Below, one piece after another: positions 1 through 62,710 of a DNA stretch of 62,710 bases. The position numbers and the translations under genes are program-made. Each line of letters begins with the position of its first letter. Position 1 is the stretch's first letter. The notes beneath the pieces are model-generated. The model made no database searches. It was given only the letters and a program-made list of their open reading frames with translations, and was not told the origin of the DNA. The stretch is from Erysipelotrichaceae bacterium (GTDB lineage Bacteria; Bacillota_I; Bacilli_A; Erysipelotrichales; Erysipelotrichaceae): assembly GCA_024684175.1 (NCBI GenBank), contig JAIKXJ010000038.1:1-62710 (forward strand), read 5' to 3'.

Positions 1-747
1 TCTGACATCATTTTCTTCCATCAGGTCATACGTGTTTCCTGTGTGCATTTCATCAAGCGCGATTGCTGCATCGAATGCTTCCGGATTGAAAGACTGATGA
101 TCGATATCCAGACCGGTATCGACGATCGCGATCTTGCTGCCGGCACCGGTATAACCGGAAGCCCAGGCATAATTGGTTGAAGTCATGCCGGAAGAGATCG
201 ACATCATCGGGTCATCTGCGGAAACTTCATCTTCCTGTGGATAGTACTGAAGCTCGATGACGACATCCTTGACACCGTCGATCGCCTTGATCTCATCGAT
301 CTTGTCTGCCGGAACGTATGCAGAAATGATATTCGCTGCAAGCGTCAGGTTCCAGACGACATCGAGTTCTTCACCATCGAGGACATCTCTGGAAATGACT
401 GCAGAAATTTCATCCTGTGATTCTTGTAATGATTCACGATAGGAGGTCGCTGCCGGGTCAAGTGAGATGTTCTGAGCCGAATACCCGACATCCATTGTTG
501 ATTTGCCATCCAGTACGATCGAGACACGGACATCGCCTTTTAATGCAGGTTCTGTCTGTTCCTTCACATCCGCCTTGTTCATTTTGCCTGCCGCTCTTTC
601 CGGATCGTTTTCAACAACTTCCCAGGATAAAAGCGTCTCGTCTTCTGTTTCATCTTCCGCCAGAACGACATTCGTTCCGATGACAGAAGTGATCAGAAGA
701 ACAAGTACAAGCAAAAGACTGGTAAATCTTTTCCCTAACTTTTTCAT
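1..747 (-). CDS. Secreted S8 (subtilisin-like) serine protease, N-terminal part
   Basis: This reading frame runs off the left edge, so only 249 N-terminal residues are visible. They begin with a signal peptide (residues 1-30, basic start, hydrophobic 10-26, likely cut after VVLA). A propeptide/inhibitor I9-like region follows at about 65-175. The start of the peptidase domain holds the catalytic aspartate motif IVDTGLDIDH, with Asp210. The His and Ser of the triad would lie outside the window. The start is supported by an AAAGGGG ribosome site about 6 bases upstream. The product is probably a large cell-envelope protease of the lactocepin/C5a-peptidase type, but the missing C-terminus prevents subfamily assignment. 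It is separated from the polysaccharide locus by 1.1 kb of mostly non-coding DNA. Confidence 0.88.
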   Translation of the reverse strand, partial: MKKLGKRFTSLLLVLVLLITSVIGTNVVLAEDETEDETLLSWEVVENDPERAAGKMNKADVKEQTEPALKGDVRVSIVLDGKSTMDVGYSAQNISLDPAATSYRESLQESQDEISAVISRDVLDGEELDVVWNLTLAANIISAYVPADKIDEIKAIDGVKDVVIELQYYPQEDEVSADDPMMSISSGMTSTNYAWASGYTGAGSKIAIVDTGLDIDHQSFNPEAFDAAIALDEMHTGNTYDLMEENDVR

Positions 748-771
748 TAAATTCCCCTTTCTCTATACAGA

Positions 772-786
772 GACAAATTATTTGTC
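772..786. promoter_or_regulatory. Operator-like palindrome downstream of the protease -10 box
   Basis: A perfect 7-1-7 palindrome, GACAAATTATTTGTC, begins three bases after the predicted -10 box and covers the likely transcription start. This is a typical place for a repressor operator. No regulator is encoded in the window, and the motif does not match Fur or PerR boxes I know. Confidence 0.4.
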
Positions 787-788
787 CT

Positions 789-817
789 ATAATATCTAAA
801 TTCTATTACATGTTAAA
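789..817 (-). promoter_or_regulatory. Candidate sigma-A promoter of the S8 protease
   Basis: On the minus strand a -10 box TATTAT (789-794) lies 17 bases from a weak -35 box TTTAAC (812-817). The predicted start near 782 would give a leader of about 35 bases containing the AAAGGGG ribosome site. The -10 box is good and the -35 box is poor. Confidence 0.4.
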
Positions 818-875
818 CTTCATATACAATAAAAAATGCATTTTTTTCTCTGTCTTTCAGTACCTGTTTTTCTCT

Positions 876-906
876 CTATGAAAATTATTTTCATTAATTT
901 TCATAG
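876..906. repeat. 11-bp perfect inverted repeat, AT-rich
   Basis: CTATGAAAATT and AATTTTCATAG are separated by 9 bases. The repeat lies upstream of the protease promoter in non-coding DNA. It has no T-run of the terminator kind on the minus side. It could be a protein-binding site or a remnant of the decayed insertion nearby. Confidence 0.5.
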
Positions 907-1359
907 GTAGGAATCATGATTGCTTCAGCAGTAAGAATACAGGGACGCAGAAGCTTTGAGCAGATTTCCTGATATTTAAAACTATTTTGTTACTATATCT
1001 TGTCAACATTTAATTCTCCGCTGATCCGGAAATATCTTGAGACATCAAGCGAAGATCAAAGTGTTCATGTTGTGGCTTTTGTAGAACAAATCAACATTTC
1101 GTTTTTAAAAAACAGCACGAGTTTTTGTGCTCTGTGCTGTTTTTTCTGTATGATCTTAAGGTTTTTCGTCAGAAGATCACACTGTGTGAACGGTTTTCCA
1201 AAGATGTTTTCTTTTCGGTTTGCCAGAAACATCTCTTACACGGCTCCTGAAAATGAACGATTCGATCTCGACAACGAATTGCAGCAGAATACAAAGCTCC
1301 ATGCAAAACTCAATCGAAGACAGCTGTTTGAAATGACTCTGTCGATCTCTCGCTGTCGC
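907..1359. other. Non-coding stretch, possibly the decayed 5' part of an insertion sequence
   Basis: No supported gene is visible here. An open frame of 122 codons exists on the plus strand, but its first half has no recognisable features. The part around 1290-1350 (LNRRQLFEMTLSIS) could be a worn piece of an ISL3-type transposase N-terminal region, which would fit the clearer relic that follows. A strong hairpin at 1107-1145 interrupts the stretch. Confidence 0.35.
1107..1145. terminator. Hairpin with A/T flanks, bidirectional terminator-like
   Basis: AAAAAACAGCAC (1107-1118) and GTGCTGTTTTTT (1134-1145) form a perfect 12-bp stem around a 15-base loop. The T-run lies on the plus side and the A-run gives a T-run on the minus side. 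No intact gene ends here, so it may have belonged to the decayed insertion. Confidence 0.55.
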
Positions 1360-1752
1360 TTTTCTTGAAGAAGAATACAGACGTTTCAACTGTGTCTTGC
1401 CCCATGACAGAGCAGTCGAGAACTACGATGCGCTCACCAGGGACTTTTAACGGAAAGATATTAAAGGATACAAGGAATTCGTGTCGTTCCTGAAAAACCA
1501 GCGGGAAGAGTTCCTCATTTCTTTCTTAAGACCTTATAACGACAAAAACTGTCTAACTGCTTCTGCAAGATCATCAACGCGAAACTGAGGGCTTATATCG
1601 GCATGTCCATAGGTATCACTGACCTCGTTCGTTTCAGATAAAGAGTTTCCTATGCATTGAATCACGGCATCTTCGATTCGCTTACAGACTTACTTCGTTC
1701 CGAAAAAAGAAAAGGCAGGAAAAGAGAAAAGTATGAAAAGATGCTGTCCTGA
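1360..1752 (+). pseudogene. ISL3-type transposase relic (C-terminal part)
   Basis: Read across frames on the plus strand, this stretch gives fragments such as FLEEEYRRFNCVLPHD, GYKEFVSFLKNQREEF and SFLRPYND. These are followed by KIINAKLRAYIGMSIG, DLVRFR, a stop, then VSYALNHGIFDSLTDLL. The order and spacing match the end of ISL3-family transposases, where an N(A)FxExxNxxxR...FxRFRxRVxYALN region closes the DDE domain. At least one frameshift and two internal stops break the frame, so it is inactive. The N-terminal half is missing or unrecognisable. It is the only mobile-element trace in the window and sits at the edge of the polysaccharide locus. Confidence 0.65.
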
Positions 1753-1764
1753 CGGCAGCGTCTT
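1738..1764. terminator. Weak hairpin at the end of the transposase relic
   Basis: AAGATGCTG pairs with CAGCGTCTT (9 bp, one G-T pair) around a 9-base loop. The stem overlaps the last codons and stop of the transposase relic. Short T-runs are present on both sides, so direction is unclear. Confidence 0.35.
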
Positions 1765-1833
1765 TCAATATGTGATTCCACACACCATTTTATAGATGCG
1801 GTTCAAGAATCCGCACGGTATTTTAGACTATCA

Positions 1834-1873
1834 AAAAAGCTTCAGTCCATCTGTGAACAGCCTGAAGCTTTTT
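1834..1873 (-). terminator. Rho-independent terminator after the LCP gene
   Basis: AAAAAGCTTCAG and CTGAAGCTTTTT make a perfect 12-bp stem with a 16-base loop, starting 17 bases after the LCP stop codon. On the minus strand it ends in a T-rich run. It closes the 5397-1890 transcription unit. Confidence 0.85.
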
Positions 1874-1889
1874 GTATTATTGATGAAGA

Positions 1890-4589
1890 TTATTCTCCGC
1901 CGCCTTCACCGCCGGAATCACCGCCGCCATCGTCACCGCCGGAATCACCGCCGCCGTCACCTCCCGGAGGATCATCTCCTCCGCTCGGTTCCGGTTCAAC
2001 TGAACAACTTGACGGGATCGCGATAGTCACGGTCTTCGTATCTCCGCATGAACACTCATAGTATTCATAGCCTTCTTCATCGCATGTGGCATCTTTGGAA
2101 TCGACCAGTGTCCAGGAATGGACGTGCTCTTTATCGATCTTTTTCCAATGAGCGTAGACGGTGACATTGCCGCTGACATCATCGGAATCGTATACACGGT
2201 TTCCGTTTTCAGGATCGGTATACCATCCGAGGAATTCATATTCTCCGTTCGGATCGGAGATGGACGGGAAGTTCTTGGTATCTCCGGTCTTGACTGTGAT
2301 CGGATCCGGAGTTGAACCGTGCCCGTTCTTATCGAACTTGATCTCCTGAATGCCTGCCTTTACGACGAGTTTCAGAACAGCAACTTTTTCGATATCCGTT
2401 CCGGCAGCAGGTGACTGTTCGATGACATCTCCTACCTTGCCGCTGACATCGAGGTCGAAATCGATATCGTATGGGATTCCATGTGCTTTCGCCCACTTGA
2501 TCGCTTTAGAGTAGTTGTGCTCGATGAAATCCGGGACCTGCTTGTTTTCGTCGATCTTGCTCGGACCCATGACGGTGATCGTACCTGCTCCGTACTCGGA
2601 AACAAGTGAACCGTATCTCGGGCTCTGGCTGACGACCAGACCTTCATACGCCTTATCGTAACCTTCATCCGTAGATTTGATCGTCACGATATTCAGAGCA
2701 ACACCATTTGCAGATGCCCAGGACTGAGCCTGACTCTTCGTATAACCGACCAGATTTGCCCAATAAGCAGGCATCGGATCCGGTTCATAGAGGAATTTAT
2801 GTTCGTAGTCATTCGAGATCAGATTCTCTCTGACGTATTCTGTGTCAAGAGAGAACTCCAGGTTTCTTGTCTGAGAAACCTTATCGTAATTCCCCATGAC
2901 ATTGTTGATATGTCTTAAGGATTCATCATATGAACCCTGATAGATCAGATAGACCCATAACGGCAGTCTCATGGAATAACTGTAGTACATGATGCCGCCG
3001 TAACCTGTGATCCTGGTGTTCTGGAAGTCTACGAGATCGAACGTATCGATACCCGTATAATTCTTCGTGTTCAGCAGCAGATTGAATACGCTTGTAAGCT
3101 GTGACAGTGTCAAATCCGTCGACATCCATTCGGAAGCTTCTTCCATCGCCTTCAAAGCAAGAGAAACGCTTCCGGATTTTACGAATGCCTTAGCGATCTC
3201 AATGATGACTTCTTTCTGATGCTGCTGACGGTCGAAGTCGCCGTTCGGCATATGATGTCTTTCTCTGCAAAACTGCAATGCCATCTGTCCGTCCGCAAAT
3301 ACATTTTCACCTGCCGGGACATAGATACCGTCAAGGGTGAAAGAGACCGGGTTATTGATGTGGATACCGCCTATGACATTTACAATCTGAACAAGACCAA
3401 GATAGTCAAGTTCCATATAGTAGTCAATATCCATGTTCAGAAACTTCTCGACCGTTTCAATGAAACAGGCTCTTGAAGTCGATCTGCCGGAATTTATCTT
3501 ATCATATTCATCGCCATAACAAGGGATCGGAACGAAAGAATCTCTTGCGATCGAGGTCATGGCAACTTCATAAGTCTGCGGATTGATCGTTGCAACGATG
3601 ATCGAATCGGCAAGACCGACGGTCGAACCGATATCCGTTCTTGAATAGCCGATCAGCAACACATTGAACGGATCTGTGCTCAGATTCTTGTTGCTCCTCT
3701 GTGTGTCCATCTTCAGTTCTTCTTCGAAGCTATAGAAGTCGATCAGATTCGGAAGATATCTGGCAAAAGGAGATTCCTCTGTTTCGACGATCGTATATCC
3801 TTCTTCACCGCCTTCCTCTTGTGAAAGGTCAACGGTCTCGACTTCCGCTTCTTCCGAAGAATCGTTCTCTTCTGCGTTTTCTTCTATTCCTTTATAAATA
3901 TTTCGGTATGCGGAAGTGATGACGATCGCATCGACATCGCCATCCAGCAGGCCTTGCATCATTTCGGCATTCGTCTTGTAATCGACGGTCGCATAATCGA
4001 TCTTTTCTTTTGAAAGAAGATTGGTCGCGATATAAGTGAGTCCGTTTGACGTTTCGACCAGCATACCGACTTTCTTGCCAGCCAGATCGCTCAGAGAAGT
4101 AAAGCGATTGTTCTGATCGTAACAGACAAAAACACCCGAGAACGTTTCATATTTATCGGATTTGCCGTCATCCAGAACGTTATCGACGATCCCGTTTGCT
4201 TTCGATAAAGCATAAGAACCGACCGTTCCTCCGACAAGAAGCAGTACTGCCATGATTGTCGAGACGATCTTAAGTGCAATGTCCTTGTGATTGAAACCAA
4301 CGAAGAAGATGATATCGATGATGACCATGGAACAAAGAATGATCCCGACGATGCTTCCAAATAAGGAAGGCTGGATCGAATAGTATCTCCATGACCATAA
4401 AATCGCCAAAAGGACAGCGACATGCGCCAAGACCAAAATCGCTGACGCGATGATCGTCACCGTTTTCTGTGAGGACCTTTTTTCTTTCGGCTTCACAGTT
4501 TCTATCTCTTTATCCAATTTCTTCTGACGATTCTTCAGCATCCTCTGCCGTCTCAGCTTCTGAATTCTGTCCTGATCCTTTTCTTGCAT
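1890..4589 (-). CDS. LytR-CpsA-Psr (LCP) family wall-glycan ligase with extra sensor-like, PASTA and InlB-type domains
   Basis: LCP proteins transfer undecaprenyl-linked glycans to peptidoglycan at the outer membrane face. This one is 899 aa. It has a basic cytoplasmic start, three membrane helices (about 43-65, 76-98, 104-126), and a region at about 150-235 resembling a type-3 solute-binding lobe (GKKVGMLVETSNG, DGDVDAIVITS). The LCP catalytic domain is at about 305-475 (DPFNVLLIGYS, ADSIIVATIN, SIARDSF, KINS, CRERH, DFDRQQHQ). Two PASTA-like repeats follow at roughly 620-770, an InlB/Listeria-Bacteroides-type repeat (FLGWYTDPENG), a Cys/His motif HSWTLVDSKDATCDEEGY, and a Gly/Asp/Ser/Glu tail. 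It overlaps the upstream gene by 80 bases and is followed by a strong terminator. It probably attaches products of this locus to the wall. Confidence 0.9.
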   Translation of the reverse strand: MQEKDQDRIQKLRRQRMLKNRQKKLDKEIETVKPKEKRSSQKTVTIIASAILVLAHVAVLLAILWSWRYYSIQPSLFGSIVGIILCSMVIIDIIFFVGFNHKDIALKIVSTIMAVLLLVGGTVGSYALSKANGIVDNVLDDGKSDKYETFSGVFVCYDQNNRFTSLSDLAGKKVGMLVETSNGLTYIATNLLSKEKIDYATVDYKTNAEMMQGLLDGDVDAIVITSAYRNIYKGIEENAEENDSSEEAEVETVDLSQEEGGEEGYTIVETEESPFARYLPNLIDFYSFEEELKMDTQRSNKNLSTDPFNVLLIGYSRTDIGSTVGLADSIIVATINPQTYEVAMTSIARDSFVPIPCYGDEYDKINSGRSTSRACFIETVEKFLNMDIDYYMELDYLGLVQIVNVIGGIHINNPVSFTLDGIYVPAGENVFADGQMALQFCRERHHMPNGDFDRQQHQKEVIIEIAKAFVKSGSVSLALKAMEEASEWMSTDLTLSQLTSVFNLLLNTKNYTGIDTFDLVDFQNTRITGYGGIMYYSYSMRLPLWVYLIYQGSYDESLRHINNVMGNYDKVSQTRNLEFSLDTEYVRENLISNDYEHKFLYEPDPMPAYWANLVGYTKSQAQSWASANGVALNIVTIKSTDEGYDKAYEGLVVSQSPRYGSLVSEYGAGTITVMGPSKIDENKQVPDFIEHNYSKAIKWAKAHGIPYDIDFDLDVSGKVGDVIEQSPAAGTDIEKVAVLKLVVKAGIQEIKFDKNGHGSTPDPITVKTGDTKNFPSISDPNGEYEFLGWYTDPENGNRVYDSDDVSGNVTVYAHWKKIDKEHVHSWTLVDSKDATCDEEGYEYYECSCGDTKTVTIAIPSSCSVEPEPSGGDDPPGGDGGGDSGGDDGGGDSGGEGGGE

Positions 4590-5397
4590 TTATCGTACTC
4601 TCACTTGCTTCTATCACTTCATATCTGCCTTCTCTATTAATGATCGCAAGATTAATAGATGTCGCAAACTGATTCATCGGTAATACAGTATTTTCTTTAT
4701 ATGTCCATCGGCAAGAGACCAGATAGCCGTCATAGCCATGATCCTCACGGTAGTCATACCATTCGCCGTTCTCATCCTGTTTATTCGAAACATGTTCATT
4801 CAGAACATATGGCTCACTCATTTTTTCACAGCGGGTGATCTCGACGTTTTCGACTTCCAGGAGATTTTCCTTGCCGTATTGCGTTCCGTAATAACTGATG
4901 TATTTGTAGAAACCATCTCTGGCTTTCAAATAGACATTTTCCTTATAGTGATCTCCGTTTTCAAATTCACCGTCGTAAACATAATAGAGACCGCCGATAT
5001 CATACTGACCGCGTTTATTGGTCCAAGTATAAAAATCCGTCACATAATTTTTTGCCACAAGTCCGGCGATCGTCACATCGTCAGCCGGTTCGCTTCCCTC
5101 GATCGCTTCTTTCAATTCGGCAAAATACTCTTTCTGGATATCGGTCGGATTATCTCTCAGGATGTAATTCATCGACTCAACGATGTTCTCAGCCTTCGTT
5201 TCAGCCTGTCCGCCGCCGGCGAGATCCTTCAGATTCCTTACTTCCCGGAAGACGATCGAAGAAAAGATACCGATAGCCACGATAAACGGCAGCATACACA
5301 AAAGCATCAGCAGGTATCGTTTTTTCTTATCTGCAAACAGGGTATAGAGCTTTGATTTTTTTCTTGCCTTTATTGGTCTTAATTTTCTTTCTTCCAT
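4510..5397 (-). CDS. Single-pass membrane protein of unknown function, co-transcribed with LCP
   Basis: I do not recognise a family. The 295-aa protein has a Lys/Arg-rich cytoplasmic start, one membrane helix at about 30-50 (YLLMLLCMLPFIVAIGIF), and an exposed domain of about 200 residues with many Tyr, Asp and Gly (DIGGLYYVYDGEFENGD, GYDGYLVSCRWTY). It ends in an acidic tail rich in Glu, Ala and Ser. It is first in a two-gene unit with its own strong promoter. Its last 80 bases also encode the start of the LCP protein in another frame, which suggests tight coupling. A partner or assembly factor of the LCP ligase is a reasonable inference. No Shine-Dalgarno sequence is seen; a hairpin fills the short leader. 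Confidence 0.8.
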   Translation of the reverse strand: MEERKLRPIKARKKSKLYTLFADKKKRYLLMLLCMLPFIVAIGIFSSIVFREVRNLKDLAGGGQAETKAENIVESMNYILRDNPTDIQKEYFAELKEAIEGSEPADDVTIAGLVAKNYVTDFYTWTNKRGQYDIGGLYYVYDGEFENGDHYKENVYLKARDGFYKYISYYGTQYGKENLLEVENVEITRCEKMSEPYVLNEHVSNKQDENGEWYDYREDHGYDGYLVSCRWTYKENTVLPMNQFATSINLAIINREGRYEVIEASESTINARKGSGQNSEAETAEDAEESSEEIG

Positions 5398-5401
5398 AAC
5401 A

Positions 5402-5423
5402 AAAGATGATTCAACTCATCTTT
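5402..5423. promoter_or_regulatory. Hairpin/palindrome filling the 5' leader of the 5397 gene
   Basis: AAAGATGA and TCATCTTT form a perfect 8-bp stem with a 6-base loop. It begins at about the predicted transcription start and ends four bases before the ATG at 5397. It could be an operator or an RNA structure that controls translation. Confidence 0.5.
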
Positions 5424-5426
5424 CTC

Positions 5427-5455
5427 ATTATATTAGATACCTATTTCATTTTCAA
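5427..5455 (-). promoter_or_regulatory. Strong sigma-A-type promoter of the membrane protein-LCP unit
   Basis: On the minus strand TTGAAA (5450-5455) and TATAAT (5427-5432) are separated by exactly 17 bases. This is a near-consensus housekeeping promoter, with the start predicted near 5420 and a leader of only about 23 bases. Confidence 0.8.
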
Positions 5456-5481
5456 ACTATCACATCAATTCACATAAAAAA

Positions 5482-5503
5482 CTACGACTAATCAAAGCCG
5501 TAG
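5482..5503 (-). terminator. Terminator overlapping the end of the LtaS-like gene
   Basis: CTACG and CGTAG pair around a 12-base loop that contains the stop codon. On the minus strand they are followed by TTTTTT. The stem uses the last codons of the gene. It separates the 13481-5488 unit from the LCP unit. Confidence 0.7.
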
Positions 5504-6975
5504 AGTATATGGGCATCATAATAATTCGAATGCTGCTTCACCATCTCGAAGAAGTTTTCTTTTCCGTACTTTTCACAAAGCGTCTCCTTATCTGAAAACA
5601 GATCCGTTCCCAGACCGAGCCGATCTCCCGGGAAAGAGATGCCTAGAGCCGATACCGTCGTGGGAAATAGATCGAAAGTACACAAAACTCGGTCTTTAGT
5701 CGGTACACAGTCCGGTGAAGGATTGATGAAGGTATAATAGACGCGTCTGTCGAAATCTCCGATCACTTGCGCAAAATCTGTGCTCATACTGCAGTGATCT
5801 CCGGCGATCACGATCGTCGTGTTCTCGTAGAAATCCTGTTCTTTGCACCAGTCGATGAAGTCCTTGACTTTCCGGCTGCTGCAAGCAAAAACATTACCCA
5901 ATTGATCTGGGAACTCCTCTTTGCAATCTTCGCAGACCCAACCGTTTTGATGATGCGTATCAACGGTCAGTAAAGTCAGATTGAACGGTTTGCCACCGGC
6001 AGCAAGATCGAGCAGATCTTTCTTTGCATATTCAAACAGAAATCTGTCGACGATCCCCCACCACACTCTAGTATCATAATCGAACAGATCATTTTCCACA
6101 AAATAATTGAAGTCATGGATCATGTAGTCTCCATGCATCTCATAATAAAATTGTCTGCCGCTGAATACGGCTTCCGATCCGATCAGAAGTTCATTCTGGT
6201 AACCGCCCTTCTCAAGGATCTCCCCGATCGAATAAGCTCCCGGCATATATTTGTTGCTGGTGACGAATTCATTGTCGCCGATTGGGATATTCAAAGGGAT
6301 ACCGGCACTTTGAGCGATCATCGATGCGACCGTCCAGCTGGCACCCGGCGCTACATAATACCCTTTATTCTCATCAAAAGTGATATTTTCTTCCGCAAGT
6401 TCATAAAGCTCGGGGATACAATTATAATTCAATGCACCGCCTTCACTTTTTGAATAGTCACTCGTCTCCGCTGATTCCAGAAAAATGTAGATCAAATTAC
6501 GCTTCTGATTCGGAAACTCATAATCCAGGGTATTTGGATCAACATACTCATCCTCATACAGAGAAGATGTCTTCATATACATCTTGATGTATTCGGGAAG
6601 ACCGAGCTTCGTGCCGACGAACAGAAACGACACAAAAAAGAAGAAAAAAGAAATCCAGATCGCGCTCTTCCTTAGATAGATTAGAAAAGGCAGCTCATGG
6701 ATCTTTTTGAGAAGGCCGAAATCGGCAAAAAGAAAAAATGTGATCAGCAGGCTTGCGACTGCCGGAACGATGATACAGTTTTTGATGATGCCCCTGATGA
6801 AAACAGGATCAGCTCCATCGATCTGAACGATGCAATGAAACAAGATCTGAGCGATGGGATTAGTATCGATCAAAACAAAATTTCTGCGGGCATATAAGAT
6901 CGCACAGATCATCACAAAACCCATCATCATAAAAAGAAAAAAGAAAAAGATCTTAATCGGACTCACTTTCTTCAT
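5488..6975 (-). CDS. LtaS/MdoB-type phosphoglycerol (phosphodiester) transferase, sulfatase fold
   Basis: The protein (495 aa) has about four N-terminal membrane helices (9-29, 42-58, 68-85, 103-121) and an extracytoplasmic sulfatase-fold domain. Catalytic positions of the LtaS/OpgB/GacH group can be seen: Glu167 (IFLESAE), the nucleophile Thr215 (GASWTVAS) and the metal pair Asp393-His394 (AGDHCSM). The family moves phosphoglycerol from phosphatidylglycerol to a glycan or teichoic acid. Because it sits at the end of a polysaccharide unit with a GtrB-like and a GT-C-like protein, decoration of a surface glycan (as GacH does in streptococci) is more likely than LTA synthesis. That assignment is inference. 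It overlaps the preceding gene by 23 bases. Confidence 0.85.
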   Translation of the reverse strand: MKKVSPIKIFFFFLFMMMGFVMICAILYARRNFVLIDTNPIAQILFHCIVQIDGADPVFIRGIIKNCIIVPAVASLLITFFLFADFGLLKKIHELPFLIYLRKSAIWISFFFFFVSFLFVGTKLGLPEYIKMYMKTSSLYEDEYVDPNTLDYEFPNQKRNLIYIFLESAETSDYSKSEGGALNYNCIPELYELAEENITFDENKGYYVAPGASWTVASMIAQSAGIPLNIPIGDNEFVTSNKYMPGAYSIGEILEKGGYQNELLIGSEAVFSGRQFYYEMHGDYMIHDFNYFVENDLFDYDTRVWWGIVDRFLFEYAKKDLLDLAAGGKPFNLTLLTVDTHHQNGWVCEDCKEEFPDQLGNVFACSSRKVKDFIDWCKEQDFYENTTIVIAGDHCSMSTDFAQVIGDFDRRVYYTFINPSPDCVPTKDRVLCTFDLFPTTVSALGISFPGDRLGLGTDLFSDKETLCEKYGKENFFEMVKQHSNYYDAHILYGFD

Positions 6976-8302
6976 CTTTTACTCCTTCTGTTGCATCTTT
7001 ATCAAATATAATCTTCAACGTCAAAAGAATGAGTTTGATATCATCGATGATGCTGTAGTTTTCAATATAATAGAGGTCCAAAAGCAACTTATCTCTGAGC
7101 GACGTATTGTACTTTCCATAGACCTGTGCATAGCCGGTCAAGCCGGCTTTTACAACGAGACGGTAACGGAACTCCGGCATCGTCTCACAAATCTCGTTAT
7201 AAATCTCAGGTCTCTCCGGTCGCGGACCGACAAAAGACATCTCTCCGTTTAGGATATTGATCAACTGAGGAAGCTCATCGAGTCTGGTCTTACGGATGAA
7301 TCTTCCTACTGCTGTGATACGATCGTCGTTCTCCTTGGCAAGAACGACACCGGTATTTCTCTCTGCATTCATGACCATCGAACGGAATTTGATGATCTTG
7401 AATTCTTTTTCATCTTTTGTCAGACGGACTTGTTTATAAAAGACATCTCCCCCATCCTGGAGCTTGATCGCCGCCGCTACGATCAACATGATCGGGCTGG
7501 TGATCAGCAGCAGGATCAAAGATCCGAGGATATCGATCATCCTTTTGAAGATCCTCTCGATCTGTGAAGGACCGAATTTGTTGATCTTAAGGATCGGCGA
7601 ATCCACGATGTGAAGGATATCGCTGCTTGCCAGGAACATATCCGTGATGCTCGGAACATCATAGATCAGCAGTTTCCGGCTGTAACAAGACTTGAAGATC
7701 TTTTTTTTATTTTCATGATGAACATCCAGCGTAACGACACCGTCAGCCCCTTCCAGCAGTTCGTCGATCTTTTCATAGTCGACATCTTTGAGATCAATCT
7801 TTTTGATGACGCTGATCGACAAGTCCCGCACATTGTTGAGCTTCCCGATCAGATTATAATGAGACTCTCCATAGATCGCCACGACTCTGACGGGCGGAAA
7901 ATTGGAACGGATATAGCGATTCTCCAGATACAACAGCAAGGCACTGATGAGCATTTGTATGGCAAACATCAGAAAGATCGGCCATACCGGGATCAAACGC
8001 AGCGTGATCAGACAAAGGATGAAATAAATGAAAGCATCGGAAAACAACAGCGTCAGCGAACTGGATAAGAACAGGTCGGTCGTCGTCGTCTCTCCGATCT
8101 CGAATGTATTGAAAAGCTTTCCGAACAATACGAAAAGTACCAGATAGATCAGAAAAAAGACCAGATATCCATTGGAATAGTAAAAGAAATAATTGATATA
8201 GCACATCATCAAAGTTGCCAGAAAGATGATCTCATAAAGGAACATATTTGCTATGCTCAATACGATCTTTCCATTCTCTTTGTTGTTGAACCTATCATTC
8301 AT
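6953..8302 (-). CDS. Polyprenyl glycosyl-1-phosphate transferase, large (WbaP/CpsE-type) form
   Basis: This enzyme starts a repeat unit by placing a sugar-1-phosphate on undecaprenyl phosphate. The 449-aa protein has four N-terminal membrane helices within residues 12-125, a poorly conserved central region, and the C-terminal catalytic bacterial sugar transferase domain from about 250. Key motifs are KFRSM (305-309), the Asp342-Glu343 dyad in RLDELPQ, and FVGPRPE (358-363). The last residues are acidic. It is one of two initiating transferases in the window; the other is the short form at 42152. It lies two bases after the GtrB-like gene and overlaps the LtaS-like gene, so all three are co-transcribed. 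The sugar specificity cannot be read. Confidence 0.9.
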   Translation of the reverse strand: MNDRFNNKENGKIVLSIANMFLYEIIFLATLMMCYINYFFYYSNGYLVFFLIYLVLFVLFGKLFNTFEIGETTTTDLFLSSSLTLLFSDAFIYFILCLITLRLIPVWPIFLMFAIQMLISALLLYLENRYIRSNFPPVRVVAIYGESHYNLIGKLNNVRDLSISVIKKIDLKDVDYEKIDELLEGADGVVTLDVHHENKKKIFKSCYSRKLLIYDVPSITDMFLASSDILHIVDSPILKINKFGPSQIERIFKRMIDILGSLILLLITSPIMLIVAAAIKLQDGGDVFYKQVRLTKDEKEFKIIKFRSMVMNAERNTGVVLAKENDDRITAVGRFIRKTRLDELPQLINILNGEMSFVGPRPERPEIYNEICETMPEFRYRLVVKAGLTGYAQVYGKYNTSLRDKLLLDLYYIENYSIIDDIKLILLTLKIIFDKDATEGVKDEESESD

Positions 8303-8304
8303 TT

Positions 8305-9276
8305 CTATTTGATCTTCCTCGCGTTTTCTTTATTCGACTCGGAAATGATGAAATGCGGTCTGTTCTTGACCTCCATATATGTCTTCCCGATGTACTGGCC
8401 CATGATGCCTAAGGCAAACAGCTGCATACCGCCCATCAAAAGGATCACACAGATCAAAGTTGCCCAGCCTTGAACAGGGTCCCCGAACAAAGCGTATTTG
8501 ACGATGATGAAGATCAGATAGATGAAGGCAAAAGCTGTCGTAAGCAAGCCGAAGAAAGAGGCAAAATCAAGAGGTGCATTGGAAAAATTGACGATCCCGT
8601 CGATCGCATATTTGACCAAGCCCCAAAAACTCCAGGATGTCTTTCCGGCAACTCTCTCGACATTTTCATAATCGATCCAGTATGTTTTGAAACCGACCCA
8701 GGAGAAGATCCCCTTTGAGAAACGGTTGTATTCCGACATCGAGATTACGGCATCGGCCATGTCTCTGCTCATCAGCCTGTAATCACCGGCACCGTCCACC
8801 ATCTGTGCATCCGAGATCATGTTGATCAGTTTATAAAACTTTCTGGCGAACCAGGTCCTGATCTTGGAATCTCCTGTCCTGTCGACTCTCCGGCATGCGG
8901 CGCAGTCATAATCTCCGCTCTCAAGAGCTTCCAGCATCTCTTTGATCAGGATCGGCGGATGCTGAAGATCGGCATCGATGAAACCGACATAATCTCCCGA
9001 AGCATTGCAGATCCCGGCATACATAGCCGATTCCTTTCCGAAATTCCTGGAAAAAGAAAGGTAAACGATATGCGGATCCTTATCCGCAAGAGTCTTCATG
9101 ACATCCAACGTCTTGTCAGATGAGCCGTCGTTCACCAAAATGATCTCATAATCTTCTTTCAGAGAAGAGAGCACTTTTGACGTCTCCTCATAGAAAAACG
9201 GCAGTGCCTCCTCTTCATTGAAACAAGGCACAATCAGAGAGATCGTTTTTTTATCTGTTTCTTTCATAGTATTCAT
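8305..9276 (-). CDS. GtrB/DPM1-like polyprenyl-phosphate glycosyltransferase (GT2) with two C-terminal helices
   Basis: The protein is 323 aa from the chosen ATG, which has AAAGGTG at good spacing. The longer frame begins at an adjacent TTG. It has an N-terminal GT2 domain with ISLIVPCFNEEEALP, VNDGSSDKT and the metal-binding FIDADLQHPP. Two membrane helices follow near 235-257 and 270-295 (LFALGIMGQYIGK), exactly the GtrB layout. GtrB-type enzymes charge undecaprenyl phosphate with one sugar, which is flipped and used by a GT-C enzyme outside the membrane. A GT-C-like protein lies two genes upstream, with a YdjC-type deacetylase between, making a plausible side-chain module. No GtrA-like flippase is seen here. 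Confidence 0.88.
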   Translation of the reverse strand: MNTMKETDKKTISLIVPCFNEEEALPFFYEETSKVLSSLKEDYEIILVNDGSSDKTLDVMKTLADKDPHIVYLSFSRNFGKESAMYAGICNASGDYVGFIDADLQHPPILIKEMLEALESGDYDCAACRRVDRTGDSKIRTWFARKFYKLINMISDAQMVDGAGDYRLMSRDMADAVISMSEYNRFSKGIFSWVGFKTYWIDYENVERVAGKTSWSFWGLVKYAIDGIVNFSNAPLDFASFFGLLTTAFAFIYLIFIIVKYALFGDPVQGWATLICVILLMGGMQLFALGIMGQYIGKTYMEVKNRPHFIISESNKENARKIK

Positions 9277-10171
9277 CAAGCACCTTTCTGATACTCAAAA
9301 CTGCTTCTTTTTCAATTGCCCGATTTTCCGAACTGTTGAACTCTCTGAAATAATCCGGGTTCATTTCATCGCTGTATTCATCAAACCCGGCTTTTCCGGG
9401 ATGAAGTAGGATCTCAAGATTTCTTCCGCCTTTTTCGGAAGTCTTCACCATCTCCGGAAAAAGCTTTCTGATCCGCTCGATATCCATATGACCTGACATC
9501 ATCAAGCCCCACATATAGTTCTCGGGAAGCGCGTGCTTTTGACAATAGCTGTCGATCTTTCCGGAATAAAACATCAATATCCTGTTTTTAATTATATTCA
9601 CAAAACTGTAAGAAGGCCAAAGAGACGCTGCCTTAACAAAAGGAAAGATGGGTTCTTTCGGATTTCTGATATATTCGACCTCATAGTCCGACTCCTCAAG
9701 CAATTCCGTAAGTGCATCTGCAACTACGGGGATCAGATGGGTGTGGACATGAGAATCCAGGCGAAGTCCTTTCTGGAAACAGTTCACTCCGTGTTTTTCA
9801 GCTAAAGCGATGCATTTATCGATCACCGGCTTCGTCTTTTCGATCTGTTTTTTCAATTCCGCTTTGATCTCTTCCTTCAGTTTTTTTCTGCCCGGTAAAT
9901 ATGAAGCCAAAAAAAGTTTTGTCCAGCTCATCGGAAGCTTCTCACTGTCAGACAAGCCTTCCGGAAGATCCAAATGAACTGACATCTTCGGAAGAAAAGG
10001 AAGTACCGGTATCGTTTCATAAAGCATTTCCATGCACCGATCGAAACACTTCGTATTACAGATGATCGAAAAGCTGTCCAAAGCCCCTTCTTTCATGCAA
10101 TCGATGATGTCTTTCGATGTTTGAATCGAATAAGCGAAATCATCCGCATGGACATCGATCTTATCTCTCAT
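9251..10171 (-). CDS. YdjC/ChbG-like carbohydrate deacetylase
   Basis: This 306-aa protein shows the YdjC metal and catalytic signatures: HADDFA at residues 8-13 and LDSHVHTHLIPV near 140, with a late conserved ILLHPGKAGF. Family members remove N-acetyl groups from small amino sugars, for example diacetylchitobiose. It lies between a GT-C-like protein (11-base overlap) and the GtrB-like gene (26-base overlap). The likely substrate is therefore the sugar of that decoration module, possibly a polyprenyl-phosphate N-acetylhexosamine. There is no signal peptide, so it acts in the cytoplasm. The substrate is inference. Confidence 0.82.
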   Translation of the reverse strand: MRDKIDVHADDFAYSIQTSKDIIDCMKEGALDSFSIICNTKCFDRCMEMLYETIPVLPFLPKMSVHLDLPEGLSDSEKLPMSWTKLFLASYLPGRKKLKEEIKAELKKQIEKTKPVIDKCIALAEKHGVNCFQKGLRLDSHVHTHLIPVVADALTELLEESDYEVEYIRNPKEPIFPFVKAASLWPSYSFVNIIKNRILMFYSGKIDSYCQKHALPENYMWGLMMSGHMDIERIRKLFPEMVKTSEKGGRNLEILLHPGKAGFDEYSDEMNPDYFREFNSSENRAIEKEAVLSIRKVLDEYYERNR

Positions 10172-11594
10172 CGGAAATCTCCATTCTGTAGAAAGAAACC
10201 AGATAGAAGAACAGTGTCACATAGACGGAGTATTTATTCACAACGATGCACATCAGCGTCAGCGCTATGACACCGAGCAATTCCAGTTTATAGTTAGAGA
10301 TGAAAACATCATCTTCTTTTTTTCGATAATACACCAGACCTGCTGTGACAACGAACAGATAGACCAGGGTGTTGAACGCCAGGAAGATATAATACGCAAC
10401 GCCGCTGACTGCACCATAGTAATTCGCCAGCTCGATCGGATAATGGACACCGCTCCACAAAATATACAGTTTGTGGCAGACCAGACGGACCAGGAGACCG
10501 GGATGTTTCAGAAGATTTGCGTAGTGTGCAAGCAAGACGTGCTGTGCAGCATCTACAAAGCCTTCTTTGGAAAAGTCCAAAGTGTAGTCAAAGATATACT
10601 GACGTATCTGGTGCAGAGGATAGCCGTCTTCCTGTTCGCCTAAAGAATTTGGATTCACACCGTGGATCAGGATCGTATAAGTGTTCATCGTCGTGTTCCA
10701 TTCGTTCACTTCCAAAAACCTTGATAAAGCGTTTGAGAAAAAGATCGAAAACAGCAGCATTACGATGATCATCGCTTTCTTATTCAGCTTCACATTGCTC
10801 AGTAAAACACACAGAAGCATGATGATATAGGTGATGTAACCGCCAGGATTGACAAAGCATGTCAATACGACTGAAAAAACGCATAAGATCAGATCTGCGA
10901 TGACTTTTCCGGTTTTTTCATCCGCAATGAGACGATTGAAAAAATAGAAGAAGACCGACAGATACATGAAGACGAAAACTTCATGTGTAGGTGTGAAAGT
11001 GAAAAATGAAGTCGAAGGCATCAACAGATAGACCATGACCGCCGCAAAAGCTTTGTCTTTGCCGATGATCTTACAGAAAGAGAAGAAATCAAACATGATC
11101 CCGATATAGATCGCCGCAAAAAGTCCGATATGAAGCGGGATATGCAGAAGCATCAATACCACAAAATGTAAGGCCAGACCATACAGATGAGAGATCGCCT
11201 GGGAATGGATGTTGCCGGTCGCAATGATCTCTTTGGCAATATCGTCATAGATCTTGATGTCACCGGAAAGAGTTGCATCATAATTGAAAAAGACCGTATA
11301 GATGATCTTCAGAAACACCGCCGTCACCGTTATGATGAGTGCCATCGTGCGAATGTCCAGCTTCCCGATCTTCTTCAGCAGAAAATCCATCGTGCAGCAG
11401 ATACCGTTCTTGAAAAAATAAATGACGGCCAGATATAAAACGATCAGAAGAGCGAACGAAACATAGCGGAACGTCCCCTGTAAGAAACTGGTAAACACAT
11501 ACAAAGAAAACAACGGAACGATGTGAAAAAAGACATCTATAAAAACAGACATCACTTTCTGAAACCAACTGAAATACTGTTGTTTACTCTCCAT
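10161..11594 (-). CDS. Polytopic membrane protein, probable GT-C-type glycosyltransferase
   Basis: This 477-aa protein has about 11 predicted membrane helices. A first extracytoplasmic loop carries FNYDATLSGDIKIYDDIA, resembling the acidic motif of GT-C enzymes (PMT/ArnT type). A large loop near 290-380 precedes the final helices. No clear family signature beyond this is visible. Its place directly before a deacetylase and a GtrB-like enzyme supports a role in moving a lipid-linked sugar onto the exported glycan. A polymerase is the main alternative. It overlaps rfbD by 11 bases. Confidence 0.65.
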   Translation of the reverse strand: MESKQQYFSWFQKVMSVFIDVFFHIVPLFSLYVFTSFLQGTFRYVSFALLIVLYLAVIYFFKNGICCTMDFLLKKIGKLDIRTMALIITVTAVFLKIIYTVFFNYDATLSGDIKIYDDIAKEIIATGNIHSQAISHLYGLALHFVVLMLLHIPLHIGLFAAIYIGIMFDFFSFCKIIGKDKAFAAVMVYLLMPSTSFFTFTPTHEVFVFMYLSVFFYFFNRLIADEKTGKVIADLILCVFSVVLTCFVNPGGYITYIIMLLCVLLSNVKLNKKAMIIVMLLFSIFFSNALSRFLEVNEWNTTMNTYTILIHGVNPNSLGEQEDGYPLHQIRQYIFDYTLDFSKEGFVDAAQHVLLAHYANLLKHPGLLVRLVCHKLYILWSGVHYPIELANYYGAVSGVAYYIFLAFNTLVYLFVVTAGLVYYRKKEDDVFISNYKLELLGVIALTLMCIVVNKYSVYVTLFFYLVSFYRMEISDER

Positions 11595-12459
11595 ATCCTA
11601 TTTCCGTCAAATACCTCTTTAAAGCATCTTTCCAATGCGGCAGTCTTTCAAATCCGTTATCACTGAGCTTGGATTTATCCAGCCGGGAATTGAAAGGCCT
11701 TTTTGCCTTGCTCAGACCGTATTCCAGAGTCGTGACCGGAATGACTTTCGTCGTCAGACCTGCCTGTCTGTAGATCTCTTCACAGAAATCATACCAGGAG
11801 ATATAACCGCCCTCATTGGTCGCGTGATAATAGCCGTATTTCTCCGTTTCGATCATGTCGACCAACAGTCTGGAAAGATCATATGTATAAGTCGGCGTAC
11901 CGATCTGATCATTGACAACCCTGACTTCATCGTGCGTCTTGCCGACGTTGATCATCGTCTTGATGAAATTCTTTCCGTTCAGACCGAAGACCCAGGCGAT
12001 GCGTACGATAAAATACTTTTCCAGTTCACTGACCGCAAGTTCGCCTTTCAGCTTAGTTTCTCCATAGTAACATAACGGTGCATACGATTTGTCATCCGGT
12101 TTCCATGGTTCCTCGCCTTGCCCGTCAAACACATAATCCGTGCTCAGATAAAGGAACTCGCAGTCAAGAAAATCAGCTGCTTTGACAAGATTCCTCGTAC
12201 CTGTGACGTTGATCGCATAGACTTTTTCCTTGTTTTCTTCTTCCTCCGCAGCATCGACTGCCGTCCAGGCGGCACAATGGATGATCGCTTCCGGAGCGAT
12301 CTTTTTTACTGCATCGATGACATCGTTTTTCGTGATATCCAAAAGATAATCCATATCTCCGGCGATATCCGTTGTGATCGCCTCATGGCCTCTTTTTCTC
12401 AATTCATTTACGACATCATGGCCTAACTGTCCGTTGGCACCGGTCACTAATACTTTCAT
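11584..12459 (-). CDS. rfbD: dTDP-4-dehydrorhamnose reductase
   Basis: This enzyme makes the last step of dTDP-L-rhamnose synthesis, reducing dTDP-4-keto-L-rhamnose with NAD(P)H in the cytoplasm. The protein is 291 aa, normal for the family. It has the Rossmann motif GANGQLG (7-13), LYLSTDYVFDG (103-113) and the Tyr132-x3-Lys136 pair in YGETK. It starts two bases after rfbB, separately from rfbA and rfbC, which are 2-5 kb away in the next unit upstream. The rhamnose pathway is therefore split over two transcripts. Confidence 0.96.
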   Translation of the reverse strand: MKVLVTGANGQLGHDVVNELRKRGHEAITTDIAGDMDYLLDITKNDVIDAVKKIAPEAIIHCAAWTAVDAAEEEENKEKVYAINVTGTRNLVKAADFLDCEFLYLSTDYVFDGQGEEPWKPDDKSYAPLCYYGETKLKGELAVSELEKYFIVRIAWVFGLNGKNFIKTMINVGKTHDEVRVVNDQIGTPTYTYDLSRLLVDMIETEKYGYYHATNEGGYISWYDFCEEIYRQAGLTTKVIPVTTLEYGLSKAKRPFNSRLDKSKLSDNGFERLPHWKDALKRYLTEIGYGE

Positions 12460-12461
12460 GT

Positions 12462-13481
12462 TTATTTCTTGGAATACATCTCTTCGTAATATTTCATATA
12501 ATCACCGGATGTGACATCGTCCATCCAGTCCTGATGATCCATATACCATTCGATGGTCTCTTTGATGCCGGATTCGAAATTGTATTTCGGCTTCCAGCCC
12601 AGCTCCGTCTCGATCTTGGTCGGATCGATGGCATATCTCAAGTCATGGCCTTTTCTGTCCTTGACATAAGTGATCAAAGATTCCGGTTTGTCCAATTCCC
12701 TTAAGATCGTCTTGACGACATCGATGTTGTGACGCTCGTTGTGTCCGCCGATGTTGTAGACTTCCCCGTTCCTGCCATTGCGCATGACGAGATCGATTCC
12801 CGCGCAATGGTCATAGACATGCAACCAGTCTCTGACATTGAGTCCTTCCCCATAGACCGGCAAAGACTTGTCGTGCCTTGCGTTGTTGATCATCAAAGGG
12901 ATCAGTTTCTCCGGGAACTGGTATGGACCGTAGTTGTTGGAACATCTCGTGATGGTCATATTCATACCGAAGGTCCTGTGATAAGCCATGACCAGCAAAT
13001 CAGCACTGGCCTTGGAAGCGGAATAAGGCGAACTGGTATGAAGCGGTGTCGTCTCCGTAAAGAAGGAACCCACAGCTTCCAGAGGAAGATCGCCGTAGAC
13101 TTCATCGGTCGATACCTGATGATATCTTTTCACTCCGTATTTGAGCGAAGCATCCATCAGGACCTCCGTGCCGATGATGTTCGTTCTTAAGAAGACTTCC
13201 GGATCTTCGATGGAACGGTCGACATGGGATTCCGCCGCAAAATTGACGACGATATCGAAACCCTCTTCTTCGAAAAGTTTGTAGATGTTCTCTCTGTCAC
13301 GGATATCCATCTTGACGAACTTGAAGTTCTTGTTGTCCTTGCAGCCGTCAAGGTTCTTCAGATTTCCCGCATAAGTCAGCAAGTCCAAAGCGACGATCTG
13401 ATCTTCCGGATGCTTGTCTAATTCGTAGTATACGAAGTTGGAACCAATGAAACCGGCAGCACCGGTGACTAATACTTTCAC
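12462..13481 (-). CDS. rfbB: dTDP-glucose 4,6-dehydratase
   Basis: It converts dTDP-glucose to dTDP-4-keto-6-deoxyglucose, the branch point for both rhamnose and the 3-amino sugar predicted from 31813-33332. The 339-aa protein has GAAGFIGSN (7-15), LTYAGN (35-40), the catalytic STDEVYG (124-130) and Tyr153-x3-Lys157 (YSASK). The start is GTG with a strong AAGGAGGA site nine bases upstream. It is the first gene of the 13481-5488 unit and has its own promoter. Confidence 0.97.
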   Translation of the reverse strand: MKVLVTGAAGFIGSNFVYYELDKHPEDQIVALDLLTYAGNLKNLDGCKDNKNFKFVKMDIRDRENIYKLFEEEGFDIVVNFAAESHVDRSIEDPEVFLRTNIIGTEVLMDASLKYGVKRYHQVSTDEVYGDLPLEAVGSFFTETTPLHTSSPYSASKASADLLVMAYHRTFGMNMTITRCSNNYGPYQFPEKLIPLMINNARHDKSLPVYGEGLNVRDWLHVYDHCAGIDLVMRNGRNGEVYNIGGHNERHNIDVVKTILRELDKPESLITYVKDRKGHDLRYAIDPTKIETELGWKPKYNFESGIKETIEWYMDHQDWMDDVTSGDYMKYYEEMYSKK

Positions 13482-13489
13482 AACAAAAA

Positions 13490-13525
13490 ATCCTCCTTTT
13501 TTGGGATAACGTATTAATTTTAACA
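13490..13525 (-). promoter_or_regulatory. Promoter (extended -10) and ribosome site of rfbB
   Basis: On the minus strand TGTTAAAAT gives an extended -10 box (TAAAAT at 13517-13522). No good -35 box is present. The leader of about 28 bases contains AAGGAGGA, which fixes the GTG start of rfbB at 13481. The same nine bases recur before the ATP-grasp gene at 44342. Confidence 0.5.
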
Positions 13526-13629
13526 GAATTCACTAAATAACTCTATAAAGAGAAAAAGAATATCCTCTGCAACAGACATCATATCTTGCGTGTCAACGAA
13601 CAAAAACCCGGTAAAGAAAGGCCGGCAAA

Positions 13630-13657
13630 AAAAATAAAAGCCGATCTATGACCGGCT
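13630..13657 (-). terminator. Rho-independent terminator after the lipoprotein gene
   Basis: AGCCG and CGGCT pair around a 9-base loop (13639-13657). On the minus strand they are followed by TTTATTTTTTTT. It ends the long unit that includes rfbA and rfbC and separates it from the rfbB promoter. Confidence 0.75.
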
Positions 13658-13677
13658 GTTGCAATAAGGATCTGCCG

Positions 13678-14607
13678 CTAATACAGAGAATCGATCAGTG
13701 CCTGTACTGAAACATCGTGTTCATAGACCGATGGATACAGCACCGTATTGAACGTATGATCCGGATGAATGGTCAGAACGCCGATGTTCTGAAGTTTTTC
13801 CCCTGTAGATGTCAATACAACATTATTTCCGTCAGCATCGTAGACCCCTTCTCCCGGATTGACGGTATGAGAATGACCGTCGATCACCACATCGATCCCG
13901 CTGGTGCGGTCGATGAGTTCGACGGAACTGAATCCTTCCGTCACACTGTTGGAGCCCAGATGAGCGACTACGATCACGTAGTCTACACGGTTACGGACTT
14001 TATCGATGGTCTTCTGTACCTGTTCATACAGGTCCTCCCCGTCATTTCCTTCGTAGAAACTGTAGAGTACCTCACCGTCTTTTTCTATGGCCGCCCTGGC
14101 ATTCTTCCCTTCGATCAAGGTCTCCGGCGTCGTCACACCGATGAAGGCGATCTTCGTATAGCCGTATTTCTTAATTACGTATGGTTTCACCTTCTTTAAA
14201 GGATCCTGGCCGGGTCCCAGATACTTGATATTACAGGAAAGATATTCAAAATCCGATGCATCGATATTTTCTGAAAGTGCATCCAATCCAATGGCAAATT
14301 CTTGGTTCCCCAGCGCAGCCACATCATAGCCGACCGCATTCATGATCTCAACGATGCTTTTTCCTTTCGAAGCAAAAGACAGCGCACCATCAAAAAAATC
14401 CCCGGCGTCGACCAGTGAAACATACTTATGTTCGTTCCTCATTTCGTCCAGATATCCTTTCACACCTGCATATCCGATATCTCCATTGACTTCACTGGCG
14501 ACATCGTTGGTATACAGGATATAGATATCTTCCGTCTGTTCGTGTTCACAGCCGCTCATCACAAACAACAAAGCTAAAGCAATGAACAAAATCACTTTAT
14601 TCTTCAA
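13678..14607 (-). CDS. Lipoprotein with UshA-type metallophosphoesterase fold, active site degenerate
   Basis: The 309-aa protein has a lipobox (VMSGC, Cys20), so it should be anchored outside the membrane. The fold of the UshA/5'-nucleotidase N-terminal domain is clear: ILYTNDVAS (31-38), VDAGDFFDG (66-74), ALGNQEF (98-104), VVAHLGS and DGHSHT. Compared with UshA (Asp-x-His, GNHEFD), the His of the first motif is Ala37, the catalytic His is Gln102 and the Asp of the dyad is Ala105. The C-terminal nucleotidase domain is absent. It may bind rather than hydrolyse a phosphorylated ligand. It is last in its unit, directly after a GDPD-like gene. Confidence 0.8.
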   Translation of the reverse strand: MKNKVILFIALALLFVMSGCEHEQTEDIYILYTNDVASEVNGDIGYAGVKGYLDEMRNEHKYVSLVDAGDFFDGALSFASKGKSIVEIMNAVGYDVAALGNQEFAIGLDALSENIDASDFEYLSCNIKYLGPGQDPLKKVKPYVIKKYGYTKIAFIGVTTPETLIEGKNARAAIEKDGEVLYSFYEGNDGEDLYEQVQKTIDKVRNRVDYVIVVAHLGSNSVTEGFSSVELIDRTSGIDVVIDGHSHTVNPGEGVYDADGNNVVLTSTGEKLQNIGVLTIHPDHTFNTVLYPSVYEHDVSVQALIDSLY

Positions 14608-15531
14608 TCAATCACCCTCACTGTAAAACTGCTCCGGCGTCAAGAAATCCGTATAGATCATCTCCACGCCTTTCTTCAGGAAAGAATCCGCTTCTTTTTT
14701 GTCATCCAAGGTATGAACGGCCACATGGATCCCCATCGACTTCCAAAGAGCGATATCCTCGTCTTCGACCGCCTCTGCCGAAACTGTAATGAAACGTATC
14801 CCGTTTCGCATACAGAACTTTGCGATATCTTCCGCTTCCCATTGGATCTGATACAACGTGAAGATCACGGAATCAAAAGGATAGACATTCATCAGATAGT
14901 CAAGCATTTCCATGGTATAGATCTGCGGAACGATCCGTTTGAGTACTTCCGGATCTTTTTCTTTCGCGTAATCGGTCAGCTGTGAAAATTGCTTATATAT
15001 ACTCACTTCATCACAATATTTGGTATCGGTGATGATATAAATATCCTGATATTCGATCAACAGATCGATGATATCCTTGTAATCCAGCGGTGTATAATCT
15101 TTGAACAGCGGTGTTTTTTTGAAATTCTCATATGAGTATTCCAGATCGCTGTCTTCATTTCCGGTGATATAGCGCCAGTAATCTTCATCATGGCTGCAGA
15201 TCGTCTGATCATCAGCCGTCAGATCGAAGTCAACTTCAAATACATTATGTCCGATCCCGTAATTGTATTCGAAAGCCTCCAAAGCGTTCGTGTATGTCTT
15301 TGTGCCCTTCCCGCCGAATGCATGAGCAACAAGCACATTGTCCTGCATCCAGTCATAATGAAATACATAGTCGCTTCCCCGGCGCTCTGTCTCATTCTTC
15401 AGTGAAACAAGTTCATTACGCAGATAATGATATTTATCCATCGCAAAAGACAAGGTTTTGTATGCACCAAAACCCAAGACCGCCAATAGAATAAGGACTG
15501 AAATGATGTATATGATCTTTCTATTCTTCAT
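14608..15531 (-). CDS. Membrane-anchored GDPD-like phosphodiesterase
   Basis: The frame is open further upstream, but the true start is the ATG at 15531 inside the end of rfbC (ATGAAGAATAG overlap). The longer version has no family similarity in its first 61 residues. From there the protein is 307 aa with an N-terminal membrane helix (about 5-22) and an exposed glycerophosphodiester phosphodiesterase-type TIM barrel. The metal and catalytic pattern is visible as VAHAFGG, FEVDFDLTADD and CSHDE, then IITDTKYC. The usual HR of the first motif is HA, so the substrate may differ from glycerophosphodiesters. Its neighbours suggest work on phosphodiester-decorated glycans. Confidence 0.8.
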   Translation of the reverse strand: MKNRKIIYIISVLILLAVLGFGAYKTLSFAMDKYHYLRNELVSLKNETERRGSDYVFHYDWMQDNVLVAHAFGGKGTKTYTNALEAFEYNYGIGHNVFEVDFDLTADDQTICSHDEDYWRYITGNEDSDLEYSYENFKKTPLFKDYTPLDYKDIIDLLIEYQDIYIITDTKYCDEVSIYKQFSQLTDYAKEKDPEVLKRIVPQIYTMEMLDYLMNVYPFDSVIFTLYQIQWEAEDIAKFCMRNGIRFITVSAEAVEDEDIALWKSMGIHVAVHTLDDKKEADSFLKKGVEMIYTDFLTPEQFYSEGD

Positions 15532-16090
15532 AAATAAAGTTTGCATTGCATTCTTCCAGGGAAGGAGCGACCTTGTCTTTTTCGGAAAGGATCGGTTCGA
15601 TCCCGTTGAGTAATGTTCCCCAGTCGACATTGATGGTCGGATCGTCATAGCGGATGCCGCCTTCCGACTCCTTGTTGTAGAGCTCATCGCACTTGTATTG
15701 AAACTCCACATCATCCGTGACTGTCAGAAAGCCATGAGCCATGCCCTTGGGCATGTAGAACATCCGCTTGTTTTCTTCCGAAAGCTCACAGGATACCCAT
15801 TGTCCGTAAGTGGGCGAACCCTTCCGTACGTCGACCGCCACATCGATGACCTTGCCCTTGGTGCAGCGAACAAGCTTTGCCTGGGAATACGGAGCTCTTT
15901 GATAATGCAGGCCCCGCAATGTGCCCTTATGGGCAGAGAAAGACATGTTGTCCTGCACAAAGACGGTATCGATGCCCATCTCATGAAATTTCGCTTCGTT
16001 ATAGGTCTCCATAAACCAGCCCCTGTTATCGCCATAACAGTCCGATTCGATGATGTAGACGCCTTCGATCTTGGTTTCGATCTTCTTCAT
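15521..16090 (-). CDS. rfbC: dTDP-4-dehydrorhamnose 3,5-epimerase
   Basis: It epimerises dTDP-4-keto-6-deoxyglucose at C3 and C5 in the rhamnose pathway. The length of 189 aa is typical. Cupin-fold motifs are visible: GDNRGWFMETY (20-30), the catalytic His62 in RGLHYQ, VDVRKGSPTYG, and MAHGFLTVTD, with a Tyr near 138 in DELYN. It starts seven bases after rfbA and overlaps the GDPD-like gene by 11 bases. Confidence 0.97.
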   Translation of the reverse strand: MKKIETKIEGVYIIESDCYGDNRGWFMETYNEAKFHEMGIDTVFVQDNMSFSAHKGTLRGLHYQRAPYSQAKLVRCTKGKVIDVAVDVRKGSPTYGQWVSCELSEENKRMFYMPKGMAHGFLTVTDDVEFQYKCDELYNKESEGGIRYDDPTINVDWGTLLNGIEPILSEKDKVAPSLEECNANFIYEE

Positions 16091-16097
16091 ATGCCTG

Positions 16098-16982
16098 TTA
16101 TTCTGCCTTTCCTTCCGCGACCGCCTTCAGATGTTCGCCATAAGGAGACTTCCCGTAATGCTTTGCGCTGTCCAGAAGCTTTTCCTTATCGATCCAGCCG
16201 TATTTGTATCCGATCTCTTCCGGAGCGGAGATGACATAGTTCTGCCGCTTGGAAATGATCTGTACGAACATCGCCGCCTCCAGCAGGGAATCCATCGTAC
16301 CGGTATCGAGCCATGCATAGCCTCTTCCCAGCAGCTGGACATCCAGTTTCTCCTGTTTGAGATACATGTCGTTGAGCGTCGTGATCTCAAGTTCGCCTCT
16401 TGCGGAAGGCCTGACGTTCTCCGCCATGGCGGAAACGCCGGCCGGATAGAAATACAGACCGGTGATGCAGTAGTTGGATTTCGGATGTTCCGGTTTCTCT
16501 TCGACGGAAAGGACCTTGCCGTCCTTGTCGAATTCGACGATGCCGAAACGCTCCGGATCGTTGACATGATAGCCGAAGATCGTAGCTCTTCCGTTGCCCT
16601 GGGCATTCTCCGCCGCTTTTTTCAGGATATGTGAGAAACCGTCGCCGAAGAAGATGTTGTCGCCCAATACCATCGCACAGGCATCATCGCCGATGAACTC
16701 TTTCCCCAGGATGAAAGCCTGCGCCAGTCCGTCCGGAGAAGGCTGTACGCAATACGAGAGACGGACACCGAATTGATTGCCATCACCTAAAAGCTGTTCA
16801 AAACGCGGTGTATCGGACGGTGTCGAAATGATCAGGATATCCTTGATCCCCGCCAGCATCAATGTGCTCAGCGGATAATAGATCATCGGTTTATCGTAAA
16901 CCGGCAAAAGCTGTTTGGATGTGACCATCGTGAGCGGATAAAGTCTTGTTCCGGCACCGCCGGCTAAAATAATGCCTTTCAT
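16098..16982 (-). CDS. rfbA: Glucose-1-phosphate thymidylyltransferase
   Basis: It makes dTDP-glucose from dTTP and glucose-1-phosphate, feeding both the rhamnose and the 3-amino-sugar branches. The 294-aa protein has the signature [11 protein letters not shown] (8-18), [15 protein letters not shown] and the metal-binding VLGDNIF. A good GGAGGT site precedes the ATG. A 28-base gap from the upstream HAD-like gene contains no terminator, so it is likely read through in the same unit. Confidence 0.97.
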
Positions 16983-17010
16983 ATTTTTCTACCTCCTCAA
17001 TATTGTATCA

Positions 17011-18984
17011 TCAATAACCTTTTTCTCTATAGTCGCGGATCAGCATATCAAAGGAAGGATCGGATTCCTTGGCAACGGGATTCTGGGAATCCACGACTTG
17101 CGAAAGCATATCGATATCTTCCTGCGGACAGTTTTTCAGATATTCATCTGACAGATCGATCCATTCTTCCGGAGACAAGAGACAGTTCTTCTCATCGAAA
17201 AAGCGCCGGTGATCTTCGATATATCCGCAGATGCCGTCCATGATCTGTTCGTATCTTTCCCGATGTTCTTTGTCAGATCCGTAGATCGGGCCTCCGTCTT
17301 TATTGACACCGATGACAGGGCTTTCATACGATGTGACAAGAAATTCGCTCATCTTGACCGGAAGATTATCGCGCATCCCCAAAAAACGTTCGAAAAAAGA
17401 TGCATGCCTCAATTCACCGGCAGCGAAATTGCCTGCATAATACCCTGTGACCCTTTTATCGTTCAGATAATAGGCTGCGCCTTTTTGCGATGTATAATTG
17501 CCCGAAAACATATCGACAGTCGCAATGTTTTCGTGCCCTTTGGTGATCGTTATCAGATGCTTCTGCAGAGAATCGCTTCGTTTTTTCGACCAGAGATACA
17601 GTGTTTCCTTATGCTTTTCAAAGATCTCTTCCGCCGATCCGTTCTCTTCGCCGATCTCTGGAAGATGGTGCTTTGCGATCGAGACGATCTTTTCAAGATC
17701 CTGACTCAGATGATTGGCGAACGCTCCGGAGAAGACCGCTGCTCTGGAAAGATATGCATATGCGCATGAGATCCCGCAGTCTTTGAAGAAATACTTTTCA
17801 TAGACTTCTTTCAGACAATAGCCGTCCCTGGAAACGAACAGCAGCTGATCGATTCTGTCTTTCTTTGCTTCTTCGCAGACAAAAGAAAGATAGCTCAGCG
17901 CCAAGGGACCGCCCAACGCATAAGCGATCTTCGTAAAGAACGGTTCATCTTCTTCTGAAGAAAAGTGTTCACTGATCTGCGCGATATGCGCCGAAGAAGC
18001 AAGACTGTCATCTCTTTGGTAATACTTCAGATACGATCGGTATCTTTCTTGGGAAAGGATATGATCGGTGATCTTCGGCGTCTGAAAAGCGTCGATCCCG
18101 AAATTCACGGCTTCCGAATAATCACTGACGTAATTGTCGCCGAAATGGACCATCTCGTCCGGCGATGTCTTTTCTTTTTCACAGACGAAGCTGTAAAGCT
18201 CTCCGGAACCCTTGGTCTTGTCGTATTCACAGGAGACGTAGATCTCATCCATGACAAATCCCGAGTTTTCCAGGATCTTTCCGACGACTTCCCGGGAAAG
18301 ATACATATCCGAAACGGCGATCATGCGCTTGTTGAGCTCTTTTGCCTTCTCGTAGACCGGAACCATCAAAGGATTCCGATGGCAGAATGAGATCTCGGTC
18401 TCGATCTCTTTATCCTTGAGCGATCTGTACGGATCATCGAGAAATCCGTAGATCTCATCGAGACCGACTTCTTTGTTCAAAGTCCGCCTTGCTTCCGCTT
18501 CCGCTTTCTTTCTTGCCTTGGAAAAACCGTTCAGGCCAAAGACCTTTTCCAGATGATCGAAGATCTCCTCTGCGTTTACGAAAGGCCGGATCACCAGTGT
18601 ATCGAACACATCGAAACTGACGGTTTTCTTCTGAGCGATCTTTTCAAAATACCGTTCATAAGAAAGATCGACCGTCTCTGCGGAAAAACCGTTTTCCGAA
18701 CTCCCTCTTGGCACAAATGCCCTTCGGCCTTCGTTCTTGCCGAACACCTCATAATGCAGCAAAGGATTGATCCCTTGGATGTCCGGATTGTTGATCAGAT
18801 AGTCCTTGCTTGAGAAACGGGAAGAAGGATCGTAGTCTTTCTTCCAGCCCTCGGTCAGATAATGCTTCGCAGGATCGGCCTTGATGCCGTATCTTTCCTT
18901 GTACCAGTCTCCATCAAAAAACCGTGACCTTTCGATCACCGTTTTCGGACTGAGTTTCAGCAATACTTTATCTAAAAGAGCCAT
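17011..18984 (-). CDS. Large HAD-superfamily protein of polysaccharide loci (COG5610-like)
   Basis: The 657-aa protein begins with a roughly 90-residue module (FFDGDWYKERYG, YLINNPDIQGINPLLHYEVFG) of the sort attached to many surface-glycan glycosyltransferases. A HAD core follows: SFDVFDTLV (123-131), VSDMYLS and HFGDNYVSDY. The remaining 300 residues include LLFVSRDGYCL. The residue two after the nucleophile Asp125 is Phe127, with Asp128 at +3, unlike DxD phosphatases. Its role is not known. It lies one base after a glycosyltransferase with a shortened C-terminus, so an accessory or glycan-processing role is likely. Confidence 0.75.
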   Translation of the reverse strand: MALLDKVLLKLSPKTVIERSRFFDGDWYKERYGIKADPAKHYLTEGWKKDYDPSSRFSSKDYLINNPDIQGINPLLHYEVFGKNEGRRAFVPRGSSENGFSAETVDLSYERYFEKIAQKKTVSFDVFDTLVIRPFVNAEEIFDHLEKVFGLNGFSKARKKAEAEARRTLNKEVGLDEIYGFLDDPYRSLKDKEIETEISFCHRNPLMVPVYEKAKELNKRMIAVSDMYLSREVVGKILENSGFVMDEIYVSCEYDKTKGSGELYSFVCEKEKTSPDEMVHFGDNYVSDYSEAVNFGIDAFQTPKITDHILSQERYRSYLKYYQRDDSLASSAHIAQISEHFSSEEDEPFFTKIAYALGGPLALSYLSFVCEEAKKDRIDQLLFVSRDGYCLKEVYEKYFFKDCGISCAYAYLSRAAVFSGAFANHLSQDLEKIVSIAKHHLPEIGEENGSAEEIFEKHKETLYLWSKKRSDSLQKHLITITKGHENIATVDMFSGNYTSQKGAAYYLNDKRVTGYYAGNFAAGELRHASFFERFLGMRDNLPVKMSEFLVTSYESPVIGVNKDGGPIYGSDKEHRERYEQIMDGICGYIEDHRRFFDEKNCLLSPEEWIDLSDEYLKNCPQEDIDMLSQVVDSQNPVAKESDPSFDMLIRDYREKGY

Positions 18985-18985
18985 C

Positions 18986-20701
18986 TCAGATGATCTCCAT
19001 CTTTCCGTTTGGATCTCCGTATTTCTTCAAGAAATGCTCCCTGATCTCTTCGCTCTCGCAGATGATGACATCCGATCTTTCATAAAAGATCTTTTCGATA
19101 TCGGCCGTGATCTTTTCCGTATGAAAATTGGATGCCTGATGATATTCTTCCGGGATCCTGCCGTGCGTGTCCCAATAAACATTTACGCCTTCCAGATCGA
19201 AGATCTTGTACATGTCGTCGGAGATCTTGTCTCTCATGAAACGGATGACACTGTGGATCAGACAATTTCCGCAATCCCGTATCAGTTTCAGCACTTCTTC
19301 GCTCTGTAAGATATCGAAGCTGTTGCACACGATGCAGGCGTGTCTGTCGTCAAGGATCTTCACTTTAAGATGTTCCGCGATGCGGTCTTCGCCTGAAAAA
19401 TAGATCATAAAACGGTCATTGAAATGTTCATCGACGGTCCTGACCCTGGCGTCGTAGCCGTCGCTGCCGGAACCGGGCAACGGTGCGAAGACGAACATCG
19501 TCTCCTTTTCTCTGATGATCTGTTTCAGTTTTTCCTTGTTCCTGTTGTCCTCATCGAACTGCCTTTTATCCTCGATCTTCGACTTCATCTTCCCGATGAA
19601 CCATTTCGGAAAAGACAATCCGTGTTCTTTCACTTTTCGATAGACTCTCTTGCAGAAGATGACCGATTTCGCAAAACCGAGGCCCGGGATCTCCGAATCC
19701 GGAGCTTTGACATAATCATACGTGATCTTTTTGAAATAATCTTCCGCCAGGATATCCAGAGCATAGACTTCGTTGGCCTCTTTCAGGCACATATCGGAGA
19801 TCTGCTTCCTCAGTTTTTCATTTTCGATCAGTTCGCTGATCGCAGCGACCCATTCTTCTGTCGTATTATTGACTAACAAGCCGTTTTCCCGGTCACGGAT
19901 ACCGAAAACATAGGGCTCGCAGTTCGTATAGATACCGGCAATGCCGAAAGAAGCATATTCGACATATTTATTGAAGTACTTGCAGCGGTGAAACTCCGTC
20001 AAAGGCATCGGTGCCAGGCCGATATCCCAGTTGCATTTGGCCATACATGCCGTATAGGCATCGTAACCGTCCTGATACGGAAGGTGTTTCAGACCGAGTT
20101 TATCGACAAAATCCGGTCTTGCCCCCATGATCTCGATCTCAATGGAATCGCCGTATTTTTGAACGATCTGCGTGACCGCTTCTTCCAGGATCTCGTTCAG
20201 ATCCTGTGCCCGGTCGATCGAACCGGCAAAACCGATCTTGACCTTATCGTTTTTTTCTTTCCTGGCGATCCTGTTCAGAGAAGGTTCCGGAATATTGAAT
20301 CTATATTTGAAATCCGGACCGTATTTTTCCAACAGAACAGGCGAAGGCGATAAAAACGTATCGCAGTTGGACATGATCGTCCTGATGTTCTTCTGCGTCG
20401 AAGGAAGCAGATAATACGGTGCGCTGCTCAGATACGAAGGCACATTCAAAAGATCATCATCCATGACATAGATGAGCTTCTTTCCCGCCTTTTTGGCGAT
20501 CTTGGAAACATAGGCATCGATGTCGGAATCCGATCTTAAAAAGACGATAATATCCGCCCATTCGACATTCTTTTTATTTATGAAATGGGAAATGGAAAAC
20601 TTGTAACTGCATTTCCCCTCTTTTTCCAGATATTCCAGCTGGCAATGTCCGCACAATAAAACGGAAGGAATAAAAGTTGTCGAAACGACCAGAACATTCA
20701 T
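18986..20701 (-). CDS. Glycosyltransferase (GT4-like) with a second, incomplete GT-B domain
   Basis: The first 340 residues form a full GT-B enzyme. The C-terminal donor half shows VKIGFAGSIDRAQDL, WDIGLAPMPLTEF and KYVEYASFGIAG. A charged linker (about 360-400) leads to a second N-terminal-type Rossmann half (about 400-571: ETMFVFAPLPGSGSDGY, RFMIYFSGEDR, VIICESEEIREHF). This ends just where the donor-binding half should start, and the stop is followed after one base by the next gene. Either the protein has lost its second catalytic half or the half-domain has a binding role. The start overlaps the ABC ATPase by four bases. The sugar donor is unknown. Confidence 0.75.
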   Translation of the reverse strand: MNVLVVSTTFIPSVLLCGHCQLEYLEKEGKCSYKFSISHFINKKNVEWADIIVFLRSDSDIDAYVSKIAKKAGKKLIYVMDDDLLNVPSYLSSAPYYLLPSTQKNIRTIMSNCDTFLSPSPVLLEKYGPDFKYRFNIPEPSLNRIARKEKNDKVKIGFAGSIDRAQDLNEILEEAVTQIVQKYGDSIEIEIMGARPDFVDKLGLKHLPYQDGYDAYTACMAKCNWDIGLAPMPLTEFHRCKYFNKYVEYASFGIAGIYTNCEPYVFGIRDRENGLLVNNTTEEWVAAISELIENEKLRKQISDMCLKEANEVYALDILAEDYFKKITYDYVKAPDSEIPGLGFAKSVIFCKRVYRKVKEHGLSFPKWFIGKMKSKIEDKRQFDEDNRNKEKLKQIIREKETMFVFAPLPGSGSDGYDARVRTVDEHFNDRFMIYFSGEDRIAEHLKVKILDDRHACIVCNSFDILQSEEVLKLIRDCGNCLIHSVIRFMRDKISDDMYKIFDLEGVNVYWDTHGRIPEEYHQASNFHTEKITADIEKIFYERSDVIICESEEIREHFLKKYGDPNGKMEII

Positions 20702-21444
20702 TCTTTGATCCCTGTTGCCTTCCTGTACGCACTGCAGACTTCTTCGGTATCACCGAACATGACGACTTTTCCGTGGTCCAGCCAGATGACTTTATCGCAC
20801 ATCTCTTCGATCTTTTCCAGATCATGAGAGACGAACAGGACCGTCGCACCACCGGACATCAGTTCTTTCATGCGGTTGAAGCTCTTCTCCTGAAAAGCCA
20901 CATCGCCGACTGCCAGAATCTCATCGACGATCAGGATCTCAGGCTGTACGACCGAGGCAATCGAGAATGCAAGTCTGGCCATCATACCTGAGGAATAGTT
21001 TCGGATCGGCATATCGATGAATTCACGGATCTCCGCAAAATCGACGATCTCATCGTATTTAGACTCCAGATACTCTTTCGAATAGCCCAGGATCGCACCG
21101 TTGAGATAGATGTTTTCTTTTCCTGTCAGTTCCAAATCAAAGCCGGCGCCAAGTTCCAGCATCGGCACGATATTGCCATAGGTACGTATGGAACCCTGTG
21201 TCGGTTTCAGGATCCCTGAGATCAGCTTCAGAGTCGTTGATTTTCCTGCGCCGTTCTTGCCGATCAGCCCCAAGGTCTTGCCTTTTTCCAATACGAAAGA
21301 GACATCATCCAATGCCAGGAATTCGTTGAATCTGAGTTTTCCTTTGACTGCGGTCGTGAAGACTTCTTTCAGAGAATTGAGCGGTTCATCCGACATTCTG
21401 AAACGCATCGTCACGTGCTCGACTTCGATCATATTATCCGCCAT
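20698..21444 (-). CDS. wzt: ABC transporter ATPase for polysaccharide export
   Basis: This 248-aa ATPase has Walker A GKNGAGKST (62-70), the Wzt/TagH-type signature YSSGMMARLAFSIA, Walker B EILIVDEILAVGD and a switch His in FVSHD. It powers transport of a completed lipid-linked glycan across the membrane. It ends right after the nucleotide-binding domain. There is no C-terminal carbohydrate-binding extension like the one that selects finished chains in some Wzt proteins. The permease gene lies nine bases upstream. Confidence 0.93.
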   Translation of the reverse strand: MADNMIEVEHVTMRFRMSDEPLNSLKEVFTTAVKGKLRFNEFLALDDVSFVLEKGKTLGLIGKNGAGKSTTLKLISGILKPTQGSIRTYGNIVPMLELGAGFDLELTGKENIYLNGAILGYSKEYLESKYDEIVDFAEIREFIDMPIRNYSSGMMARLAFSIASVVQPEILIVDEILAVGDVAFQEKSFNRMKELMSGGATVLFVSHDLEKIEEMCDKVIWLDHGKVVMFGDTEEVCSAYRKATGIKE

Positions 21445-21453
21445 ATGTGACCC

Positions 21454-22878
21454 CTACAGATATAACGCGAACTTGTCCTGTGTCTTTTTGAAAGTGTAAG
21501 CACCGATCGACAGCGACAGGATCGCAAACATTAAACAGAAGATATATGCCCTGGGTTCCGGCGAGATGCCGTTGATCAGACAAGTACGGCAGTTGCCGAT
21601 GAAATGATACAACGGGTTGAACCTGACGATGAATTTATACTTATCGGGAATGATCTCTGCCGGATAGAAGATCGGTGTAGCATACATCCAGATCTGCGTC
21701 AATACGGTCCATAAAAACTGGATGTCTCTGAAAAAGACCATCAATGCCGACAAGAACAAGCCGATGCCCAGAGAAAAGATGATCAGACAGGCCAGGAAAT
21801 AGAAGAACAAGATCGCCTGCGGGCGGATCGCCACGCCTAAGATCAGTGATGCCAAAAGCAGCGGGACCAGAGAGATCCCCAGATTGATGGCGGAAGAGAT
21901 GGTCCTGGCCAAAGGGAAGATATACTTCGGGATGTAGACTTTCGTGATCAGTCTCGCGTTGCCGCTGATCGAAGAAAGACACATCGTCGTACATTCGTTG
22001 AAGAAACTGAAACAGACGACACCGCTCAAAAGATAGACCGGATAGTTCTGTGTATCGGAAGAAAAGAATGTCGAGAAGACCAGAAACTGCACCGTCATCG
22101 TCAGAAGTGGATTCAAAAAGCTCCAAAAAACACCTAAGATCGACCTCTTGTATTTTGACTTGAAATCGCGGATGACCAGCTGTGAGATCAGGAACTGATA
22201 GCGGTACATTGCCGCGATCGCAGCGACCAGATAATTCGTCCTTCCGTTGACATGATTTTTATATGAATAAAAGAAGATCAGACCCAGGAAGAGCCCCAGA
22301 CCGCCCATGATGAACCAGTAATACTGGCTGATGGCGATCTTTTCGCTTCCGCTGACGGAAAAGCAGATCGAACCTTCCAAGGCTTCGTCATTGACTTTGA
22401 TCAAAGACCCTTCCGGAACAGCAGACTTGTTCATCATGACAGAAACACCTTGGTTCAGTGAACTGTTGGAATAGATGCGGATCGTCAGCTTCTTTCCTCT
22501 CAGCCCGCGGATCGGATTTTCCGGGATCAGGTAGACTCGATGCTGCTCCGGGATCTTATCGACATCGAAGATCTTTCGGAATAAAAGATCCTCGCCATCA
22601 AAAAGATCCACTGCCAGAAGGCCTTTTCCTTCTCTGTATAGTTTGGTAAAGATGATCGAGACCTGGTCGATGTTGTCTACCGTGTTGATGAACTCCTGGC
22701 TGACTATGACGCCTCTTGTAAGCTCCGGTGTGACAGAATCCGCCTCGATGACGGCGATACTGTCTTCAACGGTCCTGTACTTCAGCTGATCGCCGGATAA
22801 AAAATAAAAAGATACTGCGAACACAGCATATACTAAGAAAGCAATCAAAAATACCTTTTTCAGATCATTTCTCTTCAT
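21454..22878 (-). CDS. wzm: ABC polysaccharide export permease with an N-terminal extracytoplasmic domain
   Basis: The C-terminal 260 residues are an ABC-2 type permease of the Wzm/TagG/RgpC group (SKYKRSILGVFWSFLNPLL, YATPIFYPAEIIP, FNPLYHFI). Unusually, a membrane helix at about 9-28 and an exposed domain of about 125 residues (51-177) come first, followed by another helix at about 187-205. The exposed domain is strongly similar to the whole ectodomain of the next gene upstream (shared QEFIN/QDFIN, QHRxY, KKLTIRIY, MMNK, CFSVS). A related domain is found in the DUF2142 protein at 25444. Typical Wzm proteins lack such a domain. It may hold or sense the glycan at the outlet. Confidence 0.9.
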   Translation of the reverse strand: MKRNDLKKVFLIAFLVYAVFAVSFYFLSGDQLKYRTVEDSIAVIEADSVTPELTRGVIVSQEFINTVDNIDQVSIIFTKLYREGKGLLAVDLFDGEDLLFRKIFDVDKIPEQHRVYLIPENPIRGLRGKKLTIRIYSNSSLNQGVSVMMNKSAVPEGSLIKVNDEALEGSICFSVSGSEKIAISQYYWFIMGGLGLFLGLIFFYSYKNHVNGRTNYLVAAIAAMYRYQFLISQLVIRDFKSKYKRSILGVFWSFLNPLLTMTVQFLVFSTFFSSDTQNYPVYLLSGVVCFSFFNECTTMCLSSISGNARLITKVYIPKYIFPLARTISSAINLGISLVPLLLASLILGVAIRPQAILFFYFLACLIIFSLGIGLFLSALMVFFRDIQFLWTVLTQIWMYATPIFYPAEIIPDKYKFIVRFNPLYHFIGNCRTCLINGISPEPRAYIFCLMFAILSLSIGAYTFKKTQDKFALYL

Positions 22879-23409
22879 TTATTCGCTCACTGAAAAGCAC
22901 AACGTCCCCTTGATCGTCTTGTTTCCGAACCGGAACGAAACATCGGCATCTTTATTCATCATGATCATCAGACCCGTATCTTCTTTATCTACCGGATAGA
23001 TGCGGATCGTCAGCTTCTTGTTTTTCATACCGCTCAGTCTGGCTGCCGGCTCGATATAAGTCCTGTGCTGATCTTCAAACTTCGCCGTATCCAAAGTCGT
23101 CGCTGCCAGCACTTTCTCGCCTTCCAACAATTCCATTGCTACCCTGATACCTTCTCTGTAGGCAAATCTGGTGAAAACGATACCGACTTTGGAGATCGAA
23201 TCTGTCGAATTGATGAAATCCTGCTCGACGACGATACCTTTTTTGATCTCATTTGTCGTGTTGGTCGCTTCGGTCATCACAGTACTGTCACCTTTTTTGA
23301 TGCCGCTGTGATCCGGGAACATCTTCCCTCCGAATACGATCAGGAGGGTAACGATCACGAACACCGCCGTCACGGCGATGATGATCTTTTCCATATTCTT
23401 ATTTTTCAT
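22879..23409 (-). CDS. Small membrane-anchored protein, stand-alone copy of the permease ectodomain
   Basis: The protein (176 aa) has one N-terminal helix (9-27) and an exposed domain at 51-176. I do not know a named family. It aligns end to end with the ectodomain of the permease encoded directly downstream: GIVVEQDFIN to GVIVSQEFIN, QHRTYIEP to QHRVYLIP, KKLTIRIYPV to KKLTIRIYSN, and MIMMNKDAD and LCFSVSE near the end. The predicted structure is all beta. The stop of this gene touches the start of the permease, so the two are probably made in equal amounts. A tandem duplication followed by fusion to, or fission from, the permease is the simplest origin. Confidence 0.8.
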   Translation of the reverse strand: MKNKNMEKIIIAVTAVFVIVTLLIVFGGKMFPDHSGIKKGDSTVMTEATNTTNEIKKGIVVEQDFINSTDSISKVGIVFTRFAYREGIRVAMELLEGEKVLAATTLDTAKFEDQHRTYIEPAARLSGMKNKKLTIRIYPVDKEDTGLMIMMNKDADVSFRFGNKTIKGTLCFSVSE

Positions 23410-23430
23410 AACATTCCTATTATATCAATT

Positions 23431-24342
23431 TTATATATAGTTTACTAACACCAGGATCTTGAAGAAGAGATCGTTGATACTGTGCGACAAGAATCTCTCA
23501 TCGCTCAAAAGCTTTCGCTTCAGTTTCCGGTCATTCATGTAATTGGCCACGATATTTAGCAGTTCTTTCTTGTCCCGGTCGATCTCATCTCCATAAACAT
23601 GCAACAAAGATCTGGCGGTATTGCTTCTGTAATTCCGGATCTTTCCGTTCAGAAAACGATCCACCCTGCCGACGAAGACTTTGAACACGTTCGCATCCAT
23701 ACCGATCTGGTTATCACCGTGTTGGCGGTAATACATATGGGAAGATCCGTCCAGGATCATCTTGCCGAACATCGTGACGACCTTATGGATGATCGCATCA
23801 TGAATGATGCAAAATTCCTTTTCCCAGTCATACTGAAGTATTTTTTTTCTCGCCGCATGATTGAACACGAACGTACAGCCCGGTGCCGTATGATACAGCA
23901 AGGCGTGCGGAAAGTCCGAGAAACCGTATAAACGGGAGACATTGGAATCGATCGGATTCAGATCGGCATCCGTCAATGTATACTTGCTGCAGTATAAAAG
24001 CGGCATTGAGGCGTCTTCCTGTTTCAGTCTGTTTACCGCCGTCAGCAGTTTGTCTTCAAACCAGACATCATCTTGATCGCAAAGCGCATAGAAGTCTTCT
24101 TCATCGCTTTTTTCGATCAGATCAAAAAAAGATCCGGCCGGTCCTTTGTTCTCTCCCTTGTAATATCTGATCCAGGGATACTTTGCGGCATACTCGTCCA
24201 ATATGGATAATGTACTGTCGCTTGAACCATCATCCCGTATCAGGACCTTATCCGGCCGCAGTTTCTGTCCGATCAGAGAATCCAGCTGCTCTGGCAAATA
24301 TTTTTCGCCATTATAGGTCGATAATAAAACGATCAGGCTCAT
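23431..24342 (-). CDS. GT2 glycosyltransferase, rhamnosyltransferase-like
   Basis: A 303-aa GT-A enzyme with IVLLSTYNGEKYLPEQL (4-20), IRDDGSSDST (35-44) and the DxD-type motif LCDQDDVWF (87-95). A further conserved segment, TAPGCTFVFN, is typical of the RgpB/WbbL-like branch, whose members often transfer rhamnose from dTDP-L-rhamnose. Location next to an ABC exporter and in the same unit as rfbA/rfbC fits, but the donor is inference. It overlaps the next upstream gene by four bases. Confidence 0.85.
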   Translation of the reverse strand: MSLIVLLSTYNGEKYLPEQLDSLIGQKLRPDKVLIRDDGSSDSTLSILDEYAAKYPWIRYYKGENKGPAGSFFDLIEKSDEEDFYALCDQDDVWFEDKLLTAVNRLKQEDASMPLLYCSKYTLTDADLNPIDSNVSRLYGFSDFPHALLYHTAPGCTFVFNHAARKKILQYDWEKEFCIIHDAIIHKVVTMFGKMILDGSSHMYYRQHGDNQIGMDANVFKVFVGRVDRFLNGKIRNYRSNTARSLLHVYGDEIDRDKKELLNIVANYMNDRKLKRKLLSDERFLSHSINDLFFKILVLVNYI

Positions 24343-25439
24343 TTTGATACCTCATCGATCACGTTTTGACATTTTTTCATAAAAACTTCTTTACTGAGAC
24401 ACTCATCAAACAGATCACGGATCCTCTTGTTGTTCTTTCTTCTTTCGATCAGCTTCCTGCCGTCGATCTTCGATCCGTCCCCGACATTGATCCCGGCATC
24501 ATAGGCATTCACCAGATCCCAGGTATCCCCTTTGATGTTGTTGATGATCGGTAAACCGTGCTGAAAGTAATCGATGCACTTCACCGTCAGTCCGATGTAC
24601 AGACCTTCTTTGTAGATATTGATCCCTGCGTGACATGATTCAAAGATCTTTTTCTTTCTTTCTTCATCCCGGATCGCTCCATGATACTCCACGGTGCAGA
24701 CTTCTTTCATGGCATCCAGAAAAGCTTCCGTGTTCTCTCCTTCTCCGATCACGTGCAGAAGTACCGGCATGCTGATCTCCCGAATGACCGCCTGGATCTT
24801 TTTTGTATCGATGATGTTGTTGATCGAACCGAGATAACAAAGCGAAAGTGTCCCTTCGGGTACCTTCGGTTCCGTTTCGATCGCCTTGCCGTCCCTTGCC
24901 CAGCGGATCGTTTCGATCTTTCCGGGGTATTCTTTCTCAAGGATCTTTTTATACAAGTCGCATTCACTGACCAGCATGTCACAGCAGCCGATGTTTTTGC
25001 TGCGGATCTTTCTCCACAGAGAGAACGGAAAGATGTTCTTGTTCGCATGGATCGGGAGCGATTCCGGCCACATATCGATGATATCGATGACCAGTTTTTT
25101 CTTCGGGTATCTTTCCTTGTATCGCTTCGCCTCAAGGATCAGGAAATTGGCCGGAGCCATCAGCCAGATCAGATCCGGATCCTGTTCCTCGATCTTTCGA
25201 AAAGCATCTTTTGCAAACTGTTTGTGCGAAAAGATCCTGGCAAACGAAAGGTTTTTTGCATAAGGCCTTGTCTTTATCGGCCAGAAATGTTCGGGTATCT
25301 GTTCCCTTTTCGCTTTGCGCATATGCGAAAAATCAGAGGTGATCGCTTTGACCTGATGACCTCTGCATTCGCAGGCTTCATATACGAAGCTCAGACGTTC
25401 CTCATTTGATTCAAAACATGTAACGACGGAGACCTTCAT
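24339..25439 (-). CDS. GT-B glycosyltransferase
   Basis: The 366-aa protein has a GT4-like two-domain layout. The N-terminal half ends with a donor-site hinge near LVSECDLYKKILEKEY. The C-terminal half carries SLCYLGSINNIIDTK, VLLHVIGEGEN, HGAIRDEERKKKIF and a late HGLPIINNIKGDTW (E/H-type donor loop). Similar proteins act on lipid-linked glycans at the inner membrane face. Donor and acceptor cannot be deduced. The gene is packed between two others with only four bases on either side, within the ABC-exporter unit. Confidence 0.78.
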   Translation of the reverse strand: MKVSVVTCFESNEERLSFVYEACECRGHQVKAITSDFSHMRKAKREQIPEHFWPIKTRPYAKNLSFARIFSHKQFAKDAFRKIEEQDPDLIWLMAPANFLILEAKRYKERYPKKKLVIDIIDMWPESLPIHANKNIFPFSLWRKIRSKNIGCCDMLVSECDLYKKILEKEYPGKIETIRWARDGKAIETEPKVPEGTLSLCYLGSINNIIDTKKIQAVIREISMPVLLHVIGEGENTEAFLDAMKEVCTVEYHGAIRDEERKKKIFESCHAGINIYKEGLYIGLTVKCIDYFQHGLPIINNIKGDTWDLVNAYDAGINVGDGSKIDGRKLIERRKNNKRIRDLFDECLSKEVFMKKCQNVIDEVSK

Positions 25440-25443
25440 CAGA

Positions 25444-27507
25444 CTAATTCACAAATGTATAAGAAAGAACGTAAACGATGACCTCAAAGACCAACAGCAC
25501 GAATACATAGAGGATGTACGGATCGAATCTTTTTGAAATCTTGATGACCTTGTTGTTCAGACAGACGAACAGATATGGAAGCAGCGGACTGAAGTATCTT
25601 CCCTGAATGCCTTGAATGACCGGTCCTCCGTAGGCGTCGATCACTTCCTGATCGATCTCTGTCCAGGATACCAGCATTCCGCCGGCCATCATGATGCCGG
25701 CAAAGACACACAGCAGCAGGATAGCGCCTCGGAAAAGCAGAGAACCGATGTAGCCTTCATCCCGCAAGGAAGCAAAGATCAGAAGCGCCAACGTGGCATG
25801 GACAAGATATGTCGGTAAGATCAGTGTATTGCCGGATAAAGCTCTGCCAAACGAAGCATAGAACCAGGTCTTCAGGTTATAACGCACCGTACGCAAGAAC
25901 ATCATGATCATCTCGACCGGATGATTCATGACATAAGAGAAAGTATAGATTTCTCCTTCCGTAGGTTCCGGAGAAATAACGAGATCCGCGGACTTTCCGA
26001 TGACAGTCTCTGCTTCTACGTCTTTCAAAAAGACATTCTCATAGATCTTGCGTACGATCCTGAACAATAACGGGAACAGCAGGACCGTCAGTTCAAACAT
26101 CGCCGGAGCAGTCAGGATCAAAGTTCCGATGATCTTGTTTTTTCTGCTCCCGAAGCGCTCTTGCGGAACGAACCAGTAAAGGAACGAGAATAAGGCATAA
26201 ACGACCTTGATCGGTGAGATCATCGCATTGGCGATAAATGCCAGGATAAAATCATTTCTTTCGATTGGCCCTTCCTCACACATCCATTTCAAAAGGAAGG
26301 CAATGATGACGAAAGTCAATCCGTTGATATAGCAGTCATAGGAGAACGAAGCTGCCTGTTGCATGAAGATCGGCAGCGTTGCCATGATCCCAAAAAGGAC
26401 CTTATGGACCGGTGTCTTCTTGACCGCAGTATAGACACAGCCGACATAAAAGATGAGATTGAAGAGCCTGCCCAGATAGAAGGTCCTGAGCATGTTCCAT
26501 TTCAGAAGTCTCGCCAATGTGATTCCCAAGGCCTGCGGGATAAAACAGATCGTATAAGATTCATTGATATCATAATTCATCTTGATGAGCTTGCCCTTCA
26601 GTTTCAAAGGACGGTTGATCTTTTTGATAAACCTCTCATAAGAAGCCGAAATGTTCAGATGGCCTGCCATGGCATCGTAATCCTGATATGTTTCGTCGAT
26701 GATCAAATGGTTTTTGGATCCCATCATCTTATTGGAAAGCTGCAGGGAGTATTCATAATGGATCGTCTCATCCGGGACCGACATCGGCGTGATGATCAGC
26801 CAGAACGTCAGCCCGAAACAGACGGCGATCACCGTGAACAGGATCTCATACTTCGGTCTCACCAGCAGTATCAGCAAAAGGATCATGGTGAATGTCGTGA
26901 TGACCCAAACGATCACGATGTGATAAAAAAGTTTCAGCTCTTCACTCTCGTTGAGGAAACGCACGGAAAGATCCCCGTCCATGACTTCTCCAGCGATCCT
27001 GAAATCGCTCCCTTCGAACGCTTTCAGATTCGAGTAATAGACACCGGCGCCTTGCCCGGTCGGACTTTGCGAAGAAAGGATCACTTTGATCTTGCTGTCG
27101 ACAGCAGGATCCGGTTTTTCACTTAACGGAAAGATCAGAAAAGCGTTATCTTGAAGAGAAGAAACTTTGACCGTTTTTTCATTATAGATTTTTTCCGTAT
27201 CCGCTCCAAGGATCTTCACATCGAAAGAGCCGCTGTTTTTTCTGGCATAAGTCGCAAATTTGACAGCGATCGCTTCAATGCCTTCTTCTGTATCAAGGAC
27301 CTCTTCAACGGTCAAACCATCGCATAGTTCAATAACGTTGTCGTAGAATTCGTTGCCACTTGAGATCTTCCCGAGAGTATTCTTGTTGGACGATAAAGTA
27401 AAAACGACGGCAACGACCCAAAGTACCATCAGTGCAATGGTGACAGCTTTGTTCTTTTTAAAGTTTTCAACGATCCTGTTTTTCAGATCCTTCAGTTTAT
27501 TTTTCAT
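25444..27507 (-). CDS. DUF2142 polytopic membrane protein with an extracytoplasmic domain, probable GT-C-like enzyme
   Basis: The protein is 687 aa. After a first helix (about 21-39) comes an exposed domain (58-187) with IEAIAVKFATYARKNSGSF and KIKVILSSQSPTGQGAGVY. It resembles the permease-type ectodomain in length, order of strands and ending (MDGDLSVRF). Then at least ten membrane helices follow. The DUF2142 hallmark TPMSVPDETIHYEY (240-253) stands where GT-C enzymes carry their catalytic acid. DUF2142 members are found in rhamnan and teichoic-acid-like loci and are thought to add side sugars outside. It overlaps the next upstream gene by 11 bases. Confidence 0.78.
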   Translation of the reverse strand: MKNKLKDLKNRIVENFKKNKAVTIALMVLWVVAVVFTLSSNKNTLGKISSGNEFYDNVIELCDGLTVEEVLDTEEGIEAIAVKFATYARKNSGSFDVKILGADTEKIYNEKTVKVSSLQDNAFLIFPLSEKPDPAVDSKIKVILSSQSPTGQGAGVYYSNLKAFEGSDFRIAGEVMDGDLSVRFLNESEELKLFYHIVIVWVITTFTMILLLILLVRPKYEILFTVIAVCFGLTFWLIITPMSVPDETIHYEYSLQLSNKMMGSKNHLIIDETYQDYDAMAGHLNISASYERFIKKINRPLKLKGKLIKMNYDINESYTICFIPQALGITLARLLKWNMLRTFYLGRLFNLIFYVGCVYTAVKKTPVHKVLFGIMATLPIFMQQAASFSYDCYINGLTFVIIAFLLKWMCEEGPIERNDFILAFIANAMISPIKVVYALFSFLYWFVPQERFGSRKNKIIGTLILTAPAMFELTVLLFPLLFRIVRKIYENVFLKDVEAETVIGKSADLVISPEPTEGEIYTFSYVMNHPVEMIMMFLRTVRYNLKTWFYASFGRALSGNTLILPTYLVHATLALLIFASLRDEGYIGSLLFRGAILLLCVFAGIMMAGGMLVSWTEIDQEVIDAYGGPVIQGIQGRYFSPLLPYLFVCLNNKVIKISKRFDPYILYVFVLLVFEVIVYVLSYTFVN

Positions 27508-28741
27508 ATCTATCCTGTCTGGCTATTAGATTATTATAATTATCATTATTCAACTTTTCCAGAGAGTATTCGTGTTTGAGATCATGACCGATCAGAAAAC
27601 GGATATTCTCCTTGATCTGTTCCGCATGCGATCCGACAGTCTTGAACCCATACTCTTTCAAGATGCGGTAGCTCGGAGAATTGGGGTCACAGATGCCTAA
27701 GATATCTTTTTTCAGCATCAGATACTCGACGATCTTGCTGGGAAGATATGGCTGGCTTTCCGCACCGGGCATCAGCGTATCGAACAGGACCAGGATATCC
27801 GCGTTTTTCATGATCTCGACCGATTCTTTGTAAGAGACTTTATCATGCAGGATGAAAACATCTTCAAGACCGTAGTCTTTGATCTTTCTCACATCCGGTG
27901 CCTGGATCTCGGAATACTGATGGAAGACGATCTTCTCTTTCAGATCCGGTGTCTCTTCTTTCAGCCGTTTCAAAGCCTCCAAAAAAGTATCGATCCTTCT
28001 CAGTCCGTACAAACGCCCCAGATGGACTGCCTGTTTCACTTCGTGATGGACCGGCGGAACATCAAGAAGATCCGCATACATCTTCCATTGTGGGATATAA
28101 GTCAAAGGATAGACCACTGATCTTTTTAACAGTTCCTTATGATCCGGATACTGACGCAAGGTAAAATCACGCTGTTCCTCGCAGATGAAGACCAGTTCAT
28201 CTGCATGCTTCACGGCAGCCTCTTCATACCTGTTGTTGTACAGGCAGAACGCACCGACATTGAAAGCGATCTTGTAAAAGATGTTCCGCTCACTCAGATC
28301 CGCCTTCTTATACGGCGAGCCCTTGAACGGGTCGGAGAAAGAAGCGATCCATTTGACTTCCGGATGCTTCTTCTTGATCTTCAATCCGGCGATATGGGAG
28401 ATCCCCGGCACGATCGAAGTGAAAAGATGAGTATAGTTCCCCTTCTCAAATTCCTTCAGAGCATCCGCAACATACTTATTCATCAAAAAAAGACCTGCCG
28501 GCAGCCGCAGAGGATAATTCCTCGGTACCGCCCAATCTAGATCCGACGTGTATCTTATATGAAATTTGCGAAACTGTTCATCATTTTCAAGCTCTTTGAT
28601 CAGGCTCGGGTCTTCTTTGCCTTTGAAACAGAAGACATCCATATCCATATCGAGGTTCCGCAGTCGTTTATAGGAAAGGATCGTTACGGTATCATTGAAC
28701 GGAACGAAACTTCCGGGAACGACGAACATCCTATCTTTCAT
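27497..28741 (-). CDS. GT-B glycosyltransferase
   Basis: This 414-aa protein has a GT4-like fold. An N-terminal acceptor domain contains HLFTSIVPGISHIAGL and SFSDPFKGSPYKK. The C-terminal donor domain contains AVHLGRLYGLRRIDTF, IVFHQYSE, the loop VFILHDKVSYKESVEIM, and PYLPSKIVEYLMLKKDILGI, where the usual E-x7-E region is partly kept. The donor is unknown. It lies in the operon between the DUF2142 and DUF2304 genes, overlapping both by 11 bases. Confidence 0.78.
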   Translation of the reverse strand: MKDRMFVVPGSFVPFNDTVTILSYKRLRNLDMDMDVFCFKGKEDPSLIKELENDEQFRKFHIRYTSDLDWAVPRNYPLRLPAGLFLMNKYVADALKEFEKGNYTHLFTSIVPGISHIAGLKIKKKHPEVKWIASFSDPFKGSPYKKADLSERNIFYKIAFNVGAFCLYNNRYEEAAVKHADELVFICEEQRDFTLRQYPDHKELLKRSVVYPLTYIPQWKMYADLLDVPPVHHEVKQAVHLGRLYGLRRIDTFLEALKRLKEETPDLKEKIVFHQYSEIQAPDVRKIKDYGLEDVFILHDKVSYKESVEIMKNADILVLFDTLMPGAESQPYLPSKIVEYLMLKKDILGICDPNSPSYRILKEYGFKTVGSHAEQIKENIRFLIGHDLKHEYSLEKLNNDNYNNLIARQDRYEK

Positions 28742-29090
28742 CTTTACCTTTCAATTCATCCAGCTCTTTCTTCAGCAAAGAGATCTGGTAAGTCAGTTTG
28801 ATGATCTCTTCGTTGTGCTTGGAGATCATGATATATACATAAAGAGTCAGCGCATAGAGCAAGGCGGTCATGATCAGGAAGACCGTATTGACCGGCACCT
28901 GTATGCCTAAAAGATGTGACAGCGAATAGAACGTTTCCGGAAAAACAGCCAGAAACAAAGATAGCAGAGCCCAAAGGATCCAGACGATGGAATAACGAAT
29001 ATTCAGCCTCTTTTTGACAACGGCCAAAATAATGACGATGAAGACACCTAAAGAAGCCAGCAATAATCCCAAACGTAAGCCATTGGTCAT
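28731..29090 (-). CDS. DUF2304 small membrane protein, GacJ-like
   Basis: The 119-aa protein has three membrane helices (8-25, about 33-50, 66-86) and a charged coiled-coil tail (KHNEEIIKLTYQISLLKKEL). The motif RYSIVWILWALLSLF is typical of DUF2304. In streptococci the homologue GacJ binds and activates the GT2 enzyme GacI. Here the gene directly downstream is also a GacI-like GT2, so the pair is conserved. It probably acts as that enzyme's membrane anchor and activator. Confidence 0.85.
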   Translation of the reverse strand: MTNGLRLGLLLASLGVFIVIILAVVKKRLNIRYSIVWILWALLSLFLAVFPETFYSLSHLLGIQVPVNTVFLIMTALLYALTLYVYIMISKHNEEIIKLTYQISLLKKELDELKGKDER

Positions 29091-29099
29091 AAATTACCT

Positions 29100-29765
29100 C
29101 TATTGAATGAAGATGATCGACAGGATCTCACAAAGCATGAAATAAACGGATTTGAACGGATTGGCGAAATATGACACTCCGGTCTCCCTTTCTTTCATCT
29201 CGACCTGTATCTCTTTCACATTGAAACCATGGTGGATCAGATAACACATCGCATCCGGCTCCGCATAGAAATTCATCGACCGATCGAACTGTTCGATGAC
29301 CTTCTTGCCCAGAGCCCGCATGCCGCTGGTCGGATCGGTGACTGTCTTGCCGGTCTTCACTTTGATCAGAAGACACAGGAGCCGGCTTCCCAGCATTCGC
29401 GCAGAGAACGGTTTCTTTTTCTTCAGGAATCTCGAACCGACAACATAATCAAAGCCGTTTTCGATCTCTTTGATCAGATCCGACATGAATACCGGAGGGT
29501 GCTGACCGTCGCCGTCGATACAGATGGCGCATTCATAATCATGGTCATGTGCATACATAAAACCCGCTCTGGTCACACCGGCCAGTCCGAGATTGACCGG
29601 CAGATCGAGATGACAGAAATGATTCTCATCGAGGATCTGCGGTGTCCGATCGGTCGAACAGTCGTTGATGATCAGATAGTCATAGCCATATTTCTTGACT
29701 TCATTCGTCAAGTTCGCTATGCTTTCTTCTTCGTTGTATGCGGGAATAACGATCAAAGTTTTCAT
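29100..29765 (-). CDS. GT2 polyprenyl-phosphate glycosyltransferase, GacI/DPM1-like
   Basis: A 221-aa GT-A enzyme with TLIVIPAYNEEESI, INDCSTDRT and the metal motif ICIDGDGQHPP. It has a conserved SGMRALGKKVIEQF region and a hydrophobic end that may touch the membrane. GacI-type enzymes load undecaprenyl phosphate with a single sugar, usually GlcNAc, for later side-chain addition outside. The preceding DUF2304 gene is its likely activator. The start has no Shine-Dalgarno sequence; a TGTTATAAT box ends six bases before the ATG, so a leaderless transcript is possible in addition to read-through. Confidence 0.87.
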   Translation of the reverse strand: MKTLIVIPAYNEEESIANLTNEVKKYGYDYLIINDCSTDRTPQILDENHFCHLDLPVNLGLAGVTRAGFMYAHDHDYECAICIDGDGQHPPVFMSDLIKEIENGFDYVVGSRFLKKKKPFSARMLGSRLLCLLIKVKTGKTVTDPTSGMRALGKKVIEQFDRSMNFYAEPDAMCYLIHHGFNVKEIQVEMKERETGVSYFANPFKSVYFMLCEILSIIFIQ

Positions 29766-29771
29766 CTTTTA

Positions 29772-29780
29772 ATTATAACA
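29772..29780 (-). promoter_or_regulatory. Extended -10 box directly before the GacI-like start codon
   Basis: TGTTATAAT on the minus strand is a perfect extended -10 element. It overlaps the stop codon of the upstream glycosyltransferase, and the ATG follows after six bases, placing the predicted transcript start at the ATG. No -35 box was required or clearly seen. Confidence 0.4.
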
Positions 29781-30849
29781 AAGACAGGGCCTGAAAGATA
29801 TCCTCGGCACTGTTTTCCAATGTATATCCTTCGATCAGGGAGAAAGCCTGATCGGCCATTGCTTTCCTGAGGCCTTCATCGTGAAAAAGTTTTTGAATGC
29901 TTTCGGCATATTCATCAACAGCATTGAGCTCACAGATGATCGGATTGTTTCCGAACTGTGCAAAATGCACACCGGCCATGCACATATCGCTGGAGATCAT
30001 CGGATGGCCGAACGACAGGGCTTCATTGACGACCAATCCCCAGACATCGCCTCTTGAACATATGATCGATGCATCGGCAGCGGCATAATAGAGCTTCAGC
30101 TTCTCGGAACTCATCACATCAAAAAAACGAACGTTCTCAAGACAGTTATCTTCGACGGCCTTGCGTATATCATCCTGAGGCTGTCCGCCGATGATGTACA
30201 GATCGATCTTGTCCGTCAGCCCGGTCTTCATATATGCATTCAGTAAGATGTCGAATCCTTTGACCCGGATCGGCCGGCCGACGCTCAGGAGGATGAACCG
30301 GTCTTCGATCCCGAGATCTCTTCGGACCTCATTTTTCTTCTCTCTGAGTTTCCTATTTTCGACGATGTCTTTTTCATACAAAGACGTGAAACGGTAATAT
30401 AAGATCTTCTTCTCATCCACTTTATAGTATCTGTAATACCTGTCGGTGATCTTGGAAGAAGACAGGAAATGTTCATGACGGGTCATCAAAAAAGACATGA
30501 TTCCGTTAATCAGAAAACCTCTGTTCCTGGCAACGCCGCCGTCTGCAGTCATCACCGAGATCTTTCCTTTTTTCTTAAATGCCTTATTTCCGTAATACCC
30601 GTATAAAGAGAGATACATGCCATCTACGAAGATGTCGTATTCCTCGGCGAGAGAGTCGATCAGAGCCTTATAGTCTTTCCCGACCTTATAAACTATAAAA
30701 GACTCGGAACCCATCAGTTTCCAGTCATCGTTGCGGTATTCTTCCTTTGCATCATGCATCAGCACACAGAGATCGATTTTTTCGGCGATCAGTTCAAATA
30801 AACGGATCGTATACGGTGCCGCAACGCTCGTCAGCCAGCATACTTTCAT
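29773..30849 (-). CDS. GT4 glycosyltransferase
   Basis: This 358-aa GT-B enzyme has the donor-domain pattern FILLSVGRPIRVKGFDIL, DLYIIGGQPQ, VRFFDVMSSEKLKLYYAAAD and the EALSFGHPMISSDMC loop (E-x7-E type). The N-terminal half begins with VCWLTSVAAPYTIRLFELIA. It works in the cytoplasm on the growing lipid-linked chain. Donor unknown. It overlaps the GT8 gene by four bases. Confidence 0.87.
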   Translation of the reverse strand: MKVCWLTSVAAPYTIRLFELIAEKIDLCVLMHDAKEEYRNDDWKLMGSESFIVYKVGKDYKALIDSLAEEYDIFVDGMYLSLYGYYGNKAFKKKGKISVMTADGGVARNRGFLINGIMSFLMTRHEHFLSSSKITDRYYRYYKVDEKKILYYRFTSLYEKDIVENRKLREKKNEVRRDLGIEDRFILLSVGRPIRVKGFDILLNAYMKTGLTDKIDLYIIGGQPQDDIRKAVEDNCLENVRFFDVMSSEKLKLYYAAADASIICSRGDVWGLVVNEALSFGHPMISSDMCMAGVHFAQFGNNPIICELNAVDEYAESIQKLFHDEGLRKAMADQAFSLIEGYTLENSAEDIFQALSLL

Positions 30850-31823
30850 CTTGCGGCCATCCTTTGAACATAGATACGCATCGCCAGATTGTGGATGCGG
30901 TTATAGAGCGGATCAGGAAGGATCTCCAAAGCCTTTTCGATTCTGAACAGTAGTGACATGTTCCTCGGTCTTGAATACTCAGGCCATGCCGACAAGTCCC
31001 TGTAGTGTTCGAATTCTCTTCGGACCGGAGACTCGTTGCCCTCTTCCCAGGGCCTGCCGAAAACGCCACCCAGGCAGTGATAGAAAATGACCTTATTCTT
31101 TGCGGAAGTGATCTGTTCTTCCTTATAGAACGGTTTCTTATCTAACGAATACATCTCGAAAGTATTATGTACCCCGTAATAATCATAACCGGCAAGATAA
31201 TCGAATCTCGGATCAAGCACTTCGATCTTATCCTGCAAAGAAGCACAAAGGATATCCTGGTCGCACATCAGAGGCTGTCGTTTCATATCACGGATATAGT
31301 TTTTGACCAACTCAAGACACCCTTCTTCTTTCCACTTCGCAACATCTGCAAAGAGAGAACCTGTATTGAAATAATAGTAATCCTCATCGATCATTGCCAC
31401 TTTATTGAAACAGGCATGCGCAGAATCCAAACAAGCTCCGACCGGTCTTGAGATCTCAGGGATCTCGATCTTAGAAAGACACAAGACATCCGAATCCAGA
31501 TACCAGACCTGTTCTTCCTCCATAAGATCATAGGCAAACAGTTTCCAGTAGACATAATAGGAATTGCTTCCCCATTTATCGAGCTTCTTTTCTTTCAGAA
31601 GATCATCACAATGCATGCAGTCCAGATATCGGATCTCGATGTTTTTGTGATCGATATAAAAATCCTTCAGTTTCCTGAAGTTTTCATCATCTTCATTTTC
31701 TGTTGCAATATAAAAACGGATAAAAGAATCCTTGTTGTTTTCGATCACGGAAGCCATCGAAATGCTTGTAAGAGGAAGAAAAGCATTATCACAGGTATAA
31801 AGGATGTTCAGATCACTTTTCAT
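30846..31823 (-). CDS. GT8 glycosyltransferase (LgtC-like)
   Basis: The 325-aa protein starts with DLNILYTCDNAFLPLTSISM and carries the Mn-binding DxD motif VWYLDSDVLC (Asp110, Asp112). Later come YYYFNTGSLF, QDILCASLQDKIEVL and a His-containing FYHCLGGVFGRPW. These are GT8 hallmarks. The family makes retaining galactosyl or glucosyl linkages with UDP sugars. A short basic C-terminus (RIHNLAMRIYVQRMAAR) could associate with the membrane. It overlaps the ketoisomerase gene by 11 bases. Confidence 0.9.
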   Translation of the reverse strand: MKSDLNILYTCDNAFLPLTSISMASVIENNKDSFIRFYIATENEDDENFRKLKDFYIDHKNIEIRYLDCMHCDDLLKEKKLDKWGSNSYYVYWKLFAYDLMEEEQVWYLDSDVLCLSKIEIPEISRPVGACLDSAHACFNKVAMIDEDYYYFNTGSLFADVAKWKEEGCLELVKNYIRDMKRQPLMCDQDILCASLQDKIEVLDPRFDYLAGYDYYGVHNTFEMYSLDKKPFYKEEQITSAKNKVIFYHCLGGVFGRPWEEGNESPVRREFEHYRDLSAWPEYSRPRNMSLLFRIEKALEILPDPLYNRIHNLAMRIYVQRMAAR

Positions 31824-32229
31824 TTCCGATCTCTTTTAAATATGCATCATAATCGCGTATGTACTCACTTCCGTCATAGTGTGTGCTGGCCAGCACCAGC
31901 AATACGGAATCGGCAGAAAAATCATACATATCCTTCCACACCATCTTCGGGATGTAGACTCCCATCATCGGACGGTTCAGCTCCACGACGAACTCCTCTT
32001 TTCCGTCCGTGATCCTGACCTTGCTGGTACCCGCAACATTGATCAGAACGAATTCCGATTCCCTGTTGGCGTGCTGACCGCGGACCACTGTTGCATCCGA
32101 ACCGTAGATATAGAAAACGCGTGCTATCGAAAAAGGAATGGATTCGTTCCCTTCGATGACGACAAGTTTTCCTCTTTCATCGCCCAGATCCTTGAATTCA
32201 ATGACCGGGCATCGATCTCTCAATGACAT
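31813..32229 (-). CDS. dTDP-4-keto-6-deoxyhexose 3,4-ketoisomerase (FdtA/QdtA family)
   Basis: The cupin-fold enzyme (138 aa from the ATG with AAAGGT upstream; the longer frame starts at TTG) matches the FdtA/QdtA/WxcM-like family: VFYIYGSDATVVRGQHA, VLINVAGTSKVRITDG, MVWKDMYDF, VLLVLAS and YIRDYDAYL. It would turn dTDP-4-keto-6-deoxyglucose into the 3-keto isomer for amination by the adjacent DegT enzyme. The usual RGxHAH motif reads RGQHAN (His53, Asn55). The second His is important in studied FdtA enzymes, so the reaction or its stereochemistry may differ. A co-occurring aminotransferase argues it is functional. Confidence 0.85.
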   Translation of the reverse strand: MSLRDRCPVIEFKDLGDERGKLVVIEGNESIPFSIARVFYIYGSDATVVRGQHANRESEFVLINVAGTSKVRITDGKEEFVVELNRPMMGVYIPKMVWKDMYDFSADSVLLVLASTHYDGSEYIRDYDAYLKEIGNEK

Positions 32230-32231
32230 GT

Positions 32232-33332
32232 TCAACCTTTATAACTATTCAGTTTATCAATCACGAAGGACTGTTCCTCCTGAGTCATACCGTTATACAT
32301 CGGAAGAGACAGAACTTCATCTGCATATCGCTCGGCGATCGGCAGATCTCCTTTATTATAGCCTAAATAAGCATAAGCTTTCTGCAAGTGCGGCGGAATA
32401 GGATAATGGATGATCGTACCGATATTGGACTCTTTCAGATAAGCCATCAACGCATCTCTTGAATCGCAATGGATCACATACTGATGATAGACATTGTATG
32501 AACCCGGCCTCGTTTTCAGCGGACGGATCAAAGGATTTCTGATCTCTCTGTCATATCGGGCGGCGATCCTTCTTCTTTCTTCATTCATCTCGTCGAGATA
32601 CTTCAGTTTCACTCTCAATAATCCTGCCTGAAGCTCGTCCAGTCTTGAGTTCATGCCGATGATGTCGTTTTCATAATGGACTCTCTTGGAACCGTAGTTG
32701 CGGATCACTCTGAATTCCTGGGCATACTCTTCGTCGTTCGTGGTCAAAGCTCCGCCGTCCCCGAATCCGCCAAGATTCTTGGTCGGATAGAAACTCCAGC
32801 AGCCGATGTCACCGAAAGTCCCGACTCTCTGACCGTTCCACTTCGTGCCATGTGCCTGTGCACAGTCCTCGACCACTTTCAGGTCATATCTCTTTGCGAT
32901 ACCCATGATCTTCGTCATATCGCAAGCCTGACCGTAAAGATGTACAGCCAGGATGGCCTTGGTCTTGTCCGTGATCTTTTCTTCGATCTTGTCGGCATCC
33001 AGATTATCGTACTCATCGGGTTCGACTAAGACCGGCACGCCGTCGTTCATCGTCACGCCCATCAGACAGGCGATATAGGCATTAGAACAGACGATGACCT
33101 CATCTCCCTGTCCGATCCCCAAAACACGGAACGCCATCTGTAAAGCATCCAGTCCGGATGCGCATCCGACACAGTACTTCGCTCCGATATAGTTCGCAAA
33201 TTCATTCTCAAATTCCCTGACCTCATTGCCCAAGATATACCATCCGGAATTCAGAACTTCAGCAGCCTTGTCGTTATATTCCTTTGCATGGATGTCATGC
33301 TGACGCTTCAGATCATTTGCCGCGATCTTCAT
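32232..33332 (-). CDS. DegT-family aminotransferase, dTDP-3-keto-6-deoxyhexose type (FdtB/QdtB-like)
   Basis: This PLP enzyme of 366 aa starts at the ATG that overlaps the capG stop (TAATG), with GGAGG seven bases before. A TTG five codons earlier lies on that ribosome site. It shows GCASGLDALQMAF, VHLYGQACDM, VVEDCAQAHG and the PLP lysine in SFYPTKNLGGFGDGGAL (Lys185). Paired with the ketoisomerase it should give dTDP-3-amino-3,6-dideoxy-glucose or -galactose. The usual third gene, an N-acetyltransferase (FdtC/QdtC), is not found in the window. Confidence 0.9.
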   Translation of the reverse strand: MKIAANDLKRQHDIHAKEYNDKAAEVLNSGWYILGNEVREFENEFANYIGAKYCVGCASGLDALQMAFRVLGIGQGDEVIVCSNAYIACLMGVTMNDGVPVLVEPDEYDNLDADKIEEKITDKTKAILAVHLYGQACDMTKIMGIAKRYDLKVVEDCAQAHGTKWNGQRVGTFGDIGCWSFYPTKNLGGFGDGGALTTNDEEYAQEFRVIRNYGSKRVHYENDIIGMNSRLDELQAGLLRVKLKYLDEMNEERRRIAARYDREIRNPLIRPLKTRPGSYNVYHQYVIHCDSRDALMAYLKESNIGTIIHYPIPPHLQKAYAYLGYNKGDLPIAERYADEVLSLPMYNGMTQEEQSFVIDKLNSYKG

Positions 33333-34474
33333 TATCTTTTCCTCCAAACCATCCGATCGATAATACCCGTGTAGGACTGTATCAGCTTGACGACCTTATC
33401 CGATACATTGAGATCCGTATAATCCGGGACTGGGATGCCAAGATCGCCGTTTTCTGTCATCCTGATCGCTGTCTCGACCGACTGCAGAACTTCTTTTTCC
33501 GTGATGCCTGATAAGATGAAATTCCCCTTATCCAAAGCTTCCGGGCGTTCCGTCGAAGTGCGGATGGCAACTGCCGGGATCGGCTTGCCGATGCTCAAGA
33601 AGAACGAAGATTCCTCCGGCAAAGTGCCGCTGTCAGATACGACGCACATCGCATTCATCTGCAGATTGTTGTAATCATGAAAGCCCAATGGCTTATGCAT
33701 GATGACACGCTGATCGAGCTCGAAACCGGACTCTTCCAATCTCTTCCTGGAACGCGGGTGGCAGGAATACAATACCGGGACGTCGTATTTCCTCGCGATC
33801 GCATTGATCGCATTGAACAGTGATTCGAAATTCTCTTGGGTATCGATGTTCTCTTCCCTATGGGCACTCAATAAGATATATTTCTTCTTTTCAAGACCAA
33901 GCTTCTCCAGGATATCGGAGGATTCGATCTCTTTGATATGAGCGCTTAAAACTTCCGCCATCGGTGAGCCGGTGACATAGGTCCTCTCTTTGGCCACCCC
34001 GGAAGCATTCAGATATCTTCTGGCGTGTTCGGAATAGCACATGTTGAGATCGGAGATGACATCGACGATCCGACGGTTGGTCTCTTCCGGCAGGCACTCA
34101 TCAAAACAACGGTTTCCCGCTTCCATGTGGAAGGTCGGGATATGAAGCCTTTTTGCCCCGATAACGGACAAACAGGAATTCGTGTCACCCAGGACCAGGA
34201 CCGCATCCGGTCGTTCTTTGACCATCAGCTTGTAAGATTTGTCGATGATATTGCCGATCGTGGCACCGAGATCGTCCCCTACCGCATCCAGATAATAGTC
34301 CGGATCCCGCAGACCCAGGTCTTTGAAGAAGATACCGTTGAGTTCATAGTCATAGTTCTGCCCGGTGTGGACCAGGGTCATATCAAAATACTTGTCACAT
34401 TTCTTGATGACTTCACTTAAGCGGATGATCTCCGGTCTGGTACCGACGATGATCATGAGTTTCAGTTTTTCCAT
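33332..34474 (-). CDS. capG: UDP-N-acetylglucosamine 2-epimerase family enzyme, CapG/FnlC-like
   Basis: The 380-aa GT-B-fold epimerase has IIVGTRPEIIRL, LVHTGQNYDYEL, VLVLGDTNSC, FHMEAGNRC, LLSAHREENID and CVVSDSGTLPEES, typical of non-hydrolysing UDP-HexNAc 2-epimerases. Because capF lies directly upstream and capE is nearby, the last step of UDP-N-acetyl-L-fucosamine synthesis (C2 epimerisation) is most likely, rather than UDP-ManNAc formation. It has a strong GAGGAGG ribosome site that lies at the end of capF. Confidence 0.9.
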   Translation of the reverse strand: MEKLKLMIIVGTRPEIIRLSEVIKKCDKYFDMTLVHTGQNYDYELNGIFFKDLGLRDPDYYLDAVGDDLGATIGNIIDKSYKLMVKERPDAVLVLGDTNSCLSVIGAKRLHIPTFHMEAGNRCFDECLPEETNRRIVDVISDLNMCYSEHARRYLNASGVAKERTYVTGSPMAEVLSAHIKEIESSDILEKLGLEKKKYILLSAHREENIDTQENFESLFNAINAIARKYDVPVLYSCHPRSRKRLEESGFELDQRVIMHKPLGFHDYNNLQMNAMCVVSDSGTLPEESSFFLSIGKPIPAVAIRTSTERPEALDKGNFILSGITEKEVLQSVETAIRMTENGDLGIPVPDYTDLNVSDKVVKLIQSYTGIIDRMVWRKR

Positions 34475-35617
34475 TCAGACCTCCTCGTGGAACGTGTCTG
34501 GCCTGTTTTTGTCCAATTGTTCATTGGCCCACATCAATGTGACCAGATCCTCCGTCTCACTTAAATTGATGATGTTATGTGTATAACCCGGAAGCATATG
34601 CACAGGTTCGAGTTTATCGCCCGACACTTCGAACTCCATGACTTCATCGCTTCCGATCTTTCTTTCCTGAATGAGGCCGTGCCCCGCGACGACTAAGAAG
34701 AATTCCCACTTCGTATTATGCCAGTGCTGGCCTTTCGTGATGCCCGGCTTGGAGATATTGACCGAAAACTGTCCGTGGTCTTCCGTTTTCAAAAATTCCG
34801 TGAACGAACCGCGTTCATCGGTGTTGCTGTGAAGTTCGAACTTCACCTTTCTTTCCGGCAGATAAGACAAGAAGGCCGAATACAGTTTCTTCTCAAAACT
34901 TCCCTTTGAGATGCACGGCATCACCAGATTTTTCGGTTCTTCATTGAATGTATATAAGAGATCGACGATCTCACCCAATGTCTTCCTATGCGTTACCGGG
35001 ACGAAACACAGTTCACCTTCCCTGTGCTCATTCCCTGCCAAAGCTTCAAACATCTCATCGATGATATCATCGATATAGACCAATGTCAGTTCCGTATCTC
35101 TGTTGTTCACCGTGATCGGAAGATCATTGGCGATATTGTTGCAGAAAGTTGCCACAGCACTGTTGTAGTTCGGACGGCACCATTTACCGAATACATTCGG
35201 AAAACGGTAGACACAGACCCGCACATCGTTCTCTTTTCCGTAATTCAGCAGAAGCTCTTCCGCTTCCTTCTTGGATCTGCCGTAATCGTTGTCCAATAAG
35301 GCCTGGGTCGAACTCGACAGCATGACCGGACAGCGATTGCCGTTTTTCTTCAAATGATTCAATAATTCCGCAAGAAAACTGTGATTGATGTTGAACTCTT
35401 CGGTATTCTTCGGACGGTTGACTCCTGCCAGATGGAAAACGAAATCGCATTCCGAGCAATATCGCTCCAAAGCCTCTTTTGAAGTATCGACATCATATTC
35501 AAAGATCCTGTCAATGGCGACATTCCGGGATCTGTCTTTTCCTTCTCTCACGTTTTTCAGGTTTTCTACAAGGTTTCTTCCGATAAAACCCTTCGCACCG
35601 GTCACTAAGATCTTCAT
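34475..35617 (-). CDS. capF: Bifunctional epimerase/reductase with cupin domain, CapF/FnlB-like
   Basis: It has an N-terminal extended SDR domain (GAKGFIGRNL at 7-16, FVFHLAGVN, YGRSKKEAEELL) and a C-terminal cupin (about 265-375: RGSFTEFLKTEDHGQFSV, GQHWHNTKWEFFLVV, MLPGYTHNIINL). This two-domain layout is diagnostic for CapF. The cupin epimerises at C3 and the SDR reduces C4 in the route to UDP-L-FucNAc. The protein is 380 aa, near the family norm. It is the first gene after the terminator at 35641, with AGAGGTAAG as ribosome site. Confidence 0.93.
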   Translation of the reverse strand: MKILVTGAKGFIGRNLVENLKNVREGKDRSRNVAIDRIFEYDVDTSKEALERYCSECDFVFHLAGVNRPKNTEEFNINHSFLAELLNHLKKNGNRCPVMLSSSTQALLDNDYGRSKKEAEELLLNYGKENDVRVCVYRFPNVFGKWCRPNYNSAVATFCNNIANDLPITVNNRDTELTLVYIDDIIDEMFEALAGNEHREGELCFVPVTHRKTLGEIVDLLYTFNEEPKNLVMPCISKGSFEKKLYSAFLSYLPERKVKFELHSNTDERGSFTEFLKTEDHGQFSVNISKPGITKGQHWHNTKWEFFLVVAGHGLIQERKIGSDEVMEFEVSGDKLEPVHMLPGYTHNIINLSETEDLVTLMWANEQLDKNRPDTFHEEV

Positions 35618-35640
35618 ACTTACCTCTTTATTTTATAAAA

Positions 35641-35664
35641 GAAGCGCTTGTTTATAAAGCGCTC
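35641..35664 (-). terminator. Terminator-like hairpin between the PIG-L gene and capF
   Basis: AGCGCTT (35643-35649) and AAGCGCT (35657-35663) form a GC-rich stem with a 7-base loop. On the minus strand it is followed by TTTTATAAAAT. It may end or weaken the 42006-35677 transcript; the TATAAA just behind could seed a new one before capF. Confidence 0.6.
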
Positions 35665-35676
35665 ATATTTGGCATA

Positions 35677-36339
35677 TTATTTGATATCTCTTATCAGCAT
35701 GAACGCTTCCGCATATTCCCTGCTGATCGTGCTTCCTCTCAACATTGCCAGAGCTTTGATCGCTTCGATCGATCTGGGGTTGGGAAAAGCAGCGATCTGG
35801 CTTTTATACTGCTGCATCGCGGAAAGCTTTCTGTCGATATACTTGCTGATATCGACAAAAACATTAGGCAGGAAAGCATTCGTCGAATTCGGGATGTCCC
35901 ATTCGGATTCGGAAAGCGTTTCATAAGCATAGACGCGCTTGACCGTATAGTCAAAACGCGGTCTCAGAGCGACCATGCAGGCATCCGTGACCATCTTATG
36001 GTCAAGGTGCATATCGCCTCTATGCGGGATGTACACTTCTTCAGGAGCGATCAGTCTGATCAGTTTGTCGATCGAAGAATTCAGCTGATAACGCGGAACG
36101 CTTTCCAGCATTGCTGCCGGAAGATCCAAAAAGAAAGTCTCCGTGATGCCGAGGGTTTTGTGCGCATTCAATGCACATTTTTTATTTTCCGCATCCATTT
36201 CTTCGCTGAATAAAGGTTCACATTCTTTCGTGACGATGCCAACATAGACTTCATCGCCTTCATCCAGATGTTTTGCGATCACACCGCCGCAGCCGAGGAC
36301 TTCATCGTCCGGATGCGGAGCGATAACCAGTACTTTCAT
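35677..36339 (-). CDS. PIG-L/LmbE-family N-deacetylase
   Basis: The 220-aa protein has the zinc motif APHPDDEVLGCGG (7-19) and the later HRGDMHLDHKMVTD, both typical of PIG-L enzymes that remove N-acetyl groups from sugars. It has no signal peptide and so acts in the cytoplasm on nucleotide- or lipid-linked amino sugars. It stands between capE and capF and splits the L-FucNAc pathway genes, which may mean that a FucNAc or QuiNAc-type residue is deacetylated. A second PIG-L gene of the same length is at 52946. Confidence 0.87.
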   Translation of the reverse strand: MKVLVIAPHPDDEVLGCGGVIAKHLDEGDEVYVGIVTKECEPLFSEEMDAENKKCALNAHKTLGITETFFLDLPAAMLESVPRYQLNSSIDKLIRLIAPEEVYIPHRGDMHLDHKMVTDACMVALRPRFDYTVKRVYAYETLSESEWDIPNSTNAFLPNVFVDISKYIDRKLSAMQQYKSQIAAFPNPRSIEAIKALAMLRGSTISREYAEAFMLIRDIK

Positions 36340-36352
36340 TGAACAAGTCCTT

Positions 36353-37372
36353 TCATTCTTTGAACAGATCGAGTTTCATCAGGATCTGTTTCATCTCTTC
36401 AAGGTCGAGACGCTTCGTGTTGTGGGAATTGTATTCTTCCGCGCTGTCGAGTTTATCCGTCCCTTTGGAGATATAGCGGTCGTAGTTGAGATCGCGGTTG
36501 TCGGCCGGGATCCGGAAATAATCTCCAAGATCTTCCGCCTTGATCATATCTTCCTTGGTCACCAGCACTTCGTAAAGCTTTTCGCCGTGCCGGGTACCGA
36601 TATTGACGATCTTCGTATCCTTTTTCCCTTTGAGCTCGACGATCGCTTCCGCCAGCATGCCGATCGTCGCTGCCGGTGCTTTCTGAACAAAGAGATCACC
36701 TTGGTTTCCGTGTTCAAAGGCAAACAGCACCAGCTCCACCGCTTCATCCAAAGACATCATGAATCTGGTCATGTTCGGATTGGTCACCGTGATCGGCTGA
36801 TCGTTCTCGATCTGTTCCAGAAACAAAGGAATGACAGAACCTCTGGAGGCCATCACGTTGCCGTATCTTGTCAGGCAAAGGACAGTATCGTCTTTCGAAA
36901 GCTGTCTTGACCTGGCGACGACGTTCTTCTCCATCAACGCCTTGGTCATGCCCATGGCGTTGATCGGATAAGCCGCTTTGTCCGTCGATAAGAAGATCGC
37001 TTTCTTTACACCGTGCTTCACGCAGGCATCGATCACGTTATCCGAACCTAAGACATTGGTCTTGACGGCTTCGATCGGATAAAACTCACAAGATGGGACT
37101 TGTTTCAAGGCTGCTGCATGGAAAACGTAATCGACATCTTTGAAAGCATACTCGATGGACTTATAATCACGGACATCACCGATGTAGAATTTCAATTTAT
37201 TCGCATACTCGGGATACTTCTGCTGATACTCATGGCGCATGTCGTCCTGTTTCTTTTCATCACGGGAAACGATGCGGATCTCTCTGATCTCGCTGGTAAG
37301 GAAACGTTTTGCCACGGCATTACCGAATGAACCGGTGCCTCCGGTGATCAGTAGGATTTTATCTTTAAACAT
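36353..37372 (-). CDS. capE: UDP-GlcNAc 4,6-dehydratase/5-epimerase, CapE/FnlA-like
   Basis: The first enzyme of UDP-L-FucNAc synthesis is represented by a 339-aa SDR with LLITGGTGSFGNAVAKRF (6-23), YVFHAAALKQVPSCEFYP and the catalytic stretch LSTDKAAYPINAMGMTK, where Met occupies the usual Tyr site as in CapE. It also has TRYGNVMASRGSVIPLF. Soluble, without membrane helices, unlike the PglF-like enzyme at 45755. Start chosen at ATG with AGGAGG seven bases before; it overlaps the flippase gene by eight bases. Confidence 0.93.
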   Translation of the reverse strand: MFKDKILLITGGTGSFGNAVAKRFLTSEIREIRIVSRDEKKQDDMRHEYQQKYPEYANKLKFYIGDVRDYKSIEYAFKDVDYVFHAAALKQVPSCEFYPIEAVKTNVLGSDNVIDACVKHGVKKAIFLSTDKAAYPINAMGMTKALMEKNVVARSRQLSKDDTVLCLTRYGNVMASRGSVIPLFLEQIENDQPITVTNPNMTRFMMSLDEAVELVLFAFEHGNQGDLFVQKAPAATIGMLAEAIVELKGKKDTKIVNIGTRHGEKLYEVLVTKEDMIKAEDLGDYFRIPADNRDLNYDRYISKGTDKLDSAEEYNSHNTKRLDLEEMKQILMKLDLFKE

Positions 37373-38648
37373 GTTTTTCCTCCTTGCCTAGTACGCCTTT
37401 CAATAGGATCGCATCCCATATAAGTTTAGCATTTTCTCTGGTATCTTTCATTGTGAACAGGAAAATAAAGTTCGTCAGAAACTGTGTCAGCACTGCCGCG
37501 AATGCCGCACCTGCGATCCCGAAGTTCGAGATCAAGATAAAGTTCAAAGTGACATTAACGACTGCACCGAAGAAAGCGATCACGCTCTCGTATTTCGTCT
37601 TCTCATTACATTGCATCCAGGCAGTCCTTGCCACGCCAAGATAAGAAAAGGCCGTTGAGAGACTGTAGATCTTCAAAGGAACAGCGGCAGGCATGAATTC
37701 TTTGCCGTACAACAAACCGATCACTAAGTCGCCCAAGACAAAGATCGCCGCCAAAACAAGAAGGGAGATATAGAAGATCGCGCTGTATAACTGCCGTATC
37801 CTCTTTTTGAACAGTTCCCTGTCTTTGCCGTAAAGGTCAATGATGATCGGGTTTGCTGTATCGATGATCGCGGTCAGGATGAACGGCCAGGCATTGCACA
37901 AAGTGATCGCTGCCGAATAATATCCGACATTGGTCTCATCGACCAATTTTCCCAACAAAAGGATCTCTGTAACTTTCCCATAGATGACCACCAGCAAGCC
38001 GGAAACGATATAATGATAAGATCTTCCCAGGAGCGTTTTTACAAACGGTTTTGAAAATACGAGCCTGCATCCGTTTCTGAAATACAGTATCAGCAAAAGC
38101 ATTGCCTGAACGATATAGTCCAGTGACATCGCAAAGCCGAACCAATACAGATCTTTTTTCAGAAGGATGCCGATGATCCGAAAGACCGAAACAAAAATGT
38201 ACGACAAAGAAAGCGCGATCCCGACGTTCTTTGATAACAGGTTGGCCTGAAAGAAGTAGATGATGCTGTCAAAAGAATAGAATGCCAGCGTCAGCGACTG
38301 CAGCATGGCGATGATGCGATAGGAAGGGTCGGGATTGATCAAACCGACCAGAACGACCGAACATGTCATACATACAAGCGAGACCGCTAAACGAAGAACA
38401 ATAAGCGTACCCATGACTTCATCGGAACGCTTTTTATGATCGAGCAGTGTCTTGACGATGATATCGTTCATACCCAAGGCACAGACCGGTAAAAACAACT
38501 GGATATAAGAAAAAACATAGGTCAGTCTGCCGTGAAGGCTCGGGCCTAAATATCGTGTCACGAGCATCGTCGTGATGAAGGTCATGGCCAGCTGAACGAT
38601 CCTGCCGGCCATGATCCAGGATGCATTGCTTAAAAATCTCTTATTCAT
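37365..38648 (-). CDS. wzx: Wzx-type polysaccharide flippase
   Basis: The 427-aa protein has about 12 membrane helices of the MOP superfamily. It starts with RFLSNASWIMAGRIVQL, has the motif LVTRYLGPSLHGRLTYVFSY, and ends with a hydrophobic pair and short basic tail. It would move a lipid-linked repeat unit to the outer face for the polymerase encoded directly upstream. It overlaps wzy by eight bases and capE by eight, so all are co-translated. A second flippase lies at 56929. Confidence 0.9.
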   Translation of the reverse strand: MNKRFLSNASWIMAGRIVQLAMTFITTMLVTRYLGPSLHGRLTYVFSYIQLFLPVCALGMNDIIVKTLLDHKKRSDEVMGTLIVLRLAVSLVCMTCSVVLVGLINPDPSYRIIAMLQSLTLAFYSFDSIIYFFQANLLSKNVGIALSLSYIFVSVFRIIGILLKKDLYWFGFAMSLDYIVQAMLLLILYFRNGCRLVFSKPFVKTLLGRSYHYIVSGLLVVIYGKVTEILLLGKLVDETNVGYYSAAITLCNAWPFILTAIIDTANPIIIDLYGKDRELFKKRIRQLYSAIFYISLLVLAAIFVLGDLVIGLLYGKEFMPAAVPLKIYSLSTAFSYLGVARTAWMQCNEKTKYESVIAFFGAVVNVTLNFILISNFGIAGAAFAAVLTQFLTNFIFLFTMKDTRENAKLIWDAILLKGVLGKEEKHV

Positions 38649-39819
38649 TTATCAGACCGCCTAAGAAAGTCATGACTGTGACTGTCATGATCAGGAAGAT
38701 CGATGCACCGGTCATCACCGGTTCTACATTGAACTGTATCAGAAAACATAAGGCTAAAGAAAAACTCAGGATCTTAAAAGGATCGCTCAGTTTCCTGCTT
38801 GAAAGGATCTTAAAGAAGACGGATATGCAGTGAAACGTATAGACGATCATCAGAAGAAACGGCATGATCCCGGCATAATCATAGATGTCGAGCCAGAAGT
38901 TGTGTGCCTGCAGACCGAGCTCCGCGCTGATCTTCTGACCGCCGGACAGATATTTCGGCATCAGCCCGATCGTGTCAAAAAACACATCCACTCTTTCGTC
39001 ATTGATCAGTCCCATCTTCAGTTTCTGAATGATGCGAAGCTCATCCATAAAAGTTTTAGCACCGAACAGATCCGCTGCATAAGCGGCAAAGACCAAAACA
39101 GCCGCCCCAAGCAGAACGGAAAAAACAGTCAGAAACTGTCTCTTTCTGTTTTGATCGTTTGTTTTCAAAAAGAAAGACTCATAGATGAACGATGCGAAAA
39201 ACAGCAGGATCAGCAGGATGCATTGCGTCCTTCGCCCGATCACGACCAGATAAAACATCGCAGGGCAGAAAATGAAAAGCCCGATCTTTCTCACTGTCTT
39301 CTCTTTCTCATGAAACACGAGATGATACAGGCCTGCAAGCAAAAGATCGATATCGATCGCGATCAGTGTGGAATTGACTTTATCGCCCACCCAGATATCA
39401 TAATGGCTCGAGGAATAGAAGAAACCGTGTGTCCCGTGAACGATCAGCTCATAGACAGCGTTCAGGACTACGTGCATCGCCATGGAAAAAGAAAGCAGAT
39501 AGATCAGCTTTTTGACGTTCTCCTCGTTTTTGCAGCGGACATTGGAACCGATGTAGTAAGCCATCGGCAGCATGAAACCCATCACACTGTAAAAACCGAG
39601 CTGATAAGAAAAACCGTAAAAACTCACTGCAAACAAACAAAGCAGAATGAAGATCCTGGGATCATTGACTTTGAATTCGAAACGATTGTCGATGAACAGG
39701 ATCATGCAGATCAAAGGCAGGAACAATTGCCCGTAATGCAGAAAATTGATCGCTGTAAGAAACAGCAGACCATTTACGGCAATATTGACATTTTCGTTCT
39801 CTGACCAGATCTTTTTCAT
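38641..39819 (-). CDS. wzy: Wzy-type O-antigen/capsule polymerase
   Basis: The protein of 392 aa from the ATG (a TTG three codons earlier is an alternative) has about 10-11 membrane helices. A large outer loop (FGAKTFMDELRIIQKLKMG to LGLQAHNFWLDIYDYAGIMP) contains the HNxxLD-like motif near the end that is common in Wzy/WaaL proteins. Sequence similarity in this family is always low, so assignment rests on topology, the loop motif and the adjacent Wzx. It is the only clear polymerase candidate in the window. No good ribosome site; translational coupling to the upstream glycosyltransferase is likely. Confidence 0.82.
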   Translation of the reverse strand: MKKIWSENENVNIAVNGLLFLTAINFLHYGQLFLPLICMILFIDNRFEFKVNDPRIFILLCLFAVSFYGFSYQLGFYSVMGFMLPMAYYIGSNVRCKNEENVKKLIYLLSFSMAMHVVLNAVYELIVHGTHGFFYSSSHYDIWVGDKVNSTLIAIDIDLLLAGLYHLVFHEKEKTVRKIGLFIFCPAMFYLVVIGRRTQCILLILLFFASFIYESFFLKTNDQNRKRQFLTVFSVLLGAAVLVFAAYAADLFGAKTFMDELRIIQKLKMGLINDERVDVFFDTIGLMPKYLSGGQKISAELGLQAHNFWLDIYDYAGIMPFLLMIVYTFHCISVFFKILSSRKLSDPFKILSFSLALCFLIQFNVEPVMTGASIFLIMTVTVMTFLGGLINE

Positions 39820-39824
39820 ATAAT

Positions 39825-40919
39825 TCAAACGATGCTACAATAAAAATCCTGCAGCCACTTTGCATTCTTTCCGGCATCAAAACCGGCAGCTGCGATCTCC
39901 TTTTTATAAGGTCTTCTCAAAGGATAGTCCTCTTTCATGGCATTTACCCAAGTCTCCTCGTCAAGAGGAAGGAAACGGCAGTTCCCCGTGATATCGACAT
40001 TCCTGTCACATCTGTCGGAACAAAGGCACGGGATACCGCTGCTTTGCGCTTCGACGCAGGCAACGGAGAGCCCTTCGTATAACGACGGCATCAAAAACAC
40101 ATCCGCCATCTGAAGAAGTTTATCGACATCATCACGATGCTGCAAGATGACGACATTATCTGACAGTTTCGATCCTTCGATCTGTTTCAAGATCGCATCC
40201 TCCTGTTCACCGTCTCCGACGATGAACAGTTTTCCCTGTTTATCATAAGAAAGATATCTTGCAAAAGCGTTCAAAGTGAACGGATAATTCTTCTGCGGGT
40301 ACATCCTTCCGACTTGAATGAATGTTTTTTCATCGATCAATCCGAATTTTTCACGATAATCCGTCCGGATCGTTTCATCATAGGTGAAGCGGTCCGTATC
40401 GATCCCGTTATCGATCACATAAAAGCGGTCGCCTTGTGTGATCTTCTTGCCGAACAACCACTCTCCCGCTTCCTGGGAACATCCGAAATAATAATCCGCC
40501 GTCTTCCTCAACGGAAGCTGCGTCACTGCCCGGATCATACTGCCGATGCCCTTACCGTTAGATGTGTTATGTGAATGGATGATCGTCTTCATCCCATGTT
40601 TTCTTGCGATCTGCATGACGATGAAAGAATAGGAGCGGACATGACAATGGATGATATCATAATCATGCTGCTCAAAAAAACGGTCCCAGGCATTTCTGAC
40701 TTCACTCAGATTCGACCCTTTGAAACTGGGCATCGTATAGACTTTTGCACCGAAGGCTTCGACCGTGTCCTTGAGATCCAGCAGACCCTCATGGTCGATG
40801 ATAAAATCGCATTCCACAGCGTTCCGGTCGATATTGGAACACAGGCTGATGATCATCGTCTGTGCTCCGCCGTAATTGAGGCCCGGCAGGAATTCCAGGA
40901 CTTTAACTCTTTTTTCCAT
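39825..40919 (-). CDS. GT4 glycosyltransferase (CapJ/EpsF-like)
   Basis: The 364-aa GT-B enzyme opens with VKVLEFLPGLNYGGAQTMI, and carries FIQVGRMYPQKNYPFTL, LFIVGDGEQED and the donor loop PSLYEGLSVACVEAQSSGIP (E-x7-E). It is a retaining transferase that adds a sugar to the lipid-linked unit in the cytoplasm. It overlaps the next upstream gene by 17 bases. Donor unknown. Confidence 0.9.
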   Translation of the reverse strand: MEKRVKVLEFLPGLNYGGAQTMIISLCSNIDRNAVECDFIIDHEGLLDLKDTVEAFGAKVYTMPSFKGSNLSEVRNAWDRFFEQHDYDIIHCHVRSYSFIVMQIARKHGMKTIIHSHNTSNGKGIGSMIRAVTQLPLRKTADYYFGCSQEAGEWLFGKKITQGDRFYVIDNGIDTDRFTYDETIRTDYREKFGLIDEKTFIQVGRMYPQKNYPFTLNAFARYLSYDKQGKLFIVGDGEQEDAILKQIEGSKLSDNVVILQHRDDVDKLLQMADVFLMPSLYEGLSVACVEAQSSGIPCLCSDRCDRNVDITGNCRFLPLDEETWVNAMKEDYPLRRPYKKEIAAAGFDAGKNAKWLQDFYCSIV

Positions 40920-42006
40920 ATTTTTCGATCGCTTCCATGTATTTATCGACGACGATCTTCCGATCGAACTGTTCTTCCACTTTTCTTCGGGCGTTCTTGC
41001 CCATTTCCGCTCTCTGACGGTTATCCAGTTTCATGAACCTTTCAACTTTTTCTTTCAGATCCTCAAGATCTTTCTGCTTGACGATAAAACCATTGACCTC
41101 ATCATCGATGATCTCTCTGCAGCCCGGCCGGTCCGTCGTTATGATCGGTCTTCCGCAGGAACAAGCTTCCAAAAGCACATTGGACATGCCTTCCGGATAA
41201 TATGTCGGATGGATGATGCAATGCATCTGTTCATATATCGGGCGCATATCATCGACTGACTCATGATAGATACAGACACCTGCGTCAACCAGATCCGTAA
41301 CACGCTGCTGATAATTCTCTTCCTGAAGACCGCAGATATGGAATACGGTATTCGGATATTTCGAATGGATGTATTCCGCCGTATCCAGATAAAGATCGAA
41401 ACCCTTTTCCTTCATCATCCTTCCAGCAAAGACGAACGAGACGACATCATCTTTCGGATATTCTGTACACTTGAAGAAATCCAGATTCACACCGGAACCC
41501 GGGATCAATTCATAATCACTGTCTTTTTTGATGATCTTTTGTTCGATCATATAATCGAGATTTGCCTGATTCTGAAAGAAGGTCTTGCTGGCCTTGCTTA
41601 AAGCGGCAGTATAGAGCACTTTGATGAATTTCTGAAAAAGTCCGTCTTTTTCGAATGCCGAACCAAAACCCGTGATATTGGAAATGTATGGGACATGGTT
41701 CAATTCGGAAGCCAGACCGCCGTAGACATTCGATTTTATCGTATAGGTCAATATGACATCCGGATCCACATCTTTGATGATCTTCATGTAGTCTTTGATG
41801 ACGTTGAATTCCTGAAATGGGTTCTTGCCTCTGCGATTCATTTCCGTGACAATATAGTTTACACCGAGTTCCTTGATCTGCGGCGTGAATTCTCCTACCG
41901 GCAAAGAGGCATAGACCTCATAATGATTCCTTGCGAATTCTTCCAGCAATTCTCTTCTGAATTTATATAAACCAATGTCGCTGTTCGTCAAAATCAATAC
42001 TCTCAT
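40903..42006 (-). CDS. GT4 glycosyltransferase (CapM/PglA-like)
   Basis: Start set at the ATG at 42006, which has AGGTGAGA five bases before; the frame is open for 12 more codons but without a ribosome site. The 367-aa enzyme begins MRVLILTNSDIGLYKFRREL and contains VILTYTIKSNVYGG, NITGFGSAFEKDG, FVFAGRMMKEKGFDLYL and the loop PTYYPEGMSNVLLEACSCGRP. This pattern is close to Cap8/PglA-type enzymes that add the second sugar to a diNAcBac- or QuiNAc-type primer. It is the first gene of the 42006-35677 unit. Confidence 0.9.
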   Translation of the reverse strand: MRVLILTNSDIGLYKFRRELLEEFARNHYEVYASLPVGEFTPQIKELGVNYIVTEMNRRGKNPFQEFNVIKDYMKIIKDVDPDVILTYTIKSNVYGGLASELNHVPYISNITGFGSAFEKDGLFQKFIKVLYTAALSKASKTFFQNQANLDYMIEQKIIKKDSDYELIPGSGVNLDFFKCTEYPKDDVVSFVFAGRMMKEKGFDLYLDTAEYIHSKYPNTVFHICGLQEENYQQRVTDLVDAGVCIYHESVDDMRPIYEQMHCIIHPTYYPEGMSNVLLEACSCGRPIITTDRPGCREIIDDEVNGFIVKQKDLEDLKEKVERFMKLDNRQRAEMGKNARRKVEEQFDRKIVVDKYMEAIEKYGKKS

Positions 42007-42040
42007 CGTTCTCACCTGCATGCCTGAAGCCCTTTTAATC

Positions 42041-42049
42041 ATTGTATCA
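42041..42049 (-). promoter_or_regulatory. Extended -10 promoter of the 42006-35677 unit
   Basis: TGATACAAT on the minus strand matches TGnTATAAT at all but one position (-10 hexamer 42041-42046). The start would be near 42034, giving a leader of about 28 bases with AGGTGAGA. No good -35 box was found. Confidence 0.5.
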
Positions 42050-42119
42050 TTTCATTAAGAAAGCCTTCATCGGCATTTCCGATATTATCATAGATGCCTC
42101 GTGTTTTCCAAATTAAAGA

Positions 42120-42145
42120 AGTCCCGCTTTATTCAAAGCGAGACT
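42120..42145 (-). terminator. Terminator after the short initiating transferase
   Basis: AGTCCCGCTTT and AAAGCGAGACT pair with a single mismatch around a 4-base loop, starting seven bases after the stop of the 42152 gene. On the minus strand TTCTTTAATTT follows. Confidence 0.75.
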
Positions 42146-42151
42146 GATGAA

Positions 42152-42847
42152 TCATTGACCAGCTGTCTGATCTTCGTTTTCCAGTTCTTTCTTGCTGCGT
42201 GTTTCATCCAGGTTCTTACCGTCGAACAGCACTCTGGTATCGTTGGCACGGGTATCATTGTTTCCGAAAACTTTCTTTAGGATCGCGAAGATCATCTTCA
42301 CGTCCGTCATAAAACTGATGTGTTCGATATACCAGATGTCATTATCGAACTGTTCTCCCCAGGTCCATGTCTTGGAATCCGACGGGATGATCCTGAAACA
42401 AGCCAGTCCCGGACGGACCAGGTGTCTCTGTTTATGCTTGGGATTATACAGTTTCAGATATTCCACCAGCAAAGGTCTCGGACCGATGATGCTCATGTCC
42501 CCTTTCAGGATATTGAACAGCTCCGGCAGTTCGTCCAAAGAAGTCCTGCGGATGAAGCGGCCGAATTTCGTCAGACGTTTCTCTTCCGGCAGCAGCTTGC
42601 CGCTCTTGTCTGTTTCGTTCGTCATGGAACGGAATTTATACATACAAAAGATCTTCTCATCTTTTCCGGGACGATATGACTTATAGACGGCCGGCCGGCC
42701 ATGGAAGACCCATTCCAGGACAGTGAGGATCACAAGGATCGGAGAAAGAACGATCAGTCCGATCAGACTCAAAGAAAAATCCAATGCTCTTTTGGCATAT
42801 CGGGCATAGAATGTTTTCGAAGGTTTCACAACAACGTTTTCTTCCAT
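42152..42847 (-). CDS. Short-form phosphoglycosyltransferase (PglC/WcaJ-C-terminal type)
   Basis: This is the second initiating enzyme of the locus. It is 231 aa from the ATG behind AGGTGGGG. It has one re-entrant helix (about 20-42, KRALDFSLSLIGLIVLSPIL), MYKFRSM, the Asp-Glu dyad in TSLDELPELF, SIIGPRPLLVEYL and RHLVRPGLACFRI. The charged C-terminus (about 195-231) goes beyond the family core. Such enzymes often use UDP-diNAcBac, UDP-QuiNAc or similar trideoxy sugars, which matches the PglF/PglE-like genes a few kilobases upstream. The link is inference. Confidence 0.9.
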   Translation of the reverse strand: MEENVVVKPSKTFYARYAKRALDFSLSLIGLIVLSPILVILTVLEWVFHGRPAVYKSYRPGKDEKIFCMYKFRSMTNETDKSGKLLPEEKRLTKFGRFIRRTSLDELPELFNILKGDMSIIGPRPLLVEYLKLYNPKHKQRHLVRPGLACFRIIPSDSKTWTWGEQFDNDIWYIEHISFMTDVKMIFAILKKVFGNNDTRANDTRVLFDGKNLDETRSKKELENEDQTAGQ

Positions 42848-42856
42848 CTTCCCCAC

Positions 42857-43465
42857 CTACACAATGATCATATCTTTTACATGGCAGAAACCGAAACCGG
42901 CATTCTTCGAAAATTCTTCATCGATCTCCCGATCGCCGAAATAAAGTATCTTCTTTGTATGAAGCTTCTCTTTTACCAGATCGGCCATATATGGATCCGG
43001 TTTATACGCTTGTTTCCCATAGTCACTGGAAACAAAGATGTCATCTTCCTTGAACCATTTCGCAAGTCCCAAGGCATCGATCTTTTTTCTTTGCAGCTGA
43101 CTGTTCCCATCCGTGATGATCACTTTCGGATAAGATCCAAACAGATCGAGCAGATCAGCGGTCCGCTGCCTCAGGTCCAGTTCGAACCGCGCATTCCTGA
43201 AAGCTTCAATGCATCTTTTCAACATCTCCCCGCTCAAGACAGCATCATTTTCTTCTTCATAGGCCAGCTGAAAGATGTTTGCCGAGCTTCCGTGGATGAG
43301 CCAGAGCCGGCAAAGAGTCCGATACATTTTTGCGGGGTCGCTTTCCGAAGACAAGACCTCACTGACCGGACGATAAGCCTGCCGTATGAAATCATATTCG
43401 TCATACAAAGTACCGTCCAGATCGAACGCCAGAGCTTCGAAAGACTTATTTATAAAAGACTTCAT
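42857..43465 (-). CDS. HAD-superfamily hydrolase
   Basis: The 202-aa protein has the phosphatase motif FDLDGTLYDE (14-23, Asp15 and Asp17), VIITDGNS as motif II, Lys in GKQAYKPDP, and LYFGDREIDEEF as motif IV. The cap lies between motifs I and II, so it is a subclass I enzyme. It is co-translated with the ATP-grasp gene (20-base overlap) and precedes the initiating transferase. Sugar-phosphate dephosphorylation is plausible; the substrate is unknown. Confidence 0.85.
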   Translation of the reverse strand: MKSFINKSFEALAFDLDGTLYDEYDFIRQAYRPVSEVLSSESDPAKMYRTLCRLWLIHGSSANIFQLAYEEENDAVLSGEMLKRCIEAFRNARFELDLRQRTADLLDLFGSYPKVIITDGNSQLQRKKIDALGLAKWFKEDDIFVSSDYGKQAYKPDPYMADLVKEKLHTKKILYFGDREIDEEFSKNAGFGFCHVKDMIIV

Positions 43466-44342
43466 TATAGTACCTGCTCATTTTCAAGCCATACTGGATC
43501 GGACACCTTGCCTCGACCTTCTTACCGTGAACGAAGATATCAACGATCAGCGGGAACCAGTTTTCTGTTGCCGCCATACCCAGCGTCGTACCGCCGCCGA
43601 GCCGCGGATTGATCTCCGTGAACTTCACGTCTCCGTTTTCATCCACGAAACACTGGATATTGACCGGTCCGGCAAAACGAAACACTTTGCAGATCGAACG
43701 GATGCCCTCTTCGATCCTATCGTTTCTTTCAACGATACCTTCCGTCGATTTGCCTTCTCTGACGGTCAGCCGGCGTCTGGGGACGATGTAGACGGGTTCT
43801 CCGTCAAGATCGCACAATACATCCGTCGTATATTCGATGCCGGAAAGCAGTTCCTGTGAGATCATGCCGTCCATGCATACGTTCTTGTCGTTGATCGAGA
43901 TGTCCTGTCCTCCGCGGCCGTTGCGCGGCTTGACCAGCGGATAAATGTTTTCCAGGCTCGTTTTCGGTGTCGGGATGCCGTTCTCCGCAAATCTCAGATA
44001 TGTGAGCCACTTATCCTCACAGATCTCGATCGTTTCCGGAGACGAAATGGAAACGGAAGTGCCGTTCTTCTTCAGTTCCGGGACCATCTGTGCCCATGCC
44101 AGCATGCCTTCATCCAAAGTCGGAACGACCAGATCGATCTTTTTTTCTCTGACGAGATCCGCCAGGAATTTTCTGCTGTCAGGATCACTGGCATAAGGAA
44201 CGGTGTAGAATTCATCACACAAATACTTGCCGAACGACTCACTGTTGGAATCCGTTCCGATGCAGGTGAATCCGGCTTTTTGTATATTTTTCATCGTGGC
44301 GGAAGAGACCAGACTTCCTGCTGCTTCGATCATTATTCTCAT
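43446..44342 (-). CDS. ATP-grasp ligase, carbamoyl-phosphate-synthase-like
   Basis: The 298-aa protein contains a preATP-grasp domain (IMIEAAGSLVSSATMKNI; DLVVPTLDEGMLAWA) and an ATP-grasp fold with PLVKPRNGRGGQDI, IEYTTDVLCDLDGEP and the metal site FTEINPRLGGGTTLGMAA. Such enzymes join a carboxylate to an amine or thiol using ATP. It is not a biotin or purine enzyme by context. Between an aminotransferase (upstream) and an initiating transferase (downstream), it may amidate an amino sugar or attach an amino acid. That is inference. Ribosome site GGAGA; own promoter at 44368-44396. Confidence 0.82.
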   Translation of the reverse strand: MRIMIEAAGSLVSSATMKNIQKAGFTCIGTDSNSESFGKYLCDEFYTVPYASDPDSRKFLADLVREKKIDLVVPTLDEGMLAWAQMVPELKKNGTSVSISSPETIEICEDKWLTYLRFAENGIPTPKTSLENIYPLVKPRNGRGGQDISINDKNVCMDGMISQELLSGIEYTTDVLCDLDGEPVYIVPRRRLTVREGKSTEGIVERNDRIEEGIRSICKVFRFAGPVNIQCFVDENGDVKFTEINPRLGGGTTLGMAATENWFPLIVDIFVHGKKVEARCPIQYGLKMSRYYNEVFYK

Positions 44343-44367
44343 TTCTTTGTTCTCCGATATCTATCCT

Positions 44368-44396
44368 ATTTTAACATCAATGAAACATATAGTAAA
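44368..44396 (-). promoter_or_regulatory. Promoter of the ATP-grasp-HAD-transferase unit
   Basis: TTTACT (44391-44396) and TAAAAT (44368-44373) are 17 bases apart, with a TG extension (TGTTAAAAT). The nine-base extended -10 is the same as that before rfbB. Confidence 0.6.
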
Positions 44397-44427
44397 ACCT
44401 GCCCAAACGATCCCGGACAAAAGAAAA

Positions 44428-44452
44428 CGGCGAGGTGCTTCGGACATCGCCG
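44428..44452 (-). terminator. Terminator after the PglE-like gene
   Basis: CGGCGA and TCGCCG pair around a 13-base loop. On the minus strand TTTTCTTTTG follows. It lies 22 bases after the stop codon and separates the 51464-44474 genes from the next promoter. Confidence 0.75.
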
Positions 44453-44473
44453 CTGTCTCACGATAAGTTTGGT

Positions 44474-45751
44474 TCATTCAAAACATTCACGGATGACAGC
44501 GATAACGCTATCCTGTTCTTCCGCCGTCATCTTGATATCGGTCGGCAGACATAATCCTCTGTTAAAGATATCCATGCCGACATCTTTTGCCTTGCCAAGA
44601 TCGATATAAGCATTGGACTGGCCTCTGCCGTTTCCGTTGGTTGTGACGAATTTGTTGGTCCGATAGATCGGCTGGGCATGCATAGGTTTCCAGATCGGAC
44701 GGCCTTCCATATTGCATTCTTCCAGTTTTTGAAGGATCTCCGTAGGACAGGACTTGCCTTTCTCATGGATATACAAAGCCTTGTGATCGTCGCGGACCTG
44801 CTTACACATAGCGTCCTCATCGATGATCAGACAGCTCAGCCAGAAATTCGGGATCGACTTTTCCGCATCGTAGGGATTCATTTGGACAGGAAGTCCTATA
44901 AAGCCTTCCTTGTATCGGTTATAGATCTCCGTTTTTCTTCTGATATGCTCATCCAAATACGGCAGCTGGCCGCGGATGACACCGGCAACGATGTTGGACA
45001 TGCGGTAGTTGTAACCGACTTCCTCATGCTGGTACCAGAAGGCATTCTCCCTGGATTGGGTAGACCACTTCCTGACCTTGTCGGCATCTTCTTTGGAATC
45101 CGTCAGGAACATACCGCCGGCCGATCCGGTGATGATCTTGTTGCCGTTGAAAGAGATGCAATTGTAATCACCTAAGGTGCCGGTCTCGACCCACTGTCCG
45201 TTGAGTTTATATTTAGCACCGAATGACTCACAGGCGTCTTCGATGATGAGGATCCCGTGTTCATCACAGATCTTCTTGATCTCTTCGACTTTGCCCGGTG
45301 TGCCGTACAGGTGAACCATGACGAAGAGTTTAACATCCGGATAAAGCTCGATGGCTTTCTTCAGAGCTTCCGGATCGGTGTTCCAGGTGTCGTATTCGGT
45401 ATCTAAGAAGATCGCTTCACCGTCTTCATAAGCGATCGGATTGATCGACGCATCAAAGGTCATGTCCGAAGCAAAGACGCGATGTCCGGCCAAAGTCCCT
45501 TCATTAGGTCTGGCCTGACCGTAAAGCTTTTCTCCCGCCAGTTTGGTCGCCAGGTGAAGTGCGGAAGTACCGCAGCTCAATCCGACGGCATATTTACAGC
45601 CGATATATTCGGCAACGATCCGTTCGGATTCGTCGATGTTTTTCCCTACTGTGGTGACCCAGTTGGTGTCAAAGGCTTCTTTGATAAACTTTTCTTCTTC
45701 GCCGTGCATCGTGGCCGTGGCTAAAAAGATCCTTTTTTCTGCGCGTTTCAT
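44474..45751 (-). CDS. DegT-family aminotransferase, PglE-like (UDP-4-keto-6-deoxy-HexNAc)
   Basis: The 425-aa PLP enzyme has LSCGTSALHLATKLA, MVHLYGTPGKVEEI, IIEDACESFGAKY and the PLP lysine in ISFNGNKIITGSAGGM (Lys205). Next to the membrane-bound UDP-GlcNAc 4,6-dehydratase it should add an amino group at C4, giving UDP-4-amino-4,6-dideoxy-N-acetylhexosamine. This corresponds to PglF-PglE in Campylobacter. No PglD-type acetyltransferase is present, but a formyltransferase lies upstream. It is three bases from the dehydratase. Confidence 0.9.
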   Translation of the reverse strand: MKRAEKRIFLATATMHGEEEKFIKEAFDTNWVTTVGKNIDESERIVAEYIGCKYAVGLSCGTSALHLATKLAGEKLYGQARPNEGTLAGHRVFASDMTFDASINPIAYEDGEAIFLDTEYDTWNTDPEALKKAIELYPDVKLFVMVHLYGTPGKVEEIKKICDEHGILIIEDACESFGAKYKLNGQWVETGTLGDYNCISFNGNKIITGSAGGMFLTDSKEDADKVRKWSTQSRENAFWYQHEEVGYNYRMSNIVAGVIRGQLPYLDEHIRRKTEIYNRYKEGFIGLPVQMNPYDAEKSIPNFWLSCLIIDEDAMCKQVRDDHKALYIHEKGKSCPTEILQKLEECNMEGRPIWKPMHAQPIYRTNKFVTTNGNGRGQSNAYIDLGKAKDVGMDIFNRGLCLPTDIKMTAEEQDSVIAVIRECFE

Positions 45752-45754
45752 ATG

Positions 45755-47692
45755 CTAATCCTCTTTTCTCTTATAGGTCGGAACGACTTTCTCGACCAGC
45801 TCAAATATATGATCATCATTATTGCTCGATACGATATACAGTTCTTTCAGCTGCTTTAAGAAAGTATCTTCATCGATACCCAGCGGTTTGCCGACGAAGA
45901 TCAGATCATTGTCGGTAGTCTGATTGCCTTCGGCAGCCATCAGTTTCTCTTCATATAACTTTTCGCCCGGTCTTAAACCGGTATAGACGATCTTGATGTC
46001 TTCGTCCGGTCTGAATCCGGACAGCTTGATCAGATTCCTGGCCAAAGTGTCGATCTTGACTGGCTCACCCATATCCAGGATGAAGATCTCTCCGCCTTTG
46101 GCATAAACGCCCGCCTGTAAAACGAGCGATACGGCTTCCGGTATGGTCATGAAATAGCGGATGATGTCCGGGTGGGTGACCGTGACCGGACCACCGGCTT
46201 CGATCTGCTTCTTGAATAACGGGATGACCGAACCGTTGGAACCCAATACATTGCCGAATCTTACGGCAACGAATTCCGTCTTTCCCTGCAGTTCCTTCAC
46301 ACTGACTTCCGAGAAGCAGTCTTCGACAATGGAAAGCTTGTCAGTTGCCTTGTTCTTGATCAGCTTATCGAAGGTCTGGATGACCATCTCGCACATCCGC
46401 TTGGATGCCCCCATGATGTTGGTCGGGTTGACCGCCTTGTCGGTAGAGATCAGAACGAAACGTCTGACATCGTATTTGACGGCTGCATAAGCGACTTTGA
46501 AGGTTCCGATCGTATTGTTTTTGATCGCTTCGTTCGGAGAAGCTTCCATGAGCGGCACATGTTTATGTGCTGCCGCATGATAGACGATGTCCGGATGGTA
46601 AATCGAGAAGACATGATCCACCCTCTTGGAGTCTCTGACGGAACCGATCATGACTTCAAGACGAAGGTCCGGATAGTCCCGTTTCAGTTCCTGCTGGATA
46701 TCATAAGCGTTGTTCTCATAGATATCGAAGATGATCAAGCGCTTCGGCGAATGTTTGGCGATCTGCCGGCAAAGTTCGGAGCCGATCGATCCGCCGCCGC
46801 CGGTGACCAGGATGACCTTGCCGTTGATGAAATCGAAGATCTCATCATTGTTGACCTTGACGACATCTCTGCCCAGCAGGTCCTCGATCGCAACGTTTTT
46901 CATCATGTTGACTGAGACATCACCGTTGACGATCTGCTGGATGCCCGGAAGGACTTTGATCTCACAGTCGGTCTCCCTGCAGATATTCAGGATATCTCTT
47001 CGCTGCGCCGCCGAAGCAGACGGTATGGCAAAATAGATCTCATTGATGTTGTATTTCTCGACGTTCTTGAGGATATCGTCTCTTCCGCCGACGACCGGGA
47101 CACCTTCGACATATCTGCCGTATTTGTTCGTATTGTCGTCGATGATGCAGACGACACGGGAATTGGATTCCATGTTCTTGTTGACATCCCGTAAGATCGT
47201 CATGCCGGCATCTCCCGCTCCGATCAGCATGACCTGGGTCGCATTCTTGTTGTTTCGCTGCTGACGTTTCAGCATCAGGAACAGACGATAAGAGAAACGG
47301 ACGATCGCCGCGCAGATCACCTGCATCAGAATACCGATCACGTGATAGGACAGCGGCATCCTGGCCCCGAAGATCCTGGTGATGATATAATTCAAGGCAC
47401 CGCAGATGAAATTGGAAATGATGATATTGGTAAGTTCGCTGTAGGAAGCAAAACGCCAGATGCTCCGGTACAGTTTGAAGAACCAGTAGATCACGATGCA
47501 CATCAGCGCAAATGGGACGATCATCTTGTAATAGACTCTGAGATAAGCGATCGGAATACTCTGGAAACGGAAATCGAATCTCAGCCATAAGCCGAAGAAA
47601 TAAGAAAAAGCGATCGTCACAAAGTCATACATCATCAGTATGAAGGCGATCACTTGCCAATGCTCAATATAAAAAGCACGAGTTTTACTCAT
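45755..47692 (-). CDS. Membrane-bound UDP-GlcNAc 4,6-dehydratase, CapD/PglF-like
   Basis: The 645-aa protein has four N-terminal membrane helices (about 15-130), a first Rossmann domain (VMLIGAGDAGMTILRDV near 155) and the catalytic SDR domain (VILVTGGGGSIGSELCRQI near 290; HAAAHKHVPLMEASPNEA; LISTDKAVNPTNIMGASKR). The Met replacing Tyr in the last motif is the rule for PglF/FlaA1-type 4,6-dehydratases of this subgroup. It provides the 4-keto sugar for the adjacent aminotransferase. The start lacks a well-spaced ribosome site, and a TAAAAT box ends six bases before the ATG. Confidence 0.93.
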   Translation of the reverse strand: MSKTRAFYIEHWQVIAFILMMYDFVTIAFSYFFGLWLRFDFRFQSIPIAYLRVYYKMIVPFALMCIVIYWFFKLYRSIWRFASYSELTNIIISNFICGALNYIITRIFGARMPLSYHVIGILMQVICAAIVRFSYRLFLMLKRQQRNNKNATQVMLIGAGDAGMTILRDVNKNMESNSRVVCIIDDNTNKYGRYVEGVPVVGGRDDILKNVEKYNINEIYFAIPSASAAQRRDILNICRETDCEIKVLPGIQQIVNGDVSVNMMKNVAIEDLLGRDVVKVNNDEIFDFINGKVILVTGGGGSIGSELCRQIAKHSPKRLIIFDIYENNAYDIQQELKRDYPDLRLEVMIGSVRDSKRVDHVFSIYHPDIVYHAAAHKHVPLMEASPNEAIKNNTIGTFKVAYAAVKYDVRRFVLISTDKAVNPTNIMGASKRMCEMVIQTFDKLIKNKATDKLSIVEDCFSEVSVKELQGKTEFVAVRFGNVLGSNGSVIPLFKKQIEAGGPVTVTHPDIIRYFMTIPEAVSLVLQAGVYAKGGEIFILDMGEPVKIDTLARNLIKLSGFRPDEDIKIVYTGLRPGEKLYEEKLMAAEGNQTTDNDLIFVGKPLGIDEDTFLKQLKELYIVSSNNDDHIFELVEKVVPTYKRKED

Positions 47693-47698
47693 GCCTTT

Positions 47699-47704
47699 AT
47701 TTTA
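47699..47704 (-). promoter_or_regulatory. -10-like box directly before the PglF-like start codon
   Basis: TAAAAT on the minus strand, preceded by TGTTG, lies six bases before the ATG at 47692 in a 38-base intergenic gap. It could start a leaderless transcript. AT-rich chance matches are possible. Confidence 0.25.
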
Positions 47705-47730
47705 CAACAGATATTTATATATTCCTACCT

Positions 47731-48504
47731 TTAAAACAGAGCCGTCGTATCCTGATCGACCAGGGAGTCCAGGATCTGCTTGTCAACCAGGGTATATTTC
47801 TTTCCGTTCTTTTCGATATACGCGCCGTCATACGGCGGGAACCAGAACGCTCTGACTTTGACATCAAGATCTTCCGATGTCAAGTCTTCTTCCGTGATCT
47901 TCTTCATCTCATTCATCTGATCGCGAGAGATGTAAGTCCCCTTGGAGTTGTCAAGATCCAGCGTTTCCAGTCTTCCCTTCTCTTTGACTTCAAGGATGAT
48001 CTGCTTATACAATTTCACCAGTTCATCCTGCGTGACTTTTTCCAAAGATTGAGCAGTCGCCGTTTTATAGTCGAAATCAAATTTATTGACCCGGATGATC
48101 TTGCCGGTATCGATCGTCTCATCGACATAATGGGCAGTGACCCCCCATTCAGGCAGCTTCTTCAAGATCGCGATATTATAACCGGCGCAGCCCTTCCAGT
48201 CCGGAAGGATCGCCGGATGGAAGTTGATGCATCCGTAATTCGGTCCTTCGATCAAAGGCTTGCGGATCCTCTTCCAGTAAAGATAAGAAACGACCAGGTC
48301 GATCTCACCGGGATGAGAACTCACATATTCTTCCGCTTCTTTCATCGAGATGACCGGGATTCCTTTCTCTCTGGCCGCTTTGGCAGTCGGGGAATTCTCG
48401 AACTGGGAATCCGTGCAGACAGCTTTGACTTCGATGCCTTGTTCGAGCGTCCAGTTCAACAATTCGACGCTTTGTTTCTTTCTGCCCATATAGATCATTT
48501 TCAT
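47731..48504 (-). CDS. Sugar N-formyltransferase (formyl-THF-dependent)
   Basis: Start set at the ATG at 48504, nine bases behind GGAGG; an earlier in-frame ATG touches that site. The 257-aa enzyme has the formyltransferase catalytic triad Asn94-His96-Asp133 (CINFHPAILPDWKG, DETIDTGKII). It lacks the tRNA-binding C-terminal domain of methionyl-tRNA formyltransferase. Similar enzymes formylate the 3- or 4-amino group of dTDP- or UDP-amino sugars. Directly before the PglF/PglE-like genes, the expected product is a UDP-4-formamido sugar. The dTDP-3-amino sugar made elsewhere in the locus is the alternative substrate. Confidence 0.87.
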   Translation of the reverse strand: MKMIYMGRKKQSVELLNWTLEQGIEVKAVCTDSQFENSPTAKAAREKGIPVISMKEAEEYVSSHPGEIDLVVSYLYWKRIRKPLIEGPNYGCINFHPAILPDWKGCAGYNIAILKKLPEWGVTAHYVDETIDTGKIIRVNKFDFDYKTATAQSLEKVTQDELVKLYKQIILEVKEKGRLETLDLDNSKGTYISRDQMNEMKKITEEDLTSEDLDVKVRAFWFPPYDGAYIEKNGKKYTLVDKQILDSLVDQDTTALF

Positions 48505-48519
48505 AAAGATCATCCTCCT

Positions 48520-49242
48520 CTATAAACGCATGCCGCCGTTGACATCGATCACCGTTCCGGTGATATAGGAAGCCTCATCCGAAGACAAGAACGCGACGAC
48601 GTTCGCGATCTCCTCCGGTTCACCGAGCCGTTTCAGCATGGTCTGCGAAGCAAACTTCTCCAGCAGATCCTCCCGGACCGTCTTTACCATATCCGTCAGG
48701 ATATAGCCCGGGGCAATGGCATTGACTCTGACCTGAGCCCCTTTCCTGGAAAACTCCTTGGCAAAAGACTTGCACATGCCGATGATACCGGCTTTCGATG
48801 CCGCATAATTGGCTTGACCGATGTTTCCTTGTTCGCCGACGATCGATGAGATCGCGACGATGGACCCCTTCCCCTGTCCTTCCATCTGCGGACCGAAGAT
48901 CCGGATCATATTGAAGACACCTTTTAAGTTCGTATCGATGACTCTGTCAAAATCCTCATCGGACATCTTGGCGGTCATCTTATCAGCTGTGATGCCGGCA
49001 TTGCATACCAAGACGTCGACTCTTCCGTGCTCTTTCATTACTGCATCAAAAACGTTCTGACAGGAATCCTTATCCGTCACATCCAGCTGAAGATAGCGGA
49101 TCTTGTCATCATAATAATCCGCTTTGCTTCGTGAACAGGCATAAACGAGAGCTCCTTCTTCTGCCATCTTGACCGCCGTCTGCTTCCCGATGCCCTTGGA
49201 AGCACCGGTGATCACGGCCACCTTATCCTTCAGCAAATTCAT
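48520..49242 (-). CDS. FabG-like 3-oxoacyl reductase (SDR)
   Basis: The 240-aa SDR has GASKGIGK (13-20), VCNAGITADKM, AISSIVGEQGNIGQANYAASK (Ser, Tyr-x3-Lys) and VNAIAPGYILTDM, closely matching FabG and acetoacetyl-CoA reductase (PhaB). It overlaps the thiolase by 20 bases, which implies coupled translation and a shared pathway: acetoacetyl-CoA made by the thiolase would be reduced to 3-hydroxybutyryl-CoA. Within a sugar-nucleotide cluster, the product may be an acyl donor for amino-sugar N-acylation. An ordinary fatty-acid role is less likely because no ACP or fab genes are near. Confidence 0.9.
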   Translation of the reverse strand: MNLLKDKVAVITGASKGIGKQTAVKMAEEGALVYACSRSKADYYDDKIRYLQLDVTDKDSCQNVFDAVMKEHGRVDVLVCNAGITADKMTAKMSDEDFDRVIDTNLKGVFNMIRIFGPQMEGQGKGSIVAISSIVGEQGNIGQANYAASKAGIIGMCKSFAKEFSRKGAQVRVNAIAPGYILTDMVKTVREDLLEKFASQTMLKRLGEPEEIANVVAFLSSDEASYITGTVIDVNGGMRL

Positions 49243-50455
49243 CTTTACCGACTCCTTTCAGAAGCAAAGCCGCTCCCATTCCTCCGCCGATGCATAAGGA
49301 AGCGATACCGTAGCGGATCGAAGCGTTGCGCATCATCTCATGGACCAGTGTCGTCGTGATCCTGGCACCGGTCATACCCAGCGGATGCCCGAGACCGAGG
49401 CCGGAACCGTAACGGTTGCAGCGGTCTGTGATATAGTCCTCATCGACACCGAATTCTTCTTCCAGAAGCTTCATGCAGCCTAGGACCTGTGCCGCAAAAG
49501 CTTCATTGATCTCAAAATAGTCGATCGTTTTGAATTCCAGACCTGTTTTTTGCAGCAGGCCTTTGATCGCATAATAAGGACCCAGGCCCATATATTGCGG
49601 ATCACAGCCGACGACATAATGATCCTCGATCTGCGCCAGCGGAGAGATCTGATTCCTGCGGCAGTAAGACTCCGATGCGATCAAAAGGAAAGAAGCGCCG
49701 TCATTGATGCCGGATGTATTGGCAGCCGTCAGAGTGCCGGTCTCATTCTTGATGAACGTCGGCTTCAAGATCGACATCTTCTCTCTTGTTGATTCACGGT
49801 TAGGAAATTCGTCCGTATCAAAAACGAACTGTCTGCCCTTGTAATCCTTCAGATCCAAAGGAATGATCTCTTGTCTGAAGACGCCGTCATCGATCGCTTT
49901 GATCGATCTTTGTTGAGACATATAGGCATAATCGTCTTGTGCTTCTCTGCTGATCTGATATTTCGCAGCGATGTTTTCTGCAGTGATGCCCATATGAACA
50001 CCGCTGAAGGAATCCGTCAGTCCGTCCGAGACCATCAGATCGGTCATTTCGAAATTGCCGAACTTCTTGCCCAATCTTAAAAACGTGTTGGTCGCATAAG
50101 GGATGTTGGACATGAACTCCACGCCGCCGGTCAGGATTAGATCCTTGCCGCATTCGATCTCGTTGCAGGCATTGATGATCGCCTGCATGCCTGAACCGCA
50201 GACCATATTGACGCTGTAGGCAGGGACCTTTTCATCGATCCCTGCGCGGATCGCAATGGCTCTCGCCAGACCCTGTCCCATGCCGGCAGAGATGACGTTG
50301 CCGATGATGACCTGTTCCACGTCGTCCAGCCATTCTTTTTTAAAACCTTTGGTGATGATCTGAGCGGAAGCTTCCAACGGATCTTTCTCATAGAGGGATC
50401 CGAGGAATTTACCGATCGCTGATCGTTTGGCTTCTATGATGTATTTTCTTGTCAT
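49223..50455 (-). CDS. Thiolase (acetyl-CoA acetyltransferase type)
   Basis: A 410-aa thiolase with all three catalytic parts: nucleophile Cys86 in VNMVCGSGM, the NEAFA and GHPLGMTGAR segments with His, and the C-terminal Cys in SLCIGGGMGAA. The length is typical (390-410). Biosynthetic thiolases join two acetyl-CoA to acetoacetyl-CoA. Here it is placed between a glycosyltransferase and a FabG-like reductase in an amino-sugar unit, which is not the usual setting of a butyrate or PHB operon. No crotonase or acyl-CoA dehydrogenase is nearby. Its start has AAGGAAAC as ribosome site. Confidence 0.93.
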   Translation of the reverse strand: MTRKYIIEAKRSAIGKFLGSLYEKDPLEASAQIITKGFKKEWLDDVEQVIIGNVISAGMGQGLARAIAIRAGIDEKVPAYSVNMVCGSGMQAIINACNEIECGKDLILTGGVEFMSNIPYATNTFLRLGKKFGNFEMTDLMVSDGLTDSFSGVHMGITAENIAAKYQISREAQDDYAYMSQQRSIKAIDDGVFRQEIIPLDLKDYKGRQFVFDTDEFPNRESTREKMSILKPTFIKNETGTLTAANTSGINDGASFLLIASESYCRRNQISPLAQIEDHYVVGCDPQYMGLGPYYAIKGLLQKTGLEFKTIDYFEINEAFAAQVLGCMKLLEEEFGVDEDYITDRCNRYGSGLGLGHPLGMTGARITTTLVHEMMRNASIRYGIASLCIGGGMGAALLLKGVGKDEFAEG

Positions 50456-50465
50456 TTTGTTTCCT

Positions 50466-51464
50466 TCATTTATTGATGATCGACATTATCTGATCACAGC
50501 GGTTGCCCCAGGTATTGTATTTCATCAGACATTCGTAGTTGCGGTCGACGATGTCCTGATATTTCTGCGGATGTTCCAGAAGGTCATCGATCTTTTCTCC
50601 GAAATCCGAAAGATCTTCGTTGAATTCGATCATGCCGTCACTCGGGAACAGATCGTCGAACGAGACCGGTTTTTTGCCGATGATGAGCGTCTTACAGGCG
50701 ATCGATTCAAAATATCGGGCCGTGATGCCGCTGACATTGCCTGTACGTTTGAAATTCTCATAGCATTTCGGGATGCAGACGATGAACTTCGACCGGTTGA
50801 TCTCTCTCACCAATACCGGCAGTTCGGGGAAGAGATTGGTCTTCTCCTTGCGCCGATAGACATAATTATCATTCTGATCTTCCAGATTGTGATCCTTCAG
50901 ATAGTTCAAGATCGCTTCATGCATCTTGGGATTGACTCTTCCCATCTGTATGAAACGTCTCGTCTTTTCGATCCCAAGATCTTTGAAATAATCCAGATCG
51001 GCACTCTGTGGGACCCAATAGCACTTCTCATAAATATCTTTATAGTGCTCGTATGTCTGCTTGAAACAGAAGAACACATAATCCGGTCTGATCTCATCGA
51101 TCACTTTCTGCCAGGCATCGAATTCCGGTTCCCAGCAGTCATAGATATACAGAGACAATTCATTGCCGGACTCTTTGAGCTTTTTCAGAAGATAGCGGTT
51201 GCTTTTGAGGTAGACCAGGTTCATGGCGATATACATGAACACAGCGTCTTCTCTCTTTTTTCTGGTAAAACCGTCGCAGAGCGGTTCAAAACCGATCTTC
51301 TTGATCAGCCGGCTGATATTCTTGAGGATGATGCTTTTGTAGACGATTTCAACGCTTCCGTTTCCTCTTTTCAAGAAGGCGTTTTCCTGGCCGATGATGC
51401 AGTCTGCACTTGCCGGTTTCCTGATGAAAGATTTTTGTTCGGACAATAGGATCAACTTTTTCAT
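50466..51464 (-). CDS. Glycosyltransferase, CgeB/GT-B-like
   Basis: Start set at the ATG at 51464; the longer frame begins with a TTG that lacks a ribosome site. The 332-aa protein has a GT-B-like second half with RRFIQMGRVNPKMHEAIL, FIVCIPKCYENFKRTG, GITARYFESIACKTLIIG and DDLLEHPQKYQDIV, close to glycosyltransferases of the CgeB/DUF3880-like type. The first half is poorly conserved. It heads the minus-strand unit that carries the thiolase and formyltransferase and is divergent from the plus-strand island. Donor unknown. Confidence 0.72.
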   Translation of the reverse strand: MKKLILLSEQKSFIRKPASADCIIGQENAFLKRGNGSVEIVYKSIILKNISRLIKKIGFEPLCDGFTRKKREDAVFMYIAMNLVYLKSNRYLLKKLKESGNELSLYIYDCWEPEFDAWQKVIDEIRPDYVFFCFKQTYEHYKDIYEKCYWVPQSADLDYFKDLGIEKTRRFIQMGRVNPKMHEAILNYLKDHNLEDQNDNYVYRRKEKTNLFPELPVLVREINRSKFIVCIPKCYENFKRTGNVSGITARYFESIACKTLIIGKKPVSFDDLFPSDGMIEFNEDLSDFGEKIDDLLEHPQKYQDIVDRNYECLMKYNTWGNRCDQIMSIINK

Positions 51465-51587
51465 AATTTCACTTTTTTGCTTTACCTGTGCCGTCAACGC
51501 AAATGCGGAAACCGGTGTTCCTGCCGGTCTTTGAGCGGCGCTTCAGATACTTTTTCATTATAGCATGTCAGACTCCGGCATAAAGAA

Positions 51588-51596
51588 TGGTATAAT
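51588..51596 (+). promoter_or_regulatory. Extended -10 box immediately before the 51605 gene
   Basis: TGGTATAAT is a perfect extended -10 element (TATAAT 51591-51596). The ATG follows after eight bases, so the transcript would begin at or one base before the start codon. There is no Shine-Dalgarno sequence between. A weak TGTCAG at -35 is 19 bases upstream. Confidence 0.55.
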
Positions 51597-51604
51597 GATT
51601 CGTA

Positions 51605-52819
51605 ATGAAAACGATAGTCGAGATCAACAGTAACAATTATGCCAGTACCGGAAACATCGTACTGAACATCGCCAAAGAGGCTCGCAAGCAGGGCTTGAAG
51701 GTCTATACCTGCTGCCGAAAAAGCCGGACCGGACTCAGGTTCAAATACGAGGATCAGATCTATATCGGGACCTGGCTCGACAGAGTCATCAGCGAACGCT
51801 TAGCCGTCCTCTTTGGGCTCAACGGCTATTTCAATGTGATCAATACTGCCCTATTCATCAGAAAACTGAGATCGATCAAGCCGGACCTGATCCATCTGCA
51901 CTCACTTTGTGAGAGCTATCTCAATATCAGGATGCTGTTTTCCTATTTCAGGAAAAACAACATTCCGGTGATCTGGACCTTACACGACAATTGGGCGTTT
52001 ACCGGCAGGTGTGCGCAATTCCGATGCGACAAGTGGCTGACAGGCTGCGGCAGCTGCCCTCATTATGACTTTTTCCCCAAGACGCTGTTCTTTGACAATA
52101 CCGCTAAAGTATGGAAAGAAAGGGAGAAGATCTACAACAGTCTGAAGACGTTGACCATCGTGACACCTTCAAAATGGCTTGCCGATCTGACCAGACAGTC
52201 TCTGTTTAAAGAAAACCATCCGATCGAAGTCATCAACAACGGCATCGATCTTGAGATCTTCAGACCCGTCGACAGCGGATTCAGAGAACAATACGGTCTT
52301 GAAAACAAATTCATCATCCTGGGCGTCGCCTATTTCTGGGATACCTGTAAGGGACTTGATGCCTTCATCGAACTGGCAAAACGTCTGCCCGAAGACTGTC
52401 AGATCGTCATGGTCGGCACCAACGATGAAGTGGACAAGCTGCTTCCCGACAACATCATTTCCATCCACAAGACCTTCAATCAGAAAGAACTGGTCAAGAT
52501 CTATTCGGCAGCCGACCTCTTCGTCAATCCCACCAACGACGACAACTTCCCCACCGTCAATATGGAAGCTCTCGCCTGCGGTCTGCCTGTTTTGACCTAT
52601 GATACGGGCGGCTGCGCCGAGATCATCGATATCCACTCCGGCTCAAAAGTCCCGACAGAAGACCTCGATGCCATGGGATCGGAGATCCTCAGGATCAAAG
52701 AGACCAGACCTTATACCAGGCAGGCGTGTCTCACACGGGCTGCCGATTTCAATATGACGGACAAGTATAAGGAATATGTGGAACTGTATCATAAGATCCT
52801 GAACGATCGTTCCGTCTGA
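51605..52819 (+). CDS. GT4 glycosyltransferase (WcaC-like)
   Basis: The 404-aa enzyme has TIVEINSNNYASTGNIVLNI at its start, LIHLHSLCESYLNI, VIWTLHDNWAFTGRCAQF with a Cys-containing insert (FRCDKWLTGCGSCPHY), VTPSKWLADLTRQS, FIILGVAYFWDTCKGLD and the donor loop VNPTNDDNFPTVNMEALACG. This Cys-rich HDxWxxTGxC pattern is typical of colanic-acid WcaC-like GT4 enzymes. It is the first gene of the plus-strand island and probably has a leaderless transcript. Donor unknown. Confidence 0.9.
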   Translation: MKTIVEINSNNYASTGNIVLNIAKEARKQGLKVYTCCRKSRTGLRFKYEDQIYIGTWLDRVISERLAVLFGLNGYFNVINTALFIRKLRSIKPDLIHLHSLCESYLNIRMLFSYFRKNNIPVIWTLHDNWAFTGRCAQFRCDKWLTGCGSCPHYDFFPKTLFFDNTAKVWKEREKIYNSLKTLTIVTPSKWLADLTRQSLFKENHPIEVINNGIDLEIFRPVDSGFREQYGLENKFIILGVAYFWDTCKGLDAFIELAKRLPEDCQIVMVGTNDEVDKLLPDNIISIHKTFNQKELVKIYSAADLFVNPTNDDNFPTVNMEALACGLPVLTYDTGGCAEIIDIHSGSKVPTEDLDAMGSEILRIKETRPYTRQACLTRAADFNMTDKYKEYVELYHKILNDRSV

Positions 52820-52841
52820 TCACGATACGATATCCGGAGCT

Positions 52842-52882
52842 GCCGGCTGTCATCACCCTGTCTGACATGCGGTGGCTTTTTT
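52842..52882 (+). terminator. Imperfect terminator after the 51605 glycosyltransferase
   Basis: GCCGGCTGTCA pairs with TGACATGCGGTGGC, leaving small bulges, and is followed by TTTTTTGTTTTT on the plus strand. It lies about 20 bases after the stop. Confidence 0.6.
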
Positions 52883-52911
52883 GTTTTTCTCCGGGAAATG
52901 AAAACATAATA

Positions 52912-52917
52912 TATAAT
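52912..52917 (+). promoter_or_regulatory. -10 box of the PIG-L-ATP-grasp genes
   Basis: TATAAT in the gap after the terminator, 28 bases before the ATG at 52946, whose ribosome site is AAAGGAT. The -35 region is T-rich without a clear hexamer. Confidence 0.45.
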
Positions 52918-52945
52918 AAGAACAGATTTAGAAAGGATATTTCTT

Positions 52946-53608
52946 ATGAAAATACTGGCAATTGGTGCTCACCTTGACGACATCGAGATCGCATGCGGTG
53001 GTACGCTTGCGAAAGCCGTTGAGAACGGACACGACGTAAAAGTCCTCATCATGAGCAAATCGGGCTATACAAATAAAGAAGGAGCGATCCAGCGTTCCGA
53101 TGAAGTCGCTGTACAGGAAGGCACAAAAGCCCTCCGGACCCTGGGGATCAAAGATATCGAGATCCTCGACTTCCCCACCAAGGACATCCCCTGGACGTCC
53201 GATGCAGTCACGGCGATCGACATCTGCATCAGCAACTACGATCCCGATATCATTTTCACTCATCACCCTTTTGATACTCATCAAGCCCATGCCGGCGTCA
53301 GCAATTCCACGATTTCCGCTGCCAGAAGAAAGAATACCATCTTCTTCTATGAACCAATCTCTCCTTCGGGAAGATCCTATGTGGCATTCAAGCCTCAGCT
53401 CTATGTCGACATCTCTTCGACGATCGAAAAGAAGGTCGCCTCTCTTCGTGAGCACAAGTCCGAATACAACAAGTTCGGCGGTGAAAACTGGGTCCAAGGC
53501 GTCCATGCAAGGTGCGGATTCAGAGGATACGAGATCGGCAAGCAGTACGCTGAAGCGTTCGAAGTGCTTCGCATCGAAGCTTCGTTCGGCAAAAAATTCG
53601 ATCTGTAG
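52946..53608 (+). CDS. PIG-L/LmbE-family N-deacetylase
   Basis: The 220-aa protein has the zinc-binding GAHLDDIEIACGGTLA (7-22), FTHHPFDTHQAHAG and a conserved YEPISPSGRSY stretch. It has no signal peptide. PIG-L enzymes remove N-acetyl groups from amino sugars. It is followed by an ATP-grasp ligase and preceded by a glycosyltransferase on the same strand, so the freed amine could be the target of the ligase. It is distinct from the other PIG-L enzyme at 35677 (PHPDDE type). Confidence 0.88.
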   Translation: MKILAIGAHLDDIEIACGGTLAKAVENGHDVKVLIMSKSGYTNKEGAIQRSDEVAVQEGTKALRTLGIKDIEILDFPTKDIPWTSDAVTAIDICISNYDPDIIFTHHPFDTHQAHAGVSNSTISAARRKNTIFFYEPISPSGRSYVAFKPQLYVDISSTIEKKVASLREHKSEYNKFGGENWVQGVHARCGFRGYEIGKQYAEAFEVLRIEASFGKKFDL

Positions 53609-53773
53609 ATCGTTCCTGTTAAGACCTGCGTCTTCGGATCCCTGTCCCTTTTCCCCGCAAAGAAAAGACGGCAGAAGACTCCTCTACGGATGGGATCCGC
53701 TGCACACATTCATCAGCATGACAATTCGGCCGATTGTATGCCTCTAGAGAACATTCAGGCCAAGAAAGGAAAA

Positions 53774-53803
53774 TGTTATCTACGCCGAACGGATTAGATA
53801 ACA
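53774..53803 (+). promoter_or_regulatory. Hairpin in the leader of the second ATP-grasp gene
   Basis: TGTTATCTA and TAGATAACA form a perfect 9-bp stem with a 12-base loop, nine bases before the ATG at 53813. No normal ribosome site follows it. An upstream AAAGGA serves only a 16-codon frame (53773-53823) that overlaps the start of the ATP-grasp gene. The hairpin may therefore control translation. In the 204-base gap before it I see no other element. Confidence 0.45.
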
Positions 53804-53812
53804 CGAGACAAC

Positions 53813-54949
53813 ATGGATCTTAAGAACAACATCTGCGGTCATTTGGTCATCGTCATGTCCATAGAGCACTACAACCCTCTGAGTCTGATCAGAAGCCTGG
53901 GCATGAATCAGATCGCTCCGATCTATATCGCCGTCAAGGGAAAGGACAGGATCGCTTCTTCCAGCCGTTACGTATCCCTTGCCCACTATGTCGATACGAT
54001 CGAAGAAGCCTACGAACTGCTTCTGGACAAATACGGGAACGAAGAAAAAGCTCCCTTTGTGCTCACCGGTGACGATGTCACGATCTCATTACTCGACAAA
54101 CATTATGACGAGCTCAGAGACCGCTTCCTGGTCTTCAATGCCGGGCAGGCAGGCAGGATCAACGCATTCATGGACAAATTCGCCATTCTCGAACTGGCGA
54201 AGAAGCACGGCCTTCCGGTGCTTGACACGACCGTCACCGACCGCGGTACGATACCGGAAGATATCTCCTACCCCGTCATCACCAAATCCATCTCACCGGT
54301 CATCGGCGGCTGGAAATCCGATGTTCATATCTGTGAGAATGAAGAAGATCTCAAGGATGCTTTTGCCTCCATCCGCTCGGAAAAAGTCCTCATCCAGAGA
54401 TATGTCGACAAAAAGAACGAGTATACCCTGGAAGGATTCTGCATCGATCACGGAAACAGCACGTGCATCCCGATCTCGATCACATACAATTATCTCCTGA
54501 AAGGATATTACAGTCCTTATTTCACAGTGAAGGATGCCGACAATGAAGCGATCAACCGGTCGCTGGCAGCAATGTTCAAGGAGATCGGCTTCGAGGGAAT
54601 TTTCGAAGCGGAATTCATCATAGACAGTGATGGAACGATCTATTTCAGCGAGATCAATTTCCGCAACTCGCCCTGGAGCTATCCATCCGCCTTCCTTAAG
54701 ATGCCGATCGCTTATTGCTGGCTCGAATCGATGTTGAAACATGAGATCACGCTTGAAAAAGCTCCCGTGCCCGAAGATTTCACCGGCATGAACGAGCCCG
54801 TCGATTACGAGAAAAGAGTCAACGGCGGCATGATCTCTCAGGCGCAGTGGCTCTATGAATTCAAGAAGGCCAAAGTCACCTTCTATTACGATGAGGAAGA
54901 CCCCGAACCGTATTATCTGATGATGAACAACATTCAGAAATTCAGTTGA
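53813..54949 (+). CDS. ATP-grasp carboxylate-amine ligase
   Basis: The 378-aa protein has an N-terminal preATP-grasp domain (HLVIVMSIEHYNPLSLIRSL; APFVLTGDDVTISLLD), then SYPVITKSISPVIGGWKSDV, VLIQRYVDKKNEYTLEGFCI and the metal motif FSEINFRNSPWSYPSA. The EINxRNS form is seen in D-aspartate ligase and related peptidyl or sugar ligases, which join a carboxylate to an amine. A stop codon lies in frame just upstream, so ATG 53813 is the earliest start. With the neighbouring deacetylase, a deacetylate-then-aminoacylate route on a surface sugar is a fair hypothesis. Confidence 0.83.
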   Translation: MDLKNNICGHLVIVMSIEHYNPLSLIRSLGMNQIAPIYIAVKGKDRIASSSRYVSLAHYVDTIEEAYELLLDKYGNEEKAPFVLTGDDVTISLLDKHYDELRDRFLVFNAGQAGRINAFMDKFAILELAKKHGLPVLDTTVTDRGTIPEDISYPVITKSISPVIGGWKSDVHICENEEDLKDAFASIRSEKVLIQRYVDKKNEYTLEGFCIDHGNSTCIPISITYNYLLKGYYSPYFTVKDADNEAINRSLAAMFKEIGFEGIFEAEFIIDSDGTIYFSEINFRNSPWSYPSAFLKMPIAYCWLESMLKHEITLEKAPVPEDFTGMNEPVDYEKRVNGGMISQAQWLYEFKKAKVTFYYDEEDPEPYYLMMNNIQKFS

Positions 54950-54972
54950 TCCTTCATCCAAAAACTGCAAAT

Positions 54973-55000
54973 AAAAATCTGCCGTACAGGCAGATTTTTT
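54973..55000. terminator. Bidirectional terminator between convergent genes
   Basis: AAAAATCTGCC and GGCAGATTTTT are a perfect 11-bp inverted repeat with a 5-base loop. It serves the plus-strand ATP-grasp gene and the minus-strand gene ending at 55025. Confidence 0.9.
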
Positions 55001-55024
55001 AAATCGAAACACGCATTATCCGGA

Positions 55025-56146
55025 TCACGATCCCTTAAGATACAGCTTTTCAAGATTTCCGATCTCTTTCTTCATGTCATAATCCTCGATATCGCCATAA
55101 GATCCGATATTGCCGACCGGATGCATCAAGGCATCCGTCCAGTGATCGATCGGGTCATCCAATGCGAGTTTTGTGACGTTTTTGCTCAGACAGACCTCAT
55201 CAGGGACCTGATCGGAAACGACGCAAGGCAAGCCTGCGGCCTGAGCCTCCACCAGAACGATGCCAAAACCTTCAAAACGGGAAGGAAGGATGAAGACATC
55301 CATTGCCCGTAACAGTTCGGGGATATCGCTGCGGGAAACGTACAGTTCGGCCTTACCTTCAAGGCCAAGCTCTCTGATCTGTTCGCGCAGCTGTCCCTCC
55401 TGTTTGCCTCGGCCGACCAGCATCAGTCTCGCACCGGGATCCTTTTTCAATACTTCGCTAAACAAAGCGACGGTAAATTCCGGATTCTTCTGATAGGTGA
55501 ACCTTCCGACCTGACCGATGACCCAGGCATTTTCGGGAATGCCCAGCTGTCTTCTTTTTTCCTCTTTCGTGACCGGAACGTTACGGAAACGGTCCAGATC
55601 GATGCCGTTGCGTATGACCTTCACATTGCTGATGCCGAACATCTCTTCGATCTGTCTAGCCATTTCTTCATGCAAAGCGATGATCTGCAAACCGTTATGA
55701 TCCAGCAGATAGCGGCAGGCATCGCGTTCAGCCGGCCGTTCATCTCCGATCAGTTTTTCCGGCGGATTGTGACAGGTGAACAGAAGGCGGACGCCTTCCA
55801 GACTGTCTCTTGCGTAATATAATACTTCCAGCAGTTCCAGATGGGCGTGGATGACATCCGGGCGAAGTGACTTCAGCGCTTTCTTAAAAAGAAGAGCGAC
55901 ATGGCGCTTGCCGAAGAGTCTGGCCAGGACCTTATTGAAAAAGAACGACCGTTCATACATCGAAACGATATGTACATGATTCTCTTTCAGTGTTTTATAG
56001 ACATTGGATTCCGGTCTGTAGTCTTCACAAAGAATAGTCACATCGAACTTTTCCTTGTCGAGCATCAGGGCATAGTCCTTGACTAAAGTCTCAGCGCCGC
56101 CGTCTTGTATTCTGCCGATGAATTCAACGAGTTTCAGCTTTTTCAT
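55025..56146 (-). CDS. GT4 glycosyltransferase
   Basis: The 373-aa enzyme opens with LKLVEFIGRIQDGGAETLV and has VIHAHLELLEVLYYA, LLFTCHNPPEKLI, VIGQVGRFTYQKNPEFTV, LMLVGRGKQEGQL and the donor loop PSRFEGFGIVLVEAQAAGLP. It is a retaining GT-B enzyme acting at the inner membrane face. It is last in the minus-strand unit that includes LicD and the heptose genes and overlaps licD by 23 bases. Donor unknown. Confidence 0.9.
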   Translation of the reverse strand: MKKLKLVEFIGRIQDGGAETLVKDYALMLDKEKFDVTILCEDYRPESNVYKTLKENHVHIVSMYERSFFFNKVLARLFGKRHVALLFKKALKSLRPDVIHAHLELLEVLYYARDSLEGVRLLFTCHNPPEKLIGDERPAERDACRYLLDHNGLQIIALHEEMARQIEEMFGISNVKVIRNGIDLDRFRNVPVTKEEKRRQLGIPENAWVIGQVGRFTYQKNPEFTVALFSEVLKKDPGARLMLVGRGKQEGQLREQIRELGLEGKAELYVSRSDIPELLRAMDVFILPSRFEGFGIVLVEAQAAGLPCVVSDQVPDEVCLSKNVTKLALDDPIDHWTDALMHPVGNIGSYGDIEDYDMKKEIGNLEKLYLKGS

Positions 56147-56927
56147 CTTTATTCAACCTGTAACATTCAAAGATATGCGTGACTCTCTTGTCTTCCGGCG
56201 GCAGGACCATATAGTCGCCGAAAAACGCCGTCAGGAACGCATCATAACCCTTCGGGATCACGAATCTGTGACCTTCGAATTCCCCGTAATCTTTCTCATA
56301 GACCGACTTAGGCAAAGCACCGGTAAAGCCGTTGGGCGAATAGCGCATGCGGATGACATAGTCGCTTTTGTCATAATCATAAGTCTTGGCGTTTTTTTCG
56401 ATCAGTCTGACCAGATTCCTGCTGCCGATGATCCTCGGGATGATGCGGTTGATGCACTTGACCGGATTCTTTCTTAAAAAGATCGGCTGATTCGACAGTC
56501 TCAGCAAAGCTTCCAGGAAACAAGTCCGCTTATAGAGCTTCTGTACGATCTTCTCGTCATTGACGATACCGTCCAGAGGAAAGATGTCGATATCGACACC
56601 GATCGCCTTGTTCTTTTTGTAATCGGTATCCGTTTCATATTTCACGGTATCCGGATCGTATGCCTTGGCATAATAAAGCAGTCCGCTCTCCGGCTTGAGG
56701 AGTCTGTATCGGCCGTCGTATTCTTTCAGAAGGCGTTCATAATCAGGCCTGGGCATCATGATATCGATATCATCATCCCAGGGGATGAAACCCTTGTGCC
56801 TTACGGCACCCAGCAATGTGCCGACGGAAAGAAAATAACGCAGATCATTGCGTTCACAATAATCAGCGATATCGATCAGGATATCGAGTGAGACCTTTCT
56901 GACCTCATCCAAAGACAGCTTTTCCAT
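56124..56927 (-). CDS. LicD-family phosphotransferase
   Basis: The 267-aa protein has the full LicD signature, LSVGTLLGAVRHKGFIPWDD (33-52) followed by DIDIMMPR. LicD enzymes move a phospho-alcohol (phosphocholine from CDP-choline in pneumococcus, other groups elsewhere) onto a sugar. No choline uptake or cytidylyltransferase genes are seen in this window, so the transferred group is open. It lies one base from the flippase gene. Confidence 0.92.
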   Translation of the reverse strand: MEKLSLDEVRKVSLDILIDIADYCERNDLRYFLSVGTLLGAVRHKGFIPWDDDIDIMMPRPDYERLLKEYDGRYRLLKPESGLLYYAKAYDPDTVKYETDTDYKKNKAIGVDIDIFPLDGIVNDEKIVQKLYKRTCFLEALLRLSNQPIFLRKNPVKCINRIIPRIIGSRNLVRLIEKNAKTYDYDKSDYVIRMRYSPNGFTGALPKSVYEKDYGEFEGHRFVIPKGYDAFLTAFFGDYMVLPPEDKRVTHIFECYRLNKDEKAETR

Positions 56928-56928
56928 T

Positions 56929-58449
56929 TTAAGCCTTCCGTTTCAGAAGATTCTTTTTCAGTTTGCCGAACAAATTGAACAGATCCTCTTTATAGAACAG
57001 ATAATCCGTACCGACTGTCAAGATCACGGCAATGACTGTCGTCAAAGAAGCATATAAGATCCATTGCAGCCAGCCCGACATCGTTAACGGCAGATAGAGT
57101 TTGGCGATCAGATAGACGGCCGCGATGATCACAAATGTCAGCAAGACATGCTTGATGAAATAGCGGATATCGCGGTACATGATATTTTGCGAAAGGTAGA
57201 TCGCATACTGCAGAGTCCTGAATACCATTGCACAGAGCGTACCTAAAGCAACACCGATCAGTCCGAAGCAGATACATCCGACGATCGAAACGACGATATT
57301 GATGACCGCTTCCATGATGGCGCCGTTCTTCGTCTGCCTGTAATGGCCGACATTGATGACGATGACCCTGTAAGGGATGCGGAAGCAGTTGAAGATGCTC
57401 GCCAGGATCGTGACCAAGGCGAACAACGGTCTGACATATTCGATATCGGTGACTCCTTTGGTGTAGATCACCACGAAAGGGAGGATCATGACCAAAGCGA
57501 CCGAATACAAGACGGAAGTAAAGGAATAGATGATCAGTTCGAAGATCCCCAGGTTCTGATGCATCAGATCGATCTCGTTTTTGGCATACATGTCACCGAA
57601 TGCCGCTCCGAAACCGACCGTCACCTGTGTAACGATCTTCTTCAGATTGGAGATGACATACTGATAGACCGTATAGACCGAGATCTCTTTCATACCGGTA
57701 AAGAATGTCAGCAATACGACGTCGGTATTGTTGTTGATGAAAGAAGCGACTTCGTGAGCTGTTGCATCCCAGCGCTGCGGGATGAGATCTTTATTCGGCT
57801 TGACGCCCTTGACCAGGTTGTACTTCTTTCTGACATAGAAGTACAAAGATAAAGGCGTGATCAGATGAGCGATCGAAGAACCCAGCTTGATCATATGGAT
57901 CGAACAGTTGTTCCGGATCAGAATGACAGATAAGAAAGTATTGACGAGTGTCGTCACGATATTCAGACAAGTCGTGATGTAATCCTTCTGGTCGGCACTC
58001 AGAAGCATCTGGTAAGTGAAACCGAAGTAATACTGACCGAACGTTGAGATCGAGATGATGATGACCAGCGATGCCGTGAAAAGCCAGCCGAATTCTTCAC
58101 TGACCAGGAACGGATAGACGCAGGCAAAAACAAGAACGAAAGCCGCAAAGATCATGGCGATCTTGCGCATGAATTCTTCCGTCGCCGCCAGCACTTCGCT
58201 GACTTTGACATTGTCGTTTTCCGCCAGCGGTTTATACAAAGCGACCGCTGTTGCACCGCCGATCCCGGCTTTCATCAATGAGATATATGAGATGAACTGG
58301 GAGATCGACTGCGTGATGCCGTTATAGGCTGACCCGAAATTGCTCAGGATCAGCCTCGGCAGGATAAGTCCGCAGGCAAGAGAGATGAATTCCGCCGCAA
58401 TGCCGGTCGCAACATTCAGAAATGCTTTCTGTGTCCTGGATCGTTTCAT
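56929..58449 (-). CDS. Second polysaccharide flippase (Wzx/MOP superfamily)
   Basis: The 506-aa protein has about 14 membrane helices. It opens with FLNVATGIAAEFISLACGL, has LILPRLILSNFGSAYNGITQ, and a central helix pair around VVLLTFFTGMKEISVYTVYQ. It is longer than, and clearly different from, the Wzx at 37365. It belongs to the group with heptose and LicD genes. No second polymerase is visible here, so either the same Wzy is shared, the polymerase lies beyond the window, or the exported glycan is not polymerised. It overlaps the GT52 gene by four bases. Confidence 0.87.
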   Translation of the reverse strand: MKRSRTQKAFLNVATGIAAEFISLACGLILPRLILSNFGSAYNGITQSISQFISYISLMKAGIGGATAVALYKPLAENDNVKVSEVLAATEEFMRKIAMIFAAFVLVFACVYPFLVSEEFGWLFTASLVIIISISTFGQYYFGFTYQMLLSADQKDYITTCLNIVTTLVNTFLSVILIRNNCSIHMIKLGSSIAHLITPLSLYFYVRKKYNLVKGVKPNKDLIPQRWDATAHEVASFINNNTDVVLLTFFTGMKEISVYTVYQYVISNLKKIVTQVTVGFGAAFGDMYAKNEIDLMHQNLGIFELIIYSFTSVLYSVALVMILPFVVIYTKGVTDIEYVRPLFALVTILASIFNCFRIPYRVIVINVGHYRQTKNGAIMEAVINIVVSIVGCICFGLIGVALGTLCAMVFRTLQYAIYLSQNIMYRDIRYFIKHVLLTFVIIAAVYLIAKLYLPLTMSGWLQWILYASLTTVIAVILTVGTDYLFYKEDLFNLFGKLKKNLLKRKA

Positions 58450-59555
58450 TTTCTCTCCTTTCCTTCAATAAACCTCTTCACATATCCTTTCAATTCATCC
58501 GGAGTCTCCGGGATCATGATCTTCCCGGGATCCCTGTAAGTCCTGATGAACCGCTCAACAAAAATATCAAAACGATCGTTGCGCGCTGTCACCTTATCGT
58601 CGCAGAGCTTATAGAACAGAAGCAGATACGGTTCTCTGTCAAAAAGGATCTTCGGTGTAAAACAAGCTGTCGAGTGGATCGCAATCAACATCTTCTCTTC
58701 CAGATCGTTGATGTCCAGCTGCTTCAACTCCCAGATCTGTTTCTTATTGACATAATCAAAGCCATAAGTCTTGCTGTCTTTATGCCGCGGATGCGGGATA
58801 TAAAGGACATTTTCTTTATATTCCTCCAGATCGCTCAGTAAAGAATCGATGAAGATATTGATGTCCTTATTGTTGAGATATTGGGCAAAATACAGGATGT
58901 CCTTGCCTTTTGCATCGTCACCGTTCAGATATTCCTTAAAGTCTTTTTTGATCTTCATTAAGAAATCGGGATCGAAATCCGGGATGCTGACCGTCTTTTC
59001 CTTGTGATCGCCGCTGAACAATGATGCATCGTTGAGATAAAAACGCTCATAATCGTAAAAAGAACGGCCGTAGTTCAATATCGTAAAAAACTTCTTATAC
59101 AGTCTCGAATCCGGAGTCAGATCCAAAGCACCGAAATACGCCGCTGTCCCGTCTTCATACAGATGCAGCTTCGCTTTCGGATTGAGCCTCCATACCGCCG
59201 AGATCAGAGTGTTGTACTTCGGCGCCGTGATGACATCATAGGCCTTATGCATGTCTTTTCTCTTCAGCCCGTACTTATCGTCGAGATATTCCGAAGGCAC
59301 AAGAAGATCGATCAGCGTATGCAAGGAATGAAACCTTCCTGAATTGAACGACTTGTCAACGAGAAAGACATGACAAAAATAATGTTCCTGCTTCAGGATC
59401 TCGGTGATCCTTCTTGCATCATCGAACGAATTCATGACGATCAGATCGGCATCATAATCCTCTATCTTTTCAAAAGAGGCATATTTTCTGTGCCAGTGAA
59501 GATTCAGGATCGTCAGGATCTGATATGCGGAATTGCAATAGTACAAATAGCGCAT
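58446..59555 (-). CDS. GT52-like glycosyltransferase (sialyltransferase/polymerase-type fold)
   Basis: The 369-aa protein begins with MRYLYYCNSAYQILTILNLH, a typical GT52/GT38-like start, and contains LHLYEDGTAAYFGALD (catalytic Asp-Gly), VLYIPHPRHKD (the HP motif) and IAIHSTACFTPKILF (the Ser motif). Known members transfer sialic acid, galactose or GlcNAc. No sialic acid synthesis gene is present in the window, so another donor is more likely. The stop of the cupin gene and this start codon are adjacent. Confidence 0.83.
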   Translation of the reverse strand: MRYLYYCNSAYQILTILNLHWHRKYASFEKIEDYDADLIVMNSFDDARRITEILKQEHYFCHVFLVDKSFNSGRFHSLHTLIDLLVPSEYLDDKYGLKRKDMHKAYDVITAPKYNTLISAVWRLNPKAKLHLYEDGTAAYFGALDLTPDSRLYKKFFTILNYGRSFYDYERFYLNDASLFSGDHKEKTVSIPDFDPDFLMKIKKDFKEYLNGDDAKGKDILYFAQYLNNKDINIFIDSLLSDLEEYKENVLYIPHPRHKDSKTYGFDYVNKKQIWELKQLDINDLEEKMLIAIHSTACFTPKILFDREPYLLLFYKLCDDKVTARNDRFDIFVERFIRTYRDPGKIMIPETPDELKGYVKRFIEGKERK

Positions 59556-59915
59556 TTACCGGCTCCAGATATCCTTTGTGTTTTCATCGAGTTCGACACC
59601 GTCGTTGTACATGGCGACCAGATACGTGTCTTCGTGGTATTCAAAAGTATGGAAGACATATTCGGGGATGATGAACATATCCCCTTTTTTGATCTCATAT
59701 TCTTCTCTTTCACCATCTTTCCAGACTGTCAGCTTAAAGCTGCCTTGAAGGATGAAAAAACATTCTTTGTTGTATTTATGATAATGACCGCCGCGTACGG
59801 AACCGCCTGCCGAAAAGATCGCATTGACCTGATTCCAGCCTTCATGTACGAGCTGGTTCAGCTGTCCCGCTTCATTTTCGAATACAAAATCCGGTCTGAC
59901 AAATTCGATCAGCAT
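59556..59915 (-). CDS. Small cupin protein, probable sugar-nucleotide isomerase/epimerase
   Basis: This 119-aa single-domain cupin has SVRGGHYHKYNKECFFILQG (about 39-58), TVWKDGEREEYEIKKGD and a third strand region FIIPEYVFHTFEYHEDT. It keeps the metal-type histidines (GHYHKYNKE) and is like the WxcM/FdtA and capsule-associated cupins. Overlap with the GMD-like gene (one base) implies action on the same pathway, maybe the keto-heptose. I cannot tell an isomerase from a binding protein. Confidence 0.7.
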   Translation of the reverse strand: MLIEFVRPDFVFENEAGQLNQLVHEGWNQVNAIFSAGGSVRGGHYHKYNKECFFILQGSFKLTVWKDGEREEYEIKKGDMFIIPEYVFHTFEYHEDTYLVAMYNDGVELDENTKDIWSR

Positions 59916-60946
59916 TATCTTGTTAAGAACTTTCCTTTCTTGACTCTTTCACGCCAGTAATCCAATAAATCTTTCATCGTCTTCTCGTATGAGATCTCCG
60001 GTTCCCAGCCGGTGTGCGCCTTGAACTTGGAACAGTCCGGGATCTGCAGATCCGCATCGATCGGACGCAGACGTTCCGGATCAGTGACGACTTTGATCCG
60101 GTCTTTCATCGTTGAATAAGAGATCAGTGTATTCAAAGTATCTTTGACTAAGCAGGTATAAGAACCGCCGATATTGTAATATTCTCCCGGGATCGGATCG
60201 CAGGTGACCAGCATATAGTATGCTCTGACCGCATCCCTGACATCCGCATAGGTCCTTAAAGATTCCAGATTGCCGACTTTGACGGCCGGTTCGATCAGCC
60301 CCTCTTCGATCATGGCGATCTGTTTGGCAAAAGTCGACTCATGGAAGACATCTCCTCTTCTTGGTCCGGTATGCGTGAACATCCTAGTCGTCATGACGGT
60401 CATGCCAAAGGCTTCCGCGTAATATCTTCCCAATAAGTCGGTACCGACTTTGGAGATCGCATAAGGAGATGCCGGATGGAAGCGGCATTCTTCGTTGATG
60501 CCGTTCTCCGGTTTCTGGTCGGCCGGGATGCGTCCGAAAACTTCCGAAGAAGCGCAGACATGGATGATTGGATGATAGGTCTTATCTTCTTCCATCTGCA
60601 GATGGATCGCTTCCAATAAACGGCAGGTACCTAAGATGTTCGTATTCAGGGTATCGATCGGTGCTGTGAAGCTCGTCAAAGGATACGACTGCGCCGCCAG
60701 ATGGAAGACATAATCCGGTCTCACCTTCTTGATGACCATAATCAGCGACATCTCATCATTGAGATCGGCGTAATCAAAGTAGACCCTGTCCTTGTTGTTG
60801 ACTCTGTCCAGAAGATGTTCGACATTGTCTAACGGGCTCCGCCAGCGGCAGACGCCGTAGATATCCCAATCCGTATTTTCAAGCAGGAAATCCGCAAGAT
60901 GGGATCCAACCATACCGGTGATGCCCGTGATCAAAGCTCTAGTCAT
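59915..60946 (-). CDS. GDP-sugar 4,6-dehydratase (GMD/DmhA-like)
   Basis: The start is the ATG at 60946 that overlaps the kinase stop (ATGACTAG). An earlier in-frame ATG would add 27 residues without family similarity. The 343-aa SDR has LITGITGMVGSHLADFL, VFHLAAQSYPLTSF, HVCASSEVFGRIP, SPYAISKVGTDLL and TRMFTHTGPRRG. GMD enzymes make GDP-4-keto-6-deoxymannose. Next to heptose genes, it more probably acts on GDP-D-glycero-D-manno-heptose, as DmhA in Yersinia and Campylobacter does. GDP-mannose remains an alternative. Confidence 0.85.
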   Translation of the reverse strand: MTRALITGITGMVGSHLADFLLENTDWDIYGVCRWRSPLDNVEHLLDRVNNKDRVYFDYADLNDEMSLIMVIKKVRPDYVFHLAAQSYPLTSFTAPIDTLNTNILGTCRLLEAIHLQMEEDKTYHPIIHVCASSEVFGRIPADQKPENGINEECRFHPASPYAISKVGTDLLGRYYAEAFGMTVMTTRMFTHTGPRRGDVFHESTFAKQIAMIEEGLIEPAVKVGNLESLRTYADVRDAVRAYYMLVTCDPIPGEYYNIGGSYTCLVKDTLNTLISYSTMKDRIKVVTDPERLRPIDADLQIPDCSKFKAHTGWEPEISYEKTMKDLLDYWRERVKKGKFLTR

Positions 60947-61952
60947 TTTCCGTCTCCTCCGCCTGGAAATGTTCAGGCACATAGTATATGACACTCGTCC
61001 CTTCTTCTTCAAAACGGAACGGCACAAGTAATAATTCCTTCAATTCTTTTCTAACAGCTTCCTGTTTTTCTTCCGGCACATACAGAAGAACGAAACCGCC
61101 GCCCCCTGCACCTAAGAGCTTTCCTCCCAATGCACCGGCATTTAAAGCCCGCTCATAGATCCGGTCGATCTGTGAAGTCGAGATCTTCGAACCTGTACTT
61201 CTTTTCAACATCCAGGATTCATGTAACAGTCTTCCGAAATCATCGAGATCTCTGTCTTCATCGGTCAGTATCACCTCGGCAGTATCGACCATCGCTTTCA
61301 TCTTCAATAAACGTTCCGTATTGCTTCCGATATTCTTTTTCGTATCGGTCTGTATGTCGGCGGAGAATCGGGAGAAACCGGTAAAAAACAACATCAGGTT
61401 GTCATTGAGTTCATTCTTTCTTGACTCCGAGATCTCGATCGGTGTGACGCGGTAACCCGATGCATCGAAATCGATGCGGTTGAGACCGCCGTAGGAAGCG
61501 GCGATCTGATCCTGCAGGCCGCCGGCCTCATCGCACATGATGCGCTCCACATAGATCGCCTCATCCGCCAGAGTCCTCTTGTCCTTCTGTTTTCCCTTCA
61601 GGGAATGAAAGGCATTGAGCAGACCGACCGCAAAGGAAGAGCTCGTGCCCAGGCCCGTCCTTGCCGGCAAGTCGGCATCGTAGTTGATGATCAGCTCATG
61701 CATATCCAAAAGCTTCATCGCATTGCGGACCATCGGATGTTCGAGCTCTTCGACATCGCCGACCCGTTCGATCTTGGAGTAAGTCAGCTGATTCTTATAA
61801 TCAAAAAATCGCGGCAAGTGTCTCACCGTGACATAAACGTATTTATCAAAAGTTGAAGACAAGACGGCACCGCCGTGTTCTTCATAGAATTCTTTTAAGT
61901 CGGTCCCGCCGCCGAAGAAAGACATGCGGAATGGTGTTTTTGTAATAATCAT
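60939..61952 (-). CDS. hddA: D-glycero-D-manno-heptose 7-phosphate kinase (GHMP family)
   Basis: The 337-aa kinase starts with TKTPFRMSFFGGGTDLKEF and has the GHMP ATP loop PARTGLGTSSSFAVG (96-110) and the late motif GGKLLGAGGGGFVLLY. It is a close match to HddA, which phosphorylates heptose 7-phosphate at C1 in the GDP-heptose route. gmhA lies three bases upstream and a gmhB-like end lies beyond it. The HddC guanylyltransferase is not visible and may lie outside the window. Confidence 0.92.
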   Translation of the reverse strand: MIITKTPFRMSFFGGGTDLKEFYEEHGGAVLSSTFDKYVYVTVRHLPRFFDYKNQLTYSKIERVGDVEELEHPMVRNAMKLLDMHELIINYDADLPARTGLGTSSSFAVGLLNAFHSLKGKQKDKRTLADEAIYVERIMCDEAGGLQDQIAASYGGLNRIDFDASGYRVTPIEISESRKNELNDNLMLFFTGFSRFSADIQTDTKKNIGSNTERLLKMKAMVDTAEVILTDEDRDLDDFGRLLHESWMLKRSTGSKISTSQIDRIYERALNAGALGGKLLGAGGGGFVLLYVPEEKQEAVRKELKELLLVPFRFEEEGTSVIYYVPEHFQAEETEND

Positions 61953-61955
61953 AAT

Positions 61956-62603
61956 CTATTTCCCGAAATAATTGCTTTCCAGCATCAGACACAAGGCATG
62001 ATAGACCGGCAAATGCAGTTCCTGTATCTTGTAGGTCTCCGTCTGTGGGACTTTGATGCAGATATCCGCATACCCGGAAAGCTTGCTTTCCTTCTGTCCG
62101 GTCAGACCAATGATCTTGATGCCCATCGCTTTGGCGACGACACAGGCAGAGATGATGTTCTCCGAATTGCCGGACGTCGAGATGGCAAGAAAGGCATCCC
62201 CTTCATCGCCGAAGCCCAACATCTGCTGGGCAAAGACGCCGGTCGCATCCGCGTCGTTCATATATGCCGTCGTGATGGCGATATGAGAAGTCAAAGGAAC
62301 GGCACGCAAAGGCTTTTCCAGATTCTTTACGAGTCTTTCGCCCCTGATGGGATCGATCTTCAGCAGTTTCTGTGCAAGATCTTCATCGATCGGCCGGGTG
62401 ATCTTGAAACGCTTCATCAGTTCACCGGCAATGTGTTCGCTGTCAGCCGCCGAACCGCCGTTGCCGGCGATCAGCAGCTTGTGACCGTTATCGTAGGTCT
62501 CCTGCAGCAAAAGATATGCCTCTTCGATCTCTTTTTTACAGGCACTTAATTCCGGATATCTTCTGATGAGCTCATCAAGCTCATTTCTCACGACTTCTTT
62601 CAT
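61956..62603 (-). CDS. gmhA: Sedoheptulose 7-phosphate isomerase
   Basis: The 215-aa SIS-domain protein has LLIAGNGGSAADSEHIAGEL (44-63), FLAISTSGNSENIISAC and a C-terminal HLPVYHALCLMLE with the active-site His. It converts sedoheptulose 7-phosphate to D-glycero-D-manno-heptose 7-phosphate, the first step to GDP-heptose. It starts two bases after the stop of the partial HAD gene. Confidence 0.95.
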   Translation of the reverse strand: MKEVVRNELDELIRRYPELSACKKEIEEAYLLLQETYDNGHKLLIAGNGGSAADSEHIAGELMKRFKITRPIDEDLAQKLLKIDPIRGERLVKNLEKPLRAVPLTSHIAITTAYMNDADATGVFAQQMLGFGDEGDAFLAISTSGNSENIISACVVAKAMGIKIIGLTGQKESKLSGYADICIKVPQTETYKIQELHLPVYHALCLMLESNYFGK

Positions 62604-62605
62604 AT

Positions 62606-62710
62606 CTATCGATTTAAAGCTTCATTTACGGCCTTTACCAGATCGCCGTCTCTATCTATTCTAATACATTTGCATCCTGCGGCGCTACCTGCCGCCATAT
62701 CGTTGTCACT
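62606..62710 (-). CDS. gmhB: C-terminal end of a HAD phosphatase, probably GmhB-type
   Basis: Only the last 34 residues are in the window. They read SDNDMAAGSAAGCKCIRID and then DGDLVKAVNEALNR. The DNDMAAGSAAGCK segment is HAD motif IV as found in heptose 1,7-bisphosphate phosphatases and similar enzymes. Its place before gmhA and hddA makes GmhB likely. A fused nucleotidyltransferase-HAD cannot be excluded because the rest is missing. Confidence 0.65.
   Translation of the reverse strand, partial: SDNDMAAGSAAGCKCIRIDRDGDLVKAVNEALNR

What the first reader, a model, noticed from the sequence alone, without database searches (positions are those of the whole stretch)
21454..27507. A shared extracytoplasmic domain on the ABC permease, a stand-alone membrane protein and probably a DUF2142 protein
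The permease (residues 51-177) and the 176-aa protein encoded next to it share an obvious domain: QEFIN/QDFIN, QHRxY, KKLTIRIY, MMNK and CFSVS occur in the same order and spacing. The DUF2142 protein has a module of the same size at 58-187 after its first helix, with a similar strand pattern but lower identity. Wzm permeases normally have no large outer domain, and the Wzt here has no C-terminal glycan-binding domain. I infer that glycan recognition may have moved to the outside of the membrane, with the domain acting as a clamp or hand-over site between exporter and GT-C-like enzyme.
Basis: partly seen in the sequence, partly recalled or inferred. Interest (0 to 1): 0.85.

Follow-up and report, generated by a model that had tools for sequence, protein, structure and literature searches.

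The report
Shared outer domain on exporter and enzyme
In a group of gut bacteria, the pump that exports a sugar chain, a small membrane-anchored protein and an enzyme predicted to decorate the chain outside the cell carry related copies of one outer domain, which suggests that export and decoration are coupled at the cell surface.

Summary
The Wzm-type permease, the adjacent 176-aa protein and the DUF2142 protein carry one homologous domain of about 140 aa. Family profiles align colinearly: permease-small E 3e-43, permease-DUF2142 3.4e-14, small-DUF2142 6e-7, far above 200 column shuffles. Two AlphaFold models show the same beta-sandwich between the first two membrane helices, with the same leading PDB matches (phage, capsid, lectin-like and esterase domains); the DUF2142 core resembles GT-C enzymes. 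In 13 of 272 genomes of one family all three copies occur. All 17 domain-bearing DUF2142 genes checked sit near a GT2 + DUF2304 (GacI/GacJ-like) pair. In three loci the domain is a separate TM-beta-TM protein beside a DUF2142 without it; one Wzm lost the domain but kept its helix hairpin. My reading: the domains hold the exported polymer outside so that the GT-C enzyme can decorate it. Glycan binding is inferred. 'Recognition moved outside' fits only partly. Outer polymer-binding domains on exporters have a precedent in TagGH. New variant of a known kind.

The parts
21454..22878 (-). Wzm-type ABC permease, 474 aa, with N-terminal TM-beta-domain-TM extension
   Evidence: PF01061 E 1.9e-18 on residues 231-428; Foldseek hits to Aquifex Wzm 7k2t/6oih at about 30% identity, E 6e-5 to 7e-5
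22339..22779 (-). Extracytoplasmic beta-sandwich domain of the permease, residues 34-180
22879..23409 (-). Stand-alone copy of the domain with one N-terminal TM anchor, 176 aa; its stop codon directly abuts the permease start
   Evidence: BLASTP 40% to permease; hhalign E 3e-43; no Pfam or NCBIfam family above cut-off
22885..23289 (-). Domain part of the 176-aa protein, residues about 41-175
   Evidence: alignment to permease domain; not modelled
25444..27507 (-). DUF2142 membrane protein, 687 aa, GT-C-like core with N-terminal TM-beta-domain-TM extension
26947..27372 (-). Extracytoplasmic beta-sandwich domain of the DUF2142 protein, residues 46-187
   Evidence: AlphaFold pLDDT blocks 81-94, between helices 20-40 and 189-216; same leading PDB matches as the permease domain; hhalign E 3.4e-14 to permease domain
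20698..21444 (-). Wzt-type ATPase, 248 aa, no C-terminal carbohydrate-binding domain
   Evidence: PF00005 E 6e-21; NF050108 galactan Wzt as best NCBIfam, below cut-off; reference for the tail measure
28731..29090 (-). DUF2304 small membrane protein (GacJ/WpsB-like)
   Evidence: PF10066 E 3.6e-22; DUF2304 called typical of GacJ-like proteins in PMC8327497 (passage)
29100..29765 (-). GT2, 221 aa, probable Und-P-sugar synthase (GacI/WpsA position)
   Evidence: PF00535 E 1.7e-23; a homolog and DUF2304 lie within 6 kb of all 17 domain-DUF2142 genes checked
23431..25439 (-). Two glycosyltransferase-like genes (GT2 303 aa, GT4-like 366 aa) between the DUF2142 gene and the 176-aa gene
   Evidence: PF00535 E 2.6e-20; PF13692 E 0.0048, below cut-off; same order in related loci
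27497..28741 (-). GT4-like glycosyltransferase, 414 aa, between DUF2304 and DUF2142 genes
   Evidence: PF00534 E 1.4e-5, just below cut-off
37365..38648 (-). Wzx-type flippase, candidate for lipid-linked side-chain units
   Evidence: PF01943 E 6.4e-21
11584..16982 (-). dTDP-rhamnose genes (RmlD 11584-12459, RmlB-like 12462-13481, RmlC 15521-16090, RmlA-like 16098-16982); two further genes lie between
   Evidence: PF04321, PF16363/PF01370, PF00908, PF00483

Best explanation
The three proteins share a polymer-handling domain on the outer face of the membrane in a dual-pathway surface-polysaccharide system. Wzm/Wzt exports a lipid-linked, probably rhamnose-containing backbone. The GT2 + DUF2304 pair makes an Und-P-sugar, which Wzx may flip. 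The DUF2142 GT-C enzyme transfers it to the backbone outside the cell. Lectin-like domains on the permease (two per Wzm dimer), on the anchored 176-aa protein and on the enzyme hold the emerging chain, so that it stays near the membrane and is handed to the enzyme. Shown by computation: homology of the three domains, fold of two of them, conserved gene order, GT-C-like core. Inferred: outer topology, glycan binding, capture and hand-over.
Confidence: 0.5

Rival explanations
1. The domains are docking modules: beta-sandwiches of exporter, small protein and GT-C enzyme bind each other (or a shared protein) and assemble a complex, without binding glycan themselves.
For: Homologous domains on separate proteins of one pathway can pair with one another (general knowledge). 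PHR domains show the same fold. No Trp platform. Permease and small copies are most alike and their genes abut.
Against: Several genomes lack the small protein (G105, G124, G125, G127), and G119 lacks the permease domain while its DUF2142 copy persists. G101 and G309 gave a single match, on DUF2142. A partner copy is therefore not obligatory.
Confidence: 0.25
2. The domain is a chain-length or co-polymerase regulator, like the lactococcal WpsH/WpsI pair, and sets how far the GT-C enzyme extends a chain.
For: The stand-alone TM-beta-TM proteins next to DUF2142 in L049, L051 and L053 have the layout described for WpsH: a large outer loop between membrane segments, paired with the DUF2142 protein WpsI (PMC12599335 passages). 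Papers differ on which of the two is the polymerase.
Against: It does not explain a copy on the Wzm permease. Sequence homology to WpsH was not tested.
Confidence: 0.12
3. The domains recognise something other than the exported polymer, for example peptidoglycan or lipid-linked acceptors, and place the export site in the wall.
For: An LCP-type gene lies in the same window (1890-4589), so the polymer is probably wall-linked; the fold neighbours are varied; the TagGH outer domain is likened to SH3b wall-binding domains (PMC11466899 passages).
Against: A copy fused to, or encoded beside, the decorating enzyme points to its acceptor or donor rather than to the wall.
Confidence: 0.1

Closest known systems
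Wzm/Wzt O-antigen and galactan exporters (Aquifex 7k2t/6oih); RgpCD-type rhamnan exporters
   Same: ABC2 permease core and Wzt ATPase
   Different: Known substrate recognition is by a CBD on Wzt (PMC9445017 passages); here Wzt has none and Wzm carries an outer beta-domain between two extra helices
TagGH teichoic-acid exporter of Bacillus subtilis
   Same: Gram-positive glycopolymer ABC exporter with an outer domain that may bind polymer (PMC11466899 passages)
   Different: There the domain is SH3b-like, sits on the ATPase subunit behind an added helix, and no sharing with an enzyme is mentioned; here it is a different fold, on the permease, shared with a GT-C protein
GT-C enzymes with acceptor-binding CBMs (EmbC, AftD, Citrobacter youngae ORF12)
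   Same: GT-C enzyme carrying an extracytoplasmic beta-sandwich; in ORF12 the polymer is exported by Wzm/Wzt (PMC11127046 passages)
   Different: ORF12's CBM is C-terminal (residues 503-652), dispensable in the test, and its Wzt has its own CBM; here the domain is N-terminal and shared with exporter and a stand-alone protein
GacI-GacJ-GacK-GacL and WpsA-WpsB-WpsG-WpsJ multi-component glycosylation systems
   Same: GT2 + DUF2304 pair, Wzx-type flippase, GT-C enzyme (DUF2142 for several wps proteins), ABC-exported rhamnan (PMC10821137, PMC8327497, PMC12599335 passages)
   Different: No outer domain shared by permease and enzyme is mentioned in the passages I saw
Lpt system (LptFG permease, LptC)
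   Same: Works alike in outline: permease subunits and a single-TM protein carry related beta-jellyroll domains that pass a glycolipid on (recalled; mentions only the jellyroll domains of LptB2FG)
   Different: No homology was tested or seen; different fold, cargo and cell envelope; no GT-C enzyme in the chain
WpsH/WpsI pair of lactococci
   Same: DUF2142 protein with a partner that has a large outer loop between membrane segments (PMC12599335 passages)
   Different: Homology untested; the window's stand-alone copy has a single TM and sits beside Wzm

Membership tests
Wzm polysaccharide-export permease | ABC2 membrane domain adjacent to a Wzt-type ATPase | tested here: met
   PF01061 E 1.9e-18; Foldseek match to solved Wzm at about 30% identity; Wzt gene 9 bp downstream
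Wzm polysaccharide-export permease | usual length of about 255-290 aa without outer domain | tested here: not met
   474 aa, with 222 residues before the core
Wzt with C-terminal carbohydrate-binding domain | a C-terminal domain after the ATPase | tested here: not met
   248 aa; Pfam finds only the ATPase and related P-loop families
GT-C glycosyltransferase, DUF2142 subfamily | DUF2142 profile | tested here: met
   PF09913 E 4.1e-37, cut-off passed
GT-C glycosyltransferase, DUF2142 subfamily | GT-C fold | tested here: met
GT-C glycosyltransferase, DUF2142 subfamily | conserved acidic residues in the first outer loop of the core | tested here: met
   D246 and E247 invariant in 54 sequences; that such residues are catalytic is recalled, not tested
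GT-C glycosyltransferase, DUF2142 subfamily | transfer from a polyprenyl-phosphate sugar | not testable with these tools
   needs biochemistry; GT2 + DUF2304 neighbours are indirect support
Carbohydrate-binding module | sequence match to a known CBM family | tested here: not met
   no CBM family in Pfam for the window copies or seven remote copies and L055's; profile A5 against solved-structure sequences gave only two hits at E 0.43 and 0.6
Carbohydrate-binding module | CBM-like beta-sandwich fold | tested here: inconclusive
Carbohydrate-binding module | binds glycan | not testable with these tools
   needs binding assay
Multi-component transmembrane glycosylation system | GT2 with DUF2304 partner, flippase and GT-C protein encoded together | tested here: met
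   PF00535, PF10066, PF01943 and PF09913 in the window; GT2 + DUF2304 at 17 of 17 domain-DUF2142 genes checked
WpsH-like co-polymerase | sequence homology to WpsH | not tested
Lpt bridge proteins | homology to LptF, LptG, LptC or LptA jellyroll | not tested
   analogy only; no comparison was run

The most novel reading that the evidence does not exclude
An extracytoplasmic relay for glycans, working like the Lpt bridge works for lipopolysaccharide: permease, single-TM protein and GT-C enzyme use paralogous lectin-like domains to pass one growing chain from the ABC channel to the decorating enzyme, and outer recognition stands in for the Wzt carbohydrate-binding domain as export checkpoint or ratchet.
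Probability: 0.25. Interest if true: 0.82.

Novelty: new variant of a known kind. Interest (0 to 1): 0.62.

Why it matters
How a polysaccharide exported by an ABC transporter meets the enzymes that decorate it outside the cell is unresolved: a 2021 review speculates that separate acceptor-binding proteins exist (PMC8035078 passages), and the role of the CBM on an ABC-coupled GT-C enzyme is called unclear by its authors (PMC11127046 passages). Here one domain family marks exporter, enzyme and a stand-alone protein in one gene cluster. That makes the coupling idea testable with three short soluble domains, and a natural domain-less exporter (G119) offers a comparison.

Tried and rejected
Chance similarity: rejected by shuffles and reversed profiles. 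Similarity due to shared membrane helices: rejected, since the aligned columns lie almost wholly in the beta-domain between the helices.

'Domain-Wzm replaced the Wzt CBD': exclusive occurrence was found (0 of 19 measured domain-Wzm pairs have a Wzt tail of 60 aa or more, against 27 of 39 domain-free pairs; Fisher p 1.5e-7). I do not treat it as shown. The domain-bearing loci are related (Wzt 57-100% identical to the window's); G049 and G058, the nearest outside that group, have short Wzt too; and 40 of the loci were hand-picked from the 76 rows to span short and long Wzt (one of the 40, L110, proved domain-bearing). In the table G109 appears twice (L021, L057); the Wzt of five domain rows (L020, L021, L022, L026, L028) is cut by the locus end and left out of the 19. 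The other Fisher value used all 24 rows and counts G109 twice. Four loci without a Wzm hit (L103, L106, L107, L111) were left out. Pairs were formed with the nearest Wzm within 6 kb; in L050, L113, L127, L128 and L133 it lies 1.0-3.3 kb away, so those pairings are less sure, and the Wzt of L126 is cut with a tail of at least 115.

P0044 (domain piece joined to an ABC ATPase piece on an 829-base contig) was rejected as a probable assembly chimera. A diverged copy of the domain in the DUF2142 proteins of L049 and L053 was sought and not found (hmmsearch E 0.36 and 0.019 among four sequences; hhalign prob at most 0.4 and 1.1). The class-level draw gave 4 of 296 genomes (model A5) and the phylum-level draw 5 of 392 (model A4); other phyla were not searched by the genome search. 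The genome-contig scan used patterns from 26 of the 41 small proteins and confirmed 5 of 19 matched stretches. Model A5 contains rows from eleven of its 26 matched genomes; the A4 search, built from the window and three of those genomes, gave 24 of 272. The first script for the neighbourhood table stopped with an error and was rerun in full. Alignment A2 for the permease model holds 44 of the 45 permeases; P0057 was left out by oversight.

Literature: the searches show no title or abstract start about an outer carbohydrate-binding domain on Wzm. Several lists were cut (10 of 240, 15 of 28, 15 of 19, 12 of 17) and the library is open-licence only, so this is weak evidence of novelty. One listed paper (PMC11466899) turned out on reading passages to describe an outer domain on TagGH; I added it as a precedent.
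Full report
Observation. The three ORFs lie on the minus strand within a run of closely spaced genes. The stop codon of the 176-aa gene directly abuts the permease start. The permease and the 176-aa protein are 40% identical over 139 residues. The permease and the DUF2142 protein align at 23% over 123 residues, E 7e-6. The 176-aa and DUF2142 proteins do not match by BLASTP. Searches of a 5.8-billion-protein set returned 42 proteins for the 176-aa query, 45 for the permease domain and 54 for the DUF2142 domain, window copies included. Profiles built from 41, 45 and 54 of them (P0044 dropped as a chimera; P0001 used in place of its database copy P0045) align colinearly over most of the domain: E 3e-43, 3.4e-14 and 6e-7. 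None of 200 column shuffles nor the reversed profile came near in any pair.

Distribution. One scan of 84,980 species genomes with patterns from the small protein found 5 loci, titled Erysipelotrichaceae (3), Solobacterium and uncultured Firmicutes. The A4 domain model found three copies in each of four of these genomes and two in the fifth, whose contig is cut. In the family of G001 (the genome of L001, titled Erysipelotrichaceae) it matched 24 of 272 genomes, in the order 26 of 315, and in an even draw of the phylum 5 of 392; these sets overlap. With the wider A5 model it was 26 of 272. By my reading these 26 are: 13 with permease, small and DUF2142 copies (in G117, G123 and G134 on broken contigs, so the DUF2142 piece is inferred in G117 and G123); G004 with two copies on a cut contig; 4 with permease and DUF2142 copies but no small one (G105, G124, G125, G127); 2 with the DUF2142 copy only (G101, G119); 4 with the permease copy (G055, G065, G066, G237, the last with a partial extra piece at a contig end); 1 stand-alone (G191); 1 marginal and not followed (G048). 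G299 and G498 (stand-alone) and G309 (DUF2142 copy) came from the wider searches.

Gene order. DUF2142 - GT4-like - GT2 - small - Wzm - Wzt - GT is seen in L001, L002 and L005 and, with or without the small gene, in L042, L043, L045, L046, L056, L057, L058 and L060. All 17 domain-bearing DUF2142 genes checked (window, L001-L003, L005 and those within L042-L061) have homologs of the 221-aa GT2 and of DUF2304 within 6 kb on the same strand. DUF2304 next to a GacI-type GT2 is called typical of GacJ-like proteins (PMC8327497 passages), and GacI/GacJ and WpsA/WpsB make GlcNAc-P-undecaprenol (PMC10821137 passages). The window also holds a Wzx-type flippase, dTDP-rhamnose genes and an LCP-type gene. 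This is the parts list of a wall polysaccharide with an ABC-exported backbone and outside decoration by a GT-C enzyme.

The domain as a movable unit. In L049, L051 and L053 a separate TM-beta-TM protein with the domain sits next to a DUF2142 protein in which no copy is detectable (in L049 the second helix is read by eye, below the script's threshold). In L050 and L052 the domain is on DUF2142 while Wzm is of usual size (259-260 aa) and Wzt is long (375-378 aa). In L054 (G119) Wzm keeps two extra helices but the beta-domain is gone, whereas DUF2142 keeps it. A tree of 58 copies puts 15 of 17 DUF2142 copies in one clade (100/99) and 13 of 14 small copies (those of 173-180 aa beside Wzm) in one clade (100/99); the 15 permease copies nearest the small ones join them only with weak support (66/96), and remote copies are unplaced. 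I infer, tentatively, that the small gene arose by copying the permease end after the permease/DUF2142 split.

Wzt and the outer domain. In 19 domain-bearing Wzm pairs with uncut Wzt, the Wzt length beyond the window's ATPase end is -5 to +4 residues; in 39 domain-free pairs 27 have a tail of 60 or more (p 1.5e-7). Relatedness and hand-picking weaken this, and the nearest relatives outside the group also have short Wzt. Exclusive occurrence is real in this set; replacement is not shown.

Mechanism. Best reading: the domain binds the polymer outside the membrane and brings exporter and GT-C enzyme to the same chain. Precedents are acceptor-binding CBMs on EmbC, AftD and ORF12, the last in a Wzm/Wzt-dependent pathway but dispensable in the test made (PMC11127046 passages), a predicted outer SH3b-like domain on the TagGH exporter (PMC11466899 passages), and a review's speculation about separate acceptor-binding proteins (PMC8035078 passages). 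The layout permease-with-domain plus single-TM protein with a related domain also recalls LptFG and LptC (recalled, untested). Against: no binding data, almost no Trp in the domains, different conserved polar motifs on permease/small and DUF2142, no CBM family hit. Docking between the domains remains a serious rival.

Papers. I saw only passages found by term in PMC12599335, PMC9746298, PMC8035078, PMC9445017, PMC10821137, PMC11127046, PMC8327497, PMC4931226 and PMC11466899; PMC3044687 (EmbC CBM) was seen in a listing only.

Verdict. A real, conserved domain family without a Pfam or NCBIfam entry links exporter and enzyme; the interpretation as an outer glycan clamp is plausible and partly supported. 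New variant of a known kind.

Noticed in passing
L054 12724-15649 (G119): A Wzm (14669-15649) with the extra TM hairpin but without the beta-domain, a natural domain deletion; a GT2-like gene with membrane segments and a gene that reads like a YdjC deacetylase (recalled) lie upstream of it.
   Followed up: partly
L044 2030-3019 (G124): At the place of the small gene a 329-aa polytopic protein that reads like an acyltransferase (recalled, not scanned); this genome has two domain-bearing Wzm loci.
   Followed up: no
window 1890-4589: LCP-type (LytR-CpsA-Psr) protein of 899 aa that also carries PASTA and Flg_new repeats and weak substrate-binding-protein matches; an unusual domain combination.
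   Followed up: no
window 31813-33347: FdtA-type protein next to a DegT aminotransferase: probably a dTDP-3-amino-3,6-dideoxyhexose is part of the polymer.
   Followed up: no
window 44474-50455: DegT aminotransferase, nucleotide-sugar dehydratase-type protein and a formyltransferase, then SDR and thiolase genes: suggests a formylated or acylated amino sugar.
   Followed up: no
window 17011-18984: 657-aa protein with a HAD-like part, found in some of the related loci only; its C-terminal half has no Pfam family.
   Followed up: no
window 18986-20701: 571-aa protein with two GT-like parts; homologs in four loci (L043, L044, L045, L056) are only 379-395 aa.
   Followed up: no
window 14608-15714 and 15521-16090: The longest ORF for the GDPD-type protein overlaps RmlC by 194 bases; probably its true start is downstream.
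   Followed up: no
G048:C85:407-556: Marginal domain-model match (E 6.6e-4) inside a 1436-residue open frame.
   Followed up: no
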